NCBI GenBank assembly: GCA_951813535.1 | Contig: OX638345.1 | Location: 2,477,158 to 2,541,157 of the forward strand | DNA from: an uncultured Dehalococcoidia bacterium | GTDB taxonomy: Bacteria > Chloroflexota > Dehalococcoidia > Lucifugimonadales > UBA3495 | Direction of reading: 5' to 3' | Length of the DNA: 64,000 nucleotides | In this document: piece after piece, positions 1 through 64,000 of the stretch | Layout of the letters: each line of letters begins with the position of its first letter | Numbering within the stretch: the first letter of the stretch is position 1 | Notes under the pieces: model-generated | What the model saw: the letters and a program-made list of their open reading frames with translations, nothing else | The model's database searches: none | What the model was told of the DNA's origin: nothing | Made by a program: the position numbers and the translations under genes

Positions 1-1000
1 CAGCGGGCACGCCGGCCAATCGCTCCACCAGATGACGGCCTACTTGAGCCGCGTTCAGGCTCGTCCCGCACCCGATGAGAACTACCCGCCTCACCTCGGC
101 GAGCTCCCGGTCCGTGATGGCGAGGTCCGGCAGGGTGACCAAGCCCCGGGCAAAGTCCACACGATCCCGGAGAGCGGCGGTTACGGCCTGGGGTTGCTCC
201 ATTATTTCCTTGAGCATGAAATGGCGAAATCCGCCCCGCTCCACGAGCACGTCATCCAGGTTCACGCGGAGCATCGGTTTTTCGATGCGTCGGCCATCGC
301 GATCCAGAAAAGCGATGCCTTGCCGCGTAACTACCGCGACCTCACCGTCCTCCAAAAACCCGACCGGTAGGTGACCACTCCGGCCCACGATGGGCAGCAG
401 GGCCGGCAAATCGCTGGATACGATTCCTTGCCCATCATGGTGCGCGACGGCGACGCCGCCGGCGTTCCCGAGTTTCAGGGCGCACAAACTATCGTTGTCG
501 CCATCGTGAACCGCCACGATTGCCTGGGGACCCTGCACCTGTCCGCCCATCGCCAGCATCGCCGCTGGCAAACCGAGGCCGTCGCTCATGGCGTCTTCGA
601 TCAGGTGCGAGATAACCTCGGTATCCGTTTCCGATTTGAAACGGTGACCCTTTCGCCGCAGATCGGCCCTGAGTTCCACGTGATTTTCGACGATACCGTT
701 GTGAGCGATCGCGATTTGCCCGGTGCAATCGGTGTGCGGATGCGCATTCGCTTCCGATGGACGGCCGTGGGTGGCCCACCGGGTGTGGCCAAGGCCGGCC
801 GAACCGTGCGGCGCCGGGCAATTCGCATCGTGGAGTAACCCCAGGACGCGGCCCACGGTCTTGCGCAACTGCAACCCCGACTCCGGACCCAGCACCGCCA
901 CGCCAGCGCTATCGTATCCCCGATACTCCAGTCGCCGCAGGCCCTCGACCACGATGGGCCACGCGGGGCGATCACCGACATATCCGACGATGCCGCACAT
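1..1000 (-). CDS. glmS: Glutamine-fructose-6-phosphate aminotransferase, N-terminal part (cut by window edge)
   Basis: Makes glucosamine-6-phosphate from fructose-6-phosphate and glutamine, the entry step to UDP-GlcNAc and peptidoglycan, in the cytoplasm. The frame is open from the ATG at 1000 to the window edge, so 333 residues are visible and no stop is seen. It begins MCGIVGYVGDRPA; Cys2 is the N-terminal nucleophile of the class II glutaminase domain. Further family motifs are YRGYDSAGVAV, TRWATHGRPS and AHNGIVENH, and the SIS isomerase domain starts at the end (LIGCGTSLNA). It lies 18 bp downstream of glmR in the same direction, so the two are probably co-transcribed. Identity is very firm; the C-terminal isomerase half lies outside the window. 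Confidence 0.96.
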   Translation of the reverse strand, partial: MCGIVGYVGDRPAWPIVVEGLRRLEYRGYDSAGVAVLGPESGLQLRKTVGRVLGLLHDANCPAPHGSAGLGHTRWATHGRPSEANAHPHTDCTGQIAIAHNGIVENHVELRADLRRKGHRFKSETDTEVISHLIEDAMSDGLGLPAAMLAMGGQVQGPQAIVAVHDGDNDSLCALKLGNAGGVAVAHHDGQGIVSSDLPALLPIVGRSGHLPVGFLEDGEVAVVTRQGIAFLDRDGRRIEKPMLRVNLDDVLVERGGFRHFMLKEIMEQPQAVTAALRDRVDFARGLVTLPDLAITDRELAEVRRVVLIGCGTSLNAAQVGRHLVERLAGVPA

Positions 1001-1018
1001 ATCTACGATCGCCGTATA

Positions 1019-2113
1019 TCAGTCGCCGTCGGCGTTCGCGCTGCCGACGGTCATGGTTTCTTCGGGTACCAGCGCATCGCCAAAGTCGTCGCAATCGAAT
1101 ACCAACCGCGCCCTCACGGCCTCCCGGCGTTGCAAGTGCGCGGAGTTCACCAGGTCCATGATTGCATCCGCCAGGGCGGTCGGGTTGTGCCGGATAAATA
1201 CTCCTGGCGCCAGCAACGGTCTTTCGACTATTCGCCCTACCATTGTCAACGACGCCGAGTCATCCACCGCTACCGCATGCTGGCCCTCCGCCGCGTAGCG
1301 TTCTACCAACCGCGGAGGAACGGGCGTATTGTTGACGAGCAGGAAATCCAGGGGCTGGGTGGTGCCCAAATATTCCATGAGCAGAGCCAGAAAATCGGAG
1401 GCACCGAATCCCGCGCTTTCGTTGGGTTTGGTCATCAGATTGCAAACATGAACCTTGATCGCGTCCGAATCGTTGATCGCCTGCGCCACGTCCTCGACCA
1501 ATAGATTCGGCAACACGCTGGTATAGATGTCGCCCGGGCCCATTATGATGGCGTCGGCTTCCGCGATCGCGTCCAGGACCGGCGGGTACACGTAGGCTTT
1601 CGGGTCGAGATAGATGTAATCAATGGGAACGTCGAGCTTGTCGTTTCTCAGGTCGATGGCCGATTCGCCGATCAACTCCGAGCCGTCAACCAGCCGGGCG
1701 CGCAAGGTTGACCGGGTAAGAGTGACGGGCAACACCGTGCCCCGAATTCCGAGGATGCGGGCGGCTTCATCGATAGCGGTGATCGTATCACCAGTGACCT
1801 CGGTGAGAGCGGCCAGCAGCAGATTGCCGAAACTGTGGCCGTTCAACCCGTCCCCGGTGGAGAACCGGTAATCGAATAAACGCCGCATCAAATTGGATTC
1901 GGCGGAATCGGAAGCCAGGGCCATCAAACAGCGTCGCAGGTCTCCTGGAGGCAGATGACCCATCTCTTCGCGCAGGCGGCCACTGCTGCCACCGCTGTCG
2001 GTCATCGCCACTATCGCCGTGACGTCGCATTCACGGGATCGCAAGCCGGTCAGGGTGGTGTGGTTGCCAGTACCGCCGCCGACCACGACGATCTTTTTGT
2101 TGTTCATCGGCAT
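1019..2113 (-). CDS. glmR: GlmR/YvcK family UDP-sugar-binding regulator (gluconeogenesis factor)
   Basis: 364 residues with the YvcK/CofD-type Rossmann fold. VVVGGGTGNHT is near the N-terminus, followed by TDSGGSSGRLREEMG and LPPGDLRRCL, which are hallmark blocks of the YvcK branch rather than of the F420 enzyme CofD (a true cofD is at 57-58 kb). In Bacillus, YvcK/GlmR binds UDP-GlcNAc and stimulates GlmS, supporting growth on gluconeogenic carbon. Here the gene sits directly upstream of glmS with an 18-bp gap, which fits that role. ATG codons at 2113 and 2107 are both possible starts; neither has a strong Shine-Dalgarno sequence. Confidence 0.9.
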   Translation of the reverse strand: MPMNNKKIVVVGGGTGNHTTLTGLRSRECDVTAIVAMTDSGGSSGRLREEMGHLPPGDLRRCLMALASDSAESNLMRRLFDYRFSTGDGLNGHSFGNLLLAALTEVTGDTITAIDEAARILGIRGTVLPVTLTRSTLRARLVDGSELIGESAIDLRNDKLDVPIDYIYLDPKAYVYPPVLDAIAEADAIIMGPGDIYTSVLPNLLVEDVAQAINDSDAIKVHVCNLMTKPNESAGFGASDFLALLMEYLGTTQPLDFLLVNNTPVPPRLVERYAAEGQHAVAVDDSASLTMVGRIVERPLLAPGVFIRHNPTALADAIMDLVNSAHLQRREAVRARLVFDCDDFGDALVPEETMTVGSANADGD

Positions 2114-2216
2114 ATGGCCGGAACCCGCCGAGTATTTACAGGCATTTGAACCTTATCGCCGAGTATGGGCCCGTAGCAGTATATGGACGGTCGGTTGGCG
2201 CAGTCAACCGCAGCGG

Positions 2217-3242
2217 TCAGTCCTTCACTCCGTACCGGCTTTCGAAATATGGAATAACGGTGTCGCCCATCTGTTCCACCACCCGCATTGCCATCCGGGC
2301 ATCCATCCCCGGGTACCAGATGCGGAACATGAAGTGATTGGCTCCCACACGGTGGTGGTGGTCTTCGATTTGTTGGATAACCTCTTCGCCGCTTCCCAGT
2401 ATGAACCGGTCGCGGGCCAATTCTTCAAACGGGATCCTGAAATCCTCATCGCCGGGCAGGGCTTTGTCCTGGCCCCAATCGGCGTAAGCCTGGTACTTGG
2501 CTTCCATGTAGGGTTGGGCGTTCCGGACCGCCTCTTCGTGGGTGGGCGCGATGTGCATCTCCTTGATTATGGGCATTTCGGGCGGCATCTCCTGTCCGCC
2601 GGCCTCCAGGCCCTCCTTGTAGATCGCTGTTTGCCTCTCCAGCGTCTCCAGGGTGGCGTGCGGGTTGACGAACCAGGGCAGGCCAAGCTCGCCGGCCCTT
2701 CGGACCACGGTGTCAAAGTTGGCGGCAACCCATATCGGCGGGTGCGGCTGTTGCACGGGTCTGATCGCGCAGGTCGCGTTGTCCAGGTTGAAGTGTTTGC
2801 CGTGGAATGTGACCTCGTCCTCGGTCCACAATCTGCGGACGAGCTCCAGGCTCTCCAGAAAACGTCCGACCCGGTGTCGGCGTTCCACGTTGAACGCCTG
2901 ATACTCAATGTCCCGGTACCCGAGACCGACGCCCAGCACGATCCGACCTTCACTGATCACATCCAGGGTTGCGACGGTTTCCGCCACGTCGGCGGGGGAA
3001 TACAGGGGCAACAGCAATATGGACAGCACCAGCTGCATGTCGCCCGAATCGGCAGCCAGCCTGGCCAACAGCGGAATGCTCTGCAGGTTCTGGTAAGGAG
3101 GCGAGAGGAAATGCTGGCCGCAGGCTATCGAACCGAACCCGGCGTCCCGGGCCAGTCGAGTCAACTCGACCGTTTCCCGGAACCTCTGCGTGGCAGAGTC
3201 TGTTGACGGGTGCTGGGGCATCGCCATAATGCCGAACTTCAT
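2217..3242 (-). CDS. LLM-class flavin/F420-dependent oxidoreductase (luciferase-like)
   Basis: 341 residues of the bacterial luciferase-like monooxygenase superfamily, a TIM-barrel enzyme using FMNH2 or F420H2. MKFGIMAMPQHPS is the first strand. The block SEGRIVLGVGLGYRD is the family signature, and IRPVQQPHPPIWVAAN follows in the second half. The start is set by GGAG seven to eight bases before the ATG at 3242; an upstream GTG at 3251 overlaps that ribosome-binding site and is less likely. Substrate cannot be read from sequence. It is one of four LLM genes in the window, and the F420 operon at 55-61 kb suggests a source of cofactor. Confidence 0.88.
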   Translation of the reverse strand: MKFGIMAMPQHPSTDSATQRFRETVELTRLARDAGFGSIACGQHFLSPPYQNLQSIPLLARLAADSGDMQLVLSILLLPLYSPADVAETVATLDVISEGRIVLGVGLGYRDIEYQAFNVERRHRVGRFLESLELVRRLWTEDEVTFHGKHFNLDNATCAIRPVQQPHPPIWVAANFDTVVRRAGELGLPWFVNPHATLETLERQTAIYKEGLEAGGQEMPPEMPIIKEMHIAPTHEEAVRNAQPYMEAKYQAYADWGQDKALPGDEDFRIPFEELARDRFILGSGEEVIQQIEDHHHRVGANHFMFRIWYPGMDARMAMRVVEQMGDTVIPYFESRYGVKD

Positions 3243-3695
3243 AGAAATCACTCCAATGGGACCTGGGTTCGTCGGTTTGATATCGCTAATAAATCCGCTA
3301 CTTGGCCAACTGTGTCCAAGCTATCACGCTTGCCTACGAGCAGCCGCAAGGTCGTACGGGCGTTCATGGGATTTCAAATTCGTGGCGCGGGAGCCTTGAG
3401 CCGACCGTCCCGCCCTGTCAGTCCGAATAGGAGAAACGGAGGGGGTATACCAACCCGGTCTGATTGGCTCGGCTGGTAAGTTGCGCTACCGCCTGCTTGC
3501 GATGCCGGGCGCGGCCGTCAGAGATTATATCTTTGGGTACAGATCACGGCAAACGGAGCGATTTACTGATGCCCCGCGTGGCGGGCAATTGTCGCCGCAC
3601 ATCTGCCAACCCGCGGCCCGGGAACCGCCGGGCGGCATGGCGTATCATGCTGGCGATTGAACATACTTGCCGCCAATAGACCCAGGAGGACCCAG
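3243..3695. other. Divergent intergenic region without a supported gene
   Basis: About 450 bases between the divergently transcribed LLM gene and the hydantoinase gene. Only short overlapping frames without codon bias are present. It must hold the promoters for both flanking genes, but I see no convincing sigma-70 hexamer pair. The strong ribosome-binding site AGGAGG at 3684-3689 belongs to the hydantoinase gene. Confidence 0.6.
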
Positions 3696-6600
3696 GTGTA
3701 CAAAATTGGGATAGACGTCGGAGGCACTTTCACCGACTTCATCGTAGCGGGCGAAACAGGACAGCCGCGTTTTTTCAAAACGCAGTCCACACCCGACGAT
3801 CCTTCGATAGGAGTCATGGTCGGATTGCAGGAAGCCGCTGCCGGGTTCGGAATGTCCCTGGAGCAATTGCTGGGCGACACTGACCTGGTCATACATGGGT
3901 CGACGGTCGCCACCAACACGCTGGTCGAACGAAAAGGGGCCCGAGTAGGGCTCGTTACCACTGACGGCTTCCGGGACCTTTTGGAAATGCGGGAGGGACT
4001 GAAGGAGGACCGGTACAACCTGCGGATGACGCCCGCGGAGCCGCTGGCGGCCCGCTATCTGCGAGTGGGTATCCCGGAACGTGTTCGGGCCAACGGTATG
4101 GTTGAACGACCCTTGGACGAAACCGCGCTGCTCGAACAACTCGACTACCTGGTCAGGGAGGGAGCCGAGACCCTGGCGGTCTGTTTCCTGTTCTCGTACC
4201 TCAACCCGACCCATGAACGACGGGTCGCGGAGCACATCCATCGCCGTTTCCCCGACCTGTACACCTCGCTCTCCTCCGAGGTGATTCCCCAGATCAAGGA
4301 GTTCGACCGCTTGAGCACCACCGTCATCAACTCGTACGTGGGTCCGGTGTTCAGCCGCTACCTCTCGCGCCTGGCGGAGCGGTTCGAAGCCTACCCTCAT
4401 CTCAAAGACGTGCTGATTATGCAATCCAACGGCGGGGTGGCAACAATCGACGACTCTCGCCGCATGGCGGTGCGGGCGATCCTTTCCGGTCCCGCTGGAG
4501 GAGTCAGCGCCGCAGCATACCTGGGACAGTTGCTGGAGGAACCGAAGGTCATCGCCTTCGATATGGGAGGCACCAGCACGGACATTTCGCTGATCGAGGA
4601 CGGGGTTCCTCACATCACCAACGAAAAGTTCGAGGCCGGGTGGAAGATTGCCGCCCCGATGATCGACATCCACACCCTGGGCGCCGGCGGCGGCAGCGTC
4701 GCCAGGGTGGATGAAGGAGGTATTCTGCACGTCGGCCCGGACAGCGCCGGGGCTGATCCCGGCCCGGCCTGCTATGGCAAGGGTGGCGTCGATCCCACCG
4801 TCACCGATGCCAGCCTGGTGCTGGGCTACCTGGACGCGGCCAATTTCCTGGGGGGACGGGCCAGTCTGGACCCGGCCGCAGCCGAGCAGACCCTGGCTGA
4901 CAGCGTGGGGGCGCCGCTTGGTCTTTCCAATGTCGAAGCGGCGTTCGGAGTGTACAAGGTCGTCTGCACCACAATCGCCGAAGGAATAAGGCTGATGTCG
5001 GTGCAGCGGGGTGTCGATCCGCGCGACTTCACCATAATGGGATTTGGAGGCGCATCGGGTCTCCATGCATCCGAGGTGGCCCGGCAGTTGCAGGTGGGCA
5101 AAGTGTACATACCCGCTTCGGCCCCCGTGCTGTCCGCCTACGGGATGCTGAACACCGACATCAAGTACGACTACTTCCGCTCCTATCCGGTCAGCCTGGA
5201 CCGGTTGGATCTGAACGAACTCCAAACCATCCTGGGCGAACTGGGAACGCAGGGGCGAGAAAAGCTTCTGGAACAGGGCGTGGCCCCTCACGCGGTGGAG
5301 ATCCAGTATTCGGCCGACATGCGATACCTGGACCAAATCTACGAAGTGACGGTGCCGCTACCCGAGCCGACCTTACCCATCACGGAATTCGTCGGTCTCC
5401 TGACCGCCAATTTCCATCAGCGGTACCAGGAGCTCTTTTCCTACAGCCAGCAGGACCAGGAGGTGCGTCTGGTTACCCTGCGCGTGACGGCCATCGGCAA
5501 GCTGCCCCGGGTAGCCCAGGTGGACCAACCGGCGGACGGCGACACGTCGGCGCCAGCCGGTTCCCGCCGCGTCTACATGGGCGAATGGCTGGACGCCCCA
5601 ACCTACGCTGCCGAACAACTGCCAGCGGGCTCCGGGATACCCGGCCCGGCGATCCTGGAATCGGAATTCACCACGATCCTGGTGTCTCCAGGCGATCGCG
5701 CCACGGTGGACGCCATGGGAGGCGTAGAGCTGAAGGTCAACCTGGAAGCCGACGGGCTCGGCGCGGACGGTGAAGCCGATCCCGGAGAGGCCGATCCCAT
5801 CACCCTGGCCGTGGTCGAACATCGCCTGGAATCCATCGCCCAGGAGATGACCGAGGCGATGCTGCGCACGGCCATGTCCCAAATCCTCAACTCCAGCCGG
5901 GATTTTTCGACTGCCATACTGGACGGTGATTGTCAGCTGGTGGCCCAGGGTGAAGGCATCCCGGTGCACATCAGCGCGCTCCCCGTGGCTGGAGCCGCCG
6001 TTCGAGACTACTTCGGAGAGGACATACACGATGGAGACCTGTTCATCCTGAATGACCCGTATTTTGGCGGCAGTCACCTGCCTGACATCACCATCATCCG
6101 GCCTGTCTTCCACGAAGGTCGTCTCCTGTTTTACGGGGTCAACCGAGCGCATCACAGCGATGTTGGCGGGGGCACTCACGGTGGCTACAACCCCGGCGCC
6201 AACGAGATTTTCCAGGAGGGCCTCCGCATACCTCCGTTGCGCCTTTATGACCGGGGAGTGCCCCGCGCCGACTTGCTCCAAATGATGTCGGCCAATGTGC
6301 GCCAATCGGAAAACTTCCTGGGCGACCTTAACGCCCAGATCGGCTCGGTGATGCTGGCTGCGCAAAGAATCGAATCGCTGCTGGCCGACTACGGCGCGGA
6401 TCGGTTGATGGCCGTCGTAGCCCAGATTCTGGCCGCCACCGAGCGGCAGGTGCGCCAGTTCATCTCCGGATGGCCCGACGGGGTGTACCACGGTGAATCG
6501 TTCGTGGACGACGACGGCTTCGACAGCAAGTTGGTGCCGATCCGCGCCAAAGTCACCATCGCCGGCGACTCGATGACCATCGACCTCAGCGAGTCCAGTC

Positions 6601-7424
6601 CCCAAGTCGAGGGGTTCATCAACAGCGCCTACGCCAACACCCGGTCACTGGCCCACGCCGCGATCATGTATCTGGCGCCGATGGACGTGGCCCGTAACGA
6701 GGGCTCCATGCGGCCCGTCCAAATCGTCGCCCCGCGTGGGCTGGTCGTCAACGCCAACCCGCCGGCGCCGGTGTGCATGAGCACCAACCACTGCGCCGAA
6801 GAGGTCGTGGAGGCGGTGTTCAAGGCGTTGGCTCCCGCCATTCCCGGCGCGGTCTCTGCCGGGTTCTCCCGGCGGCTGCGGTACGCCATCACCGGGTTCG
6901 ACCCCAGGACCGGTCGGCAGTTCATTTGGCACTTCTTCCTCGCTCGGGGCGGCGGCGGCGCGTCCGAGGGATTCGACGGCTGGTCCAACGTGGGCGAGAT
7001 CAACGTGGCCGGAGGCATACGGTCGCCCAGCATCGAGGTGACGGAAGAGCGGTTCCCCTTCTTCATCGAACGCCACGAGTTGCGCCCCGATTCCGGCGGA
7101 GTCGGAACGTGGCGCGGGGGCCTCGGTGCGGTGTGTGACCTGGTCTACGAAGGCCAGGGCCCCGCCCTGCTCAACACCGCCGGCGACGGCGTGGTCGTGC
7201 CGCCCTTCGGCCTGTTCGGCGCGGCGGACGGCCTGCCCCACCACTACAAGATCACATCCAACGGAACCGAGCGTGTCCTCGGTTCAAAGGAGGTGGGCGT
7301 CGTCGTCAACCCCGGCGACCATATCATCTGCCTCTCCTCCGGCGGCGGTGGCTACGGGTTGCCGGAAGAGCGGGACCGTGATGCGAAGAGGTGGGACTTG
7401 CAGAATGGGTACGTGACGGGATGA
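3696..7424 (+). CDS. Fused hydantoinase A/B (5-oxoprolinase / N-methylhydantoinase type), HyuA-HyuB
   Basis: 1242 residues, the architecture of ATP-dependent 5-oxoprolinase, joining two subunits that many bacteria keep separate. Residues 1 to about 680 are the HyuA half, an actin/ASKHA ATPase fold with GIDVGGTFTDFIV near the N-terminus, FDMGGTSTDISLI and HTLGAGGGSVA. After an acidic Gly/Asp/Pro linker, the HyuB half runs from about residue 700 to the end, with QILNSSRDFSTAILD, NDPYFGGSHLPDI and GGGGGYG-like C-terminal glycines. The start is the GTG at 3696, six bases after AGGAGG. The family opens lactam or hydantoin rings using ATP; the exact substrate (5-oxoproline, a hydantoin or another cyclic amide) cannot be decided. 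Confidence 0.92.
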   Translation: MYKIGIDVGGTFTDFIVAGETGQPRFFKTQSTPDDPSIGVMVGLQEAAAGFGMSLEQLLGDTDLVIHGSTVATNTLVERKGARVGLVTTDGFRDLLEMREGLKEDRYNLRMTPAEPLAARYLRVGIPERVRANGMVERPLDETALLEQLDYLVREGAETLAVCFLFSYLNPTHERRVAEHIHRRFPDLYTSLSSEVIPQIKEFDRLSTTVINSYVGPVFSRYLSRLAERFEAYPHLKDVLIMQSNGGVATIDDSRRMAVRAILSGPAGGVSAAAYLGQLLEEPKVIAFDMGGTSTDISLIEDGVPHITNEKFEAGWKIAAPMIDIHTLGAGGGSVARVDEGGILHVGPDSAGADPGPACYGKGGVDPTVTDASLVLGYLDAANFLGGRASLDPAAAEQTLADSVGAPLGLSNVEAAFGVYKVVCTTIAEGIRLMSVQRGVDPRDFTIMGFGGASGLHASEVARQLQVGKVYIPASAPVLSAYGMLNTDIKYDYFRSYPVSLDRLDLNELQTILGELGTQGREKLLEQGVAPHAVEIQYSADMRYLDQIYEVTVPLPEPTLPITEFVGLLTANFHQRYQELFSYSQQDQEVRLVTLRVTAIGKLPRVAQVDQPADGDTSAPAGSRRVYMGEWLDAPTYAAEQLPAGSGIPGPAILESEFTTILVSPGDRATVDAMGGVELKVNLEADGLGADGEADPGEADPITLAVVEHRLESIAQEMTEAMLRTAMSQILNSSRDFSTAILDGDCQLVAQGEGIPVHISALPVAGAAVRDYFGEDIHDGDLFILNDPYFGGSHLPDITIIRPVFHEGRLLFYGVNRAHHSDVGGGTHGGYNPGANEIFQEGLRIPPLRLYDRGVPRADLLQMMSANVRQSENFLGDLNAQIGSVMLAAQRIESLLADYGADRLMAVVAQILAATERQVRQFISGWPDGVYHGESFVDDDGFDSKLVPIRAKVTIAGDSMTIDLSESSPQVEGFINSAYANTRSLAHAAIMYLAPMDVARNEGSMRPVQIVAPRGLVVNANPPAPVCMSTNHCAEEVVEAVFKALAPAIPGAVSAGFSRRLRYAITGFDPRTGRQFIWHFFLARGGGGASEGFDGWSNVGEINVAGGIRSPSIEVTEERFPFFIERHELRPDSGGVGTWRGGLGAVCDLVYEGQGPALLNTAGDGVVVPPFGLFGAADGLPHHYKITSNGTERVLGSKEVGVVVNPGDHIICLSSGGGGYGLPEERDRDAKRWDLQNGYVTG

Positions 7425-7698
7425 GCAATCACGGCTCGTGGGTTGAGAGCGACTATCGACAGCGAAACAGATTGGGACTTTGCCATTGGTCCGATACCGC
7501 ATTTGCGCAGTGGTGATGGCAGATTTATGCGCAACTGCGCCAAATCCCCGCTGATCCACTCTCCGGGCCATGCGTGTGGAAGTCGCGTGGGTCCGGTGTC
7601 GGGTGCGAAAAATGGCGGAGTTTGCGCCAAACTTCGCAGACGCACAACCAAACACGCACGCGGAGAAATTTGCCAATATTCCACAAGGGTAGGAGTCC

Positions 7699-8589
7699 AT
7701 GCGACGTTTTTGCGCAAAAGTTGTAGCAGGGTTTGCGTTGATCGCCCTGCTGTCTTTCGGTTGCGCCGGAGAATCTGCGCCGGTGAACGGCCAAGAGACC
7801 ATTGCGTCGCTGACGCCAACCCTAACCCATTCCCCAACGCCAACCGATGAAGCGACACCTACCTCGCCGACCCCGACACCCACGCCGGCGCCAACCGAGA
7901 TTCCCACCGTAACTGCGCAACCTGCGCTTGCTTCAGCGCCTACCGCGATACCGACTCCCACACCGACACCGACTCCCGCACCCATTCCGACGCTCGCTCC
8001 TACGGCGACCGCGGTTCCCACGGTGACTCCCCTGCCGACCTTGACGCCAACGCCTGAGCCCTGGTCGAGCTATAACCACAATATCGACCGGAATAATCCA
8101 GGCCACTGCTCTATCAAGCCGAATTTCCGGGTCGACGTTCCAGCCTCGTGGACTACGAAGCGGTCCTCCTGTGACGACGCCGAGTTTGTATCCCCTGACG
8201 GCAAGGCGCGATTGCAGGTGAGCATCAAGCCTGCGCGTTACTACGCGGACAGCGTCGAAACCCTGTTCCTGGCGCTTGCCCGCTCCTGGCGGGAACCGTC
8301 CGAATACCAGGAGGGGGAGGTGGTTGTCACGGCGGTTCCCCAATCCGTGGAAGTGGTCGAACAATACGGCAACAAGGCGCTCTACCAAACCCGATTGGAC
8401 ACGTCCGATGACCCGGAAAAGCACTGCAACACTGCCGTCCAGCGCCTCTTGGTCCCCACTGAGTTAGAACAGCGCCTTCCCCCGCCGGCGATCACAGTGA
8501 CACTTACGCGCTGCGTCGACAGCGCCGAGCACGAAGACGTCCTCGATCGGATGCTGGGTTCGTTCCAGGCGTTCCAGACACAGCAGTGA
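7699..8589 (+). CDS. Putative lipoprotein with Thr/Pro-repeat linker
   Basis: 296 residues. The N-terminus MRRFCAKVVAGFALIALLSF is a lipoprotein-type signal peptide leading to GC at residues 21-22, a slightly irregular lipobox. Residues about 35-115 are a low-complexity Thr/Pro/Ala linker built from TPTPTP units. The C-terminal 170 residues form a compact domain with four cysteines (GHCS, SSCDD, KHCN, TRCVD) whose family I do not recognise; the opening FRVDVPASW is typical of secreted beta-rich domains. GTAGGAG just before the ATG supports the start. It is likely anchored to the outer face of the membrane with the domain held away by the linker. Confidence 0.8.
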   Translation: MRRFCAKVVAGFALIALLSFGCAGESAPVNGQETIASLTPTLTHSPTPTDEATPTSPTPTPTPAPTEIPTVTAQPALASAPTAIPTPTPTPTPAPIPTLAPTATAVPTVTPLPTLTPTPEPWSSYNHNIDRNNPGHCSIKPNFRVDVPASWTTKRSSCDDAEFVSPDGKARLQVSIKPARYYADSVETLFLALARSWREPSEYQEGEVVVTAVPQSVEVVEQYGNKALYQTRLDTSDDPEKHCNTAVQRLLVPTELEQRLPPPAITVTLTRCVDSAEHEDVLDRMLGSFQAFQTQQ

Positions 8590-8711
8590 CGCCTCGCACT
8601 GCAACGACTCATCCTGCGACTCGCATTCCAACCGGACTTCCCAAGCCAACTCACCAGCGTCGCCCGGAGCGTATCGGCAACGTGCAGACCGGAAGGGAAT
8701 CGCCTCCGAGG

Positions 8712-9494
8712 CTACCCCTCTGCCACCACATAGTTCCGCAGCGTGCCGATCCCGCTGATCTCCACTTCGATGGTGTCGCCGGGGAACATGTCGCCGTCGG
8801 CGCCCTCGGTGCCCATCCAGAGGACGTCGCCGGGGTATAGGGTCGCATACTTGCTGAGCTCGTGGATCCAAGTGGCGGTGTCCCAGATCTGGTCGGCGGA
8901 TGAGAAGTCCTCCCACACCTCACCGTTGTGGCGGACGATGATGCGAAAACCCTTGGGGTCCGAATCGGTGACGATCCACGGCCCCATGGGCTTCCAGGTA
9001 TCGCAATTCTTGCCCCGGAACATGGTGCGGTCGGCCTGCTGCCACGGACGCTGGCTGATGTCATTGCCGATGGTGTAACCGAACACGTAGTCCAGGGCAT
9101 CGCTCACCGGCACATTGCGGGCTTTCTTGCCGATGACCACGGCCAGTTGACCCTCCGGCTGAACGGCGCCGGAGGAGTCGCTGGGAACGACGATGTTTTC
9201 CTCTGTCCCAATGATGGCATGGACCGACCGGTAGTTGGGCGACGGCCGGTCGGGATACACGGGCGGCGCGCCCCGCCGCGCCGCCATACCCTCGACGTGG
9301 CCGCGGTAGTTGGGCCCGGCGGCGTACAGCATCGGCGGCCGAATGGGCGCCAGCAACTTCACGGTGTCCAGCGCGTGGGAATGGTTGGTCAGCGCATAGT
9401 CGTCCAGCGGGTTGCCCCACACCTCGGTCACGCGGCCGTCATCCACGATGCCGAAAGACGCCTTGCCGTCCAGTTCAAAGCGACACCAAATCAT
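8712..9494 (-). CDS. Fumarylacetoacetate hydrolase (FAH) family protein
   Basis: 260 residues. The family cleaves or decarboxylates 2,4-dioxo acids and related catabolic intermediates using a divalent metal. Motifs seen are YAAGPNYRGHVEG, AVQPEGQLAVVIGKK and YVFGYTIGNDISQR. The metal-ligand pair is normally ExE; here it reads E-G-Q, so one carboxylate ligand appears replaced. The start is the ATG at 9494 (MIWCRFELDG), with GGAG upstream; longer frames into the spacer lack family similarity. It lies 31 bp downstream of a D-2-hydroxyacid dehydrogenase on the same strand, so the two probably form a small catabolic operon. Confidence 0.9.
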   Translation of the reverse strand: MIWCRFELDGKASFGIVDDGRVTEVWGNPLDDYALTNHSHALDTVKLLAPIRPPMLYAAGPNYRGHVEGMAARRGAPPVYPDRPSPNYRSVHAIIGTEENIVVPSDSSGAVQPEGQLAVVIGKKARNVPVSDALDYVFGYTIGNDISQRPWQQADRTMFRGKNCDTWKPMGPWIVTDSDPKGFRIIVRHNGEVWEDFSSADQIWDTATWIHELSKYATLYPGDVLWMGTEGADGDMFPGDTIEVEISGIGTLRNYVVAEG

Positions 9495-9525
9495 GATGGA
9501 CTCTCCTTCAAGGCATGTGCCAACG

Positions 9526-10491
9526 TTATTCCGGGGTGACCAGTGATTCCGCTTCCTCGCCCGAAAGTACCCGCAGGATGTTGCCATAGGCGAAATGGGC
9601 GGCTCGGAGAGCTGTTTCCTGGCTTTGACCCGCCATATGCGGGGTGATGATCACGTTGTCCAGGTCGAACAACGGGTTCTCCGCCGGCGTCGGTTCTACC
9701 TCCAGGACGTCCAATCCGGCGCCAGCGATTTGTCCGTCAGTGAGGGCGCGGTAAAGCGCCGCCTCATCCACCACCGGACCTCGACAGAGGTTGATCAGGA
9801 AGGCGGAAGTCTTCATCATGCCGAACTCGCGGTCGGACATCATGCCGCGGGTGCGTCGGGTCAGGGGTACGTGGAGGCTGACGATGTCGGAGGTCTCCAA
9901 CAGTTCATCGAACCCCACGGGCTCGGCCTTGAGCTCTCGTTGGGTTTCTTCGGGGATGTCCACCAAATCGTGGTAGATGGTCCTGGTGTCGAACCCGGTG
10001 AGCCGCTTGGCCACCTGCTTGCCGATGCGTCCGAGGCCCACGATGCCCACGGTCTTGTCGGTCACCTCTGACAGATCAGTCTGATAAAGATTGCTTCGCC
10101 ATTGGCGCTGCCTGGTGGTGCTGTCCCACTGTGCCATGAGGTTTCTGCTGATGCCGATCATGAGGGCGAGGGTCTGCTCTGAGACCGAGATGGCGTTGGC
10201 TCCCCCGTTGTTCGCCACCGGAATTCCCATTTCCAGGATCGCCTCGAGATCGAGCCGGTCGTAGCCCGCGCTGAGGGTCTGGATCAACTTGACCTTGGGA
10301 CATTCCCGCAACACGTCGACCGACAGATCGCTGGTGACGAGGGCATCGGCGTCGCGGCACAGCTCGATCTTTTCCGCATCCGAGAGCGCGGGGTCCACGA
10401 CCGTGACCTCAAGGTCGTCAGGGGCATTGTCCAGCATGATCTGGGGGCGTCCACCTACCCCGCTGAAATACGCAACTTTCCAAGTGGGCAT
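9526..10491 (-). CDS. D-2-hydroxyacid dehydrogenase (NAD-dependent)
   Basis: 321 residues of the D-isomer-specific 2-hydroxyacid dehydrogenase family, which interconverts 2-oxo and D-2-hydroxy acids. The nucleotide-binding motif GIVGLGRIGKQVAKRL is in mid-protein. The catalytic triad is recognisable as Arg in NLCRGPVVDEA, Glu in LDVLEVEPTPAEN and His in ITPHMAGQS. The start is the ATG at 10491 (MPTWKVAYFSG), preceded by AAGGAG at good spacing. It is the first gene of a likely two-gene operon with the FAH-family gene, suggesting a shared pathway for a keto or hydroxy acid. The specific substrate is unknown. Confidence 0.92.
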   Translation of the reverse strand: MPTWKVAYFSGVGGRPQIMLDNAPDDLEVTVVDPALSDAEKIELCRDADALVTSDLSVDVLRECPKVKLIQTLSAGYDRLDLEAILEMGIPVANNGGANAISVSEQTLALMIGISRNLMAQWDSTTRQRQWRSNLYQTDLSEVTDKTVGIVGLGRIGKQVAKRLTGFDTRTIYHDLVDIPEETQRELKAEPVGFDELLETSDIVSLHVPLTRRTRGMMSDREFGMMKTSAFLINLCRGPVVDEAALYRALTDGQIAGAGLDVLEVEPTPAENPLFDLDNVIITPHMAGQSQETALRAAHFAYGNILRVLSGEEAESLVTPE

Positions 10492-11093
10492 ATCGCAATC
10501 TCCTTCGCGTGTCGTCACGGACTATGAGCACTGTGGGCGCAATTATAGATGCGACGTTGGGCGTGTCAAAAATCTTGCGGTCTCAGCACATCCGGACGAT
10601 TGATCCGGCCCACCGGGCGATACCTCGTGATCCGGCAATGATCTACTGAAACACGATCAGTCTCGGGCAGTGCAGCCCTCCGCTCACACTGTCCGCAAGA
10701 ATGACCCCAAGTAGCGCCGGCTGAGGTACTTTCGCTATCGGATTCATCCGCGCGCGGTGAGCCGTCCTTCGGATATACCCCGGGCGGCGACGCGACCCGC
10801 CCCGGGGATTCGATCCGGAACCCAAGTCAGGATTCTGGGCAAGACCGGAGATGAGACATGCCGAACCGGCAGGAACGGATCCTCCTTGGTCGATAGGAGT
10901 CTCGCTGCCAGACTTTCCCCGCGCAGACGGGAGATCTAACGGCATCGCCAATCTTCAGGTCTACCCGTTCGGCAATCTCCCATACGCGAGATGCCCTTTC
11001 GACCGGCGGACCAATGACCCCACCGGATCGTCATCGAAGGCGCGGGCTGCCGTAAGTGATTGTCGCCGCGCATTAACCTGCTGGGAGCGCGAG
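10492..11093. other. About 600 bases with no supported gene
   Basis: Several frames of 60-100 codons are open here on both strands, but none has recognisable motifs, a ribosome-binding site or consistent codon bias. It follows a dehydrogenase operon and precedes an inverted-repeat element, so decayed sequence is plausible. I see nothing I can name. Confidence 0.5.
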
Positions 11094-11097
11094 TAAG

Positions 11098-11234
11098 CTC
11101 ACGCGTACCCGGTTGGCGGAACTTGAAATTGCGAGCGCAGCGCGGCAATCTCCTCGTCGGAGGCGGCGGCGCTCAATCCAGCGAGATCGCCACGTCGCTA
11201 CGATCCTCGCGATGACAAACCGGGTACGCGCGAG
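11098..11234. mobile_element. 137-bp inverted-repeat element (MITE-like)
   Basis: The left end, CTCACGCGTACCCGGTTG at 11098-11115, is matched by the inverted right end at 11217-11234 (16 of 18 positions). The interior has GC-rich blocks resembling dispersed intergenic repeats (GCGAGCGCAGCGCGGCAATC, and GATCGCCACGTCGCTACG further right) and no ORF. The terminal repeat closely matches the right terminus of the IS4-type element at 20349-20366 (17 of 18), so this could be a non-autonomous derivative moved by that transposase. No target duplication is evident. The right end abuts the 3' remnant of the subtilase pseudogene. Confidence 0.55.
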
Positions 11235-13636
11235 GGCGCCTCCGCCGTTGACGTGGACACCATAGGTCGTGTTGCCCGAAAAAACATCGTCGCGCAGCGC
11301 AACTCTTGGAGCGCCGTTGATGAGCGCGCCCGCCGCACCGTTCCCCTCGTCAGCGGCGCCGGGCCGGGTTTGGCCCGATCATGTTGCCGACGATCACCTG
11401 CTCGCCGCCGCTGCCCCGCAAGACGATCCCATTGCAGTCAAAATCATTGACGGCCAATCCGCGAATGTAGCTGCCCTTGCCAGTGAGCGTGAGGCCGTCG
11501 ACATTGGCGCCTGCGCTGCTGCCGTCCAGTTCGATCAGCACCGTACCCGCTCCGGTGCCCGGCTGGTTAAAGCCGTCAATGAAGACCGACCTGGTGATAG
11601 TGGGGAGGACCGACGCCGAGCTGGTGGTGAGAGCGCCGCTACCGGAGATGTTGTACTTGATCGGGGCGCCCCTTCCGGCGTCGGCCTGCCGGATGGCAGC
11701 GCGCAGGGAGAGGGTGCAGTTGCCGTTGCCGTCGTCGCAGAGCCCGTCTGAGGTTGAACTGTCGGCGCCGTCTCCGGTGGAGTCCTCGGTGTACGAGTTT
11801 GGGAACCCAGACACGCTGTCCAACGCGAAGTTGTCGAACTCTGAAGCGATGGATTCTATGGCGGAAAGGGCGTCCGACCGGCCGTAGCGGAACACGGCGC
11901 TGTCGCCGTCGGAATCCGGTTCGCCCAAGTCGATGGCGGTGTCCCGAAGCATTTGGGTTAGGGCGACGGCGACGGCTTTTTGCCCATCGATCGATTGGCG
12001 TCCCTCTGGGCCTCGACGACCAGGGCCGCTATGCCGGCCACGTGGGGAGCGGCTGCTGAAGTGCCGGAAAACCTTTTGGACGAACTGCCGGAGATCGGTC
12101 TGCCGAAGCCTCCGGCGCGGGCAATAAGCACTCCTTCGATCCCCCATCAAGTCGGGCTTTTTTCGGGTTTCCCGATTCGGATAGTTGATGTCCGTCCGAC
12201 CCCGACCGCTGACGGACCGCGCCTCGTCGTTGCCAGGGTCCGGGGCGCCAATGGCGCCGACGGCCAGGACTCCTGACACGGCGGGGTGGCCGAAGACGCC
12301 ACCTTCAGCCACATCGTGCGCCATGACTGCGCCATTGAAGACCAACAGATTGAGCTGCCGCGCGTGCCCCGAAAATTTGCGAATGTATACGTCCGCCGAG
12401 GAATAATCGAGGTCCTGCGGGTAAATGCTCTCGAGAGGATCGTCATCGCCGCTCTGTTTCCTGACACTGCCCTCGCAAACATCGTTCTACAGGTTGAACT
12501 TGACCGGCCTCAGGCTCGGCAGACGGACAAAAAGGACAAAGTCATTCCCGGATGAACCGAACTGGTCGTTCCACTGGAGGACGAGCGCGGTTCCGAGGCG
12601 TACCCGGAGCGCGATGTCCGTTGCGCCGGAAACATCGAAGTCGTGGTAGCCGTTGCCGTCATTCGAGGATTGGCCCGTGTAGTGTTTGACCGACCGATTC
12701 CCGGCGGCTGAGGCAAACACCACGCCGCCAGCGCAATGACACCGGCCTCATAGTAGGGCTCAACGAAGTAGGTCCAGTCGTCGACGATGATATCCGCTCC
12801 CTCGTCGTCAAAGGCCTGGTTGGCCAACCACAGTATGGATTGGGCGCATTCCAGCAACGAACCAGCGCTCGAGAAGGCGAGTTCCGCGTTGGGCGCCAAG
12901 TCATGCACAATTTCCAACAACGCGGTGCCCTCGTCGCCGGTGTGGCTTCGGTCGGGGTCAATCTCGATGCTGCTAGGGAGGTCGCCGGTTCCTCGGGCGG
13001 TTTGCCAGGAAACCACACTGTCGGAGAGGACGCCGGCCTTGGCGCCCTTGCCGCAAGTCCGCTGAAGGCCCGCACGAGGTCGGCACGATGGATGCCGTCA
13101 CGCTCGGTGGTGACCCGACCGGTATTGGGTGCGCCGCAATCCGGGGAATTGATCTCCTGCACAGCATCCAATTCCGCGATCTCGTCGAGAGCCGTGACGG
13201 GCAGCCAAGCCTGCACGATGTTCGAGTCGGAGTTGGTTATTTCGATGACCGCGCCCAGGTCCCGGATCTGCTGCAGCGTGTCGTCCCCAATGTTCTCCAG
13301 GTGGATTTATGCCTTTACGTTGCCTGACGAGTCGAACCGAACGGGGTCGTCGGTCGTTCCGGATGAACCCTTCGCGCCCTTGGCGCTCGATTCTACCTTC
13401 GCGCCTTTGGTGGTGCGTCCACCGCCGTCCTCCGAGCGGGACTCCGCACCGAAAAGAGATTGCGTATTGGTCTGGGATGCGGACGTCTGGTGCTACGGGA
13501 TGAATCCCTGCAACCAAGGGCTGATCGGAGAGTCCGGCAAGCAGGACTCTCCCGGCGGGACCTCGGCGGACACCCGCGCCGCCACGATGGGCAGGCAGGC
13601 CAACGCCACCAGCGCGATGAGTGCCTTCGCTTTCAT
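11235..13636 (-). pseudogene. Decayed secreted subtilase (S8) with CSLREA/beta-helix C-terminal region
   Basis: The ancestral gene starts at the ATG at 13636 with a signal peptide (MKAKALIALVALACLPIVAA). An in-frame TAG at 13493-13495 stops it at codon 48, and later pieces lie in all three minus frames. The order is the pro-region (IVQAWLPVTALDEIAEL), a subtilase core (DEGTALLEIVHDLAPNAEL, then FASAAGN), the catalytic-serine block FSGTSAAAPHVAGIAAL (Ser codon 12057-12059), a CSLREA-like segment (CTLSLRAAIRQADAG) and beta-helix repeats ending about 11235. At least four frameshifts and two stops make a functional product very unlikely. The intact form would be a large exported protease with a surface beta-helix. 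Confidence 0.85.
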
Positions 13637-13761
13637 GTCAGAACACGAACACAATGAATATCGCAGTAGTTGTCGCTAGCTCGTGGCAAGCAACCGTCAG
13701 CCAGGAGCGCCAAGTGACAGGTTGACAAACATAAACGATTTATCACGGAATACGCGCTTGA

Positions 13762-14380
13762 TCAGGGGCGCACAACCCGGCCCACGAAAAGGACGGCCTC
13801 CGACTCGCAGTCCCGTACCAAGAAGACGAAAGGACGGTCGATGGTGACTTCCATGGGAGTTTCGGGCTCAGCCTCGGTAACTCCCACTACCACCGCCGTG
13901 GCCGCCGGCGCCTCGGTACCCGCCTCATCCACCGAAACGAAGGTCTTGCGGGCCACGTCCGAAATCCACACGCACTCCTCGCCCTCCAGCAGGCACGACA
14001 GGCCATTCATTCCCTGGAACTCCGCCCGCGCCCCGTGGAAGGCGCTGGGCATCCCCATCTGCGCCAGGACAAGAGCAGAAGAGCTTATCGCGGGATGGAG
14101 CCAGGCTGCGGTACAGGTCGAGGACAAAGGCCGTGTTGCTTTCCACCAATAACACTGCGTCCCGGTCTCCAACCTCCGGTGACGTGTCCCGTTCCGACAA
14201 CGTCGGGGTCGGCTCCTATGGGGGCAGCGTGGGTAATGCAATTGGACTCGAGGTTGGAGCTTCCCGCGTTGACCCGCCAGAAGGCGTTGACGCTGAAGCA
14301 TCTGGTTCCGAGGTGGATTCGACCGCCGTAGGAATCGCTACGTGTCCCGGGTCCCGGGCCGTTGCGGCAACACGGGCCAT
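13762..14380 (-). pseudogene. Serpin (serine protease inhibitor) remnant with large internal deletion
   Basis: The C-terminal part in one frame has serpin hallmarks: AQMGMPSAFHGARAEFQGM, the inhibitory hinge VDEAGTEAPAATAVVVG, and the final strand FVFLVRDCESEAVLFVGR with RVVRP at the end. In another frame the serpin N-terminal helix is visible (ESNTAFVLDLYRSLA, then DKLFCS), preceded by a Pro/Ser/Thr-rich linker and an in-frame TAG. The two pieces meet near 14095. Compared with a normal 370-400 residue serpin, more than 200 residues are missing, and a frameshift separates the halves. The intact ancestor was probably a secreted or lipid-anchored inhibitor. It is adjacent to the decayed subtilase on the same strand. 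Confidence 0.8.
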
Positions 14381-14654
14381 TGGTCACCGCTATCTCACCT
14401 TCACCAAGTGTCTCGTCTCCCAGGCCTTACCGGCCGGCAACGTCCTGGAAGCTGCTGCCTGAACAACATCATCAAGGATGACGCCTATCACACCGGTTGA
14501 CGGGACGTAGACGTGGGCTGTTTGGGTTACCGGGACGAGTTAGTTATATCGATATTGCCAGGCCCGAGATACAATACCTGCCGGAGGAACGCGTCGGCAT
14601 CATCGGCGTTTACTGAGCGTGTACGCGCTCGCCGAGAGACGCATCATCCAGACT

Positions 14655-15240
14655 GCATAGGGATACGGATCAGACGCTTCCGAGGGGGACGACGGCCAGG
14701 CGGTGAGCGGCGCTGGTCAAACCGCCTGTGCCTGTGAATTCGATACGGAGCGGAACGTTGTCTTGCGGAGAGGGAGCCACCACCGGATATGCCGCATGGC
14801 CACTCGAGCCAGCGACGCGGCCTGCTGATCGCCGATGTTCAGGGTCTGCGCCTGCACCGGTTGGATCTGGAGACTGGCATCATCACCATCTTCGCCGGGA
14901 ATGATGCAATATACGGCTACTATGCCGACGGCGGACCGACGCGGCGCTCACCTGGGGAGAGCCCAAGGCGACGACTTGCATGACGACATCGTAGTAGCCG
15001 AGTCCGATGACTGCGCATTCAGACGCATGGAGACGAGTACGGCATCGTCGCCGCCATCCCCGGTGAGGGCGAAGGCGGTTACGGCGGCGACGGCCTGACA
15101 ACTGACGCCGGGTTTTTCCATCGCCGTGCCTGCGGCATAAGCTCGGAGGACGGCCTCTTTGATTGCCGACACGCGCAATCTCCGAGTCCGTCTGGCTGGC
15201 CTGTGGATGATGTCCGGCGCGGCACGAGCATCGCACGCAT
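14655..15240 (+). pseudogene. Degenerate NHL-repeat protein fragment
   Basis: Plus-strand fragments carry NHL beta-propeller repeat signatures in shifting frames. Examples are GLLIADVQGLRLHRLDLETG followed by IITIFAGND and YYADGGP, then GIVAAIPGEGEGGYGGDG, then, after a frameshift near 15160, an IADTRNLRVR-like blade. NHL proteins normally have five or six such blades; here about three are recognisable, with frameshifts and no start. I read it as a pseudogene in the same decayed pocket as the subtilase and serpin. The left boundary is approximate. Confidence 0.65.
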
Positions 15241-15272
15241 GACTACCAATATCTGGAGAGGGTTGCAATATC

Positions 15273-16337
15273 ATGACTGCACTGGAAACCGGAATCCAGT
15301 TTCACCTGCCCACTTACGCACACGTTCCGTTGCCTCACCTGGTTGAGTTGGCCACCCGGGCGGAGGCCAAAGGAGTGGGCCAACTCTGGGTGACCGATAA
15401 CTTGAGAAGCCGTCAGTCATTTGTGGCCCTGGCGGCCATGGCCTGCCGCCTCGAAATAAAGCTGGGAACCGCGGTGACCGTCCAGTATTTCCGCAACCCG
15501 GTCGACCTCGCGGATTCGATCGCCACCCTCAGCGAGTTGATGGAAGGACGGGAATTGAGCATCGGGTTGGGCAGAGGCAATCCCCAGACGCCATTGCTCA
15601 TTGGCACGCCGCGGCCGGTCAGCGTATTGCGGGAAACGGCCCAGAGCGTCCGCAGACTCCTTGCCGGAGAAGCGGTCTGCTTCGCGGACTATCCCAACCT
15701 GCTGGATTATTACCATTTCAACCCTTCTGCCGCCTTCCGGCTGAATTTTGGACCCGCGTCGCCGGTGCTACTCTATTGCGGTAGCAACGGCCCGCTGGGC
15801 ATGGCCGTTGGAGGCGAAACCATGGACGGTTTGATCTTCGGAGGCCACTATGTAGCGGCCCTGCGTACCGGCAGGGTTCCCGAGTTGCTGGACACCTTTG
15901 ACGGCGCGCTTCCTCCGGAACGCCGGGAGGGGGATGTCCCCAAGGTGGCAGAGATCAAGATTTCCGTGTCTCGAAACGCAGCGGCGGCCAGGGAGTTCGT
16001 CAAGGAGAGCGCGGGCCGCCGGGTCTTGAACATGTACCGCCAGGGTTATACACCGGAAGACATTGAGCGCCTGGGCGTGGCGCTATCCGAGGTTGAGCGG
16101 TTGCATCAGGCGGATCGGAACGGCGCAACCGAGCGCGAGTTCGACAATCTGGTTACCGACTCCATGATCGATGCCATCTTCATAGCCGGGACGCCTGAGG
16201 ACTGCCTGGAACGGATGCTGAAGGTGCGGGACACGGCACGCGAGCAGGGCTTTGGACAACTGATGTACTCCGAACTGGGTCCGGACGTGGACGAGGCGCT
16301 GGCGCTGCTGTGCGACGTGGTGATGCCAGCCCTATAA
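15273..16337 (+). CDS. LLM-class flavin/F420-dependent oxidoreductase
   Basis: 354 residues of the luciferase-like monooxygenase superfamily. Visible features are VELATRAEAKGVGQLWVTDN (strand and helix 1), LGTAVTVQYFRNPVDLADS, then MEGRELSIGLGRGNPQTP, the cofactor-phosphate-binding region, and a C-terminal IAGTPEDCLERMLKVRD helix typical of F420-dependent members. The ATG at 15273 follows a GGAGAGGG tract at slightly long spacing. Codon use looks normal and the frame is intact, in contrast to the decayed genes immediately upstream. It converges with another LLM gene on the minus strand 60 bp away, but the two are only distantly similar, so this is not a recent duplication. Confidence 0.88.
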   Translation: MTALETGIQFHLPTYAHVPLPHLVELATRAEAKGVGQLWVTDNLRSRQSFVALAAMACRLEIKLGTAVTVQYFRNPVDLADSIATLSELMEGRELSIGLGRGNPQTPLLIGTPRPVSVLRETAQSVRRLLAGEAVCFADYPNLLDYYHFNPSAAFRLNFGPASPVLLYCGSNGPLGMAVGGETMDGLIFGGHYVAALRTGRVPELLDTFDGALPPERREGDVPKVAEIKISVSRNAAAAREFVKESAGRRVLNMYRQGYTPEDIERLGVALSEVERLHQADRNGATEREFDNLVTDSMIDAIFIAGTPEDCLERMLKVRDTAREQGFGQLMYSELGPDVDEALALLCDVVMPAL

Positions 16338-16397
16338 CCGGCGTCGGCGGCTTGTTTCGGAGCAAGGCCAAGGCGAGCAATGCGCGCTGGAACCCGC

Positions 16398-17546
16398 CTA
16401 CCTGACGGCCTGCTGCTCAGGGGCCTGGGTATAGTGAGGCATCACTTCGGTCACGAACAGTTCCAACGAGCGCATAGTCTCCTCGTGGGACAGGTGGCCC
16501 CACTGGAACGCGGCTACGAAGTAGTTGGCGCCAGTCTCAACGTATTCGTCCATGTAGTTGCGAATAGAGTCCGGGGATCCGGCGACAACATTGAACCCGC
16601 CTCCTCCCGGCGCGGCATGTTCCTCAAGCCCCGCTGAGCCGGACCTTCGCGCCGCGGCGCCTTGGCTGGCCTGCGCCTCCCGGTCCGGCAGGTTCGACGG
16701 CCTGGCATTGGCGTTGCCACCGTAGAACTGGGTCAGGCCGCGCCTCTCCACTTCCAGTCGGCGCGGCGTGCCCAGGTTCCACTTGTACTGGTCCCAGGCG
16801 GGCTGGGCCATGGTTGCGGCTTCCGCGTCCGTCTCGGCCAGGAACAGGTGGTTGACCAAGCCGATCTTGGGCGTTTCACCCTGGGCGTTCAGCGCGCCCG
16901 GCCCCTGGTGCTCATCCCAGAGTTGGAAATAGCGGTCCACGTTTGACTGAAACGAGTCGAGGTTCCCCACGATGATGGAATGCATCCCGTTGACGGCTGA
17001 GGTCTCCACATTGCGCATATACCACAGGGGCGGGTAGGGGTCCTGTTTGGGGCGCAGGCGCATCGGGAGGTCGTCGAAGTTGTAGAACTCACCCCGGTAG
17101 GTCAGCGAATCGTTGCCCAGTCCCTCTTTGACCACCGCCAGCGTCTCAAGGTACCGGGCGTAGTTCGTCTCCACCTCGCCTTCCTGTCCCCAGAAGTAGG
17201 CCTCGATTACCCCGCCGCGGCCAACCCCGATGTCCATCCTCCCGCCGCTGAGGTTGTCCAGCATGCAGATTTCCTCGATCAGGCGCACCGGGTGGTGCAG
17301 CGGCAGCACGTAGACGCACGGTCCCAACCGGATAGTTCGTGTCCGCTCAGCGGCCGCGGCCAGGAACACGTTTTGAGAGGGGGCGAGACTATGGACGGCC
17401 GGCGTGTGATGCTCCGCCAGGTGATAGGAGTAAAACCCGGCGGACTCCAACCGCTCGATTTGGTCCAACCGTTCCCCGTAAATTTGGTCCAGCGGTACTC
17501 CGGGAATGGGCTCAATGTGGTCGAAAACCCCAAACTGCAATGCCAT
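16398..17546 (-). CDS. LLM-class flavin-dependent oxidoreductase
   Basis: 382 residues, luciferase-like family, closer to the alkanal monooxygenase-like branch. Motifs are SAGFYSYHLAEHHTPAV, LGPCVYVLPLHHPVRLIEE and LSGGRMDIGVGRG. The stretch around GGNANARPSNLPDRE looks like a lineage-specific loop insertion. The C-terminal AGSPDSIRNYMDEYVETGAN matches the usual family ending. The start is the ATG at 17546 (MALQFGVFDHIEPIPG). Substrate and the choice between FMN and F420 are unknown. It is downstream of, but about 215 bp from, the MFS gene and probably has its own promoter. Confidence 0.88.
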   Translation of the reverse strand: MALQFGVFDHIEPIPGVPLDQIYGERLDQIERLESAGFYSYHLAEHHTPAVHSLAPSQNVFLAAAAERTRTIRLGPCVYVLPLHHPVRLIEEICMLDNLSGGRMDIGVGRGGVIEAYFWGQEGEVETNYARYLETLAVVKEGLGNDSLTYRGEFYNFDDLPMRLRPKQDPYPPLWYMRNVETSAVNGMHSIIVGNLDSFQSNVDRYFQLWDEHQGPGALNAQGETPKIGLVNHLFLAETDAEAATMAQPAWDQYKWNLGTPRRLEVERRGLTQFYGGNANARPSNLPDREAQASQGAAARRSGSAGLEEHAAPGGGGFNVVAGSPDSIRNYMDEYVETGANYFVAAFQWGHLSHEETMRSLELFVTEVMPHYTQAPEQQAVR

Positions 17547-17763
17547 GAATAAGCTTCCTCGTGCAAATCAAACGTCTCGCGGCTCGATGGGCTCTTGATG
17601 GATGTCGAACGATCCAGCGTTGCTCGAGCCGCATTTTCAACTCTATTGTAAGCGCTTCTCTCAAGTCAAACGTGCTCGCTGCGAGCAGATATCAGAGTCC
17701 CGGAGCTAGCCGAATCCGCCGTTACGGCGGGTGGTAGCCAAGGTCAATTGCGACCGCGTCGCG

Positions 17764-18993
17764 CTATACGCGCAGGCGGCGCAACGTGGGCCGCCAGACT
17801 CCGAGCACCAACGCGACCGTCAGGTAGATGGCGGCCCCTCCCGAGAAGGCCGCCGTCCAGCTTATGTACTCCGCAACCAACGTCATCGGATATGAGCCGA
17901 TGAACATGAAACCGGCGGAAATGTACCAGACGCTCATCACTCTGCCCTGAAACTCCGCCGGGACGGAGAGTTGCAGCACGGTCGTCCCCATTGGCACGAT
18001 GCTGCCCATTCCGACCAGGAACAGTATCGCCCAGGAAACCCAGAACCAGTGTGACCAGCCCAGGCAGAAAAGGGAGATGCCGAAAAGGAACATGCAGGCC
18101 AGCAGCAGCCAGTTCTTGCGGGATGAGTTGCCCAGCGACGCCATGATGATCGTGCCGGACAGGGACCCAATGCCCGCGCCGGTGATCAGCAACCCGGCAC
18201 CGCCGGCGCCGGTGTCGAGCACCAGTTTGGCGAAGGCGGGCAGCAACTGGGCGTAGGGCATCGCGAAGAAGCCGAAGGCGAACCCAATGCCGATCACGGT
18301 GAAAGTGATTGGGTTAGACCAGCAGTACCGCAGCCCGCCCCACAGCTCGGACAGGATGGACGAGCGTTGTTCCCGGGTCGGTACTGGCACCCGCCGCACC
18401 ATGAGCAGCGTTACCGTGCCAACGCCAAAACAGCCGGCGGCCAGGTATAGCGAAGGGGTAATTCCTGCCAGTTCAATGACGCCCCCGGCCAGGGCCGGAC
18501 CCAGGATTCGTCCGGAGTTCATAACTGCCGAGTTCAGGACGACGGCGTTCATCAGGTCGTCGCGGTCCACCAGGTCGCGGACTATGGCCAGCCGGGCCGG
18601 GGTATTGATGGCCTGGAGGGTGCCCAGGACGAACGACGCTGCGTAGATTTGCCAGAGGGCAATCAGCCCGGCGGTCTCCAGCGCGGCGATACCCAACACC
18701 AGCACGGCTACCAGCGCCTGGGTCAGCATCAGCAGTCCACGCCGGTCGAAGCGGTCGGCGAAGGTGCCTCCGAACAGCACGAACCCCAGGGTGGGCACCC
18801 CGTACAGGAAGATCATGAAACCCATGCGGGAGGCAGAGCCGGTCAGTTCCAGGACCATCCAACCCAGGATGAGGAACTGCATTCCCCTGGCCAATGCCTG
18901 GGCGTTGGCGCCGAGCCAGAACCAGCGGTAGTCGCGGTGCCGCAGCGCTCGGAAAGTCTGGAGCCTGCGGCCGACGGCCAGAATCTGGGCCAA
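17764..18993 (-). CDS. MFS transporter (EntS/MFS_3-like exporter)
   Basis: 409 residues with about twelve hydrophobic segments, the size and pattern of a major facilitator. FRALRHRDYRWFWLGAN is the typical N-terminus of the MFS_3 (enterobactin-exporter-like) branch, and GGTFADRFDRRGLLMLTQ is the conserved loop 2-3 motif (G-x-x-x-D-R-x-x-R-R). The likely start is TTG at 18993, preceded by GGTGG at five bases. Such proteins export small molecules by proton antiport; no neighbouring biosynthetic genes indicate the cargo. It is a single-gene unit. Confidence 0.88.
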   Translation of the reverse strand: MAQILAVGRRLQTFRALRHRDYRWFWLGANAQALARGMQFLILGWMVLELTGSASRMGFMIFLYGVPTLGFVLFGGTFADRFDRRGLLMLTQALVAVLVLGIAALETAGLIALWQIYAASFVLGTLQAINTPARLAIVRDLVDRDDLMNAVVLNSAVMNSGRILGPALAGGVIELAGITPSLYLAAGCFGVGTVTLLMVRRVPVPTREQRSSILSELWGGLRYCWSNPITFTVIGIGFAFGFFAMPYAQLLPAFAKLVLDTGAGGAGLLITGAGIGSLSGTIIMASLGNSSRKNWLLLACMFLFGISLFCLGWSHWFWVSWAILFLVGMGSIVPMGTTVLQLSVPAEFQGRVMSVWYISAGFMFIGSYPMTLVAEYISWTAAFSGGAAIYLTVALVLGVWRPTLRRLRV

Positions 18994-19144
18994 CTATTCC
19001 ACCAAGTTTTGCCGTTTCAGGTGCTCGTCGGCGTGTTTTTCAGCGTAAATGAGACGGCGGTTGCCATAAACAACTTACCACTGTGGGTGTTTCGCGATAT
19101 GACACCTATCAGGTTGACGCCCGCCCGTCAATCGCATACTCGCG

Positions 19145-20366
19145 CTCACGCCTACCCACTTTGAGTTGACGGGTTGAAGAAAGCCGGTCTCTCCGGGTAA
19201 GGAACGGGTTAGCTGCCACATTCCTGCCTGGGGAGGCCGACCATGTCATGGTATCGTCGTATCGCCACCTTTCTGAACTATTCTCTGCCGCAGGTGCGGA
19301 CGACCCGCCAAACCAATCTGGCCCTGCTCACGATGGCTATTCTGGAGCGTCGCGCCCTGGCCATATCGGTGTTGGTGCGGGCCTGGCGGGTTGAACTGCC
19401 CTATTCTCACCACCGGCGGAAGAAACGGCTCTTTCGCTTTCTGTCCAACACCGGCTTTGACACCGTGGCGGTGCAGACGGCGCTGCTAGCTCTCATCTGC
19501 CAGGCGGCCAAGTTGCGAGGGCTGACCCCGATCATGATCGACTGGTCTGATCTGGGACAGGGGCGCAACGGACTGTTCGCAGCGGTCTGTTTTCGAGGTC
19601 GGGGGCTGCCCCTGCTCAGCTGGGGTGTCCACGCCGGAAGAGTTGGACCCGTCCCAGAACCGGGTGGAGGAGTTCTTCATCGGTAGGCCGTTGCGCCACC
19701 TGCCCACCAACATCCGGTCCTTGCTGTTGGCCGACCGTCGGTTTGGCCGGGCCAGCCTGATCCGTTTGGTGCAGCAGATGCCCAACCACACCGGCTACCC
19801 CGTGGACTACGTGATCCGCCTCAGGGGCGATGTGGTGTTCCAGAGCGCCGATTATCGTTCCTCTGGATATCGTAGTCGATTGCGGGACTATTCCCTGCCC
19901 AAAGACCGGATCCTGTTCTGGCCTCGGACCCTCTACCGATCCGATGGAGCGGCGGTCATCAATCTGGCGCTCTATTGGCTTCGAGGTCATCGAGAGCCCT
20001 GGTATCTGGCCACGTCGTTGACCAACCCTCACCAGGCGGTGCGGATGTATCGGAAATGGACGCAGCCGGAGCAGTACTTCAAGAGCCTGCCTCGTGCTAC
20101 GACACGGGGATGGCAAGCAACGCTTCGGGTTGAACCGGAGCACGGTAACCACCACCGACCGGCTGCAACGGTTGCTGGTCGGGCCGCTGCTGACCTGCTG
20201 CCTGTAGATCATGATGGGCATGCGGGCATCGCAACTTTCCGGCGGCAGGTCTGCTCCCGTGGGAAGCTGGGCATCCTGCATCTGGGCTATGAATACTACC
20301 TTGCCACACCCGACCCGCCCGACCACCTCTTCGCCATCCACCAAAATCAAACCGGGTACGCGTGAG
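19145..20366. mobile_element. Degenerate IS4-family-type insertion sequence
   Basis: About 1.22 kb bounded by imperfect 18-bp inverted repeats: CTCACGCCTACCCACTTT at 19145-19162, and the complement of CTCACGCGTACCCGGTTT at 20349-20366 (15 of 18 match). It encloses a frameshifted DDE transposase gene, and the right repeat overlaps the last transposase codons. No clear target duplication is visible. The right end is fused directly to a cadherin-repeat coding remnant, whose upstream portion is not found on the left side. The right repeat also matches the ends of the small element at 11098-11234. Confidence 0.6.
19243..20365 (+). pseudogene. IS4-family DDE transposase, frameshifted
   Basis: The 5' piece (19243 to about 19640) includes the first catalytic block MIDWSDLGQGRNG. 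The continuation is in the next frame from 19625, with the second Asp in LLLADRRFGRASLIRL and the C-terminal Y-x2-K/W-x-x-P-E-Q block (MYRKWTQPEQYF) that carries the catalytic Glu. A second set of shifts near 20090-20230 scrambles the region reading TDRLQRLLVG; the ending LGILHLGYEYYLATP returns in frame. With at least two frameshifts, the product is unlikely to be active unless supplied in trans. Confidence 0.82.
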
Positions 20367-21643
20367 AGCCATTTCGCCATTGACGATTGGGGCCTATTCG
20401 TCTTCCGGGCGGACCGTCCTCCGGATTTCGACGCGCCCGGGGAAGCGACCGGGGACAACGTCTACAGCGTGACCATCCAGACCCGGCACCCCGAGACGAA
20501 CACCGGCAGCTTGGCGGTGACGGTGCTGGTCAACGAGGTGAACGAGGGGCCGGTGATCACCCGCCAGGGCGGCCTTTCCGGCATTCCTCCGGGCAGCGTA
20601 CCGGAGAACCACCCCGCAACCGAGGCGCTGGCCACCCACACCGCCTCCGACCCGGAGAACCCCGCAGCCGGCATCTACCGGTGGAGCGCGACCGTCCGCG
20701 ACGGCGGCGACTTCGTGATCAACGCCCTCGGCTAACTGCGGTTCCGGAACGCGCCGGGCTACGAGCGGCCGGCCGACACCGGTCGGGACAAGGTCTACGA
20801 GGTGACCGTGCGGGCCCACGACGGCCGGGTGTACGGGACGGTAGATGCGCCGCTGCTGGTCACCGTGACGGAGGTGAACGAGGCGTCGGTGATCACCACC
20901 ACCAGCCGCACCGAGTTCACCATCAGGGAGAACTCGACATCGACTGTCTACACCAACCGGGCCACGTACCAGGACCAAAACGACGTGATCCGGTGGTCGG
21001 TTGAGGAGACGGACGGTGGCGACTTCGTCATCGACCGCTACAGCGGTGTCCTGAGTTTCCGGAACACGCCGGACTACGGCCGTCCCGCCGACTCCGACCT
21101 GAACAACGTCTACGAACTCACGGTGCGGGCCACGACAGCCGGGCCTACGGTTGCCTGAACGTGGTCGTCACTGTCACCAAGGTCAACGAGGGCGCGCCGA
21201 TGGTCACCGGACGGACCACCCACAGCGTGCGGGAAAACACCCCCTCCACGATCTACACCTACTGGGCCACCGACCCGGATTTGGGCGACGCCATCGCGTG
21301 GTCGACGGGCGGGGACGATGGGGGAGACTTTGTCATCACCAGGGACAGCAGCGGTCGGGGCCTGCTGGCCTTCGCCATCCCGCCGGACTTTGAGAACCCG
21401 GCGGATAGCGATCAGGACGACGTCTACGAGCTGGAGGTGGTGGCCACCGACCGGGCGGACCTCTGAGGAACGCTGTCAGTAACCGTGACCGTCACCGCGC
21501 GGAACGAGTGGCCGGCGGATGCGGAGCGCGACAACGTGTACGAGGTAACAGTCGAAGCCAGCGACGAGACCGGCAACACGGTCCGCCTGGAGGTCACGGT
21601 CGTGAACCTGCCGGACCGAGACAGCCTCGACCAACGAGACTAG
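20367..21643 (+). pseudogene. Cadherin-type tandem-repeat adhesin, 5'-truncated and broken
   Basis: Contains three to four repeats of about 105 residues with cadherin-like blocks: DFDAPGEATGDNVYSVTIQ, TVTEVNEASVITTTSRTEF, DLNNVYELTVRA and DQDDVYELEVVATDRADL. Each repeat ends in a VNE-type linker. The frame is interrupted by TAA at 20733-20735, a frameshift near 21140 and TGA at 21464-21466, and the last repeat is shortened. There is no start or signal sequence because the 5' side ends at the IS terminus (20366). The intact protein would be a large secreted, calcium-binding adhesion protein. Confidence 0.82.
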
Positions 21644-22309
21644 ACCCGAGCGCATTCGGCGGCCGCAACATTTGGCTCGACGATGACTCGATATCCAGTT
21701 CGCAGCCCCAGTGGTACAAACTTCGCACATCCTCGATTGGCGGAATGGTGACGAAGTAGATCCCGGCTCATGCGTCGCCGTCATCGCACGCTAAATTCCA
21801 CCGTGGAATTGGCCGGGTGGGCACGCGGTGCTGAGATATTCAAGGGCGGCAATCGACGTAAGAACCAAAACTCGAAAATCCCTACTCAAAGCGGGGATAA
21901 CACCCAAACGCCATTGTGGGATTCCCTAACTTGCCCTTATTTTCCCGTAACGTAGCAAATTCTCTCTGATCTCAGCACGAGGCGACCCAATCATTGTTCT
22001 TCGACGAATCGCAAGTTCCCACTTGCTGTCCTTCGAAAAGTGGTAGCCGAGGCGCGAAGATGCAACGTCTTAAAACAGGGACTGAGGACGCTACACGCGC
22101 CATCGAGCGTGATCCCCGTCACCCGATGAGTTGCGCGCACCGCCCCGTAGCCTTCACCCAACTTCCCACGCCGGATCGTGGGCAAAAAAGCGGCCAGCCT
22201 GCGCGGAGGTGCCCGCGTCCCGGGCACACCATTACATTGACCGACTGAACAGGTGCCGAGACTCGATCCAAGAGTGGGACACAAAGTGGGAAACGCAAAC
22301 CCGACGCGC
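21644..22309. other. Non-coding spacer between adhesin remnant and tRNA-Arg
   Basis: About 670 bases with no frame that shows family motifs or codon bias. It contains one of two 24-bp direct repeats (21875-21898), whose partner lies just beyond the tRNA. A plus-strand frame at 22131-22379 reads through the tRNA complement and is an artefact. Confidence 0.55.
21875..21898. repeat. 24-bp direct repeat, distal copy
   Basis: Matches 22310-22333 at 23 of 24 positions (shared core ATCCCTACTCAAAGC). It lies 435 bp away in the same orientation. The partner sits four bases from the tRNA-Arg 3' end, which is where integrating elements often leave att duplications, but no integrase gene lies between the copies. 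Confidence 0.6.
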
Positions 22310-22333
22310 AAAATCCCTACTCAAAGCAGGGAT
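22310..22333 (-). terminator. Terminator-like hairpin and proximal repeat after tRNA-Arg
   Basis: On the minus strand, ATCCCT and AGGGAT pair around a nine-base loop, followed by TTT, immediately after the CCA end of tRNA-Arg. It is a short, modest intrinsic terminator. The same 24 bases are the proximal copy of the direct repeat whose other copy is at 21875-21898. Confidence 0.55.
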
Positions 22334-22337
22334 GCAA

Positions 22338-22413
22338 TGGCGTCCCAGGCAGGATTCGAACCCGCGGCCAGCTGCTTAGAAGGCAGCCGCTCTATCCACT
22401 GAGCTACTGGGAC
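22338..22413 (-). tRNA. tRNA-Arg (anticodon TCT)
   Basis: 76 nt including an encoded CCA (22338-22340 on the complement). The acceptor stem GTCCCAG pairs with CTGGGAC and the discriminator is G. The D arm is GCTC..GAGC. The anticodon loop CTTCTAA gives anticodon TCT, reading AGA. The T arm is GCGGG-TTCGAAT-CCTGC. All stems pair. It marks the right border of the decayed accessory pocket. Confidence 0.97.
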
Positions 22414-22738
22414 GCGTCAGGATTAGCATAGTAAGGGCGTCAGTGGGATGTCAACGCTCAGATCCGCGCATCCGCGGACCCAGCATGACTACGGAAGAGC
22501 GCCGGCGATGGAGACTGAGGAACATCGCCCGCTCCCCGATAGCGTCGTCCGGATCGACGTCGTGATCGAACAACGACAACGGGCAGCTGGCCAGGCGCGA
22601 GTTCCGAGGCTCCCCACGCGGGAGCGGACCGGAAGTTTTGTAGTAAACTTACCGGAACGATGCGCGACCGGGGCGCGGGCACACCCGAAGGTGTGGATGC
22701 GGCGGCGCCTACAATTTCGAACAGCGGGAAAAGCCTGT

Positions 22739-23146
22739 ATGACTGCCCAACGAACCAACCCGATCCGAGTCCTCGTAGCCAAGCCGGGATTGGATGGACA
22801 TGATCGGGGCGCGAAGGTGATCGCCCGGGCGTTGCGCGATGCCGGGATGGAGGTCATCTACACGGGTATCCGTCAGACACCACGCATGGTGGTGCAGGCT
22901 GCTGCCCAGGAGGACGTTTCGGTCCTGGGGTTGAGCATCCTTTCCGGAGCCCACATGGAATTGCTCCCGGAAATTATGCGGTTGCTGGGCGAACAAAGCA
23001 TGGATGACGTGCTGGTGGTGCTGGGTGGTATAGTGCCGGAAGAAGACCGCGAAGCATTGTCCCGAATGGGAGTCGCCGCAGTCTTCGGACCGGGTACCTC
23101 CACAAACGATATCATCGAATACATCAATACCTACGCGTCGGATTAG
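22739..23146 (+). CDS. Methylmalonyl-CoA mutase, cobalamin-binding small subunit
   Basis: 135 residues, a stand-alone B12-binding domain. It shows DGHDRGAK near residue 19, the D-x-H-x-x-G cobalamin-ligating motif with axial His, then [15 protein letters not shown] and [11 protein letters not shown]. Together with the catalytic large subunit it isomerises methylmalonyl-CoA to succinyl-CoA. The large subunit is encoded 14 kb away on the other strand (37056-38714). The ATG at 22739 is chosen because residues upstream lack family similarity. It is followed by a GC-rich hairpin (23171-23187) without a T-run. Confidence 0.93.
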
Positions 23147-23236
23147 CGAACCGCTGATAATTCATTCAACCGCGGCGACAAGCCGCGCCGCAGGTTTGAA
23201 AATTCAAAAAATTGGCAAAACACGCACATTGATCTA

Positions 23237-23265
23237 TTGATGGCTCAATTGCGCCAACCTATAAT
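23237..23265 (+). promoter_or_regulatory. Sigma-70-type promoter for the yceD-rpmF block
   Basis: The -35 is TTGATG at 23237-23242 and the -10 is TATAAT at 23260-23265, with a 17-bp spacer, 48 bases before the yceD start. The -10 matches consensus and the -35 matches four of six positions. It probably drives yceD and rpmF, perhaps further. Confidence 0.75.
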
Positions 23266-23312
23266 CTGGCGTCAATTCGGAAACGACGTGCGTATTCAGG
23301 TCGCAAACAACC

Positions 23313-23834
23313 ATGAAGTACAACGTCGCGCAACTGCTGAAAGAAGCGATCGGTTCGCATCGCAATTTCGACATCGAGGAGGCAATCTGCGACGCTGACT
23401 ATCCGGTGGAACATGTTCGGGGCTCGGTGGACATGGTGCGGACGCACCAGGGCATATGGGTCCAGGCATGGCTTGCCGTCCAGGTGCCGCAATGTTGTTC
23501 ACGGTGTCTTGAGGTGTTTTCGCGAACGCTGCGCGTGGAACTCGACGAGGAGTACTTCCCTGAAGTTGACGTCAAAACCGGTTTCAAGTCGTTGCCTCCG
23601 GACGACGGGGAAGTGTTGTACATCAGCGCGGACCATAACCTGGATTTGGCGGAGGCCACTCGTCAAGCCACGCTGGCCGCTCTGCCGCTGAAATCGCTGT
23701 GCAAGCCTGATTGCGGCGGCATCTGCGACCGTTGCGGTTGTGATCGCAACCAGGGTTCATGTGACTGTTATAATCGGGAGATCGATCCGCGGTGGGCGGT
23801 ATTGCGCTCTTTGATGGATGAGCAGCAACCTTGA
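23313..23834 (+). CDS. yceD: YceD/DUF177 family protein
   Basis: 173 residues. The DUF177 signature is CSRCLEVFSRTLRVELDEEY, and the C-terminal Cys cluster is LCKPDCGGICDRCGCDRN followed by C-x-C, likely metal-binding. Members of this family are nearly always encoded directly before rpmF, as here. YceD has been linked to large-subunit rRNA accumulation in plants and E. coli. The ATG at 23313 follows the predicted promoter by about 48 bases. The next gene, rpmF, begins 78 bp later. Confidence 0.9.
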   Translation: MKYNVAQLLKEAIGSHRNFDIEEAICDADYPVEHVRGSVDMVRTHQGIWVQAWLAVQVPQCCSRCLEVFSRTLRVELDEEYFPEVDVKTGFKSLPPDDGEVLYISADHNLDLAEATRQATLAALPLKSLCKPDCGGICDRCGCDRNQGSCDCYNREIDPRWAVLRSLMDEQQP

Positions 23835-23912
23835 ACGTAAAGCACGACAGCATCGATGGTTCTCGACCGGCACATGCCGGCGAGACATCAGCTTCAAAGA
23901 TGGAATAGGAAA

Positions 23913-24092
23913 ATGGGAGCACTACCGAACAAAAAATTGACCAGAGCACGCAAGGGACGACGACTATCGTCTCCGGCGTACCGGCTCAGGGCCTTGCATC
24001 CAGCACGCTGCCCCAGGTGCCGGGCGGCGAAACGGCCGCATGCAGCATGCCCAGGTTGCGGGTTTTACAGGGGCCGGCAGGTCGGAAGCTGA
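23913..24092 (+). CDS. rpmF: 50S ribosomal protein L32
   Basis: 59 residues, a normal L32 length. The N-terminal MGALPNKKLTRARKGRR is the basic rRNA-binding tail. The zinc-ribbon cysteines are CPRC and CPGC with the expected spacing. The ATG at 23913 is chosen over the upstream in-frame GTG at 23856 because L32 begins at this point and AGGA precedes it. It has the usual position after yceD and before fatty acid synthesis genes. Confidence 0.95.
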   Translation: MGALPNKKLTRARKGRRLSSPAYRLRALHPARCPRCRAAKRPHAACPGCGFYRGRQVGS

Positions 24093-24168
24093 CCGACCAA
24101 GCAAACCACCGATAAAGACGAATTAACTGGGCCGCGATTTTGCATCGCTATTTTGGAGAGCGGTCATC

Positions 24169-25119
24169 ATGGCAGACATCGCCCGAACACCGGTTTACTC
24201 ATATATTTTCCCCGGTCAGGGCACTCAAAAAGTCGGTATGGGCCGTTCGTTGTACGAACTGTCGCCCGCCGCACGCGAGATATTCGGCGAAGCTGACGAA
24301 AGCCTCGGAATAAACCTATCGAAGTTGATGTTCGAAGGTCCCGCAGAAGATTTGCAAGATACCGCGCACGCCCAGCCGGCGATAATGACAGTGTGCATCG
24401 CCATCTGGCGAGCGTGGCAAGAGTACCTGGGTCCGCAGGCTCCGGATCCCGTGGCGGTTGCCGGGCACAGTCTTGGCGAATATACGTCCATGGTGGTCGG
24501 TGGTGTTATGGATTTCCGTGACGGCATTCGGCTCGTGCGGGAACGAGGGCGGTTGATGCATGAGGCATCTGAAACGCATCCCGGGTCCATGGCCGCGATC
24601 ATCGGACTTGACGAGTACGACGTCGCGCAGGTGGCCCTCGACTCCGGTGTCGAGATGGCCAACATTAACTCGGACGATCAGATCGTTGTGAGTGGAGACA
24701 AAATGGCCCTGGCCAGAGCCATGGACCTGGCGTCAGCTCGCGGAGCCAAAAAGGTCGTGCCGCTGGCCGTTAGCGGAGCTTTCCACTCCCGCTTGATGGC
24801 AGAAGCGCAAGAGGGGTTGACCGACGCGATCGACCACGTTCGATTGCATGACCCGCGGTTCCCGGTGATTGCGAATTCCACCGGGACAGCCATCGTGAAT
24901 TCGGAACAGGCCCGCCACGAGTTGCTTACCGGTCTTTGCCACTGTGTAATGTGGAAACACTCGGTGCGGTTCATGGTCGACTCCGGGGTCAATCGTTTCG
25001 TCGAGTTCGGGCCGGCACGAGTATTGTCCAGCCTCGTTCGTCGGATCGATCCGGACGTTGAAGCATTGACACTGTCGGATCCGGACTCAATCCGCAAAGT
25101 AGGCACCGACGCGCCTTAA
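24169..25119 (+). CDS. fabD: Malonyl-CoA:ACP transacylase
   Basis: 316 residues. Transfers malonyl from CoA to acyl carrier protein to start fatty acid elongation. FPGQGTQKVGMG is near residue 14. The nucleophile elbow is GHSLGEY with Ser101, and the second catalytic residue is His in SGAFHSRLM at about 206. NSTGTAIVNSEQARHELL is the typical C-terminal lobe block. GGAGAG lies upstream of the ATG at 24169. It sits in the yceD-rpmF-fabD arrangement common in bacteria, and acpP follows after nusB. Confidence 0.96.
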   Translation: MADIARTPVYSYIFPGQGTQKVGMGRSLYELSPAAREIFGEADESLGINLSKLMFEGPAEDLQDTAHAQPAIMTVCIAIWRAWQEYLGPQAPDPVAVAGHSLGEYTSMVVGGVMDFRDGIRLVRERGRLMHEASETHPGSMAAIIGLDEYDVAQVALDSGVEMANINSDDQIVVSGDKMALARAMDLASARGAKKVVPLAVSGAFHSRLMAEAQEGLTDAIDHVRLHDPRFPVIANSTGTAIVNSEQARHELLTGLCHCVMWKHSVRFMVDSGVNRFVEFGPARVLSSLVRRIDPDVEALTLSDPDSIRKVGTDAP

Positions 25120-25184
25120 CCATTCAAGTTCGCACGTTTTGCCGGAGACAACCGTGGTGCTGAGCGCTACGGCTGCGGCGGACA

Positions 25185-25649
25185 ATGTTCGATAGTCCGT
25201 TCACCCCAGGCATCCACCACGGTCCGGTCGGCAGACAGGCCAGAGTGCTCACGCTGTTGTCACTCTACGCCGTCGATGTTCGGCCACGTGCGGCGAGTGA
25301 GACGATGGACTGGTTGTGCGCCCAGAACCCGGCCACGACGAGCACCAGGAGAGCCGCCCAGTCCATGGTCAGCGGCATAACCGAGGAAGGTTCCGGCGTC
25401 GACGAGATAATCAGCCGTTATGCACCCGCCCTTCCTGTGCGGTTGCTTTCTATCGTTGACCGCAACATATTGCGTGTGGCAATCTATGAACTGCTCAATC
25501 GCGATAACATTCCGAGGAACGTCATCATCAACGAAGCTGTCGAGTTAGCGTCCATTTTCGGCAGCGAGAGCAGTGCCCGTTTCGTTAACGGCGTTCTGGG
25601 CTCAGTTGCCCACGATCTGCAGGCGCCCGTTGACAGTGCGGTAAATTAG
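25185..25649 (+). CDS. nusB: Transcription antitermination protein NusB
   Basis: 154 residues, all-helical. It has the RNA-binding N-terminal region (GRQARVLTLLSLYAVDV) and the NusB core near the C-terminus (LLSIVDRNILRVAIYELL, NVIINEAVELASIFG, ARFVNGVLGSV). NusB with NusE binds boxA RNA to promote processive rRNA transcription. Its place between fabD and acpP is unusual; nusB more often sits near ribH or efp. Confidence 0.95.
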   Translation: MFDSPFTPGIHHGPVGRQARVLTLLSLYAVDVRPRAASETMDWLCAQNPATTSTRRAAQSMVSGITEEGSGVDEIISRYAPALPVRLLSIVDRNILRVAIYELLNRDNIPRNVIINEAVELASIFGSESSARFVNGVLGSVAHDLQAPVDSAVN

Positions 25650-25718
25650 TTTAGACTCCGCACGCCTCAGACCCATTCACGTGGTCATTCCCACCACTAT
25701 TTTCACGGAGATGAACTT

Positions 25719-25979
25719 GTGAGTACCGTGCTCGAACGGATTACCGACATCGTAGTTGACAAGCTCGGCGTCGACGCCGGCGATGTCAGCGAGAGCTCAT
25801 CCTTTCAGGATGACCTGGGGGCCGATTCGCTGGACTTGGTTGAACTCATCATGGCGTTCGAAGAGGAATTCAGTTCGAACGAAAACACCATCGAAATCCC
25901 CGATGAAGACGCGGGCGAGATCCACACCATCGCCGACGCGGTCAATTACCTGAAAGGCAAAGGCGTGACGGATGAATAG
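25719..25979 (+). CDS. acpP: Acyl carrier protein
   Basis: 86 residues. The phosphopantetheine site is [18 protein letters not shown], with Ser37 in the D-S-L motif. The overall acidic four-helix pattern fits. The start is GTG at 25719 with GGAG upstream. It carries growing acyl chains for the fatty acid synthase enzymes FabD (upstream) and FabI (54614-55387). Confidence 0.97.
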
Positions 25980-26028
25980 GCCCGCGGCTTGCCGGACGGG
26001 ATGACTTTGGACATGGGTAACTTACGGG

Positions 26029-26784
26029 ATGGACACACTCGCCGAGGTAGCTCGTGTCGTGAACGGGTGCACCGACTGTCACTTGCATGCTGGCAGGACG
26101 AACGCCGTGCCGGGTGAGGGCCCTGACGCTGCCGAGTTGCTTTTCATCGGAGAAGGTCCGGGGTTCCACGAGGATCGGCAAGGCCGGCCGTTCGTGGGAC
26201 CGGCGGGAAATTTTCTCGAGGACCTGCTCCAATCCATCGGCATGACGAGGGAGCAGGTGTACATAGCGAACATGGTGAAGTGCCGGCCCCCAGATAACCG
26301 GGATCCCGTACCCTCCGAAATCTCGGCGTGCAGCAAATATCTTGACCGACAGATAGAACTCCTCAACCCGCTATTGATAATTACGCTGGGCCGATTTTCC
26401 ACGGCACGATTTATCCCGGGGCAAAGCATCAGCCGGGTGAGGGGCCGTTTGAGACGGGTCAGCGGGCGTCACATCTTTCCCATCATGCACCCCGCGGCCG
26501 GGTTGCGCCGCCAGGAAATGAGGGTCGCCATCGAGGAGGATTTCGCCAAGATCCCGGGCCTGCTGGACGTTCTGCGAATCCAGTCCGAACCAGCTTCCGA
26601 AGATCATCAAATCCGAGAAACGGCGTCTTCCTTCGAGGCATCACCGCCAGAGCCAACACGTTCCCTCTGGGATATGCTGGGCCCTCCGGGCCAGGCACAC
26701 GCCACACCCCCGTCTCATGATCCGGTCGTCGACCAGCCTGAAGAACCCAACGAACCATTGCCGGGGCAGCAAAGGCTGTTCTGA
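26029..26784 (+). CDS. Uracil-DNA glycosylase, family 4 (Fe-S)
   Basis: 251 residues. It removes uracil from DNA. The four cluster cysteines are visible: C14 and C17 (GCTDC), one in VKCRPP and one in SACSKY. The catalytic/uracil-binding block is FIGEGPGFHEDRQGRPFVG, and the leucine-loop motif is MHPAAGL. The C-terminal 70 residues are a Pro/Glu-rich tail beyond the usual domain, of unknown role. It ends 11 bp before the RNase J start, so the two are likely co-transcribed. Confidence 0.94.
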   Translation: MDTLAEVARVVNGCTDCHLHAGRTNAVPGEGPDAAELLFIGEGPGFHEDRQGRPFVGPAGNFLEDLLQSIGMTREQVYIANMVKCRPPDNRDPVPSEISACSKYLDRQIELLNPLLIITLGRFSTARFIPGQSISRVRGRLRRVSGRHIFPIMHPAAGLRRQEMRVAIEEDFAKIPGLLDVLRIQSEPASEDHQIRETASSFEASPPEPTRSLWDMLGPPGQAHATPPSHDPVVDQPEEPNEPLPGQQRLF

Positions 26785-26795
26785 TACCGACTCGC

Positions 26796-28478
26796 GTGAC
26801 CACGTTGCCTGATTTTACCCCGCTTCCCGAAGAACCGCTGCGCATCTTGCCCCTGGGCGGGTTGGGCGAGATCGGCAAGAACATGATGGTGTTGGAATGC
26901 GGGGATGACATCATCATCGTCGACTGCGGAGTCCAATTCCCGACCGAGGACATGCCCGGCGTCGACCTGATCATACCCGACGTGTCCTATCTGATGTCTC
27001 AATCCCACCGAGTGCGCGGGATCCTGATCACCCACGGACACGAAGACCACATCGGAGCCCTGCCACACGTGCTCCCGGACCTCGATGTTCCGGTTTACGC
27101 CCCTCGGCTCGCCCATGGGCTGATTACCGTGAAACTCAATGAAAGGCGGCGCACCCGCGACGCCGTGGTGCACGCGGTGGAGCCGGAGCAGCCGGTCCAG
27201 TTCGGAGATCGCTTTCGCGCCACCTGGTTCCGCGTTTGCCACAGCATTCCGGACGCCATGGGCATTTGCATCGAAACCCCGTGGGGAAGTGTGATCCACA
27301 CCGGAGATTTCAAGATCGACCATACCCCGGTCGACGGCCACACCATCGATCTACCGGCGCTGGCCGAACGGGGCCAAAATGGCGTGCTGCTTTTGTTGTC
27401 GGACTCTACGTACGCCGAGTTGCCAGGATACACGCCGTCCGAGCAGACAATGGGTGACGCGTTGGATCGGGCCGTTGGCGACGCTCCCGGCCGGGTCATA
27501 ATCGCGACATTTGCATCGCTGATCAGCCGGATACAGCAGGTGATCACGGCGGCGGAAAATCATGATCGCCACGTGGCGTTTGTGGGCCGAAGTATGCTCG
27601 CCAACGTGCAAATGGCCACGGAAATGGGATATCTGGATGCCCTGCCGGGGACCATCGTTCCGGTACGCGACGTGGCGGGTTTGCCGCCGGACAGAGTCGT
27701 ACTGATGACCACCGGGAGCCAGGGCGAGCCGACGTCGGCGTTGGTCCGCATCGCCAACGGTGAAAGCCGGGACGTCGAACTGATGGAAGGCGACACCGTG
27801 GTCATATCGGCCACCCCGATTCCAGGCAACGAGCGGGCGGTTAGCCAGACCATCGACAATCTGCTGCGGCAGGGCGCGCGCGTGCTCTATGACCGCATCG
27901 CGCCGGTCCACGTGCACGGTCATGCGAGTCAGGAGGAGCTGAAGCTGATGCTCAACCTGACCCGGCCGCGTTACTTCGTCCCCGTACATGGCGAATATCG
28001 GCACCTGCGGGCGCACGCGCAACTGGCCTGGGAATTGGGAGCAGCGCCGGACGGCATATTCGTGATGGAGGACGGCGAGATCCTCGAGATCGACCAGGAC
28101 GGCGCCCAAATCGTCGATTCGATACCCGCTGGGCCCATTTACCTGGACGGTCCCACGATGATGGATACCGACAGCGTCGTACTGCGGGAAAGGCGGTCGC
28201 TGGCCCGCGACGGCGTTGTTGTCGTCTGCGTGGGCGTGGACCAGGGCGGCGAACTGACCGGTCCGGTCCAGGTTGCCGGCAGCGGGTTCATGGATCCAGG
28301 GGACGCCAGGGACACGTTCAAGCGCCTGGCGGAGGCGGTGGAGATGGGAGTTTCCGGCGATCTTCCGCCCGCCGACCTGGACAAAGCTCGCGCAAACATT
28401 AGAAAAGTTGCCAGACAGTTCCTACGCAATGATCTGAACAAACGCCCTATGATAATCCCGGTAATCCTGGATACGTGA
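26796..28478 (+). CDS. rnj: Ribonuclease J
   Basis: 560 residues. A metallo-beta-lactamase/beta-CASP RNase with 5'-exonuclease and endonuclease activity in mRNA decay and rRNA maturation. Motifs are LPLGGLGEIGKNM near residue 19, the metal motif HGHEDHIGAL at 80-89, HTGDFKIDHTP, beta-CASP STYAELPGYTPSE, and VHVHGHASQEELK near the end of the catalytic core. The C-terminal dimerisation domain is present. The start is GTG at 26796, eleven bases after the glycosylase stop. Confidence 0.96.
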   Translation: MTTLPDFTPLPEEPLRILPLGGLGEIGKNMMVLECGDDIIIVDCGVQFPTEDMPGVDLIIPDVSYLMSQSHRVRGILITHGHEDHIGALPHVLPDLDVPVYAPRLAHGLITVKLNERRRTRDAVVHAVEPEQPVQFGDRFRATWFRVCHSIPDAMGICIETPWGSVIHTGDFKIDHTPVDGHTIDLPALAERGQNGVLLLLSDSTYAELPGYTPSEQTMGDALDRAVGDAPGRVIIATFASLISRIQQVITAAENHDRHVAFVGRSMLANVQMATEMGYLDALPGTIVPVRDVAGLPPDRVVLMTTGSQGEPTSALVRIANGESRDVELMEGDTVVISATPIPGNERAVSQTIDNLLRQGARVLYDRIAPVHVHGHASQEELKLMLNLTRPRYFVPVHGEYRHLRAHAQLAWELGAAPDGIFVMEDGEILEIDQDGAQIVDSIPAGPIYLDGPTMMDTDSVVLRERRSLARDGVVVVCVGVDQGGELTGPVQVAGSGFMDPGDARDTFKRLAEAVEMGVSGDLPPADLDKARANIRKVARQFLRNDLNKRPMIIPVILDT

Positions 28479-28591
28479 CGGGCCGCCGGCAAGTCAATTC
28501 AACGTGACAGATATTCCGCCGCACCCGCCCGGGGCGGCGTTCTTGTTTGTCGGTCACCGGTCGGCGCTGTACCAGTTTAGGAGTCGAGGAT

Positions 28592-30718
28592 ATGTCGACC
28601 GCTACTGCCGCCTTCAACGGCGGATTCAATTGGTTCAAGACCGGCATAACCGCGGGCGTGCTCCTGGTCGGGACCATGCTGTTTGCGCTGGTTTACCTGG
28701 CGATACCCGAGTTCCACGATTGGCTCATGGCAACGCTGGGCGTGGGTTGGGCGGTGACCGCAGGATTCGGGTTGGGCGTACTGCTTGCGATGATCTACCG
28801 GCCGATGTCCCTGGTGCGCGGGTGGAGATGGTGGTCCTCGCTGGCAATAGTTGCGGTCACAGCGGTGGCCGGACTGACTTTCTGGCAGGGAGAAAGCGGG
28901 CCGTCCTACGCCTATGGAATGGCCGGACCATGGGGGTACGCCCTCACGGGTGGGCAGATTTGGCTATGGCTGATCGAGTTTATCGCCGCGCTGGTACTCG
29001 TCAGCCTGTTGCTTGTTCCGAAGGCATGGAGAGGGTACTGGATCGCCGGACGGTTCCTTGCGATGGTTGCCTGGGCTGGGCTGGTTTTTGCGGCCATCGC
29101 GGCCAGGTACGTCGCAATCGGGCTGATGTTGGCCTCAGTTGCGGTTGCCCGGCGCACGCGGGCCCTGGTCGGTAAGCGACCCAGAACGGGCCCACGGACG
29201 GCGCAACCTGTAATTCCGCCGGCGCCGGTGTCCGAACCAAAAGCGCCCGAGCAGACCGAACCCTCGAGCGCCCCACCAAAAGTAAGTCTGTCCCGTTCCG
29301 GAGGATGGCAGTTGCCGCCTCTGGATACGCTGGCGCCCCCGGAACCGCACCAGATCAACGGGGCTGCCATAGCGGACATGACCGAAGAGATCAAGGACGC
29401 GTTGGCGGAGCACGGGGTGTACGTCGAGGTTGAAGACGTAAAGGCCGGGCCCCGAGTGATCAAGTTCGGCCTGGTTCCGGGATACATGCCCGTGAGGGCC
29501 AGCAAAGATGGCGACACTTCGAAACAGCGCCCCAGCCGCGTTCGCGTTGGCGACATCTCCAAACGGCAAAAAGACCTGGCTTTGGCGCTGAAAAGCCCGT
29601 ACATCAGGATCATCGAGACGCCCGAACCCGGCGAAGGCCTGGTGGGCCTCGAGGTGCCGAACCCGTCTCCCGGAAAGGTGCTGATGCGGTCCATTGTGGA
29701 GGGCCCGGAGTTCACCAAGATAGTCGACAAGGGCGGACTGGCATTCGCGTTGGGCGAAGACGCCGGCGGACAGTCGCTGGCTCTGGACCTGGCGGCCATG
29801 CCGCATCTGCTGATCGCGGGAGCGACCGGGTCCGGCAAGAGCGTGTGTATCAACTCGCTGGTGGCGTCGCTGTTGATGACGCGGCCTCCGGACGAGCTGC
29901 GAATGATCATGGTGGATCCGAAGCGCGTGGAGCTCACGCCGTTCAACGGGATCCCGCACCTGGTAATGCCGGTGATCGTGGAACCGGACGAAGTCCAGCC
30001 GGCCCTGCGGGGACTGATCAACGAAATGTCGCGCCGATACAAGCTCATGGAAGAAATGGGCGTGCGCAACATCGCCGGGTACAACGCCAAGGCGAATGAG
30101 CCGATGTGTTTCCTGGTGCTGATCGTGGACGAGTTGGCGGACCTGATGATGACGGGCGGACTGGAAGTCGAGCAGCAGCTGGTCAGGCTGGCGCAGCTGG
30201 GGCGAGCTGCGGGCATACATATGGTGCTGGCCACGCAGCGGCCGTCAGTCAAGGTGGTCACCGGCCTGTTGAAGGCCAACGTGCCAGCGAGGGTCGCGTT
30301 CGCGGTGGCGTCCCAAGTGGACTCGCGCGTGATCCTTGACGGAGGCGGAGCGGAAGCGCTGATGGGGAAAGGCGACCTGCTCCTCCTGAACAACGACTTC
30401 CCGAAGGCGCGACGGGGCCAGGGGACGCTTGTATATGACGATGAAATGGACCGCCTCGTCGACTTCTGGCGCAACCAGCAGGGGCCGCCGCTGCCGCCGA
30501 TTGACCTGAGCGAAGAAGACGCCCAGGCGGATGATCCCGATCCCGAAAACATCGACGACATATTCCAGGGCAACGTCCTGGACCAGGCCCGAGACCTGGC
30601 GCTGCGCAACCCTAGGCTAACGTCGGCGATGCTGGAACGGCGGTTCAAGGTACGCAAATCAATCGCCGACGAGCTGATCGAAGAGCTGCGGGGAGAGGGC
30701 CTGGTGATCGGCGGGTAA
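28592..30718 (+). CDS. ftsK: DNA translocase FtsK/SpoIIIE
   Basis: 708 residues. It pumps chromosomal DNA at the division septum. About four N-terminal membrane segments lie within residues 18-195, followed by a Pro-rich linker. The motor domain has Walker A GATGSGKSVCINSL near residue 410 and Walker B LVLIVDELADLMM near 510, plus the FtsK block LATQRPSVKVVTGLLKANVP. The C-terminal winged-helix gamma domain reads ALRNPRLTSAMLERRFKV and IADELIEELRGEGLVI. The ATG at 28592 has GGAG upstream. The linker is short compared with E. coli FtsK, as in SpoIIIE. Confidence 0.96.
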   Translation: MSTATAAFNGGFNWFKTGITAGVLLVGTMLFALVYLAIPEFHDWLMATLGVGWAVTAGFGLGVLLAMIYRPMSLVRGWRWWSSLAIVAVTAVAGLTFWQGESGPSYAYGMAGPWGYALTGGQIWLWLIEFIAALVLVSLLLVPKAWRGYWIAGRFLAMVAWAGLVFAAIAARYVAIGLMLASVAVARRTRALVGKRPRTGPRTAQPVIPPAPVSEPKAPEQTEPSSAPPKVSLSRSGGWQLPPLDTLAPPEPHQINGAAIADMTEEIKDALAEHGVYVEVEDVKAGPRVIKFGLVPGYMPVRASKDGDTSKQRPSRVRVGDISKRQKDLALALKSPYIRIIETPEPGEGLVGLEVPNPSPGKVLMRSIVEGPEFTKIVDKGGLAFALGEDAGGQSLALDLAAMPHLLIAGATGSGKSVCINSLVASLLMTRPPDELRMIMVDPKRVELTPFNGIPHLVMPVIVEPDEVQPALRGLINEMSRRYKLMEEMGVRNIAGYNAKANEPMCFLVLIVDELADLMMTGGLEVEQQLVRLAQLGRAAGIHMVLATQRPSVKVVTGLLKANVPARVAFAVASQVDSRVILDGGGAEALMGKGDLLLLNNDFPKARRGQGTLVYDDEMDRLVDFWRNQQGPPLPPIDLSEEDAQADDPDPENIDDIFQGNVLDQARDLALRNPRLTSAMLERRFKVRKSIADELIEELRGEGLVIGG

Positions 30719-30879
30719 ATCCACGCGGCGGGATATGCCCAGACGGACCAACCGACGGACACGCGGGATTCCGTTGGCCGCCCGGGCGCGTTTCTTTCCG
30801 AGTGTACCGAATAATCCGCGTCGGGATGCCCTGAACCTGTTTGGAAACCCTCAACCGGCTCGGGAACCACGGCATTATC

Positions 30880-32599
30880 CTTAGCCCCAATCCACCGAAA
30901 GGATGGGTGTGGCGGCATGGTGATGGGATAAGAAAGTGCTCCCGGCTTCGGGGATAATGGTTTTTGACAACGAAAACCAATCCCTCACAAGGAACACCCA
31001 ACGGATGCTGCCACCTGAGCGTCCTGACCGCATCCATGTCGCCTTCGACGATCACCGCTTGGTGGCCAACGCCGGGCTGCTTTTGCCGGTTACCCTGGCC
31101 CATCATCTGGGGCTGGGCGAGTTGGTTGACCGCCACGTTGACTTGGGAGATGCGCCGGGACGGGCCAACGCTGGCGACAAGATACTGACGTTGGTGGCAT
31201 CGGCATTGGCCGGTGGCGACTGCATTGATGATGCCGACGCGCTACGCGCTGGGGGGACCGAGCACGTGCTGGGCTGCGCAGTCAAGGCGCCTTCCACGCT
31301 GGGGACCTTCCTGCGGAGTTTCCGATGGGGCCACGTGCGGCAGCTGGACCGGGTGAGCCGAGAGGCGCTGGCGAGGGCCTGGGCGGCTGGTGCCGGACCC
31401 GGCGATGAGCCGCTGACCATTGATCTTGATTCCACTGTCTGCGAGACCTTTGGGTTGGATAAGGAAGGCGCGCAGCGCCACAACTACGCGGGACAGCGGG
31501 GCTATCACCCGCTCCTCGCCGTTGCCGCCGGAACCGGCGACGTGCTGATGGCACGGCTGCGCCAGGGCCGGGCCAACACCGCTCGAGGGGCCGCCCACTT
31601 CCTGCGTGAGACCATCAGCCGAGTGCGCTACGCGGGGGCCACCGGGCCACTGACCATGCGGGCCGACAGTGGCTTCTACAACCACGACATCGTCGCCGTC
31701 TGCCGGAAGACCAAGGTCCGCTTCTCCATCACCGTACGCCAGTACCAAAGCGTGCGCAATCTCATCGAGGCCATACCCGAAGCAGAGTGGACGCCCATCC
31801 CTTACTGGATGGAGGGAGCCGCCGACGTGGCGGAGACCACCTACACTCCGTTTCAGCATGAGCCCGACGCCGTATCGGTCCGACTCATCGTCCGCAGAGT
31901 GAAACCCACGCCCGGCTCCCAACTCGCGCTGCTTGCCACCCACAGCTATCACGCTTTCATCACCGATAGAGACGGCGACACCCTGGAACTGGAGGCCAAC
32001 CATCGCCGCCACGCCGAGATCGAGAACGCCATCCGCGATCTCAAGTACGGCGTGGGGCTCAATCACCTGCCCTCGGGGCGCTTCCCCGCCAACGCCGCCT
32101 GGCTGGCAGTACAGGTGATGGCGCATAACCTCGCCCGCTGGACCGCCCGCATCGGCATGGGAGAGCAACTGATCACCACCAAGACCCTCCGACGACGCTT
32201 CTTCTCCCTCCCCGGACGCATCACCCGCAAGGCACGCCGTCTCACTTTGCATCTTCCCCGGGGCTGGCCCTGGCAGAACCAGTTCGCTGGTGCCCTGGCG
32301 AGACTGCGCGCCCTGCCACTGCCTTCCTGACGCCGCCCTCCGCCTTTGACCTATACACAATAACGCCCCACGCCTGGACGATCAGCGCCTCAGGCTGGGC
32401 CCCTCACGGTCTCCGCCGGCGGTCTGCGCTGAAAATCGCTCCCAACGCCGCTACCACGGGCCGCAAACATCCCCTGGCGTAGCAGCCACACTACCCATCG
32501 TCCATTTCACCGGCATCCGGTCCTCGCCAACCCATGCCCTGACCCCGCATCCCTCGTCTGATCGCCGCCGCGGTATCCCCTCGGTGGATTCGGGCTTAG
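30880..32599. mobile_element. IS1380-family insertion sequence, apparently complete
   Basis: About 1.72 kb. The outer inverted repeats are 30880-30904 and the complement of 32575-32599; 21 of 25 positions match, with shared core AATCCACCGA. It encloses one intact transposase gene and about 250 bp of non-coding sequence on the right. No obvious target duplication is seen. Its right edge is only 30 bp from the possible ATG of the PHP gene, so it may influence that gene's transcription. Confidence 0.7.
30957..32330 (+). CDS. IS1380-family transposase
   Basis: 457 residues from the ATG at 30957; a later ATG at 31005 (MLPPERPDRIHVAFDD) is an equally plausible start with AAGGA upstream. DDE catalytic blocks are intact: the first Asp is in TIDLDSTVCETFG, followed by YHPLLAVAAGTGDV; the second is in MRADSGFYNHD; and the Glu is in HAEIENAIRDLKYGVGL. 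The C-terminal RITRKARRLTLHLPRGWPW is typical of the family. No frameshift is seen, so the element may be active. Confidence 0.94.
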   Translation: MVFDNENQSLTRNTQRMLPPERPDRIHVAFDDHRLVANAGLLLPVTLAHHLGLGELVDRHVDLGDAPGRANAGDKILTLVASALAGGDCIDDADALRAGGTEHVLGCAVKAPSTLGTFLRSFRWGHVRQLDRVSREALARAWAAGAGPGDEPLTIDLDSTVCETFGLDKEGAQRHNYAGQRGYHPLLAVAAGTGDVLMARLRQGRANTARGAAHFLRETISRVRYAGATGPLTMRADSGFYNHDIVAVCRKTKVRFSITVRQYQSVRNLIEAIPEAEWTPIPYWMEGAADVAETTYTPFQHEPDAVSVRLIVRRVKPTPGSQLALLATHSYHAFITDRDGDTLELEANHRRHAEIENAIRDLKYGVGLNHLPSGRFPANAAWLAVQVMAHNLARWTARIGMGEQLITTKTLRRRFFSLPGRITRKARRLTLHLPRGWPWQNQFAGALARLRALPLPS

Positions 32600-32629
32600 A
32601 GATACGCCGCCGCATCAGCGATCGGTGGT

Positions 32630-33331
32630 ATGATTCTTCGGCCAGGGGCCGGGGGAACATTGCTGATCGACCTGCACGCGCATACCTATCCCAAATCAGA
32701 CGACAGCTTCGTGTCCGCGGACGAGTTGGTGGATTCCGCGCGACAATGCGGCATGGATGGTATCTGCCTGACGGAGCACGACGATTTCTGGCCCCTCGAC
32801 GCCGCGCGGGAGTTGTCCCGGCGGCACGGGATCCTGGTGCTGCCCGGAGCGGAAATCAACACGGACGCCGGGCACGTCCTGGTTTTTGGGTTGGAGCGGT
32901 ACAAGTTCGGGATGCACAAACCGGGGTTTCTCCGAGAAGAAGCGGACCGCTACGGTGCTGTTCTCATCGCCGCCCATCCCTACCGGCGACGCTTCCTTGC
33001 CGATCCGGGGGAAGACCCGGCAGTGCGTTCGGAGATGCTCAACCGGGCGCTGGACGACGAGATGCTCCGCCTGTTCGACGCCGTAGAATCTCACAACGGC
33101 CGGGGCAAGGAGTCGGAGAACCTCTTTTCGGAGGACCTGCGCCAGGGTCTGCGCTTGTCGGGAACCGGCGGGAGCGACACGCATTACCTGCGGCAGATGG
33201 GCACCGCAGCAACGCTGTTCGAACGTCGCATCGCGTCCTTGGATGAACTGGTCGCCGAACTGAAGGCCGGGCGAATGCGCGCGGTGGACCTGAGCGTCGC
33301 CGCACCCACAACATCAGGTCGCGCTGGTTAG
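32630..33331 (+). CDS. PHP-domain metal-dependent phosphoesterase
   Basis: 233 residues from the ATG at 32630, or 223 from a TTG at 32660 preceded by GGGGGA. The TTG would give the typical family start (M)LIDLHAHTYPKSDDS. Metal-binding motifs of the PHP fold are DLHAHT, LTEHDDFWPLD, LPGAEINTDAGH, AAHPYRRR and GGSDTHY. Substrates in this family include 3',5'-nucleoside bisphosphates and histidinol phosphate; none is certain here. One base separates its stop from the ATG of the ABC ATPase gene, so translation is probably coupled. Confidence 0.88.
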   Translation: MILRPGAGGTLLIDLHAHTYPKSDDSFVSADELVDSARQCGMDGICLTEHDDFWPLDAARELSRRHGILVLPGAEINTDAGHVLVFGLERYKFGMHKPGFLREEADRYGAVLIAAHPYRRRFLADPGEDPAVRSEMLNRALDDEMLRLFDAVESHNGRGKESENLFSEDLRQGLRLSGTGGSDTHYLRQMGTAATLFERRIASLDELVAELKAGRMRAVDLSVAAPTTSGRAG

Positions 33332-33332
33332 C

Positions 33333-34316
33333 ATGAGTTCAGTGCTGCAAATCGAGGATCTGCGGGTCGAATTCCGCGTGCCCAATGGGGTGGTGCACGC
33401 CGTGAACGGGGTCTCCTTCTCCCAGGAAGAGGAGGAAGTGTTCTGCATCGTCGGCGAGAGCGGCGCGGGAAAAAGCGCGCTGGCGCTGGCGGTGATGGGC
33501 CTGCTCCCGGACAATGGCGAGGTCACCGGCGGAAGGATACTGTTTGACGGGGTTGACCTGGTCACGGCCCCCGTGGAATACGTGCGGGAGCTTCGTGGCA
33601 AGGCGATGTCCCTGGTGTTCCAGGACGCGCAGTCAGCCCTCAACCCGGTCCAGACCATCGGCAGCCAACTCACCGAAGTGATCATCACGCACTCGCAGCT
33701 GAACCGCAGGGCGGCCGGGTCGGTCTGCCAGGAGATGCTGCGTGAACTGGGAGTGCCGGATCCGCGGCGCATGATGTCCGCCTACCCGTTCACGTTGAGC
33801 GGCGGCCAGTGTCAGCGAGTGATGCTGGCCATGGCCATGGTCATGCGTCCCCGGCTCCTGATCGCCGATGAGGTGACGTCGAGCGTCGATGTAACGCTCC
33901 AGGCGGAGATCCTGGAGCGGTTGAAGGAGCTGAGCCGGGATTCCAAATCGGCAATCCTGCTGATCACGCACGACATGGGTGTGGTCGCCAACATGGCCCG
34001 GCGAGTAGGGGTGATGTACGCGGGCCATCTGGTGGAGACGGCCGAACTGTTGCCGCTCTTCAAGCAGCCGCGGCACCCTTACACGTGGTCGCTGCTACAG
34101 AGCCTGCCCCGGCTGGACGCGGCTGGGCGGAGGCTGCAGGCGCTGCGCGGAGCGCCGCCGGATCTGATCAACCTTTCCGAGGAGTGTCCGTTCCTCCCGC
34201 GCTGCCCGAAGGCGGTGACGCAATGTCGATCGGAACGCACGCCGGGCCTGTCCGAACTGGATGCCAGGCATTGGGCCGCGTGCTACAACCCGGTGACATA
34301 CGCGAACGGTGAGTGA
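33333..34316 (+). CDS. ABC transporter ATP-binding protein, oligopeptide/dipeptide (OppD/DppD) type
   Basis: 327 residues. Walker A is GESGAGKSALALAVMG, the signature is LSGGQCQRVMLAMAMV, Walker B is LLIADEVTSSVD and the switch His is in LLITHDMGV. The OppD-type C-terminal extension is present, with clustered cysteines (ECPFLPRCPKAVTQC) and HPYTWSLLQSLPRLD. The usual DEPTTALD stretch reads DEVTSSVD, an uncommon variant that keeps the catalytic Glu. It probably energises peptide import, possibly with the permeases at 45-47 kb. No OppF partner is seen, which is unusual. Confidence 0.92.
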   Translation: MSSVLQIEDLRVEFRVPNGVVHAVNGVSFSQEEEEVFCIVGESGAGKSALALAVMGLLPDNGEVTGGRILFDGVDLVTAPVEYVRELRGKAMSLVFQDAQSALNPVQTIGSQLTEVIITHSQLNRRAAGSVCQEMLRELGVPDPRRMMSAYPFTLSGGQCQRVMLAMAMVMRPRLLIADEVTSSVDVTLQAEILERLKELSRDSKSAILLITHDMGVVANMARRVGVMYAGHLVETAELLPLFKQPRHPYTWSLLQSLPRLDAAGRRLQALRGAPPDLINLSEECPFLPRCPKAVTQCRSERTPGLSELDARHWAACYNPVTYANGE

Positions 34317-34333
34317 CCATCCACAGCGCCCGG

Positions 34334-35329
34334 TTACTGGTTGTTCGCCAAATCGGCTACCAACAATTGCAGCGACAGGGCAGGTTCAAGGCGGCCCTGC
34401 TTTATGGCGAGGTCACTCTCCAACACCCGGCGGTACCTGCTCCGTATCTGAGACAGGGTCAGGCGGCGAGCTTGCGTGAGGGTCTTGCGGACCACAAAGT
34501 CGGAGTTGGTGCCCATGCGTCGACCGAGGTCGGGCTGGGCCACGCCACGATCGGTCAGGTCGCGGGCCAGGGCGATGAGACGGAGCTGGCGTTCGATCAT
34601 CGCGATTATGTAGAGCGGTTCCTGGCCGTCTTCCATGAGCTGCATCACTGAACGTAGAGCCGGTCCCGGCCGTCCATCCATGATGGAATCCACCGCCGCA
34701 AAGATGTTGGCCTCCTGAGCGTAGGGCACCATGGCGCGCACATCCGCGTCGGTGATGCTGCGCCCGGTGGCGTAGAGGGACAGTTTTTCGAGTTCGCGGT
34801 CGATGGTCCACAGGTCGCCGCCCACCAGTTCGGCCATCACCTGCATCGCCGGAGGGGTGATGCTGGACCCTTTGTCCTCGGCCCGCCCTTTGATCCATTG
34901 CAGCAGCGCCTGGCCGTTAGGAGTGGTCTCGCGGTGGATCGTGCAGTGCTCGGACAGAGAACGGAGCAGCGGATTGCTCTGCTGGACGTCGCCATCGACG
35001 AAGATCAGCAGGGTAGTTGTTGGAAGGCTCGGGACGGAATCCGCCAACTGTGTCCAGACCCCGCTGGCTGATGCAGCGCGCCGGCCGGAGCGGCGGCCAC
35101 CTCCGGATCCCTGCTGGGCAGCCAGGACGCCTTCGATCTCGACGAGGCGCATGGTGTCGAGGAACGGAAGCGAATTGCACATCGCCAGAACCTCGTCAGG
35201 ACGGGCGCGAGCCGCCGAGACGACATGCCGGTTGGAATCCATAAGGTCGCCGGCTCCGGCCTCAGCCTTCACCCGACCCAGGCGTTCGGCAACAAGGAAA
35301 GAGTCGCCGTAGATGACGTGGGCTGGCAT
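34334..35329 (-). CDS. holA: DNA polymerase III subunit delta
   Basis: 331 residues. The clamp-loader subunit that opens the beta ring. Family features are the N-terminal VIYGDSFLVAERLGRVK, PFLDTMRLVEIEGVLA, the acidic beta-strand TLLIFVDGDVQ, and GGDLWTIDRELEKLSLYA, the conserved lid-domain motif. LYIIAMIERQLRLIALAR is the start of domain III, with the C-terminal collar helices after it. It is the last gene of a minus-strand block, 54 bp after the epimerase gene, and converges with the ABC ATPase gene 17 bp away. Confidence 0.93.
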   Translation of the reverse strand: MPAHVIYGDSFLVAERLGRVKAEAGAGDLMDSNRHVVSAARARPDEVLAMCNSLPFLDTMRLVEIEGVLAAQQGSGGGRRSGRRAASASGVWTQLADSVPSLPTTTLLIFVDGDVQQSNPLLRSLSEHCTIHRETTPNGQALLQWIKGRAEDKGSSITPPAMQVMAELVGGDLWTIDRELEKLSLYATGRSITDADVRAMVPYAQEANIFAAVDSIMDGRPGPALRSVMQLMEDGQEPLYIIAMIERQLRLIALARDLTDRGVAQPDLGRRMGTNSDFVVRKTLTQARRLTLSQIRSRYRRVLESDLAIKQGRLEPALSLQLLVADLANNQ

Positions 35330-35383
35330 ACCGCGCGCTACTGGTCGGATCGCCCCGCCAGCAGGGCGATGAGTCCCGGGCGC

Positions 35384-35794
35384 TTAGTTCTCGACCAGCT
35401 CGGTCAGCACGCCGAACACCGAGCGGGGATGCACGAATCCGATGGTTCCGGACAGGCCATGGCGGGGCTCGGAGTCGATGAGAGACAGGCCGTTTGCGGA
35501 GAGGATCCTGAGCTTGCCGGCGATGTCGTCGACGTTGAGGGCAAGATGATGCAGGCCCTCGCCGCGCCGCTCGATGAACCGGCCGACGGCGCTTTCAGGG
35601 GTCAAGGGCTCCAGGAGTTCCAGCCGGGTCTGGCCGATTTCGATGAGGCAGGCGCGGACGGCCTGATCGTCGAGCTCGACCACCTCGGCGTCGGGAGATC
35701 CGAAGTTCGCGCTGAAAAACTCCAGCGCGGCACGAATGTCACGAACGGCGACGCCGACGTGGTCGATGTAGTTGACGGCGCAGGTCTCGGGCAT
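35384..35794 (-). CDS. mce: Methylmalonyl-CoA epimerase (VOC fold)
   Basis: 136 residues. It interconverts (S)- and (R)-methylmalonyl-CoA for the mutase. Metal ligands of the family are recognisable: His in NYIDHVGVAVRD, His in GLHHLALNVDD and Glu in GVLTELVEN at the C-terminus. ERRGEGLHHLAL is the standard motif. It lies 31 bp downstream of the acyl-CoA dehydrogenase and in the same operon as the mutase large subunit, which confirms the role. Confidence 0.94.
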   Translation of the reverse strand: MPETCAVNYIDHVGVAVRDIRAALEFFSANFGSPDAEVVELDDQAVRACLIEIGQTRLELLEPLTPESAVGRFIERRGEGLHHLALNVDDIAGKLRILSANGLSLIDSEPRHGLSGTIGFVHPRSVFGVLTELVEN

Positions 35795-35825
35795 CGTCGG
35801 TTCGCCTCCGGGAGGGTGTGCGTTA

Positions 35826-36980
35826 TCAGACTGGGTACTGGGCGAGGACCTGGCGCGCGATGATCATCCGCTGGACCTCGGACGTTCCCTCGTAAATGGT
35901 GGTGACCCGAGCATCGCGGAAAATGCGCTCGATGCGGGACTCCTTGAAGATACCGATCCCGCCGTGGATCTGCATGGCCTCGTAAGCGGCGTTGTTGCAC
36001 ATCTCGGAGGCGATGAGCTTGGCCATGGAGGCCTCGTTGATGAAGGGCAGGCCGGCATCGCGCAGGGAGGCGGCGTGCATGGTGGCGACGCGGGCAGAAT
36101 GGACGCCGGTGGCGATGTCGGCCAGCTTGAACTGGATTGCTTGGTGGCGGGCCAGCGGGCGTCCGAAGGTCTCGCGGAGTTGGGCGTAGCGGACGGCCTC
36201 TTCCAGCGCGGCCTGGCCGATGCCCACGCACTGGGCGGCGATGGAGATGCGGCTGGAGTCTAGGATGTCCATGGCGTAGCGGAAGCCCATGCCTTCCTCG
36301 CCGATGATGTTCTCCGCCGGGATTTCGGCGTCCTCGAACACGATCTCGCAGGTGCTGGAGGCGCGGATGCCCATCTTGTTGTGCTGCGGGTTGATCTGCA
36401 TGCCCTGGGTACCAGCCGGCACGATGAATGCGCAAACCCCCCGATACCCGATGGACCGGTCCTGGTTGGCGAAGATTACCAGCGTCTCGGCGACCTCGGC
36501 GTTGGTGATGAACTGCTTGGAGCCATTGAGCACCCAGGACCCGTTGCGCCGAGAGGCGGTGGTGGCCATGGCGGCGGCGTCCGAGCCGCTCCCGGGCTCG
36601 GTGAGTGCCCATGCCGCGATGCCCTGGCCGGAGGCGAGGGACGGGATATAACGCTGTTTCTGTTCTTCGTTACCGAAACGGGCAATGGTCTCCAGTCCGA
36701 GACCCAGGTGCGCCGCAAGCGTGACGCTCGCGGCCACGTCCGCGCGGGCCAGTTCCTCGATGGCGATGGAGGACTTGCGGAACCCGCCGCCGCTACCGCC
36801 GTAGGCCGGATCGACGCCAATGCCGGTGAGGCCCAACTGGGCCATCCCTCGCCAGTTCTCGTGCGAGAACTCAGCCTTCTCGTCCAGTTCCGCAGAGCGG
36901 GGCATGATCTCACGCTCGGCGTAGTCCCGGACGAGGTTCTGGAGCATCTTTTCTTCTTCGTTGAGGGTCACGTCAGTCAC
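35826..36980 (-). CDS. Acyl-CoA dehydrogenase
   Basis: 384 residues. An FAD enzyme making the alpha,beta double bond of acyl-CoA. Signatures are AWALTEPGSGSDAAAMAT, the FAD-binding VLNGSKQFITNAEVAET, the tetramer helix QIHGGIGIFKES, and IYEGTSEVQRMIIAR, which carries the likely catalytic Glu of the short/branched-chain class. The start is GTG at 36980, five to six bases after GGAGGA; the longer upstream frame lacks family similarity. Its place between mutase and epimerase suggests short-chain or branched-chain acyl-CoA oxidation feeding methylmalonyl-CoA. Confidence 0.95.
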   Translation of the reverse strand: MTDVTLNEEEKMLQNLVRDYAEREIMPRSAELDEKAEFSHENWRGMAQLGLTGIGVDPAYGGSGGGFRKSSIAIEELARADVAASVTLAAHLGLGLETIARFGNEEQKQRYIPSLASGQGIAAWALTEPGSGSDAAAMATTASRRNGSWVLNGSKQFITNAEVAETLVIFANQDRSIGYRGVCAFIVPAGTQGMQINPQHNKMGIRASSTCEIVFEDAEIPAENIIGEEGMGFRYAMDILDSSRISIAAQCVGIGQAALEEAVRYAQLRETFGRPLARHQAIQFKLADIATGVHSARVATMHAASLRDAGLPFINEASMAKLIASEMCNNAAYEAMQIHGGIGIFKESRIERIFRDARVTTIYEGTSEVQRMIIARQVLAQYPV

Positions 36981-37055
36981 GGGGTTCCTCCAAGGGCCGA
37001 CTGCGTCAATACCGGCGGGCAGCCCGTCAATTTTCGGCAAGTGTGGAAAAGTTTA

Positions 37056-38714
37056 TCACAGGCCCCCGGCGGGCTCGTATTCGCCGTAGACCTGGCGCAG
37101 CACATCGCAGATCTCACCCAGGGTGGCGTACCGTTCCACGCACTCCATCATGGGCGGAATCGTGTTGGCTCCTTCGGAGCGGGCGGCGTCGGCCAAGCGG
37201 GCGAGGCTGATCTGGACGGCCATGTTGTCGCGCTCGCGGCGCAGGCTGCGGAGCCGCTCAACCTGTTCCGCGGCGGCCGTGGCGTCAACGCGCAGAAGGC
37301 CAGAAATGGGGGGCGACTCGGTGACGTACTGGTTGACGCCGACGACCACCCGATCGTTTTCGTCGACCTCACGCTGGTGGCGGAAGGCGGAGTCGCCGAT
37401 TTCCTGGACCTGGAAGCCGTCCTCGATGGCGGCAACGGCTCCGCCCATCCGGTCGATGCGCTCGATGTACTCCAGGGTGGAGGCTTCCAGACGGTCGGTA
37501 AGGTTTTCGATGTACCAGGAGCCGCCGAGGGGGTCCACCACGTCAGCAGCGCCACTTTCGTGGGCCAGGATCTGCTGTGTGCGGAGCGAGAGCTGGGCGG
37601 ACTCTTCGCTAGGGAGGCTCAGGGCTTCGTCACGTGAATTGACGTGGAGGGACTGCGTACCTCCAAGGACGGCGGCCAGGGCCTGGACGGTGCTCCGGAT
37701 GACGTTGTTATCCGGCTGTTGGGCAGTGAGGGTCACGCCGGCAGTCTGGGTGTGGAAGCGCAGCATCATCGAGCGCGGGTCCTTGGCGCCGAAGCGGTCG
37801 CGCATTATGTTCGCCCAGAGACGGCGGGCGGCCCGGAATTTGGCGACCTCTTCGAAAAGGTTGTTCTGTGCCACGAAGAAGAAGGACAGGCGCGGCGCGA
37901 AATCGTCAACCGGCAAACCGGCGTCGACGGCGGCCTGCACGTAGGCGATGGCGTTCGCGAAGGTGAAGGCGAGTTCCTGGCTGGCGGTGGCGCCGGCCTC
38001 CCGCATGTGGTATCCGCTGATGCTGATCGTATTCCACCGGGGCACATTCTCGGCGCAGTAGCGGAACACGTCGACCACCAGGCGCATCGACGGGCGCGGC
38101 GGGTAGGCGTAGGTGCCGCGTGCGATGTACTCCTTGAGGATGTCGTTTTGGAGCGTGCCGTTCAGCTGGTCGGGGGCAACGCCCTGCTTCTTGCCGGCCG
38201 CGATGTAGAGGCAGAGCAGAACCGCCGCCGTGGCGTTGATGGTCATCGACGTGCTGACCTTGTCCAAGGGGATGCCGTTGAACAGGGTCTCCATATCGGC
38301 CAGGGAACAGATGGGCACGCCCACCTTTCCCACCTCGCCTTCGGCCAAAGGATGATCGCTGTCGTACCCGATCTGGGTGGGCAGATCAAAGGCCACGGAC
38401 AGGCCGGTTTGGCCGTTCTCCAGCAAGTAGCGATAACGTTCGTTAGTGGCAGCGGCCGTGGCATAACCGGCGTACTGACGCATGGTCCAGACGCGGCCGC
38501 GGTACATGTTGGGTTGGACGCCACGGGTGTACGGGAATTCTCCGGGGTAACCGATGGAGTCGCCATAGTCGCCGCTGGCAGATCCGTCCTCAGGAGTGTA
38601 TACGGTGTCCAGACTCAGTCCGGAATCCGTTGCGAATTGCTCGCGCCGCTCGGGAAAACGCTGCGTGACGCGGGAAAGCGTAGAGTCCTGCCATTCCTGC
38701 TTATTGTTTGACAT
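37056..38714 (-). CDS. Methylmalonyl-CoA mutase, catalytic large subunit
   Basis: 552 residues, the TIM-barrel substrate-binding part without a B12 domain. Family blocks are [69 protein letters not shown] and [17 protein letters not shown]. It pairs with the cobalamin-binding small subunit encoded at 22739-23146. First gene of the operon mutase, acyl-CoA dehydrogenase, epimerase, holA. The length matches split archaeal/Chloroflexota mutases rather than the fused 700-residue enzyme. The exact acyl-CoA (methylmalonyl, ethylmalonyl or isobutyryl) is inferred from the adjacent epimerase. Confidence 0.93.
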
Positions 38715-39109
38715 ACAGCCCTACCGGCCGGCCACTGCACCGGGCAGCAGGCGGCGTGGATTCAAGGGCCCATTTTATCATTGGGCGCGCGAAGCAGCCG
38801 GTATTGGGGTCCGGACGCGAACGCGGCGAGAGAGTGCGGTTACGGGTTCGCACACGTGCTACAAGACGCACGTGCTTGTTGGGCTTTACCACGGAAATTG
38901 CGTGCACGTACGGAGGGAACAATGTGCAATTTCGGTGGAACTGCCGCGAACTGGTAGTTTAGGGGTTGGCATCGGGTAAGACCTGATACCATTGGGCCGC
39001 GGTACAGTTCGGTTCCACTGGCCGAAGACAACCTCCACGTATCGGGTTAACAATGGCTACCGCATCCGCAGCGCGATCAAGCGACACAGGCGGTGATCGG
39101 AGAACTATC
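38715..39109. other. Divergent intergenic region
   Basis: About 395 bases between the mutase operon and the plus-strand hypothetical gene. Short frames on both strands show no motifs. It should hold both promoters; a TAAAAT on the minus strand near 38774 could be a -10, but no matching -35 is clear. No RNA structure is recognised. Confidence 0.5.
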
Positions 39110-39679
39110 ATGCCCACCATCACATTGCCGGACCACCTGAAAAGAGGCGTCGATAATGCGTTTAGCAACGAATTGTACCGGCGAATAGGAAAAGGTCAGG
39201 TGGATGCGGTTTTGACATTCGCGAACGACCACAACAACACGCAGACCTATCTCCTCGAATTTAAGGCCTTCCGACAGCCCAAACGCCACGAATTCTGGAA
39301 AAGAATTCTGCGGCCGAGTGCCGAAGCTATCGCTCTTGCATTTTCGGGGCAGATCGACAATTCCAGAATCGGACACGCGGTAGACCTGAAGCCGGCTTCC
39401 CAAGACCAGGAAAAAGCCGCGGACCTGCTCGGGATGTCCAGCTATTCGTTGAAACTGTATTCGACGCCCCTCGAACAGCAGACACAGCAGCGCGTGCGGG
39501 TTGAATTGACTCCGCAAGGAAAACGTCCCATCTACATGGCGTTGGAAGCGGATGCGAGCGTTGGAGAGCCGGTCAGCATGTTGCAGGGGGATATCTTTCG
39601 ATCCGAAGCCGCATTCGTGCCAACCGGTGACTCCGAGGAATCGGCGACCGCGGAAACGACTGAAAACGTCAGCGGGTGA
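39110..39679 (+). CDS. Hypothetical protein, family not recognised
   Basis: 189 residues from the ATG at 39110 (MPTITLPDHLKRGVDNAF), six bases after GGAGA; the longer frame from 39053 has no ribosome-binding site. There is no signal peptide or membrane segment. The middle is rich in charged residues (LLEFKAFRQPKRHEFWKRIL), then comes a beta-rich segment (QQRVRVELTPQGKRPIYM) and an acidic Ser/Thr/Glu tail. It is lower in GC than most neighbours. It is followed 114 bp later by a small membrane protein gene on the same strand; the two may be functionally linked. No function can be assigned. Confidence 0.65.
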   Translation: MPTITLPDHLKRGVDNAFSNELYRRIGKGQVDAVLTFANDHNNTQTYLLEFKAFRQPKRHEFWKRILRPSAEAIALAFSGQIDNSRIGHAVDLKPASQDQEKAADLLGMSSYSLKLYSTPLEQQTQQRVRVELTPQGKRPIYMALEADASVGEPVSMLQGDIFRSEAAFVPTGDSEESATAETTENVSG

Positions 39680-39793
39680 GCCACGTGCGTGCGGACGCTC
39701 GGTTCTCCTGGCGCGGGCGCGATTAATTCCAATGGAACCTGGCGAAGGTTTCCGAAGCGACCAACGGAAGCCCGAATTGGTGAGGAGCATCCG

Positions 39794-40171
39794 ATGATAT
39801 CCGGCGTGTCGTCGCCGCCCAAGAGCCGGGAAGCGATCAAGACCTCAGACCGCGAATACAGGCGAACCCAGTTGCATGTACTTGAGCAATGCACCCCGGG
39901 CGACACGTTCCACCCGGAGCCACAGGACGCCCGTATGGTGACAGTATTCAAGGCGATGGCGGCAGAGCGCTTGCTTACCGATATAGGCGACGGGATATAC
40001 GTGCTAACCGCCAAAGGACAGGAACATCGCCGGAGACTTCGCCGGTGGAGATGGTGGCAGGCGGTTCAAGACAATCTAAATTGGCTGGTACCGACGTTCG
40101 TAGCCATTTGCTCGGTGGTCGTGGCCGCCCTGGCGTTGGCCGCGAATTCCGGTGGTACGATGGTACAATAA
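39794..40171 (+). CDS. Small membrane protein with possible winged-helix domain, family not recognised
   Basis: 125 residues from the ATG at 39794, preceded by GAGGAG. Residues about 25-85 resemble a winged-helix fold (RMVTVFKAMAAERLLTDIGD, then GIYVLTAKGQEHRR, the usual wing). A basic stretch (RRRLRRWRWWQ) follows, then one transmembrane helix (LVPTFVAICSVVVAALALAA) and a short outside tail. The predicted topology puts the winged helix in the cytoplasm. It lies downstream of another unrecognised gene and is followed by a strong hairpin at 40223-40246. Confidence 0.62.
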   Translation: MISGVSSPPKSREAIKTSDREYRRTQLHVLEQCTPGDTFHPEPQDARMVTVFKAMAAERLLTDIGDGIYVLTAKGQEHRRRLRRWRWWQAVQDNLNWLVPTFVAICSVVVAALALAANSGGTMVQ

Positions 40172-40222
40172 CGTCTGTCCATCCTCGTGTGATCCGTCAC
40201 CTGACACGCGTGCAAATGTATT

Positions 40223-40246
40223 GAGGGCGTCCATCCGGACGCCCTC
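40223..40246. terminator. Bidirectional hairpin between convergent genes
   Basis: Perfect 10-bp stem GAGGGCGTCC / GGACGCCCTC with an ATCC loop. It is followed on the plus strand by TTCTCG and lies between the convergent ends at 40171 and 40273. The T-tracts are weak, so termination efficiency is uncertain. Confidence 0.55.
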
Positions 40247-40272
40247 TTCTCGCATGCGGCTGGATGTGAAGG

Positions 40273-40932
40273 CTAATCGCTGGTGAAGGCGTAGTCGGTA
40301 GGACGCATGATGGAGTGGCGAGAGACGCGCACGATGGGGCCGTCGACCTCGCTGGCGGCGCGGGCCTTGTTCCACTCGGGGTCTGCCTGGAAGGAGCGCC
40401 AACTCTTTTCGCGATCCCCAAGGCTCGGGTACCCCAGCATGTAGACCAGGACATTGTTGACGCCGACGTCCTCGGACCAGTAGCCGATGTTCTCGATGCC
40501 GTGCTTCTCGAACAGTCCGATGGTGTGGTTGGCGAAGCGGTTATGCACATCGGGCAGGCGACCCGGCAATGCCTCGTAGATGCGGAGTTCCTGGACCGCG
40601 GTGGAGATGCTCGGCTCGGGCGAGTAGGGGGTCAAGCGGAGGAACCGGTTGGTTACGGCGTCGACCAGCGGCCCGTTGGCCTCGGTCTGCTTGCGGACTT
40701 CCAGCCAGTCCGGGTCGGTTCCGAACTTGGCCCAGCGGGATTCCCGGTCGGCCATGCTGTCGAAAACGTTGATGTAGGTCAGCCGGTTGCTGCGACCAAT
40801 CTCGTCGGTCCAGAAGCCGAGGTATTTCACGCCGTGCTTGCGGAACAAGGCGCAGGTATGATTGGCGAACCGTCCGCTGATGTCGGGCAGACGACCGGCG
40901 ACGGCGTCGTAAATGCGGAGTTCGTAAAGCAT
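40273..40932 (-). CDS. NIPSNAP-family protein with two tandem domains
   Basis: 219 residues built from two repeats of about 105 residues that align well: ELRIYDAVAGRLPDISGRFA and ELRIYEALPGRLPDVHNRFA, then NHT..LF.KHG in each, and DREKSW / DRESRW later. NIPSNAP domains have the dimeric alpha-beta-barrel fold; bacterial members have unknown roles. The start is the ATG at 40932 (MLYELRIYDA), with GGAGAG upstream. It is a monocistronic unit. Confidence 0.88.
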   Translation of the reverse strand: MLYELRIYDAVAGRLPDISGRFANHTCALFRKHGVKYLGFWTDEIGRSNRLTYINVFDSMADRESRWAKFGTDPDWLEVRKQTEANGPLVDAVTNRFLRLTPYSPEPSISTAVQELRIYEALPGRLPDVHNRFANHTIGLFEKHGIENIGYWSEDVGVNNVLVYMLGYPSLGDREKSWRSFQADPEWNKARAASEVDGPIVRVSRHSIMRPTDYAFTSD

Positions 40933-41304
40933 CGCTTCTCTCCTTCCGGGTGTCGGGATGACCAACTCAATCCTTGCGACGGCAACCATCTGGCGGCCTG
41001 TCGTTGGTGCCGGTAGTATAGCACCGGGCCAGTAGAACGCGGGTCAATCCGCGTTGCGGCGCAATCCGTAGAATAGGCGTGTCCATTCGTGTCAGAGCGC
41101 GCGGTGTCGTTCGAAACCCGGCACGGCGCGGATGGTGTGACCGGCGACGCACACGTTCACAAAACTTTAACAATGGCCTGATTAGACTCTGAGCAAGCGG
41201 AAAACGATCCAGCGTCGACAACTGATTACACCATCGCATACGACCCGGCATCCTCCGGGCTTGCCGGTCCCGCGACAGATCAGACAGGATTAGGTGGGTA
41301 CTAC
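40933..41304. other. Divergent intergenic region
   Basis: About 370 bases between the NIPSNAP gene and the HtrA-like gene, presumably with promoters for both. No frame with motifs and no clear RNA element is seen. An AT-richer stretch around 41160-41175 upstream of the protease gene may be its promoter area. Confidence 0.5.
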
Positions 41305-42609
41305 GTGAGCATCGGGAAGATAGTTTTGACAAAACGACGAGGCGTTGTGCCGGCGTTGGCCGTGACAGGATTGGTGCTGAGCCTGGCTTTGGCCTGTGGC
41401 CAACCCGACCCGGCGCAATTTGAAACCGTGGAGCTGACGCCTCCGGCGGTGAGAATGGTCGCGCAGCCCAGCGATGAGGCCACGGTCCCGGCTCCGCAGG
41501 CCGTTGAATCCGAGGCGCAACCAGCAGTCGAGGAACCGGCGCAAAGCGGCACACCGGAAACGGAATCCCAGTTGACCGCATCGGCAATCACGGCCGCGCA
41601 CGATGAAGTGATGTCGGGCATCTATGAGCGAACCGTGCCGTCGGTGGTCGGATTGCGGGTGCTCAAGTCGATCACGATTGGCGGCGCTGCTCCCGGGATG
41701 CCACAGGGCGATTTCCTGTCCCGCGCGGCCGGGTCGGGTTTCGTGTGGGATGATGAGGGGCACATCGTAACCAACAAGCACGTAATCGACGAGGCCGACA
41801 GGATCATCGTGGTTTTGAGTGACGGAACCCAGACTGACGCCGAACTGGTCGGGGATGACCCCGATTCGGACCTCGCAGTAATCAGGGTCACCGACGACAC
41901 GGTGCGACCTCCGGCCATTGCCCTGGGCGATAGCGACACGATCAAACCAGGCCAGTTGGCGCTGGCAATAGGCGACCCTTTCTCCCGAGGATTTTCGATG
42001 ACATCCGGCATCATCAGCGCGGTCGGTAGGACCATCAATCCGACGGACAGCAACTTTTCGGTGCCGAGGGTGGTCCAACACGACGCGGCCACCAACCCGG
42101 GGAACTCGGGGGGCCCGCTCCTGAACCGAAAAGGCGAGGTGGTGGGCATCAACACGCAAATCATCAGTGAGACCGGCGGGTTCTCCGGTGTGGGCCTGGC
42201 GATTCCTGTGAATCTGGCCAAGTTGGTGGCGCCGTCACTGATAGCGGACGGACAATACGAGTACCCGTTCATCGGTATCCGCGGCGTGTCGATGAGCCCG
42301 GACATCGCCCTGGCGATGGATTTGCCGCCGGATACGCGCGGCGCCCTGGTGTTGGCGGTGGGTACCGGCACGGCCGCGGAGGAAGCGGGACTTCGGGCTT
42401 CGGACCGGTTGACCGTAGTCAACGGGGCAGAACTGCCCATCGGCGGGGACATCATCACCGCGATGAACGGGGCGCCCATGACGGGGATGGACGACGTAGT
42501 GGCGTACACTGTAGAGCACACCCAGCCCGGGGACACCGTTGAATTCACCATCATGCGGGAAGGGGAAGAAATGCGAATGGAGATCACCATGGGAGCGCGA
42601 CCGGAGTAA
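41305..42609 (+). CDS. HtrA/DegP-like serine protease, lipoprotein, with PDZ domain
   Basis: 434 residues. The signal peptide ends in the lipobox LALAC with Cys31, so the protein is probably lipid-anchored outside the membrane. A Pro/Glu/Ala linker follows to about residue 90. The trypsin-like domain has His in TNKHVIDEADR, Asp in DPDSDLAVIRV and Ser in NPGNSGGPLLN. A single C-terminal PDZ domain covers about residues 320-430 (EEAGLRASDRLTVVNGAELP). It likely degrades or refolds damaged exported proteins. The start is GTG at 41305. It is followed by a hairpin at 42637-42664. Confidence 0.93.
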   Translation: MSIGKIVLTKRRGVVPALAVTGLVLSLALACGQPDPAQFETVELTPPAVRMVAQPSDEATVPAPQAVESEAQPAVEEPAQSGTPETESQLTASAITAAHDEVMSGIYERTVPSVVGLRVLKSITIGGAAPGMPQGDFLSRAAGSGFVWDDEGHIVTNKHVIDEADRIIVVLSDGTQTDAELVGDDPDSDLAVIRVTDDTVRPPAIALGDSDTIKPGQLALAIGDPFSRGFSMTSGIISAVGRTINPTDSNFSVPRVVQHDAATNPGNSGGPLLNRKGEVVGINTQIISETGGFSGVGLAIPVNLAKLVAPSLIADGQYEYPFIGIRGVSMSPDIALAMDLPPDTRGALVLAVGTGTAAEEAGLRASDRLTVVNGAELPIGGDIITAMNGAPMTGMDDVVAYTVEHTQPGDTVEFTIMREGEEMRMEITMGARPE

Positions 42610-42636
42610 GCCAGCCCCACGGGATCCAAAAAGAAA

Positions 42637-42664
42637 CCGACGGCAGTTCATGCGCTGCCGTCGG
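42637..42664. terminator. Hairpin terminator shared by protease gene and tRNA genes
   Basis: Perfect 10-bp stem CCGACGGCAG / CTGCCGTCGG around an 8-base loop. On the minus strand it is followed by TTTCTTTTT, making a good terminator for the two tRNA genes. On the plus strand it follows the protease stop by 28 bases but has only a weak T-tract. Confidence 0.75.
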
Positions 42665-42677
42665 CAATTATTTCAGG

Positions 42678-42753
42678 TGGCGCGCCTGGCAGGACTCGAA
42701 CCCGCAACCCCTGGGTCCGAAGCCCAGTGCTCTGTCCATTGAGCTACAGGCGC
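42678..42753 (-). tRNA. tRNA-Arg (anticodon TCG)
   Basis: 76 nt with encoded CCA (42678-42680). The acceptor stem is GCGCCTG / CAGGCGC with discriminator G. The anticodon loop CTTCGGA gives TCG, reading CGA. The T arm is TGCGGG-TTCGAGT-CCTGC. It is transcribed with tRNA-His 29 bp upstream. Confidence 0.96.
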
Positions 42754-42782
42754 AATTCCCGAAAGATTGTCAGCGAGGTTGG

Positions 42783-42860
42783 TGGGGCGAGCAACGGGAT
42801 TCGAACCCGTGATCTCCTGTGCCACAGACAGGCGCCTTAGGCCACTTGGCTATGCTCGCC
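42783..42860 (-). tRNA. tRNA-His (anticodon GTG)
   Basis: 78 nt including the extra 5' G(-1) pairing with C73, the identity element of tRNA-His, and an encoded CCA. The acceptor stem is GCGAGCA / TGCTCGC. The anticodon loop CTGTGGC gives GTG. It is the first gene of a two-tRNA unit ending at the hairpin at 42637-42664. Confidence 0.95.
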
Positions 42861-42944
42861 ACGAGCCATCCGATCCGCGAACCGGGTAACAATTCGAGGT
42901 TAGCATACATCATCAAATCGGACAATACATCGAGGCGGGCACAA

Positions 42945-42973
42945 TTGAATGGCGTCGGGGGATTGGATAAAAT
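42945..42973 (+). promoter_or_regulatory. Sigma-70-type promoter for the peptide ABC importer
   Basis: The -35 is TTGAAT (42945-42950) and the -10 is TAAAAT (42968-42973), with a 17-bp spacer. It lies about 107 bases upstream of the substrate-binding protein ATG, leaving a 5' leader of roughly 100 nt. Confidence 0.68.
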
Positions 42974-43079
42974 CGCTGCGTGCAGAGCCGGTAATATCTC
43001 GGCAATAGGAATTGGGGCAAACTGATTCCGGTCAGTATCTCGTAATCCCCTTGATCCTGAGAACTGATTCGGAGGACTT

Positions 43080-44876
43080 ATGAAGCGCAAGATTTTCAGA
43101 ATACTGTTGATGGGAGCCGTGCTCGCCGCACTGGTTGGGTTGGTGGCGTGCGGCGGCAGCGACGAACCACCAGCGGCCGCGCCCGAACCCACGGCAGCAC
43201 CTACCGCGACTTCGGCTCCGGCCGCGGCGGCTCCGGCGGCCACGGCGCCCAGCGAAGCTCCAGCCCCGACCGCCACTACGGAAGCGATGATGTCAGCGGG
43301 TCAACCGACAGCCATGGGCGAAAGCTGCGCCCCTTCGGCAGACCTGACTTTCGACGACCGGCCACCCCAGGGCGGAACCCTGGTACGGCTGTTTGCGGAT
43401 CCCCCCACGCTGGATCCCCACCTGATGGGCGACGTCACATCCAGCGTGATTGGCGGCGAGGTTTTCGGCGGCCTGGTCACGCTGAGCCTGGACTACCAGC
43501 CGGTGCTTGACCTCGCCGAAACCTGCTCCATCAGCGAGGACGGTCTGGTCTATACCTTCGTGCTACGTGAGAACGCCAAGTTCCACGACGGCAAACCGGT
43601 GACGGCGCAAGACGTGAAGTGGTCCATCGAGAGGGCGGCCGACCCGGATACCCTCTCCCACACGGCCGAAACCTACCTCGGCGACATCGTGGGGGTGACA
43701 GACAAGCTGGAAGGAACGGCCGACGAAATCAGCGGCGTCAAGGTGGTTGACGATCGGACTGTCGAATTCACCATCGACGCCCCCAAATCCTACTTCCTGG
43801 CCAAACTGACGTATCCTACGGCATACGTGGTTGACCAGGAGCAGGTCACCGATGACGGAACATGGCTTGAGGAGCCCAACGGCACCGGTCCCTTCAAGCT
43901 GGCAACCTACGAAATTGGCGAACTCATCGTGCTGGAGCGGAACGAGAACTACCACCTGGGACCGCCGCACCTCGAGAGCGTGCAGATGATCCTGAGCGGT
44001 GGGTCCGCGATGATCATGTACGAGAACGATGAAATCCACCTGACGGGTGTCGGCTTGGACGACCTGCCTCGACTGCTGGACCCCAACGACGCGCTGAACC
44101 CGCAGCTGCACCGCTCGCCCCAGGACTTCGACGTTTTCTACATCGGGTTGAACGTAGCCGAGCCTCCTTTCGATGACGTCAAGGTTCGGCAGGCGTTGAA
44201 CTACGCGATTGACCTGCAGAGCATCGCCGAAAACGTGCTTGACGGCCGGGTCTCGCCGGCTACCGGGGTGATACCACCAGGGTTCCCGTCCTACACGGAA
44301 AACCTGCGGAGCTACCAATTCAATCCCGACCTGGCGCGGGAGCTGATGCAGGAATCGAAATATGCGGACGCGCTGGCGTCCGGGGATTTCCCGCGCGTCA
44401 CACTGACCATTTCCGGCAGCTTCGGCGCGGCCATCCCGACGTACCTCGAGGTCATTCTGGAACAATGGCGTCTGGAGCTGGGAATCGAAGTCGAGATCCA
44501 GCAAACGGAATGGGCAACGTTCCTGCAGGACGTCAACGACAAGAAGTACCAGATGTTCTCGCTGGGCTGGATTGCCGACTATCCGGACCCCCAGAACTTC
44601 CTGGACGTGCTGCTGCATTCGGACAGCCAGAGCAACCACACCAACTACGGCAACCCGGAGGTTGACCGGCTGCTGGAAGAAGCGAGGACGGAACGAGACC
44701 GGGCGCGCCGCTTCGAGTTGTACAACCAGGTTGAGCAGATGATAATCGACGACGCCCCATGGGTCTGGACGTGGTTCAGCGGAGAGGGCTACGCGTTGAT
44801 CAAGCCGGAGGTGTCGGACTACTTCCTGCTCCAGATGAGCATCCCCAAGTACCGGTACGTGTACTTCAACCAGTAG
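43080..44876 (+). CDS. ABC transporter substrate-binding lipoprotein, family 5 (peptide type)
   Basis: 598 residues. The signal peptide has lipobox LVAC with Cys24, then an Ala/Pro/Thr linker to about residue 75. The family 5 solute-binding domain follows: GGTLVRLFADPPTLDPHLM, YTFVLRENAKFHDGKPVTAQ, DVKWSIERAADPD, GTGPFKLATYEIGE, and FYIGLNVAEPPFDDVKVRQA near the middle. The ligand may be an oligopeptide, or nickel or another solute carried by this family. It is followed after 79 bp by two permease genes. GGAGGA just before the ATG supports the start. Confidence 0.95.
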   Translation: MKRKIFRILLMGAVLAALVGLVACGGSDEPPAAAPEPTAAPTATSAPAAAAPAATAPSEAPAPTATTEAMMSAGQPTAMGESCAPSADLTFDDRPPQGGTLVRLFADPPTLDPHLMGDVTSSVIGGEVFGGLVTLSLDYQPVLDLAETCSISEDGLVYTFVLRENAKFHDGKPVTAQDVKWSIERAADPDTLSHTAETYLGDIVGVTDKLEGTADEISGVKVVDDRTVEFTIDAPKSYFLAKLTYPTAYVVDQEQVTDDGTWLEEPNGTGPFKLATYEIGELIVLERNENYHLGPPHLESVQMILSGGSAMIMYENDEIHLTGVGLDDLPRLLDPNDALNPQLHRSPQDFDVFYIGLNVAEPPFDDVKVRQALNYAIDLQSIAENVLDGRVSPATGVIPPGFPSYTENLRSYQFNPDLARELMQESKYADALASGDFPRVTLTISGSFGAAIPTYLEVILEQWRLELGIEVEIQQTEWATFLQDVNDKKYQMFSLGWIADYPDPQNFLDVLLHSDSQSNHTNYGNPEVDRLLEEARTERDRARRFELYNQVEQMIIDDAPWVWTWFSGEGYALIKPEVSDYFLLQMSIPKYRYVYFNQ

Positions 44877-44896
44877 GAGCCGGAGACGAATCGAGG

Positions 44897-44924
44897 GTAG
44901 GGGCGGATAATTATTCGCCCCTAC
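44897..44924 (+). terminator. Hairpin between binding-protein and permease genes
   Basis: A stem of 9 bp, GTAGGGGCG / CGCCCCTAC, around a 10-base AT-rich centre that can itself fold. It has no T-run. It could reduce transcription into the permeases or protect the upstream mRNA end, giving more binding protein than permease, as in many ABC operons. A dispersed-repeat origin is also possible. Confidence 0.5.
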
Positions 44925-44955
44925 AACTATCGGCATACGAGACGGGCGGTTACAA

Positions 44956-45903
44956 ATGGGAACTTACGCGGCGCGACGGCTTTTGTGGCTGCCATTCCTG
45001 CTGCTTATCGTCACTTTTGTGACCTTCGCCCTGCTCCGGGTGGGGCCCGGTGATCCAGTACAGGTTTGGCTGGGCCAACACCAAAACGACGAAGTGCGTG
45101 CGCGATTGCGAGCCCAGTTGGGTTTGGACGACCCGCTGGTCGTGCAATACGTGCGTTATGTAGAGGGAGTTGTCACCCGGTTGGACTTCGGCGAGAGCCT
45201 GCGGTACCGGGGAAGGCCCGTTTCAGAGCTTCTCTCGAAACGCATGCTGGTCTCGCTGCAACTCAACGCGGCGGTGGTCATCATTACGCTGGGAGTCGGG
45301 ATACCGGTGGGCCTGTTCGCGGGACTGAAGCAGGGAACCGGCCTGGACGTAGTGGCGGTGACGATTGCCTTGGTGTTTCAATCGCTGCCGGTGTTCATTA
45401 CGGCACCGGTGCTGCTGCTGATGTTCGCGCTGAAATTGGATCTGCTGCCAGCGAGCGGATGGGAGGGATTCTTCTCGCCGAACATAGTGATGCCGGCGTT
45501 GGTGATGGGAGTACCGGGGATCGCCATAGTGGTGCGTTTCGTCAGAGCCAGCGTATTGGATGTCATGGCACAGGACTACATTCGGACGGCCCGGGCCAAG
45601 GGCTTGGCGGAATCGACGGTCCAATGGCGGCACATCTTGCGCAACGCGATGCTGCCATTATGGACGATTTTCGGGTTCACAATTGCCGGGTTGGCCGGCG
45701 GGACTTTCATCGTCGAGATTTACTTCGGGATTCCGGGAGTGGGATTGTTTGCCATCGAGTCCTTTTTCCAACGTGACTACCCGGTGCTGCTGGCGATTGC
45801 GGTCATCACCACCGCGTTGTTCGTGCTTGCCAACCTGATAATTGACGTTACGTATTCGCTGCTGGACCCACGGATCAGGGTGGGAGGCGGAAATGTTACC
45901 TGA
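44956..45903 (+). CDS. ABC transporter permease, DppB/OppB type
   Basis: 315 residues with about six membrane helices. The N-terminal RRLLWLPFLLLIVTFVTFAL and GPGDPVQ are typical of DppB. The cytoplasmic EAA loop reads DYIRTARAKGLAESTVQWRH, with ILRNAML after it. It ends 11 bases inside the next permease gene, so the two are translationally coupled. Confidence 0.95.
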   Translation: MGTYAARRLLWLPFLLLIVTFVTFALLRVGPGDPVQVWLGQHQNDEVRARLRAQLGLDDPLVVQYVRYVEGVVTRLDFGESLRYRGRPVSELLSKRMLVSLQLNAAVVIITLGVGIPVGLFAGLKQGTGLDVVAVTIALVFQSLPVFITAPVLLLMFALKLDLLPASGWEGFFSPNIVMPALVMGVPGIAIVVRFVRASVLDVMAQDYIRTARAKGLAESTVQWRHILRNAMLPLWTIFGFTIAGLAGGTFIVEIYFGIPGVGLFAIESFFQRDYPVLLAIAVITTALFVLANLIIDVTYSLLDPRIRVGGGNVT

Positions 45904-46954
45904 CCGATCGGGCCCGCCCCCCCACGAGCACGGGCACAGGCAGCACACCGACGACCAGTTGCAGGGCACGGATTGGTCGGGCAACGAGTTGGGCCCCAGC
46001 GATCGGGAGGCGCTGGACGAGGGACCGTCCACGGGGCAAAGCTATCTCAGCCTGTCGATGCGGCGGCTGATGCGAAAAAAGGTGGCGGTAGTTTGCCTCT
46101 CGGTGATTGTGCTGATGTACGGTGGCGCGCTGTTGTCTCCGTTGATCACACCTTACGAGTACACCGCGCAGGACCTGTCGCAGAGCCGGGCCAAGCCCAC
46201 CCTGGCGCACCCTTTCGGCTCGGACCGGCTGGGTCGCGACATGCTGACGCGGGTGATCTACGGATTGAGAACGACGGTGATCATCACCGTGTTGTCGCTG
46301 CTGGGCGGCACGCTGATCATGGGCGTAGTGTTAGGGCTGTTGAGCGGATACATGGGCCGTTGGGTGGATGGGTTAATAATGCGCACGGGCGAGGTGACCT
46401 CGTCGATCCCGGACATCATGCTGATACTGATATTCGTCGCATCACTGAGGCCGCGGTTTGTAGGCGCGGTGCAGGCGTTTGAGGACGCGACTGGGATCGA
46501 CTGGCTGTTGCGCCTTGGGATTGTGGATTACGCGATCATATCGTTGGGCCTGTCGATTTTCGGATGGTTCGGCATGGCGAGGCTCGTCCGGGGACAGGTG
46601 CTGCAAGCCCGTGAAAGCGTTTACACGGAGGCGGCGCTGGTAGCAGGGTCATCGACAGTGCGAATCCTTCGAGTGCACATGTTGCCGAACATCCTGAGCC
46701 CACTGATCGTGTCGATTTCGGCGGGTTTGGGATCGGTCGCCGGCGCCGAATTGATTCTGAGCTGGATCGGCATCGGAGTGCAACCGCCGGTGCCGAGCCT
46801 GGGACGGATGATGTTTGAGAACGGCAGTATCCAGGTCCTGCGCAACGAACCGCACCTGATCATGTTTCCCATCGGGACGGTTACGCTGCTGTTCCTATGC
46901 TTCAGCATCCTCGGGGACGCGGTGAACGACGCGTTCAACCCGCGGGCGAGGTGA
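45893..46954 (+). CDS. ABC transporter permease, DppC/OppC type
   Basis: 353 residues from the ATG at 45893, six bases after GGGAGG. A hydrophilic His/Asp/Gly-rich N-terminal extension of about 60 residues precedes the OppC-type region. The body has HPFGSDRLGRDMLTRVIYG, the EAA loop YTEAALVAGSSTVRILRVHM, and LGDAVNDAFNPRAR at the end. It overlaps dppB by 11 bp. No ATPase genes follow, which is unusual for this transporter class; the nearest candidate is at 33333-34316. Confidence 0.94.
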   Translation: MLPDRSGPPPHEHGHRQHTDDQLQGTDWSGNELGPSDREALDEGPSTGQSYLSLSMRRLMRKKVAVVCLSVIVLMYGGALLSPLITPYEYTAQDLSQSRAKPTLAHPFGSDRLGRDMLTRVIYGLRTTVIITVLSLLGGTLIMGVVLGLLSGYMGRWVDGLIMRTGEVTSSIPDIMLILIFVASLRPRFVGAVQAFEDATGIDWLLRLGIVDYAIISLGLSIFGWFGMARLVRGQVLQARESVYTEAALVAGSSTVRILRVHMLPNILSPLIVSISAGLGSVAGAELILSWIGIGVQPPVPSLGRMMFENGSIQVLRNEPHLIMFPIGTVTLLFLCFSILGDAVNDAFNPRAR

Positions 46955-47250
46955 CTGCAGCCGGCAACCGTCGCCACCGAGTCTGCGAACCTCGCGAGCC
47001 TGATCCGCACCGAGCAGAAGGATGCAGCCTGGTCAGGTCTCCGGATCGCAGTAGCGAGGAAACGGCCCGTCGCCGCCGCTCCGGTTGCGTCGACGGAATT
47101 GACGCGCTGCGCTAGCGCTGGCAACGCGGGGTGTCAGAGGGCAGCGCTTGAAATCGGGCCAAATTGCCAATGCATAGCGCCTGTGCTAACGTTTATGATG
47201 TTGCTTGTCGCGGATAATCATCCGGGCAGTTGGAAGCGAGGACAGGGGCA

Positions 47251-49047
47251 TTGAGCACGACATCCGATGAACCCGCGGCGGCGGTCCCGGCCGGAGCCGT
47301 CAGCTGGCGACCATGGTCCCGCGAAGCGTTCGAATTTGCCCAGGAAAACGATCGGCCCATCCTGCTGTCCATCAACGCGGTGTGGTGCTATTGGTGCCAC
47401 GAAATGGATTCCGGCGCCTACGCGGACCGCGACGTCATCGAGTTCGTCAACACCCACTTTACGCCTGTGCGGGTTGACACCGATCACCGGCCCGACGTCA
47501 ACGCCCGTTACAATGTGGGCGGCTGGCCGACGACCTCCTTCCTGACGCCTCATGGTGGCTTCATCGCTGGCGCCACCTACCTGCCGGCGGACCAGCTCCT
47601 GGCCATGATGGACGAAGTACGACGAGCCTACGCGGAACGAAAGCCCGAATTGTACGAGCAGGGCAACGATATCCTGCGGCAACGACGGGAACATGCGGGG
47701 CGCGTGTCGGCTGGCCGGGAACCGGACGCCAGCACGGTTGACGCCATCTCAAGGCGGGTGGCGGGCACGTATGATGCCATCAACGGCGGGTTCGGCCTGG
47801 AGCCCAAGTTCCCGTCGACACCCATGCTGCGTTTGCTGCTGCACCGGTACCGTACCACGGGAGAGCATTTCTTCCGCGTGATGCTCGAGAAAAGCCTCGA
47901 CGCGATCATCGGGGGCAACCTGCGCGACCGGATCGACGGCGGGTTTTTCCGCTTCGCCATGGGCGGCGACTGGACGCAAGCACAACACGAGAAGATGGCC
48001 GAGGACAACGTCGCCCTGGCCGGCGTCGTGATGGACGCGGGCATCATCCTGGACCGGGCGGACTATCTCGGGATCGCCGGCGAGACCGTCGACTACATCT
48101 GCGGCACGCTTTACGACCCGGCAGTCAAGGGCATACGGGGAAGCCAGGGCGCGCACTCCGAATATTACGCGGGATCACACCGGGACAGGTCTCAATCCGA
48201 AGCGCCGGCAGTGGACCCGTTCTGCTACACGTCGGTCACCGCGCAGGCGGCTTCGTTATTGCTGGGCGCCGCGTGGAAGCTCGGCCGGCCGGAATTGACC
48301 CAGCAGGCGACCGCGTTACTGGACGTTTTGGTCGAAGCGGCCGCAGGCGGGAGACTGGCCCACACCTACTCTCAAACCGGCGCCCTGCCCCAGGAAGAGG
48401 GCGACCTGCTGGTTGACTGGGCGCATTTCCTGGCGGCCGCGCTGGACGGGTACGATGCCGTGCCCGGCGGGTCAGAACGGTACCTTGCAGCGGCGGAACG
48501 GGCGGCGCAAGTGCTGTTGGACCGGTTCCTGGACGGCCCGAACGGCGGGTTCTGGGACGTCGAAACCGGACAGGAACGGCTCGGTTATCTGCACGCCCGT
48601 GAGAAGCCGCTGGCGGAAAACACGTGCGCAGCGGCGGGAATGATGCGGTTGCATCACGCCACTATGGAAGGCCGCTACCACCAGACCGCGCGGCACGCCC
48701 TGAGCGCGTACGTGGAGGCCAACCGGGACTACGGCGAACTGGCAGCGGATTACGCGGTGGCGGTGGACAGATACCTCATTCCGGTGGTCGAAGTCACGGT
48801 GGAAGGCCGACCGGGAGCAGCGAGCACGGATGCGATGCTGGCTGCGGCTATGAAGCTGCGCGACCCGCACCTGATGATCAAAATGGCGCCGGCCGCCGCA
48901 CCAGATGCGGTGGCCCAGGCGCACGTGTGCCTCGACACGATCTGCTACCCGCCGGTAACGGACCCCGCAGAACTGGCGATGGCGGTGGCCGAAGGCGGCA
49001 TGGTTACGGAAAGCCCGTTCCAAAACGTGCTCGACCTGCTGGGCTGA
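47251..49047 (+). CDS. Thioredoxin-domain protein of the YyaL/SPATA20 (DUF255) family
   Basis: 598 residues from a TTG at 47251; a TTG at 47230 is also possible. Residues about 15-150 are the thioredoxin-like DUF255 domain, with the C-x-x-C motif in NAVWCYWCHEMDSG and YNVGGWPTTSFLTP. The remainder is an alpha/alpha-toroid like those of N-acylglucosamine epimerases (GGFFRFAMGGDWTQAQHEKM, HAREKPLAENTCAAAGMMRL). The biological role of the family is not settled. The protein is a little shorter than the usual 650-700 residues. Likely cytoplasmic. Confidence 0.9.
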   Translation: MSTTSDEPAAAVPAGAVSWRPWSREAFEFAQENDRPILLSINAVWCYWCHEMDSGAYADRDVIEFVNTHFTPVRVDTDHRPDVNARYNVGGWPTTSFLTPHGGFIAGATYLPADQLLAMMDEVRRAYAERKPELYEQGNDILRQRREHAGRVSAGREPDASTVDAISRRVAGTYDAINGGFGLEPKFPSTPMLRLLLHRYRTTGEHFFRVMLEKSLDAIIGGNLRDRIDGGFFRFAMGGDWTQAQHEKMAEDNVALAGVVMDAGIILDRADYLGIAGETVDYICGTLYDPAVKGIRGSQGAHSEYYAGSHRDRSQSEAPAVDPFCYTSVTAQAASLLLGAAWKLGRPELTQQATALLDVLVEAAAGGRLAHTYSQTGALPQEEGDLLVDWAHFLAAALDGYDAVPGGSERYLAAAERAAQVLLDRFLDGPNGGFWDVETGQERLGYLHAREKPLAENTCAAAGMMRLHHATMEGRYHQTARHALSAYVEANRDYGELAADYAVAVDRYLIPVVEVTVEGRPGAASTDAMLAAAMKLRDPHLMIKMAPAAAPDAVAQAHVCLDTICYPPVTDPAELAMAVAEGGMVTESPFQNVLDLLG

Positions 49048-49090
49048 CCCGGCAACACAAGCATCATCAATCCTCCCAGGAGTTGACGCC

Positions 49091-50881
49091 CTGAAGACCC
49101 AAGACTGCGGCGCGTTGCGCGCCGCCCACGATGGCACCGTCACGACTCTGTCCGGCTGGGTAAGCCGGCGGAGAGATCATGGCGGGATCATATTCATCGA
49201 CCTGAGGGATCGCTCGGGATACGTGCAAGTAGTCCTCAACCCGGAGCACCTGTCGTCGGCAGACTACCAAACTGCGGAGCGGCTGCGGTCCGAATGGTGC
49301 ATCGAATTGACCGGAACCGTTCGTCTCAGGCCGGAAGGTTCCGAGAATCCGGCCCTCCCCACCGGTGAGGTCGAGGTGATGGTGGAAGGGCTGACGGTGT
49401 TGAACCAGTCGCTCACGCCGCCCTTCTACATCACGGATGACGTTGACGCGGACGAAAGCCTGCGGCTGCGCTACCGCTACCTGGACCTCCGACGGCCCAA
49501 GATGCAGGACAACCTGCGCCTCCGTCACCAGGCGGTGAAATACATCCGGGATTACCTGGATGGTCACGGCTTCCTTGAGATTGAAACGCCGATCCTGATC
49601 AAGAGCACGCCCGAAGGCGCCCGGGACTACCTCGTCCCCAGTCGGACGCATCCGGGTAATTTCTATGCGTTGCCTCAATCACCCCAGCAGTTGAAGCAGT
49701 TGCTGATGGTGAGCGGCGTGGAGCGGTATTTCCAGATCGCCCGATGCTTCCGGGACGAGGACCTGCGGGCCGACCGGCAGCCGGAGTTCACGCAGCTGGA
49801 CCTGGAGATGAGCTTCGTTGAAGAAGAAGATGTCCTGGGCTTGATCGAGGGGTTATACGCGGGGCTGGTCAGGGAATTGACGCCGCAGTTTAACGTCAAG
49901 ACACCGTTCCTGCGCCTGTCCTACGCCGACGCGATGGCGCGATTCGGAAGCGACAAGCCGGACCTGCGCTACGGGCTCGAAATGGCCGACGTGAGCGACC
50001 TGGCCGCCGAAACCGAGTTCCGTGTCTTCCACGGCATACTGGACCGTGGCGGAATCATCAAGGCGATGGCCGTGCCCGGTATGGGTGGGCTCACCGGCTC
50101 GGACATGCGGCGCATGGAGGAGACGGCCAAGGAGTTCGGCGCGGCCGGGATGAGTCACGTTAGGCTAACCGGAGAGGGGACTCTGGAATCACTGACCGAC
50201 GACGACGTATCGCTTTCCCCCGGTCTGCGGATGCCCGTGGAGTGGGTGCGCCGGCTGGCCGAAAGAGCCGGGGCGCAGCGCGGCGATCTGATCGTGCTGA
50301 TGGCGGGTCCGGCCCGGCTGGCGAACCAGTGGCTGGCCGCGATGCGGGCACACCTGGCGGCGCAAATGGAACTGGCCGATCCGACCGTGCTGTCATTCGC
50401 GTTCGTGACCGACTTTCCCTTGTTCGACTGGGATGACGACGCCGGCCGGTGGGACTCGGCGCACCATCCATTCACCGCCCCGGCTGCCGGGTGCGAAGGA
50501 ATGCTCGATGGCAATGATCTCTCATCCATCCCGTCGCGGGCATACGACCTGGTATGCAACGGCTCGGAGCTGGCCAGCGGGAGCATCCGAATACACCGCC
50601 GGGAACTGCAGGAAAAGATATTCAGCATCCTCGGCTACTCACCCGAGCAGATCGCGGAGCGGTTCGGCCACATTCTGGAAGCGTTCGACTACGGGGCTCC
50701 GCCCCACGGCGGTATCGCGCCAGGGATAGACCGGCTGGTGGCGATACTGGCGGGCGCGGACTCACTGCGTGAGGTCATCGCGTTCCCGAAGACCCAGAGT
50801 GGCTCTGACCTCCTGTTCGGCGCTCCTTCTGGAGTCGACGCTGGGCAGTTGCAAGACCTGGCGATACGAATCGTGGAATAG
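49091..50881 (+). CDS. aspS: Aspartate--tRNA ligase
   Basis: 596 residues if initiated at CTG 49091, nine bases after AGGAG; the first conventional start is TTG 49115, which would remove residues of the conserved N-terminus (KTQDCGALRAAHDG). Domains are the OB-fold anticodon-binding region (LSGWVSRRRDHGGIIFIDLR), class II motif 2 (CFRDEDLRADRQPEFTQLDL), the bacterial GAD insertion, and motif 3 (GGIAPGIDRLVAIL). It charges tRNA-Asp; whether it also serves tRNA-Asn cannot be told here. Confidence 0.96.
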   Translation: MKTQDCGALRAAHDGTVTTLSGWVSRRRDHGGIIFIDLRDRSGYVQVVLNPEHLSSADYQTAERLRSEWCIELTGTVRLRPEGSENPALPTGEVEVMVEGLTVLNQSLTPPFYITDDVDADESLRLRYRYLDLRRPKMQDNLRLRHQAVKYIRDYLDGHGFLEIETPILIKSTPEGARDYLVPSRTHPGNFYALPQSPQQLKQLLMVSGVERYFQIARCFRDEDLRADRQPEFTQLDLEMSFVEEEDVLGLIEGLYAGLVRELTPQFNVKTPFLRLSYADAMARFGSDKPDLRYGLEMADVSDLAAETEFRVFHGILDRGGIIKAMAVPGMGGLTGSDMRRMEETAKEFGAAGMSHVRLTGEGTLESLTDDDVSLSPGLRMPVEWVRRLAERAGAQRGDLIVLMAGPARLANQWLAAMRAHLAAQMELADPTVLSFAFVTDFPLFDWDDDAGRWDSAHHPFTAPAAGCEGMLDGNDLSSIPSRAYDLVCNGSELASGSIRIHRRELQEKIFSILGYSPEQIAERFGHILEAFDYGAPPHGGIAPGIDRLVAILAGADSLREVIAFPKTQSGSDLLFGAPSGVDAGQLQDLAIRIVE

Positions 50882-50955
50882 CGTTTGAGAGAAATGGCGG
50901 CGAGGGGAGAATTACCCTGGGCCACGGCTTTAGCGGCCCGACAGGAGGACAACCG

Positions 50956-52143
50956 ATGACCGAGTTCAACTACCAGGGGCTGTTCGCGGAACGGGCCCCG
51001 ATCACCACGCGCGGGGCGAACCGCCACGCCAGGTACGACTTCGCAGTTGCCTACCCGGATCCGGACACGCTGCCCCTGACCGGACTGGTCGATGCTCTGA
51101 GCACGGCGCTGGAGCGGGAAGGGCGCGACCTGGCGTACTACCCCGTTTCCGCGGGATATCCGCCGCTGCGGGAACTGGTGGCGGACAAGCTGCGCCGGGA
51201 CCGGCAGATGGAGGTCACGGCGGACGATATCGTGCTCACGTCGGGATCGGGCGAAGCGATCAATATGCTGATCCAGGCGATGACGGACCCGGGCGACGTG
51301 CTGCTGACCGAGGAGTACGTGTACCTCGGCACCATGCGCCAGATGCGCCTGTGGAGCGCGAACGTAGTGGGCGTCAAGTGCGACGATGACGGCATCATAC
51401 CCGAAGCACTGGACGAGACCATCCGGGCACAGATGGCAGCAGGCCGTCGGGTCAAATTCCTGTACACCATACCCACTTTCCAGAATCCCCTGGGATGGAC
51501 GGCCACCCTGGAACGGCGGCAACGGATGCTGGAGGTATGCCAGAGCCACGGCGTGCCCATACTGGAAGACGACTGTTATGTCGACCTGCGCTTCGAGGGT
51601 GAGGACGTCACATCGATCAGCAGCATGGACGACAGCGGCGGGGTTCTCTACGTGGGTTCGATGTCGAAGATCATCGCGCCAGGCGTGCGCATGGGATACC
51701 TGGTAGCCCCGGAGATCGTGCGGGAGCGGGCGTTGAGCTTTAAGTCGGGCGGGGTGAACCAATTCGCAGCGTTGGCAATTGAAGAGTACCTGCGCAACCA
51801 TATGTACGACCACATCGACGAGGAAAACCAGGCGCTGCGAGCCAAGCGCGACGCGATGCTGGCGGCGCTGGGCGAACACTTCGGCAACCGGGCAACCTGG
51901 TCGAAGCCGGAGGGTGGGCTGTACCTTTGGTTGACCATGCCGGAAGGCACGGACCTGGCCGGGTTCCAGGAGCAGTCGTTCAGCGAAGGCGTCGGATACT
52001 ACAACGGCGCGATGTTCTCACCGGAGGGCAACGGCAGGCACATGGCGCGGCTGTGCTTCGGGCACCCGACGGCGCAAACAGTGTCCGACGGCATCGCGGA
52101 ACTGGCGGCGATATTCGAGCGCAACGGGATATTCTCCGGCTAA
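50956..52143 (+). CDS. PLP-dependent aminotransferase, class I/II (2-aminoadipate/MocR-like domain)
   Basis: 395 residues. Fold-type I aminotransferase blocks are YYPVSAGYPPLRELVADKLR, LTSGSGEAINMLIQAM, YTIPTFQNPLGWTATLERR, DDCYVDLRFEGED and the PLP-lysine motif GSMSKIIAPGVRMGYLVAP. There is no N-terminal GntR DNA-binding domain, so it is an enzyme rather than a MocR regulator. Relatives transfer amino groups in lysine, 2-aminoadipate or aromatic amino acid metabolism; the substrate is uncertain. The ATG at 50956 has AGGAGG-like sequence upstream. Confidence 0.9.
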   Translation: MTEFNYQGLFAERAPITTRGANRHARYDFAVAYPDPDTLPLTGLVDALSTALEREGRDLAYYPVSAGYPPLRELVADKLRRDRQMEVTADDIVLTSGSGEAINMLIQAMTDPGDVLLTEEYVYLGTMRQMRLWSANVVGVKCDDDGIIPEALDETIRAQMAAGRRVKFLYTIPTFQNPLGWTATLERRQRMLEVCQSHGVPILEDDCYVDLRFEGEDVTSISSMDDSGGVLYVGSMSKIIAPGVRMGYLVAPEIVRERALSFKSGGVNQFAALAIEEYLRNHMYDHIDEENQALRAKRDAMLAALGEHFGNRATWSKPEGGLYLWLTMPEGTDLAGFQEQSFSEGVGYYNGAMFSPEGNGRHMARLCFGHPTAQTVSDGIAELAAIFERNGIFSG

Positions 52144-52183
52144 ACCGGCGATCAGTCCAATCGGTAGGTTGTGCCGAAAAAAG

Positions 52184-52210
52184 AAGGGGCGGGTTTTTTA
52201 CCCGCCCCTT
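52184..52210 (-). terminator. Strong intrinsic terminator of the FBP aldolase/phosphatase gene
   Basis: Perfect 11-bp stem AAGGGGCGGGT / ACCCGCCCCTT with a 5-base loop. On the minus strand it is followed by CTTTTTT, a textbook rho-independent terminator 22 bases after the minus-strand stop. It also lies 41 bases after the plus-strand aminotransferase stop and may act weakly in that direction. Confidence 0.88.
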
Positions 52211-52231
52211 CGCTCTAGTGATGTCGCCCGA

Positions 52232-53410
52232 CTAATCGTCGTCGGCGGTGGCAACGGGCTCTGCGGCCGGCTGATGTCCGTTGGTGCGAATGGCAAAACG
52301 GTCCACCAGGTCGCCGATGCTCTGGCGGAAACCGGAATATTCGAGCTCGCCGTAGGGGAGCATGGCGGCGCCCGACCAACCCTGGGAGCGCATGGCGATG
52401 CCCTTCTCCTGGGCCAGTTGGCGGGTGTAGTCCCACGCCGGGTTGTCGAAGAAGTCGGTGGAAGACTCCGAGAACTTGCCCTCGCCGTTGATGCTGAAGC
52501 CCACGCAGGAGACCAACGGCAGGCAGTACATACCGGTCACCGCAGTGTTGATCGGCACGGGCATCAGAGGCATCACGTGGGAGCCGCGCGCGTCGCCGCC
52601 GATGTAGTGGGCCTTGGTGTACGGTGAGATGAGCTCTTCGGGCGCGGGGAAGATGCCCTGATTGCGCACGACGGCGACCGGGTCGTCCTTACCGGTGTAG
52701 CTGCCGGCAATGTTATGCAGTCGCGTCGCTGAGATGGCCGCGGCGGTCTGGCCGGTGTAGCGAGAGGTCACGCTTTCGATGGCGAACCGCTCGTTGTCGC
52801 GGAGCAGCACCGTGATCCGGTAGTAGTCTTCCGGGGCGTTCAGCGAGATGATGCTGTCGCCGTCGGTATTGTCCATATCGATGATGTTGAAGGTGAAGCC
52901 GTCACCCAGACGAGGCAGCATCAGGCCGGCGCAGTACATGGGGTCGGCGAAACCGAGGAACGTCGGGAGGTTGTAGGCTCCGGGGCCGCACTTGTCAGCG
53001 GCCAGCACGAAGAAGGATTCCGCCGGACGAACCGGGTTGGTTTTCACCGGATCATGGTCGAAAGTGATTTCCGCCACCGCCGGGCCAGCGCCGCGAATGT
53101 TGCCGGACGGCGCGTCGACGAGCAGGTCTTGACCGGCGCCGTACAACCCGTACTGACGGGCGATCTCGGTCGCTTCCAGGAACGAGTTCCAGGCAAACTG
53201 GTGAACCGCATCGTCATTGTCGCCGCGAGTGTGCGTACTGGTAATGCAGATATCGTCGCCGGTGTGGCCTACGTAGGCATCGATCAACAGGCCATCGCGG
53301 ATGGCGCGATCAACGGCGGCGCGTACGGCGTCCATCATCCGATCGGACGGTTTGGTATGACCACCGATAGAGCCGACGTCCGCTTTGAGCACAGAAATGG
53401 TCAAATCCAT
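52232..53410 (-). CDS. fbp: Fructose-1,6-bisphosphate aldolase/phosphatase (archaeal type, class V)
   Basis: 392 residues. A bifunctional enzyme that condenses triose phosphates and removes the 1-phosphate, driving gluconeogenesis. Characteristic blocks are ISVLKADVGSIGGHTKPSD at the N-terminus, YVGHTGDDICITSTHTRG, AGQDLLVDAPSGNIRGAGP, NIIDMDNTDGDS and the metal-binding VSCVGFSINGEGKF. The start is the ATG at 53410; a GTG at 53428 would overlap the GGGAGG ribosome-binding site. The family is typical of archaea and of deep-branching bacteria including Chloroflexota. Single gene with its own terminator. Confidence 0.93.
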   Translation of the reverse strand: MDLTISVLKADVGSIGGHTKPSDRMMDAVRAAVDRAIRDGLLIDAYVGHTGDDICITSTHTRGDNDDAVHQFAWNSFLEATEIARQYGLYGAGQDLLVDAPSGNIRGAGPAVAEITFDHDPVKTNPVRPAESFFVLAADKCGPGAYNLPTFLGFADPMYCAGLMLPRLGDGFTFNIIDMDNTDGDSIISLNAPEDYYRITVLLRDNERFAIESVTSRYTGQTAAAISATRLHNIAGSYTGKDDPVAVVRNQGIFPAPEELISPYTKAHYIGGDARGSHVMPLMPVPINTAVTGMYCLPLVSCVGFSINGEGKFSESSTDFFDNPAWDYTRQLAQEKGIAMRSQGWSGAAMLPYGELEYSGFRQSIGDLVDRFAIRTNGHQPAAEPVATADDD

Positions 53411-53755
53411 GTGAGTTTTCCCTCCCACGCACGGGTCACCGGGAACTGAAAGCCGGCGCCAAACGATGCCTTCTTAATACGAAAAAATGCGCTTGCACGA
53501 TAGCATCGCGCAGGCGAAACTGTCAATTTGAGCCGCGATAGGATGGCGCGTTTTGGGAACCCTCGCATGCGATTTCCCATTGTCGCCAGCCACGGAGCAC
53601 AGCTACTGCGAATGAAGAGGAATTGGTCGACGATCGCTCGTTGTCAACTGGTTTGGAGTGAACCTGGCATTGCCGGTCCCCATCCGAGGGGTTCGCTATA
53701 AGGAAACGGGGTAACGTGAACAGGCAGGAATGCGTCGTGCGGTACAACGACAAGT
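53411..53755. other. Divergent intergenic region
   Basis: About 345 bases between fbp and the TPR gene. Short frames only, with no motifs. It is relatively AT-rich near 53470-53500 (AATACGAAAAAATGC), where the fbp promoter may lie. The right end carries the promoter annotated separately. Confidence 0.5.
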
Positions 53756-53785
53756 TTGCCGCTAACGCAGCAATCCCGTTATAAT
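53756..53785 (+). promoter_or_regulatory. Sigma-70-type promoter for the zinc-ribbon/TPR gene
   Basis: The -35 is TTGCCG (53756-53761) and the -10 is a consensus TATAAT (53780-53785), with an 18-bp spacer. The predicted start of transcription is about 53792, 24 bases before the ATG at 53816. Confidence 0.7.
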
Positions 53786-53815
53786 ACAGCCAAGGTCAGC
53801 AGTTAACGAGTGCTA

Positions 53816-54601
53816 ATGAGTATAATCCTTCAAATTCTGTCGTTGCTTTTTGTGGTTCTGTGGACGGCGAAGCTTGCCCGGAACAAGGGGCGGAACGCGC
53901 TGGTTTGGGGCGGAGTGGCAGCCATCCCGGCGGTAGGACTGCTTGACATATTCCCCGAATGGATCACGGTGCTCTGCATGCTGCCCATGCTGGCGTTGGT
54001 TTTCATGCCGGCGCGCCGACCGGTGGCCACGGATGGTGGACAGGACAGCATGACGCCGTGCCCGCGGTGTCAGCACTCGCATGAGGCGGGCCCCACCTTC
54101 TGCACCAACTGCGGTTGGGAATTGGTCCGGCCCTACGCCACGACCGAGGCCACCGCCGCGGGGACGGAAGGGTCCGAAGCCGCCAATGCGCAAACGGTCA
54201 CACCGGGAGCGGGAGCCACGGAAGGCGCCGAGCAACGGTCCCAACCCGTGGATGGTGCCGTAACCCAACCGACGGCCGAACCGGTTATGGCGTCGCAGCA
54301 GGTAGACGAAGCTGAGGCTTCGGGAACTGCGCAGTCGGCGGCGCTTGACCCCGAGCCGGCGCCGGCGTTCTCCATAGCTCCATTGACGATCACGCGACCG
54401 CTCACCGCAGCGGGGATGACCGAATTGGGCCTGTCGCTGTTTAACCAGGGAAGGGTCCGCGAGGCGGTGGACCAGTTTACCAAGGCCATCGCGCTTGATC
54501 CGCGCTACCGGGAAGCGTGGGCGAACCGGGCCAAGGCTTACACCGAGCTGGGGCTCAGCGAGAAGGCCGCCGCCGACCGGCAGCAGCTGGAAGCAATCTG
54601 A
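53816..54601 (+). CDS. Membrane protein with zinc ribbon and TPR motif
   Basis: 261 residues. Two N-terminal membrane helices (ILQILSLLFVVLWTAKLA; VLCMLPMLALVFMPA) are followed by a zinc-ribbon (CPRCQHSHEAGPTFCTNCGW) and an Ala/Thr/Glu-rich linker. The C-terminal TPR unit reads LGLSLFNQGRVREAVDQFTK, then AIALDPRYREAWANRAKAY. The organisation suggests a membrane-tethered scaffold; the function is unknown. The ATG at 53816 is chosen over GTG 53810; neither has a strong ribosome-binding site, and the short leader follows the predicted promoter. It converges with fabI 12 bp away. Confidence 0.8.
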   Translation: MSIILQILSLLFVVLWTAKLARNKGRNALVWGGVAAIPAVGLLDIFPEWITVLCMLPMLALVFMPARRPVATDGGQDSMTPCPRCQHSHEAGPTFCTNCGWELVRPYATTEATAAGTEGSEAANAQTVTPGAGATEGAEQRSQPVDGAVTQPTAEPVMASQQVDEAEASGTAQSAALDPEPAPAFSIAPLTITRPLTAAGMTELGLSLFNQGRVREAVDQFTKAIALDPRYREAWANRAKAYTELGLSEKAAADRQQLEAI

Positions 54602-54613
54602 CCCTCGGGCGGT

Positions 54614-55387
54614 TCACACCGCCATGATGTGGTAGCCAGCGTCCACCGGAAGCACGGTTCCGGTCACGCCGCTGGACAGGTCACTGCACAGGAACAGGGC
54701 AGTCTGCGCCACCTCGTTCGCGGTGATATTGCGGCCCAGGGGAGCCTTGTCGGCGTGAGCGCGCCGCATATCCAGAAAACCGCTGATACCCCTGGCGGCG
54801 AGGGTATCCACCGGACCGGCTGATATGGCGTTGACGCGGATGTTGTCGGCCCCGTACTCGTATGCCAGTTGGCGGACCTCGTGTTCAAGGGCGGCCTTGG
54901 CGGTTCCCATGACATTGTAACCCGGGTAGACCCGGCTGGAGGCATTGAAGGTCATAGCGATGACGCTGCCCCCGTCGGTCATCAGCGGCGCCGCGTGGCG
55001 GACCATGGGCAACAGCGTGAACGCGCTGATCTCAAGGGCCATGCGAAAGCCGTCGCGCCCGGTATCGGCCAGTCGGCCGGCCAGGTCCTCGCGGCTGGCG
55101 AAGGCGATGCTGTGAACGAGGATGGACAACGAGCCCATCTGATCACGCACTGCGTCGAATACGGCCTGGATCTGATCGTCGTCCGACGCGTCGCACTCGA
55201 TCAATACCGGATCATCCAGCGTCTCGGCGAGGCGTTCGACGCGACTCAACAGCCGCTCGTTCTGGTAGGTCAGGGCGATGCGGGCGCCGGCGTCGGCGAG
55301 GGTGCGCGCGATGGCCCACGCGATGCTGCGATCGTTGGCGACACCAAAAATGACCGCATTGCGGCCAGTCAAATCGATAGGGAACAC
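54614..55387 (-). CDS. fabI: Enoyl-ACP reductase (NADH), FabI type
   Basis: 257 residues, SDR fold. It completes each fatty acid elongation cycle. The divergent cofactor motif VIFGVANDRSIAWAIARTLA is diagnostic of FabI. The catalytic Tyr/Lys pair lies in YPGYNVMGTAKAALE with the FabI spacing, and the C-terminal substrate loop includes GISGFLDMRRAHADKAPLGR. It is the last gene of the minus-strand block led by the cof genes, 50 bp after the LLM gene. Confidence 0.94.
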   Translation of the reverse strand: MFPIDLTGRNAVIFGVANDRSIAWAIARTLADAGARIALTYQNERLLSRVERLAETLDDPVLIECDASDDDQIQAVFDAVRDQMGSLSILVHSIAFASREDLAGRLADTGRDGFRMALEISAFTLLPMVRHAAPLMTDGGSVIAMTFNASSRVYPGYNVMGTAKAALEHEVRQLAYEYGADNIRVNAISAGPVDTLAARGISGFLDMRRAHADKAPLGRNITANEVAQTALFLCSDLSSGVTGTVLPVDAGYHIMAV

Positions 55388-55437
55388 GGGGTTACCTCGT
55401 CACATTATGGATATGAGCTGCGCGTAAGTCTGTGGAC

Positions 55438-56424
55438 TCAGCGAGTGAAGTCGGGCGCGACCTGTTCCAGGAAGGTCTGCATCTGTTCCTCCTGGCGATA
55501 GGTCGCAAAGCGCACGACAACCTGGTCCGCTCCGGCCTCAGCATAGGCGTGGATGCTTTCGCGGACGCGCTCTGCGCCGCCGAAAGGACCCCATCGGTCG
55601 CCCCAGATGTTGGCGCCGTAGTACCCGAGCAGCCAGTCTTCGGCCTCTGCTTCGCCCCGGGTGACGTCTTCGTCTAGGTTGACGGTAAGATACATCACGG
55701 TGGACATGGAATCGGGATCACGATCGTATTCGGCGCAATAGCCACGCACGGTATCTTTCAGGTCGACCAACTCCTCGGGCGTCGCCGAGATGGAAATCGC
55801 GCCGTCGGCCAGGCGGGCAGCGCGCCGGGCCTGATAATCGCGCCGGGCGCCCTGGCCATCGTCGCGACCGTGCCAGTGGACGCCCACATAGACCGGGACG
55901 CCGTCGGATTGGACGGGTGTGGGCTCCATCACGACATCTTCGAGCTGGAAATGCCGGCCGTCGTAGCTGAATGGTTCACCGGTTCCGAGACCCTTGACCA
56001 CCTCGAGCATCTCTTCGAGACGACGAGCGCGGGTCCGCTGTGCCACGTCGGCATTGCGCCATTCGGCCTGCTGCATCCCGTTGAACGCGCCACCAACCCC
56101 CACCCCAAGCTGCAAGCGTCCGCCGGAGATCAGATCGATGGTCCCCATCATCTGGGCGAGCAGGACGGGATGGCGCAGCGCCATCAGCATCACGGCGGTG
56201 CCCAATCGTACCCTGCTGGTCCGGGCGGCGATGGCGGCGAGGGAGGTCATGGCTTCGAGCCGGGGCTTGGCGGTAAGGCTGTCACCCACCCAGACCGAGT
56301 CCAGGCCGGCTTCCTCGGCCCAGGTGGCGAGGCGAAGCACGGATTCGGCGTCCGTCGGTTTCCGATCGGCCAGGAGGAGGCCTCGGGTGGGCAGCAGACA
56401 ACCCAACTGAACGTTTGCGGCCAT
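55438..56424 (-). CDS. LLM-class F420-dependent oxidoreductase
   Basis: 328 residues. Luciferase-like fold with LATWAEEAGLDSVWVGDSLT, RVRLGTAVMLMALRHPVLLA and ISGGRLQLGVGVGGAFNGMQ, the usual cofactor-binding order, and a C-terminal segment reading AGADQVVVRFATYRQEEQM. It begins three bases after the cofC stop, so it is co-transcribed with the F420 biosynthesis genes. That is the best evidence in this window that an LLM enzyme here uses F420. Substrate is unknown. Confidence 0.9.
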   Translation of the reverse strand: MAANVQLGCLLPTRGLLLADRKPTDAESVLRLATWAEEAGLDSVWVGDSLTAKPRLEAMTSLAAIAARTSRVRLGTAVMLMALRHPVLLAQMMGTIDLISGGRLQLGVGVGGAFNGMQQAEWRNADVAQRTRARRLEEMLEVVKGLGTGEPFSYDGRHFQLEDVVMEPTPVQSDGVPVYVGVHWHGRDDGQGARRDYQARRAARLADGAISISATPEELVDLKDTVRGYCAEYDRDPDSMSTVMYLTVNLDEDVTRGEAEAEDWLLGYYGANIWGDRWGPFGGAERVRESIHAYAEAGADQVVVRFATYRQEEQMQTFLEQVAPDFTR

Positions 56425-56427
56425 AGG

Positions 56428-57117
56428 TCAGCGGAGCTCCAAGCTGGTGAGGTTCAGTGATCGGGGTTCGCGGCCGAGCAGGCGCGTGAGCAGGCCCGGC
56501 TCCATGTGTTCATATTCTTCGAGGTCGGAGCCATCGTCCAGGTCAAATCCCATGCCCTGGCTGTAGTAGAAGGCTACGGAGACGCCCATGCGCGCGGCGG
56601 TGCCAACGTGCTTGCGGAAGCTGTTATTGCCCAGCTCCGGGCGGAAATACGGTATCAGGTCGTAGGGCACCAGGATGGCGTTGGTTCCACCGTCACGGCG
56701 GGCCGGGGATAGGGTAATGTTGTGCTGGTGCTCGGCGCTCCGGATCAACTGGTGAATGTCGCCGGGCTTGATGAAGGGCAGGTCGCCCGGGAGATAAAGG
56801 GCCGACACTCCGCGCATTCGAGCGTTCTCGAAGGACTTGGTGATGGTGTCGTTGAGGTTGCGGCCCAGGTCCTCCATCCAGTTGGCCCCGAGGGTCCGAG
56901 CGAGATTGCGGACCCGTTCGTCGCCGCCGACCACCCAGAACGGGTCGACGCCGGCGCCGCGGATGGCCAGAATGACCCGCCGGAACATACCCATGGTGAG
57001 GTCGGCTCGGTCGTCGGGCCCCATCACTCGCGACAACCGGGTCTTGCAGTTGGCGAGGGGTTTCATTGGGATCACCGGGACGATGGTGGGGTTGGCCTGA
57101 TCGGGTGAATCGGTCAT
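56428..57117 (-). CDS. cofC: 2-phospho-L-lactate (or phosphoenolpyruvate) guanylyltransferase
   Basis: 229 residues. It activates the 3-carbon phosphoacid with GTP for F420 side-chain assembly. The nucleotidyltransferase N-terminus is VPVIPMKPLANCKTRLSRV, followed by LYLPGDLPFIKPGDI and SPARRDGGTNAILVPYD with FRPELGNNSFRKH, all typical of CofC. The ATG overlaps the cofD stop by 4 bp (ATGA), so translation is coupled. Whether the substrate is 2-phospholactate, PEP or phosphoglycerate cannot be told from sequence. Confidence 0.94.
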   Translation of the reverse strand: MTDSPDQANPTIVPVIPMKPLANCKTRLSRVMGPDDRADLTMGMFRRVILAIRGAGVDPFWVVGGDERVRNLARTLGANWMEDLGRNLNDTITKSFENARMRGVSALYLPGDLPFIKPGDIHQLIRSAEHQHNITLSPARRDGGTNAILVPYDLIPYFRPELGNNSFRKHVGTAARMGVSVAFYYSQGMGFDLDDGSDLEEYEHMEPGLLTRLLGREPRSLNLTSLELR

Positions 57118-58079
57118 GTTCTTCGATTCTCCAGGTCCTCAGCCAACGCAAGCACCTGTTCCGCCAGCTGAACTTTGTCTTCGTCTGTCTGCATGATGGT
57201 GGGCATCACGGCCGCGTCGACACCTTCCGCGCGAACGGCTTCCGTCAGCACTTCGTCCTGGGAGTCGAGGACCAGGACGTCGCAGAGATCGCGATATTCC
57301 CGCGCCACGCCGACCACGGAAACGTCGGCGCCCAGTTCCTGCATGATTTTCCCGGCAGGCCCACGTACCGCGGCTCCGCCCACGATGGGGCTGATTGCGA
57401 TACGCGGACCGGGATGAGCCTCGATGGCCTCGCGCACTCCGGGGAGAGCCAGGATCGGCGCCACGCTCAGGTAAGGGTTCGACGGGCAGATGATGATGGC
57501 AGATGCGGAGTTGAGGGCGGCAGCGAATCCGGGCGACGGTTCCGCGTCCGACGCGCCAACATATTCTATGGAACGCACCACAGGCTCGGCACGTCGTTTC
57601 ACGAAATATTCCTGCATCGACAGGGTTCCATCGTCGGTATCGAGGACAGTGCGGACCGGTTGATCGCTCATGGGGACGATGCGATGTTTGATGCCCAAGT
57701 TCGCAGTCAGTTGGGAAGTCACCCGGCTCAAGGACGATCCCCGAGCGAGCAGTTCCGTGCGTCGGATGTGCATGGCGAAGTCGCGACTGCCCAAGTTGAA
57801 CCAGGTATCGGCGCCCAGGCGGTTCAACATCTGCAGCGTCTCAAAAGAGTCACCGTCGATGCCCCAACCGGTTTCAGGATTATACAGGCCGGATAGGGTG
57901 TAGGTCATCGTGTCCAGGTCGGGCGACACATGCAACCCATGGAACTGCTCGTCGTCGCCGGTATTGACGACGATGACCAGTTGATCCGGCGGCAATATCC
58001 GGGATAAACCCAGCGCCAGCTTGGCTCCACCGACGCCGCCGGCGAGGGCAAGCACCAGCTTCGTGGTCGATGCGGTCAC
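57114..58079 (-). CDS. cofD: 2-phospho-L-lactate transferase
   Basis: 321 residues. It transfers the phosphoacid moiety from its GDP adduct to the deazaflavin Fo, making F420-0. Signatures are LALAGGVGGAKLALGLSRIL, VVNTGDDEQFHGLHVSPDLD, YTLSGLYNPETGWG, FNLGSRDFAMHIRRTELL and PSNPYLSVAPIL. It lies 12 bp after cofH and overlaps cofC by 4 bp. The related GlmR at 1-2 kb shares the fold but not these motifs. Confidence 0.96.
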   Translation of the reverse strand: MTASTTKLVLALAGGVGGAKLALGLSRILPPDQLVIVVNTGDDEQFHGLHVSPDLDTMTYTLSGLYNPETGWGIDGDSFETLQMLNRLGADTWFNLGSRDFAMHIRRTELLARGSSLSRVTSQLTANLGIKHRIVPMSDQPVRTVLDTDDGTLSMQEYFVKRRAEPVVRSIEYVGASDAEPSPGFAAALNSASAIIICPSNPYLSVAPILALPGVREAIEAHPGPRIAISPIVGGAAVRGPAGKIMQELGADVSVVGVAREYRDLCDVLVLDSQDEVLTEAVRAEGVDAAVMPTIMQTDEDKVQLAEQVLALAEDLENRRT

Positions 58080-58091
58080 GTAGGGCGCCGG

Positions 58092-59402
58092 TTACTGGGC
58101 GGCGGCCCGTTCTCGCTGGGCACGGGGATGCTCGAACCGGTACCCTTCCATCTGCACCAGCTGGTTGTAGGAGCCGAAAATTTCCTCGACATTGTCGCCC
58201 ACCAGGTCCAGCGGATCCAGGGCCTCGTCGGAATCGCTGTAAACGCGGTGGATGCCGTAGGTGGTGAACCGCTCCGCAGGGGTGCGGCCGGCCTCGCGGA
58301 TCATGGCGCGGAACTCGGAAGGCCGCATGAGCTGACCGTGCATGGCTCCGGCGGAGGTGGAAATGCTTTCGTTGATCAGGGTGCCGCCGAGGTCGTTGAC
58401 GCCGACGGTCAGCAGGAGTTGGGACATCCGGCTGCCTTCTTTCACCCAGGAGGCCTGGATATTGGGGATCCAGTTGTTGAGCATGATCCGGGCGATGGCG
58501 TGGACCTTGATCACGTCCATGCCCGTGGGGCCGGAGCGGACGCTTTCGACCGTGCCGTTGAGGTACATGGGGGCTTCGGAGGCCACGAAACTGAGCGGAA
58601 CGAACTCGGTGAAGCCGCCCGTCTGCTGCTGGATATCGCGCAGGAGGGCGATGTGTCGCACAATCTGGACGTTGGTCTCCCGGTGTCCGAACATGACCGT
58701 GGAAGTGGTCGGGATGCCAAGATCGTGGGCGTTGGTGATGACCTCAATCCACTGGTCGACGGTGATGCGGCCCGGGGAGATGATGTCGCGCAATTCCTGG
58801 TCCAGGACCTCAGCGGAGGTTCCGGGCAGGCTCCCCACGCCGGCATCCTTCAAGCCCTGTAGGTATTCGCGGATGGTGCACTTTGACCGGATGGATCCGT
58901 AGAGCACTTCCTCCGGAGAGAAACCATGGACGTGCATGTCCGGCAGCTCTTCCTTGATTGCCTCGCACAGCCGGATGTAGAGATCGCCTTCCATCTGCGG
59001 AGGCAGGCCAGCCTGGACACAGACCTCGGTGGCTCCATAGTCCCGGGCTTCTTTGGCGCGGCGGATGATCTCGTTGACCGGCAGGAAGTAGCCTTCCTCC
59101 TGGCGGAAATCACGGCTGAAGGCGCAGAAGCCGCAGCGCTTGATGCAGACGTTCGTGAAGTTGATGTTCCGGTTGACCACGTAGGTCACCAGATCGCCGA
59201 CGGCGCGGCGACGAAGCTCGTCGGCCACCATGGTCATGGCGGTGAACTCGGGGCCGGAGGTCGCGAAGAGAATGTCGCCTTCTTCGACGGAAATGTCGCC
59301 GCCGGCCAGGGCGTGTTCGAGGACGGAAGCCACATCCGGGCGCAGAGAATTGATCAGGGCAACCAGGGTTGCCGGGGCGTCGCGGTCAGTTGCTGTGGAC
59401 AT
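58092..59402 (-). CDS. cofH: FO synthase subunit 2 (5-amino-6-(D-ribitylamino)uracil-tyrosine transferase)
   Basis: 436 residues. A radical SAM enzyme that joins tyrosine-derived hydroxybenzyl to the ribitylaminouracil. The radical SAM cluster motif is CIKRCGFCAFSRDF (C-x3-C-x2-C). Further blocks are ATEVCVQAGLPPQMEGDLY, HVHGFSPEEVLYG, LPGTSAEVLDQELRDIISPG and NDLGGTLINESISTSAGA. The ATG at 59402 has GGGGGA upstream; the longer frame upstream lies inside cofG. It overlaps the cofG 3' end by 17 bp. Confidence 0.96.
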   Translation of the reverse strand: MSTATDRDAPATLVALINSLRPDVASVLEHALAGGDISVEEGDILFATSGPEFTAMTMVADELRRRAVGDLVTYVVNRNINFTNVCIKRCGFCAFSRDFRQEEGYFLPVNEIIRRAKEARDYGATEVCVQAGLPPQMEGDLYIRLCEAIKEELPDMHVHGFSPEEVLYGSIRSKCTIREYLQGLKDAGVGSLPGTSAEVLDQELRDIISPGRITVDQWIEVITNAHDLGIPTTSTVMFGHRETNVQIVRHIALLRDIQQQTGGFTEFVPLSFVASEAPMYLNGTVESVRSGPTGMDVIKVHAIARIMLNNWIPNIQASWVKEGSRMSQLLLTVGVNDLGGTLINESISTSAGAMHGQLMRPSEFRAMIREAGRTPAERFTTYGIHRVYSDSDEALDPLDLVGDNVEEIFGSYNQLVQMEGYRFEHPRAQRERAAAQ

Positions 59403-60615
59403 AGCGTCGGATTCCCCCTTTGACGTAACCGGACTCATCGGTGAGTCGGAGCAGTTTTTCCTTGAGAGGCGGCGGCAACGGCCACTGGGAGCCGTCGGCA
59501 AAATATTCGGTATACACCGGTAGCCGCGGGCGCAGTTCGTAACCAGCCTCACGGGTGCGGCGCTCCAATTCGGAAAGCTGAGGCCACGGGGCCTCCGGAT
59601 TGACGTAGTCAATGGTAAGCGGCGACACGCCGCCCCAGTCGTTGATTCCGGCAGCAATGTAACGCTCGTAATTTTCGCTCAGATTGGGCGGTACCTGGAT
59701 GTTCACCCGTTCGCCGAGTATCAGGCGAGCCACGGCAGTGGTCCACATGAGCTCGTCGGGCGCGGCGTCCGGAGTGTCGGCCATGGGCGTATCCGCCTTG
59801 GCGCGGAAGTTTTGGACAATGACTTCCTGGATATGGCCGTAGCGTTCGTGAAGGCGGCGGATAGCCAGCAGGGATTCGACGCGTTCCCGGCGAGTCTCCC
59901 CGATCCCGATGAGGATGCCCGTGGTGAAGGGGATACCCAACTCGCCGGCGAGTTCCATTGTCCGGAGTCGCACCCGGGGTCGCTTGCTCGGAGCGAACTC
60001 GTGGGGCCCACCGGGCTCGTAGAGGCGGGGGCTGGAGCTTTCAAGCATGATGCCGATGGACGGATTGGTGGGCTGCAACGCCTCAAGCTCACGACGACTC
60101 ATGGTGCCCGGATTTCCGTGGGGCAGAAGGTCGGTTTCATCGAAAACCGCCCGGCACATGTGGGCCAGGTATTCGTGGGTTGTGCGGTATCCGCGAACGG
60201 CCAGCCATTCGCCGGCCTCCGGGTATCGCTGCTCGGGCCGTTCTCCGAGGGTGAACAGGGCTTCGGTGCAACCGAGTCGCTGGCCGGCGCGGGCGACGGA
60301 CAAGACCTCCTCGGCCGTGAGGTACAGGCCATCAGACTCCGATGGGGATTGGCGGAAGGTGCAATACCCGCAGAAATCGCGGCACAAACGCGTCAGGGGT
60401 ATGAACACCTTCGGCGAGAAGGTCAAAACATGACCGCGGCCCCGGTCGCGCAATTCAGCAGCAGCGGCGCACAGGTCCGTGATGAATTGGCCGTCGGCGT
60501 TTACCAACGCGATGGCATCATCCTCGGACAGCGCCGTCCCGGAGGCGACGCGATCCAGGAAAGGGAAATTGGAGATGATCGGATAAGCAGTTGCTGCTGA
60601 AGGCACGAGGGTCAT
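59386..60615 (-). CDS. cofG: FO synthase subunit 1 (7,8-didemethyl-8-hydroxy-5-deazariboflavin synthase)
   Basis: 409 residues from the ATG at 60615; a TTG at 60645 is an alternative and neither has a clear ribosome-binding site. The radical SAM motif is RLCRDFCGYCTFRQSP (C-x3-C-x2-C). Other blocks are ALFTLGERPEQRYPEA, LLPHGNPGTMSRRELEAL, GIMLESSSPRLYEPGGPHE, FTTGILIGIGETRRERVES and INDWGGVSPLTIDYVNPEAP. It closes the deazaflavin ring with CofH. First gene of the F420 operon; the upstream region has a promoter with an overlapping palindrome. Confidence 0.95.
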   Translation of the reverse strand: MTLVPSAATAYPIISNFPFLDRVASGTALSEDDAIALVNADGQFITDLCAAAAELRDRGRGHVLTFSPKVFIPLTRLCRDFCGYCTFRQSPSESDGLYLTAEEVLSVARAGQRLGCTEALFTLGERPEQRYPEAGEWLAVRGYRTTHEYLAHMCRAVFDETDLLPHGNPGTMSRRELEALQPTNPSIGIMLESSSPRLYEPGGPHEFAPSKRPRVRLRTMELAGELGIPFTTGILIGIGETRRERVESLLAIRRLHERYGHIQEVIVQNFRAKADTPMADTPDAAPDELMWTTAVARLILGERVNIQVPPNLSENYERYIAAGINDWGGVSPLTIDYVNPEAPWPQLSELERRTREAGYELRPRLPVYTEYFADGSQWPLPPPLKEKLLRLTDESGYVKGGIRRYVHSN

Positions 60616-60699
60616 CCGGGGATGGGTCAATATGGGGCCGTTCAATTGTATGCAGACGCATTTACGGATTCAAGGAGAAAGGGACACATTGTCCACCTT

Positions 60700-60739
60700 G
60701 TGACTATGTTATGTATAGTCACATCGGTTGTGCGCCCAA
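60700..60739 (-). promoter_or_regulatory. Predicted promoter with overlapping palindromic operator ahead of cofG
   Basis: GTGACTAT at 60700-60707 and ATAGTCAC at 60715-60722 form a perfect 8-7-8 inverted repeat. On the minus strand, TTGGGC (60739-60734) and TATACA (60717-60712), 16 bp apart, form a plausible -35/-10 pair whose -10 lies inside the palindrome. A dimeric repressor bound here would block cofG transcription. It lies in the spacer between ruvB and cofG. The regulator is unknown. Confidence 0.55.
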
Positions 60740-60777
60740 TTGCGCTGGACCGGCGGCGTGGTCGTGGAAATGTTATG

Positions 60778-61854
60778 TCAATCAACAAACAGTTGACCCT
60801 GTTTCGACGGGTCTACGCCCGAACCGGACCAAGGCCACCCGAGGTACTCGTATGCCAGGCGGGTGGCGACCCGGCCCCGGGGAGTTCGATCCAGAAAGCC
60901 CTGCTGGAGCAGGAAGGGTTCGAGGACTTCCATTACCGTGCTGGCGTCCTCGCTCAGTGAGGCGGACAGAGTATCCAGGCCGACGGGGCCACCGTCGAAT
61001 TTCTCGATGATGTTGGACAGCAGGCGGTGGTCGGTCTCGTCCAACCCGCGAGCATCGACACCCAGGCGGTCCAGGGACTCACGTGCCACGGGGCCGGTGA
61101 CGCGATTGTCCGCCCGCACCAAGGCGTAGTCGCGGGCACGTCGCAGCAGGCGGTTGGCGATCCGCGGCGTCCCGCGAGAACGCACGGCGACCTCGTGCAG
61201 ACCCTCACCCTCGGCCTCGATGTCCAGGATGCGCGCGGAGCGGTTCACGACCGTTTCCATGTCGTCATCGGAATAGTAGTCGAGGCGAAACACCGAGCCG
61301 AAGCGGTCGCGGAGAGGAGCGCTCACCAGGGAATAGCGGGTGGTGGCGCCAACCAGCGTGAAGGGATTGATCCGCAGGTTGATGCTTCGGGCAGACAATC
61401 CTTTGCCCACCACCCACGAGAGGAAGAAGTCCTCCATGGCGGAGTACATCACCTCCTCCACAGCACGATTGAGGCGATGGATTTCGTCGATGAAGAGAAC
61501 GTCGTTGGGCTGGAGACTGGTGAGGATGGAAGCTATGTCGCTGGCCCGCTCTATGGCCGGGCCGGACGTCACCTTGATGGTGGAGCCCATCTCGTGGGCG
61601 ATGATGTTGGCCAGCGTGGTCTTCCCGAGGCCGGGAGGCCCGTAGATGACCACATGATCGAGAGCCTCGCCGCGGATCCGGGCGGCCTGCATGGCGATGC
61701 TGAGGTTTTCCCGCACCTGCGGTTGACCGACGAAATCGTCGAGACGGGCCGGCCGCAGGCGCACGTCCTGCTCGCCGTCATCGCCTTGAGTCCCAGGCGA
61801 AATCGGACGGGCTTTGGGATCGGTCGCGCCGTCGGGCCGCTGCGCGGTGGTCAT
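60778..61854 (-). CDS. ruvB: Holliday junction ATP-dependent DNA helicase RuvB
   Basis: 358 residues. The branch-migration motor acting with RuvA. An extended 30-residue N-terminus precedes LRPARLDDFVGQPQVRENL. Walker A is YGPPGLGKTTLANIIAHEMG at about 71-90, Walker B is DVLFIDEIHRLNRAVEE, sensor 1 is TLVGATTRYSLVSAPLRDRF, and the C-terminal winged helix has LEPFLLQQGFLDRTPRGR. The ATG at 61854 begins the family N-terminal extension. The Arg finger lies in LRDRFG. ruvA and ruvC are not adjacent. Confidence 0.96.
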   Translation of the reverse strand: MTTAQRPDGATDPKARPISPGTQGDDGEQDVRLRPARLDDFVGQPQVRENLSIAMQAARIRGEALDHVVIYGPPGLGKTTLANIIAHEMGSTIKVTSGPAIERASDIASILTSLQPNDVLFIDEIHRLNRAVEEVMYSAMEDFFLSWVVGKGLSARSINLRINPFTLVGATTRYSLVSAPLRDRFGSVFRLDYYSDDDMETVVNRSARILDIEAEGEGLHEVAVRSRGTPRIANRLLRRARDYALVRADNRVTGPVARESLDRLGVDARGLDETDHRLLSNIIEKFDGGPVGLDTLSASLSEDASTVMEVLEPFLLQQGFLDRTPRGRVATRLAYEYLGWPWSGSGVDPSKQGQLFVD

Positions 61855-61974
61855 AATCGCATTCTAGGGGCCGCGCCGTTCGGGGGTCAACCGTAATGGC
61901 GACGACCTTGCGCGTCATCTGGCGGGCGGCGAGTAGCCGCGGCGGTTTTGAGCGGGGCCAACCGGAAGATCCGG

Positions 61975-62004
61975 TTGACTGTGTGGCGGGGCCCTTGCTA
62001 CACT
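61975..62004 (+). promoter_or_regulatory. Promoter of tRNA-Val
   Basis: The -35 is TTGACT (61975-61980) and the -10 is TACACT (61999-62004), with an 18-bp spacer, 11 bases before the mature tRNA 5' end. The position suits a tRNA promoter. Confidence 0.7.
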
Positions 62005-62015
62005 CGCACGGCAGT

Positions 62016-62092
62016 GGGCGGTTAGCTCAGTTGGTTAGAGTACTTGCTCGACACGCAAGAGGTCAGTGGTTCGAGTCCACTACCGCCCACCA
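62016..62092 (+). tRNA. tRNA-Val (anticodon GAC), with C at position 33
   Basis: 77 nt with encoded CCA. The acceptor stem is GGGCGGT / ACCGCCC with discriminator A. The D arm GCTC/GAGT ends in one G-U pair. The anticodon stem CTTGC/GCAAG is fully paired around loop TCGACAC, giving anticodon GAC. The T arm is AGTGG-TTCGAGT-CCACT. The base at position 33 (62049) is C instead of the almost universal T. Confidence 0.92.
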
Positions 62093-62106
62093 CTGAACGA
62101 AAAAAT

Positions 62107-62132
62107 GGGCGGTCTCCCAAGGGAGACCGCCC
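62107..62132 (-). terminator. Intrinsic terminator of the amidohydrolase gene
   Basis: GGGCGGTCTCCC pairs perfectly with GGGAGACCGCCC around two bases. On the minus strand it is followed by ATTTTTT, giving a strong rho-independent terminator 20 bases after the amidohydrolase stop. It may also end tRNA-Val transcripts from the other side. Confidence 0.87.
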
Positions 62133-62152
62133 GTGCGTTTAATTTCAGGGCA

Positions 62153-63007
62153 CTAATTTTCCACTTTGGGCGCCCATTTGTAGATGTTGGCCAACGCGCC
62201 GCCCATCAATACGGCGCGGTCAGCGTCGGACAGTGTTTCGGTAAGGCGGAAGGCTTCGACTCCCTGCTCGTAGTTCAGCAGGTTTACGGCTCGAGTCCAG
62301 TCAGTGCCCCAGATGCAGCGCTCCAGCCCAAAGGCATCGAAAATCCGGTGCAAGGGTTCCCAGATATCGGGATAGGGAAAGGGCTCGTGGGCCAACGTGC
62401 CGGCTCCGGAGATCTTGATGGCGACGTTGTCGCACTCGGCGAGGGCCAGGACGTTGGGCAGGTCGGCCCACGGTTCCGGCGGCGCGGGAGGCTCAAATGG
62501 CTGGGCCAGTCCGAGGTGATCGACGATTAGCTGCGTATCTGGATTGCGTCGGGCCAGTTCCAGCATCAACGGAAGCTTGCCGGAGCACATGAGGTTAACC
62601 GGAACCCCGGCGCGGCCGCCGGCGGCGATGATCTGGTTCACGCCGGGATGGTCGGCCTCGTAGTCCACGTCCCGCAGCATGATGCGCGCGCCGACCACGC
62701 CGGGCCGACCGGTCCACTCCGCCATCTCCTCGTCGATCGACGGTGATTCGGGATCGAAGGGTCGGACCAAACCGAATTTGTTGGGATGCTGATCGTAGAC
62801 CTCCAGGGCGTAGCTGGCGTCATAACGATACATCGCGAACGGCGAGATCAGGATCGCGCCGTCAACGCCGACGGCATCCATGGCGGCGACCATATCGTCG
62901 CCGGTTGCCTGATCCGGGCCCTGCAGGTAGCCGGCCCAGGGGCGTGCGGGGGTATTGAGTTCGTAGCAGTGGACCTGGCAGTCGATCGTTAGAGTTCTGT
63001 CGGCCAT
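62153..63007 (-). CDS. Amidohydrolase-family TIM-barrel metal-dependent hydrolase
   Basis: 284 residues, amidohydrolase_2 type (ACMS decarboxylase/lactonase relatives). The N-terminal metal motif is degenerate: TIDCQVHCYELNTPARPW gives H-x-Y rather than H-x-H. Later motifs are VGARIMLRDVDYEADHPG, LIVDHLGLAQPFEPP and IWGTDWTRAVNLL, with the conserved Asp. The start is the ATG at 63007 preceded by AAGGAGG; the upstream frame is spacer. Substrate is unknown. It lies 68 bp downstream of a VOC-family gene on the same strand. Confidence 0.88.
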   Translation of the reverse strand: MADRTLTIDCQVHCYELNTPARPWAGYLQGPDQATGDDMVAAMDAVGVDGAILISPFAMYRYDASYALEVYDQHPNKFGLVRPFDPESPSIDEEMAEWTGRPGVVGARIMLRDVDYEADHPGVNQIIAAGGRAGVPVNLMCSGKLPLMLELARRNPDTQLIVDHLGLAQPFEPPAPPEPWADLPNVLALAECDNVAIKISGAGTLAHEPFPYPDIWEPLHRIFDAFGLERCIWGTDWTRAVNLLNYEQGVEAFRLTETLSDADRAVLMGGALANIYKWAPKVEN

Positions 63008-63075
63008 CGTATCCTCCTTACGGAATGAGGGAATTGGATGCGGCACGGATGGTTGCCGGATCAGTGGGCATGGGT

Positions 63076-63486
63076 TCAGTTGCTCAACATCCAGTTGACG
63101 CCGAATTTGTCGGTGCACATGCCGAAGTAGGCGCCCCAGAACATTTCCTGTGGCTCCATGGCCACGTTGCCGCCTTCGGCCAGGGAGGCAAACAGCCGGT
63201 CGGTTTCGTCTCGGCTGTCCGTGGAGATGCTGATGGAGAAATTGTTGCCGGCGATGGGCGGCGGCCCGAAGGCGGAGCAGGTGTCGCTGCCCATCAGCAC
63301 GCCGCCAGCGACGGGCAGGGACACGTGCATAACACGGCTCAACTCATGCTCCGGCAGGGGTGGCATATCCGACGGGCCGTCGGCGAAGGTCGAGAGGGTG
63401 GCGAACTCGCCACCAAAAACCGAGCGGTAAAACTCAAAGGCTTCGCGGCAATTGTCTTCGAAATGCAAATATGCGTTGAGGTCCAT
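63076..63486 (-). CDS. VOC-family protein, PhnB-like
   Basis: 136 residues. The pattern YLHFEDNCREAFEFYRSVFG at the start, MHVSLPVAGGVLMGSDT in the middle and YFGMCTDKFGVNWMLSN at the end is diagnostic of PhnB/3-demethylubiquinone-like VOC proteins. These are vicinal-oxygen-chelate folds, and many members lack a known reaction. The start is the ATG at 63486 with GGAG seven bases upstream. It lies 58 bp downstream of the dehydrogenase gene at the window edge, so it may be in that operon. Confidence 0.9.
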   Translation of the reverse strand: MDLNAYLHFEDNCREAFEFYRSVFGGEFATLSTFADGPSDMPPLPEHELSRVMHVSLPVAGGVLMGSDTCSAFGPPPIAGNNFSISISTDSRDETDRLFASLAEGGNVAMEPQEMFWGAYFGMCTDKFGVNWMLSN

Positions 63487-63544
63487 CAATTGCTCCGGAT
63501 AGTGGGTAAAGGGTGGCGCCAGTCGTGCCAGCCGATGGCACCGT

Positions 63545-64000
63545 TTATTCGTCGTCGGGGTGGGTGGTGATGAAGCGGCCGGCGCGAGCCGGGTCAACAT
63601 GGGGCGCGCGCACCTCGACGCCGGCCTGCTCTTCCTGCAACCGGACGGTGATACTGCTGTCTAACTCGGCCCAACCGCGATTCATCGCCTGCATTGCGAT
63701 CTGCTCGGCCAATGTGGACATCGGCATGGGCACGTCGTACTCCCGCGCCAACTCCGTCGCCAGCGAGATGTCCTTGTAGGCCAGGTTCAGCGCGAAACTC
63801 GCCGGTTCAAACTCTCCACGAAACATCGTTCGTACCAACCCCTCGTGGAGTACCCGCATGCGCCCGAGCGAACCGCGGCGGATGCACTCCCAGAGGGCCT
63901 CGGGCTCGACTCCGGCCTTTACGCCCAAGGTCATGCCCTCCGCGATGGCCTGCCTCACGCTGTGCCCAATCATGTTGTGCACCAACTTCGCCACGCTCCC
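63545..64000 (-). CDS. 3-hydroxyisobutyrate dehydrogenase-family protein, C-terminal part (cut by window edge)
   Basis: 152 residues are visible; the frame continues past the window edge, so the start and the N-terminal NAD-binding domain are not seen. SVAKLVHNMIGHSVRQAIAE contains the catalytic Lys of the beta-hydroxyacid dehydrogenase family, and FALNLAYKDISLATELAREY (about 90 residues before the end) is the conserved C-terminal-domain motif. It likely oxidises a beta-hydroxy acid with NAD(P). It leads the group dehydrogenase, VOC protein, amidohydrolase. Confidence 0.88.
   Translation of the reverse strand, partial: GSVAKLVHNMIGHSVRQAIAEGMTLGVKAGVEPEALWECIRRGSLGRMRVLHEGLVRTMFRGEFEPASFALNLAYKDISLATELAREYDVPMPMSTLAEQIAMQAMNRGWAELDSSITVRLQEEQAGVEVRAPHVDPARAGRFITTHPDDE

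Follow-up and report, generated by a model that had tools for sequence, protein, structure and literature searches.

Probable remains of a serpin and giant subtilase-cadherin module beside IS4-family elements in an uncultured Dehalococcoidia bacterium

The DNA analysed here, called the window, is a stretch of 64,000 nucleotides from an uncultured Dehalococcoidia bacterium. Within it, 11.8 kb lie between an intact D-2-hydroxyacid dehydrogenase-like gene on the left (9526..10518, minus strand; named from sequence reading, with no family search) and a tRNA-Arg (tct) gene that forms the right border (22338..22413, minus strand). An Rfam scan of the window returned four tRNAs and nothing else. The original prediction placed three pseudogenes here, of a subtilase/beta-helix protein, a serpin and an NHL-repeat protein. 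Alignment to intact homologues revealed stops, frameshifts and deletions, and all three are real.

The 5' part of a giant subtilase pseudogene occupies 11235..13645 on the minus strand, where it comprises the propeptide, the S8 catalytic region and the start of a beta-helix, and ends at a MITE. The closest intact counterpart of the window's serpin and subtilase is found in the SAR202 cluster bacterium bin22 (G062), a sponge-derived genome of the same family and another genus, whose 5495-aa giant has a subtilase/beta-helix/cadherin architecture. In a frameshift-aware alignment, window positions 13645..11232 (minus strand) match residues 7-829 of this giant with 457 of 794 aligned residues identical, three in-frame stops and five frameshifts, and protein searches with pieces of the pseudogene led to the same giant (E=3.0e-62 and 1.2e-28). 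None of 13 congeners gave a credible match to the window subtilase. A weak match in G007 (E=6.7e-4) was discarded, because it covers query residues 105-185, a wrong-frame translation after a frameshift. When named genomes were scanned with the bin22 subtilase, the only hit among 30 pattern-matched stretches, a collection that may omit the window's own genome, was bin22 itself (1/30).

The PF00082 profile matches the catalytic-Ser part in the window at 27.1 bits, above the cut-off of 21.8, and the intact bin22 homologue at 58.5 bits. The Asp-His-Ser triad is incomplete in bin22 and in the homologue from G057, in which no cadherin match was found: Glu stands in the His column (DEGTA) and the Asp column holds Ser, then Asp. 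Both proteins retain the Ser (GTSAAAP) and the oxyanion Asn, and the window pseudogene likewise reads DEGTA and GTSAAAP. Since the His and Asp columns are altered, the bin22-type subtilase is, judged by its sequence, an S8-fold relative and not a proven canonical S8 protease.

The serpin pseudogene lies on the same strand in two pieces, a C-terminal third including the reactive-centre loop (13765..14067) and, located by tblastn, an N-terminal linker with the first helix and one in-frame stop (14072..14338). The C-terminal piece matches positions 279-370 of the PF00079 profile (E=1.6e-23, 84 bits, cut-off 27), and the intact bin22 serpin covers positions 2-368 (363.9 bits). As the domain is reduced to 279-370 plus the first-helix piece and is no longer complete, the window serpin is, on this sequence evidence, a pseudogene. 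Residues 202-454 of the bin22 serpin are absent between the two pieces, where the frame shifts; the predicted internal deletion of over 200 residues thus amounts to 253. The C-terminal piece is closest to bin22 (63% identical, 106 bits), followed by G166 (53%, 102 bits). The N-terminal piece aligns to the bin22 serpin at 34% over 105 columns (tblastn, E=6e-11), and a 45-residue part of it scores higher with G166 (59%, 42 bits) than with bin22 (40%, 31 bits). No signal peptide was found in the N-terminal piece. Inhibitory serpins have a hinge with small residues after GTE, and such a hinge is present both in bin22 (GTEAAAATA) and in the window remnant (GTEAPAATA).

In bin22 the serpin stands directly upstream of the giant subtilase, both intact and on one strand (the serpin domain spans 332524-333648 and the open frame of the subtilase 315987-332471), with about 65 bp from the serpin stop to the first ATG of the subtilase. 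Because the same two genes adjoin there, the window protease and serpin were very probably once a pair, and their decay can fairly be read as an extracellular module lost as a whole. A serpin alone is not special, since a protein search found serpins in 54 of 395 genomes, the window's own included. All 14 other serpin loci that were fetched lacked a nearby subtilase, in a search that recovered four known subtilase genes as controls. The proposal that joint decay reflects loss of an extracellular function is partly supported by the adjoining intact pair, but needs amendment: it had not seen the probable rearrangement by mobile elements described below, the NHL gene is a separate locus, and the genome still encodes a further intact serpin, in a 489-aa frame, and a further subtilase in a single 772-aa frame.

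The NHL-repeat pseudogene (14552..15205, plus strand) occupies the site of intact NHL genes in congeners. Positions 14631-15203 align to a 344-aa NHL protein with one stop, five frameshifts and three deletions, which remove 92, 56 and 2 residues. Four congeners keep an intact NHL gene adjoining the same luciferase-like gene, and the window's own genome has an intact copy at another locus; the NHL pseudogene is therefore a separate locus, an unrelated dying second copy.

On the NHL side, the luciferase-like gene LLM1 (15273..16337, plus strand) aligns over 354/354 residues at 86-88% in G001, G004, G009 and G012, and LLM2 (16398..17546, minus strand) over 373-380 of 382 residues in the same four genomes. 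An MFS-type transporter gene (17764..18993, minus strand) aligns over 409/409 residues in G001, G009 and G012. The dehydrogenase-like gene gives a single match of 321-329 residues in eight of the 12 relative loci compared. LLM1, LLM2 and the MFS gene are likewise named from sequence reading. These four nearest neighbours, with single long matches to congeners, are intact, as the original prediction claimed of all housekeeping neighbours; just beyond them it overlooked an IS4-family element (19145-20366) and a cadherin-repeat region (20367-21643), both degraded. Indel errors can occur in one-contig assemblies, and the damage could in principle be sequencing or assembly error within an intact gene cluster. 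We consider this scarcely credible, as losses of 253 residues in the serpin and of 92 and 56 in the NHL protein are too large, 42% of the aligned subtilase residues differ from the homologue, two mobile elements, one of 137 bp and an IS of 1.2 kb, stand at gene ends, and the neighbouring genes align over their full length as single matches.

G004 and G013 do not have the 11.8 kb at this place: there tRNA-Arg and the gene at 22448 are neighbours of the dehydrogenase gene. These are the two of the eight matching loci in which the dehydrogenase-like gene adjoins tRNA-Arg. The stretch is hence extra or moved, as it would be if a tRNA-Arg-associated genomic island had been imported with its genes already decayed. 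Such an import is nevertheless quite improbable, because the NHL-LLM1-LLM2-MFS block is conserved at other places in G001, G009 and G012, which makes much of the stretch native to the genus, and no tRNA appears within the fetched stretch at the other six of the eight relative loci that have the dehydrogenase gene.

Two mobile-element remnants, one inside the pseudogene region and one at its margin, had escaped the original prediction. The first, a MITE of family A (11098..11234), is 137 bp long, encodes no transposase and has the terminal inverted repeats CTCACGCGTACCC...GGGTACGCGCGAG. There are 26 more full or partial matches in the same genome, and 14 copies, the window copy included, were aligned. 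We fetched 13 of the 26 and dropped two in which one repeat was not recognised; target duplications of 8-10 bp flank 4 of the 11 copies tested. Folded as DNA, the MITE is better than shuffles (z -2.65). The second is the 3' end of an IS256-family element (14372..14510, plus strand), identified by alignment, with nine further matches in the same genome, one of which (L028) contains Transposase_mut (PF00872, E=1.9e-54).

The terminal repeats of the MITE recur on the degraded IS4-family insertion sequence (19145..20366, plus strand), and in the whole 64 kb the repeat occurs, with at most 4 mismatches, four times, two per element. The transposase of this copy is broken over two frames (19213-19683 and 19538-20362), neither of which gave a transposase match in Pfam. 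Three other full-length copies occur in the genome at 85%, and each ends as this one does and has one 384-aa frame; copy L119 matches the transposase family NF033591 at 157.2 bits (cut-off 152), and all three (3/3) have target duplications of 9-10 bp. Together with the MITE duplications (4/11), this sets the duplication length of the family at 8-10 bp. The family thus resembles known IS4-family elements and their derived MITEs in the NF033591 match of an intact copy, the common terminal repeats and the duplication length, whereas the window copy differs from a typical member in being degraded and in having no duplication of its own at its flanks.

The IS ends at 20366, and a decayed cadherin-repeat coding region with a giant-like C-terminus (20367..21643, plus strand; homology from about 20367-20391) begins beside it; this is likely the 3' part of the giant gene. 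It aligns to the bin22 giant at 54% over 266 columns (E=2.9e-90) and to PF00028 with E=2.4e-6 at 28.3 bits, just below the cut-off of 28.8. The repeats are too alike among giants for whole-gene orthology to be decided, and that approach was dropped; the origin of the piece was judged by summed bits and collinearity alone. Summed bits are 506 for G013:C109, 489 for G013:C47, about 477 for G002:C31 and about 406 for bin22, and identities over 129 residues are 75% to G002:C31 and G013:C109, 71% to G013:C47 and 51-57% to bin22. Since C47 and C31, whose protease head differs from that of the bin22 giant, outscore bin22, the piece may derive from another giant.

Two unrelated giants may accordingly have died here, one with the serpin-subtilase and the other a kexin-type subtilase-cadherin giant, as in G002 and G013, that left 20367-21643, the same element family having truncated both with no gene split. 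Kexin-type heads occur in three of the 13 congeners (G002, G012 and G013), which, like the closer identities of the cadherin piece to G002 and G013, speaks for this account. It is unlikely in our view, though far from negligible: no kexin-type head was matched elsewhere in the window or in its own genome, and the best summed score belongs to C109, a tail that is collinear with the bin22 giant tail at 64.6% (its head is absent from the assembly), which softens the congener-favouring scores. The IS, MITE and giant sequences that were tried matched nothing upstream of the C109 tail. Two giants would also require another cause for the flank and gene-order evidence that follows.

An element of the same family stands at the broken end of each half, as subtilase homology ends at 11232 and the MITE at 11234, and cadherin homology starts at the IS. 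The ten bases immediately left of the MITE (CGCGAGTAAG, 11088..11097), a candidate copy of a target-site duplication, match the reverse complement of those immediately left of the IS (CATACTCGCG, 19135..19144) at 9/10 positions. Such agreement has a chance of about 1e-4 per random pair, and of the 480 cross-element pairs that were compared among 16 elements this one scored highest, the runner-up reaching 8/10. An inverted left-flank match is what an inversion of about 9 kb between MITE and IS predicts. When the inversion is undone on paper, the order becomes serpin-subtilase-[IS]-cadherin, as in bin22.

We therefore favour, at a probability of roughly 0.6, a region that is the wreck of a serpin and giant subtilase-cadherin module, split by an IS/MITE inversion and then decayed. 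A two-gene secreted module, serpin followed by giant subtilase/beta-helix/cadherin gene as in bin22, would have received an IS4-family element within the giant gene, and material beside the IS, equivalent to bin22 residues ~830-3880, would have been lost. A MITE of the same family would have stood beside the MFS gene, and recombination or transposition between IS and MITE would have inverted about 9 kb, so that the serpin and the protease half came to lie on the minus strand and the cadherin half, now 9 kb distant, on the plus strand. Both would then have decayed. Upstream of MFS, G012 carries two terminal-repeat-like sequences (15/18 and 14/18) that begin 12 bp past a conserved GTCAAT, the site of the IS end in the window. 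However, its MFS-side flank agrees with window 19135-19144 at 2/10 places (by eye), where resemblance would be expected from the same insertion. This mismatch, with the serpin piece that favours G166, weakens the inversion reading and strengthens the case for two giants. The G057 homologue, having no cadherin match, also speaks against the inversion reading. The other expected pair, the right flanks of MITE and IS, matches at 2/10, so under an inversion a deletion must be assumed. The pre-insertion flank of the MITE (10519-11097), sought beside MFS in relatives, was found only as the dehydrogenase upstream region.

That oppositely oriented copies of an IS family invert the DNA between them and break genes is standard in bacterial genome evolution, and related elements at both breakpoints and the flank exchange fit it. 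Less usual here are a MITE as one of the partners, an unusual giant as the broken gene and the need to assume a deletion alongside. As an IS-driven loss it is ordinary, a genuine and fairly legible gene loss of known kind. An apparent group of unconnected pseudogenes comes down to a single broken module plus a dead copy unrelated to it, and the target-site flanks still allow part of a rearrangement to be read.

Judged by its domains, the intact module would combine a protease-like protein, secreted or exposed at the surface and bearing an adhesive cadherin stalk, with its own guardian, a lipoprotein serpin. The adjacency of its two genes resembles a potempin-like protease-inhibitor operon, although inhibition of this protease by the serpin is putative. 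Among solved structures, the bin22 catalytic domain finds its best sequence match in mirolase (8ehe, E=1.7e-11), a KLIKK protease. According to PMC7296668, potempins are small lipoproteins, and in the KLIKK protease-potempin pairs of Tannerella forsythia, as in bin22, a lipoprotein-inhibitor gene directly precedes a secreted protease gene; the putative inhibitor in bin22 is instead a serpin, and the protease there extends into a beta-helix and a cadherin stalk thousands of residues long. Miropin, a serpin of T. forsythia, likewise belongs to a protease-secreting species; the passages on it in the same paper describe an inhibitor of host proteases and not one paired with an adjacent subtilase, whereas such adjacency holds for the bin22 serpin and, among pseudogenes, for the window serpin. 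A full-text literature search found no paper on serpins of sponge-symbiont Chloroflexi, from which we do not claim that the serpin-subtilase pair is absent from print.

The cadherin tails of giants align over thousands of residues while their heads differ. Some SAR202 of the bin22 kind might possess giants with a common cadherin stalk and exchangeable heads, the Glu-for-His subtilase head being restrained at the surface of the cell itself by a lipoprotein serpin dedicated to it and encoded just upstream, and the window would be a natural knockout of this arrangement, lost as a unit; we hold this wider proposal to be speculative and rather doubtful. The intact serpin-protease pair in a sponge-derived SAR202 genome has a layout comparable to the Tannerella protease-inhibitor pairs and is directly testable. 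The window bacterium is itself related to sponge-derived SAR202. Folded as DNA, the IS256 remnant was no better than shuffles (z 0.07).

The best match of the subtilase remnant in the window is a giant protein of SAR202 cluster bacterium bin22 (Chloroflexota, Dehalococcoidia; contig MPMM01000002.1). In a frameshift-aware alignment, residues 7-829 of this giant map to 13645..11232 on the minus strand; 457 of the 794 residues aligned are identical, and three in-frame stops and five frameshifts confirm the multi-frameshifted subtilase/beta-helix gene of the original prediction. The bin22 giant is an open frame of 5495 aa with an S8 domain and weak CSLREA and beta-helix matches, followed by long cadherin arrays. 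On the same strand, a serpin gene (555-aa frame, complete domain at 363.9 bits) ends about 65 bp before the giant's first ATG. The window serpin keeps the linker and first helix (14338..14072) and the last third (14067..13765), and the 253 residues absent between them (bin22 numbering) bear out the predicted internal deletion of more than 200 residues. Its C-terminal piece matches bin22 best (63 %, 106 bits), the genome G166 following closely in bits (53 %, 102 bits); over the 45 residues of the N-terminal piece, G166 (59 %, 42 bits) outscores bin22 (40 %, 31 bits). Since G166 rivals bin22, the identity of the serpin depends on its C-terminus and its position beside the subtilase.

Among 99 genomes, own included, the beta-helix/catalytic piece of the remnant matched four: the window's own genome (a single contig of 4.38 Mb), bin22, G057 from the same order, and G072 (E=3e-16, over its later part). 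None of the 13 congeners was among them. The N-terminal piece matched six of the 99, one being a weak congener match that we discounted. The G057 homologue is shorter (1891 aa) and without cadherin matches. A profile search detected serpins in 13 of 197 genomes and a protein search in 54 of 395, own included in both, and no subtilase was found in the stretches fetched around all 14 other serpin loci (7.6-19.9 kb, some ending at contig ends) by a method that recovered four known subtilase genes. In this sample, the serpin-subtilase pair is therefore intact in bin22 only and dead in the window. One more serpin of the own genome (G000:C1:1069339-1070474, L115) is split over two frames and one in the congener G005 (G005:C251, L116) is interrupted by several in-frame stops; within the genus, serpin decay thus seems to be recurrent.

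Judged by domains only, the intact module would comprise a secreted protease-like protein carried on an adhesive stalk and a lipoprotein serpin encoded directly before it. The bin22 serpin contains LWVGC, which we take to be a lipobox by the lipobox rule. The catalytic His column holds Glu (DEGTA) in bin22 (L046:1488-17972), G057 (L047:2325-7997) and the window remnant (12930-12932, minus strand); all three have Ser then Asp at the Asp column, i.e. an Asp shifted by one, and retain the catalytic Ser and oxyanion Asn. This Glu is perhaps reminiscent of the sedolisin Glu. Given both substitutions in the bin22 and G057 proteins, protease activity and serpin trapping stay candidate functions. Two other own-genome subtilases retain the catalytic His. 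An own-genome frame of 1017 aa (L059:1092-4142) contains subtilase and phage integrase domains; compared by eye with its 772-aa paralogue, its subtilase end passes into another frame. It therefore looks less like a genuine fusion than like a frameshifted subtilase whose reading continues into the integrase beside it.

Among described arrangements, the closest known to us is that of the KLIKK protease-potempin operons of Tannerella, in which a lipoprotein inhibitor gene immediately precedes the protease gene, as the serpin gene directly precedes the protease-like gene in bin22 (PMC7296668). Metagenome work on the sponge Aplysina aerophoba assigns bin22 to the SAR202 clade (PMC5649159); the window genome thus shares its family with a SAR202 bacterium from a sponge. 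Two other reports describe cadherin transcripts in deep-sea sponge microbiomes (PMC10837836) and eukaryote-like repeat proteins in sponge Chloroflexi (PMC6306507); the word "serpin" is absent from the main text of both. The bin22 pair is a possibly interesting intact counterpart of the wreck in the window.

The third dead gene, an NHL-repeat gene at 14631-15203, is broken as predicted, with one stop, five frameshifts and two large deletions. Comparison with related genomes, which supplied the intact pair in bin22, also revealed an intact 344-aa NHL gene in four congeners (G001, G004, G009, G012), just upstream of the luciferase-like gene LLM1. A further intact NHL gene lies at 65.6-66.7 kb of the own genome; it is 86-89 % identical to the four congener genes, and the window NHL shares 108 of 187 aligned residues with it. 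The window NHL is therefore a dying second copy at the congeners' address, separate from the protease-inhibitor module. The dead genes are thus confirmed and their first interpretation is partly supported: joint loss of protease and serpin gains from the same two genes being adjacent and intact in bin22, while the NHL gene is unrelated to it. Intactness of the neighbours holds for the nearest ones, namely the dehydrogenase-like gene (9526-10518; aligned over 321-329 residues in 8 of 12 relative loci), LLM1 (15273-16337; 354/354 residues in the same four congeners) and the MFS transporter gene (17764-18993; 409/409 residues in G001, G009 and G012). The dehydrogenase gene, tRNA-Arg and the gene at 22448 adjoin in G004 and G013 (L052, L056); in the window, 11.8 kb (10519-22337) lie between the first two, including the NHL-LLM1-LLM2-MFS block that is present elsewhere in congeners. 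Gene loss here is of an ordinary kind, with traces that are unusually easy to read.

Reading all frames rightward of these pseudogenes, we found cadherin repeats at 20367-21643 on the plus strand, with in-frame stops, a frame change and a C-terminus resembling those of the giants. They are 54 % identical to the bin22 giant over 266 columns, and across the whole 64 kb (E<=1e-4, low-complexity filter on) that giant matches solely at 11232-13345 and 20298-21631. A 137-bp MITE of family A (11098-11234) lies at the end of the subtilase (5') half and a 1222-bp IS4-family element (19145-20366; NCBIfam, 157.2 bits against a cut-off of 152 for its copy L119) at the start of the cadherin (3') half. Both have the same 18-bp terminal repeats, whose only copies in the window are these four (<=4 mismatches). 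Three further full-length copies of the IS occur in the own genome (85 %, same ends); every one encodes a transposase in a single 384-aa frame and is flanked by 9-10 bp duplications. The MITE has at least 26 further full or partial matches there (40 of 129 candidates scored); of 13 fetched, two with an unrecognised repeat were omitted, and duplications of 8-10 bp flank 4 of the remaining 11. Their common repeats and similar duplications make a shortened derivative of the IS the simplest reading of the MITE. Family A matches occur in many of the congeners searched, and its core presumably resembles a palindromic motif widespread in bacterial genomes.

Neither window element has a target duplication of its own (5/10 and 3/10). 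After an inversion of the segment between them, their left flanks should be reverse complements of each other, and in this orientation 9 of 10 bases agree. Such agreement or better arises about once per 10,000 random pairs; it was the best of 480 flank pairs from 16 elements, the runner-up reaching 8/10. The second flank pair agrees at only 2/10. A deletion next to the IS would be compatible with this mismatch, which is nevertheless no evidence for one; such a deletion would also account for the absence of about 3000 residues of bin22's middle. In G012, two sequences resembling the terminal repeats (15/18 and 14/18) together span 180 bp just upstream of MFS (L050:11152-11331). The first begins 12 bp past a conserved GTCAAT, precisely the position that the left end of the IS occupies in the window. 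This suggests that the MITE was formerly beside MFS. The ten bases beside the G012 element agree with the window flank at only two places; that element may therefore represent an independent insertion. At the same position G001 has at most a vague trace, and in G009 no repeat-like sequence was seen by eye. Undoing the inversion would bring serpin, subtilase half, IS and cadherin half onto one strand in the bin22 order.

Cadherin repeats are alike, and the piece scores higher against congener giants (bits summed over three segments: G013:C109 506, G013:C47 489, G002:C31 about 477) than against bin22 (about 406); the G002 sum, like the first two segments of the bin22 sum, uses collinear segments. 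We therefore hold that the subtilase remnant and the cadherin piece are halves of one gene with a probability of about 0.62, and regard their descent from two separate giants as unlikely. The G013:C47 head is a canonical-looking subtilase with a P-domain, and the G002:C31 head is 66 % identical to it. G013:C109 is collinear with the bin22 tail (64.6 % over 2407 columns); its head falls outside the assembled sequence, and the DNA upstream of its tail matched no sequence tried. Five open frames of 2418-5495 aa (L139, L140, L141, L142, L046) have alignable cadherin tails, all ending in NLTD. Their heads differ, with S8 and beta-helix in L046, S8, fn3 and P-domain in L139 (L140 similar), fn3 and no Pfam peptidase match in L142, and an unassembled head in L141, which suggests that heads have been swapped on a common cadherin stalk.
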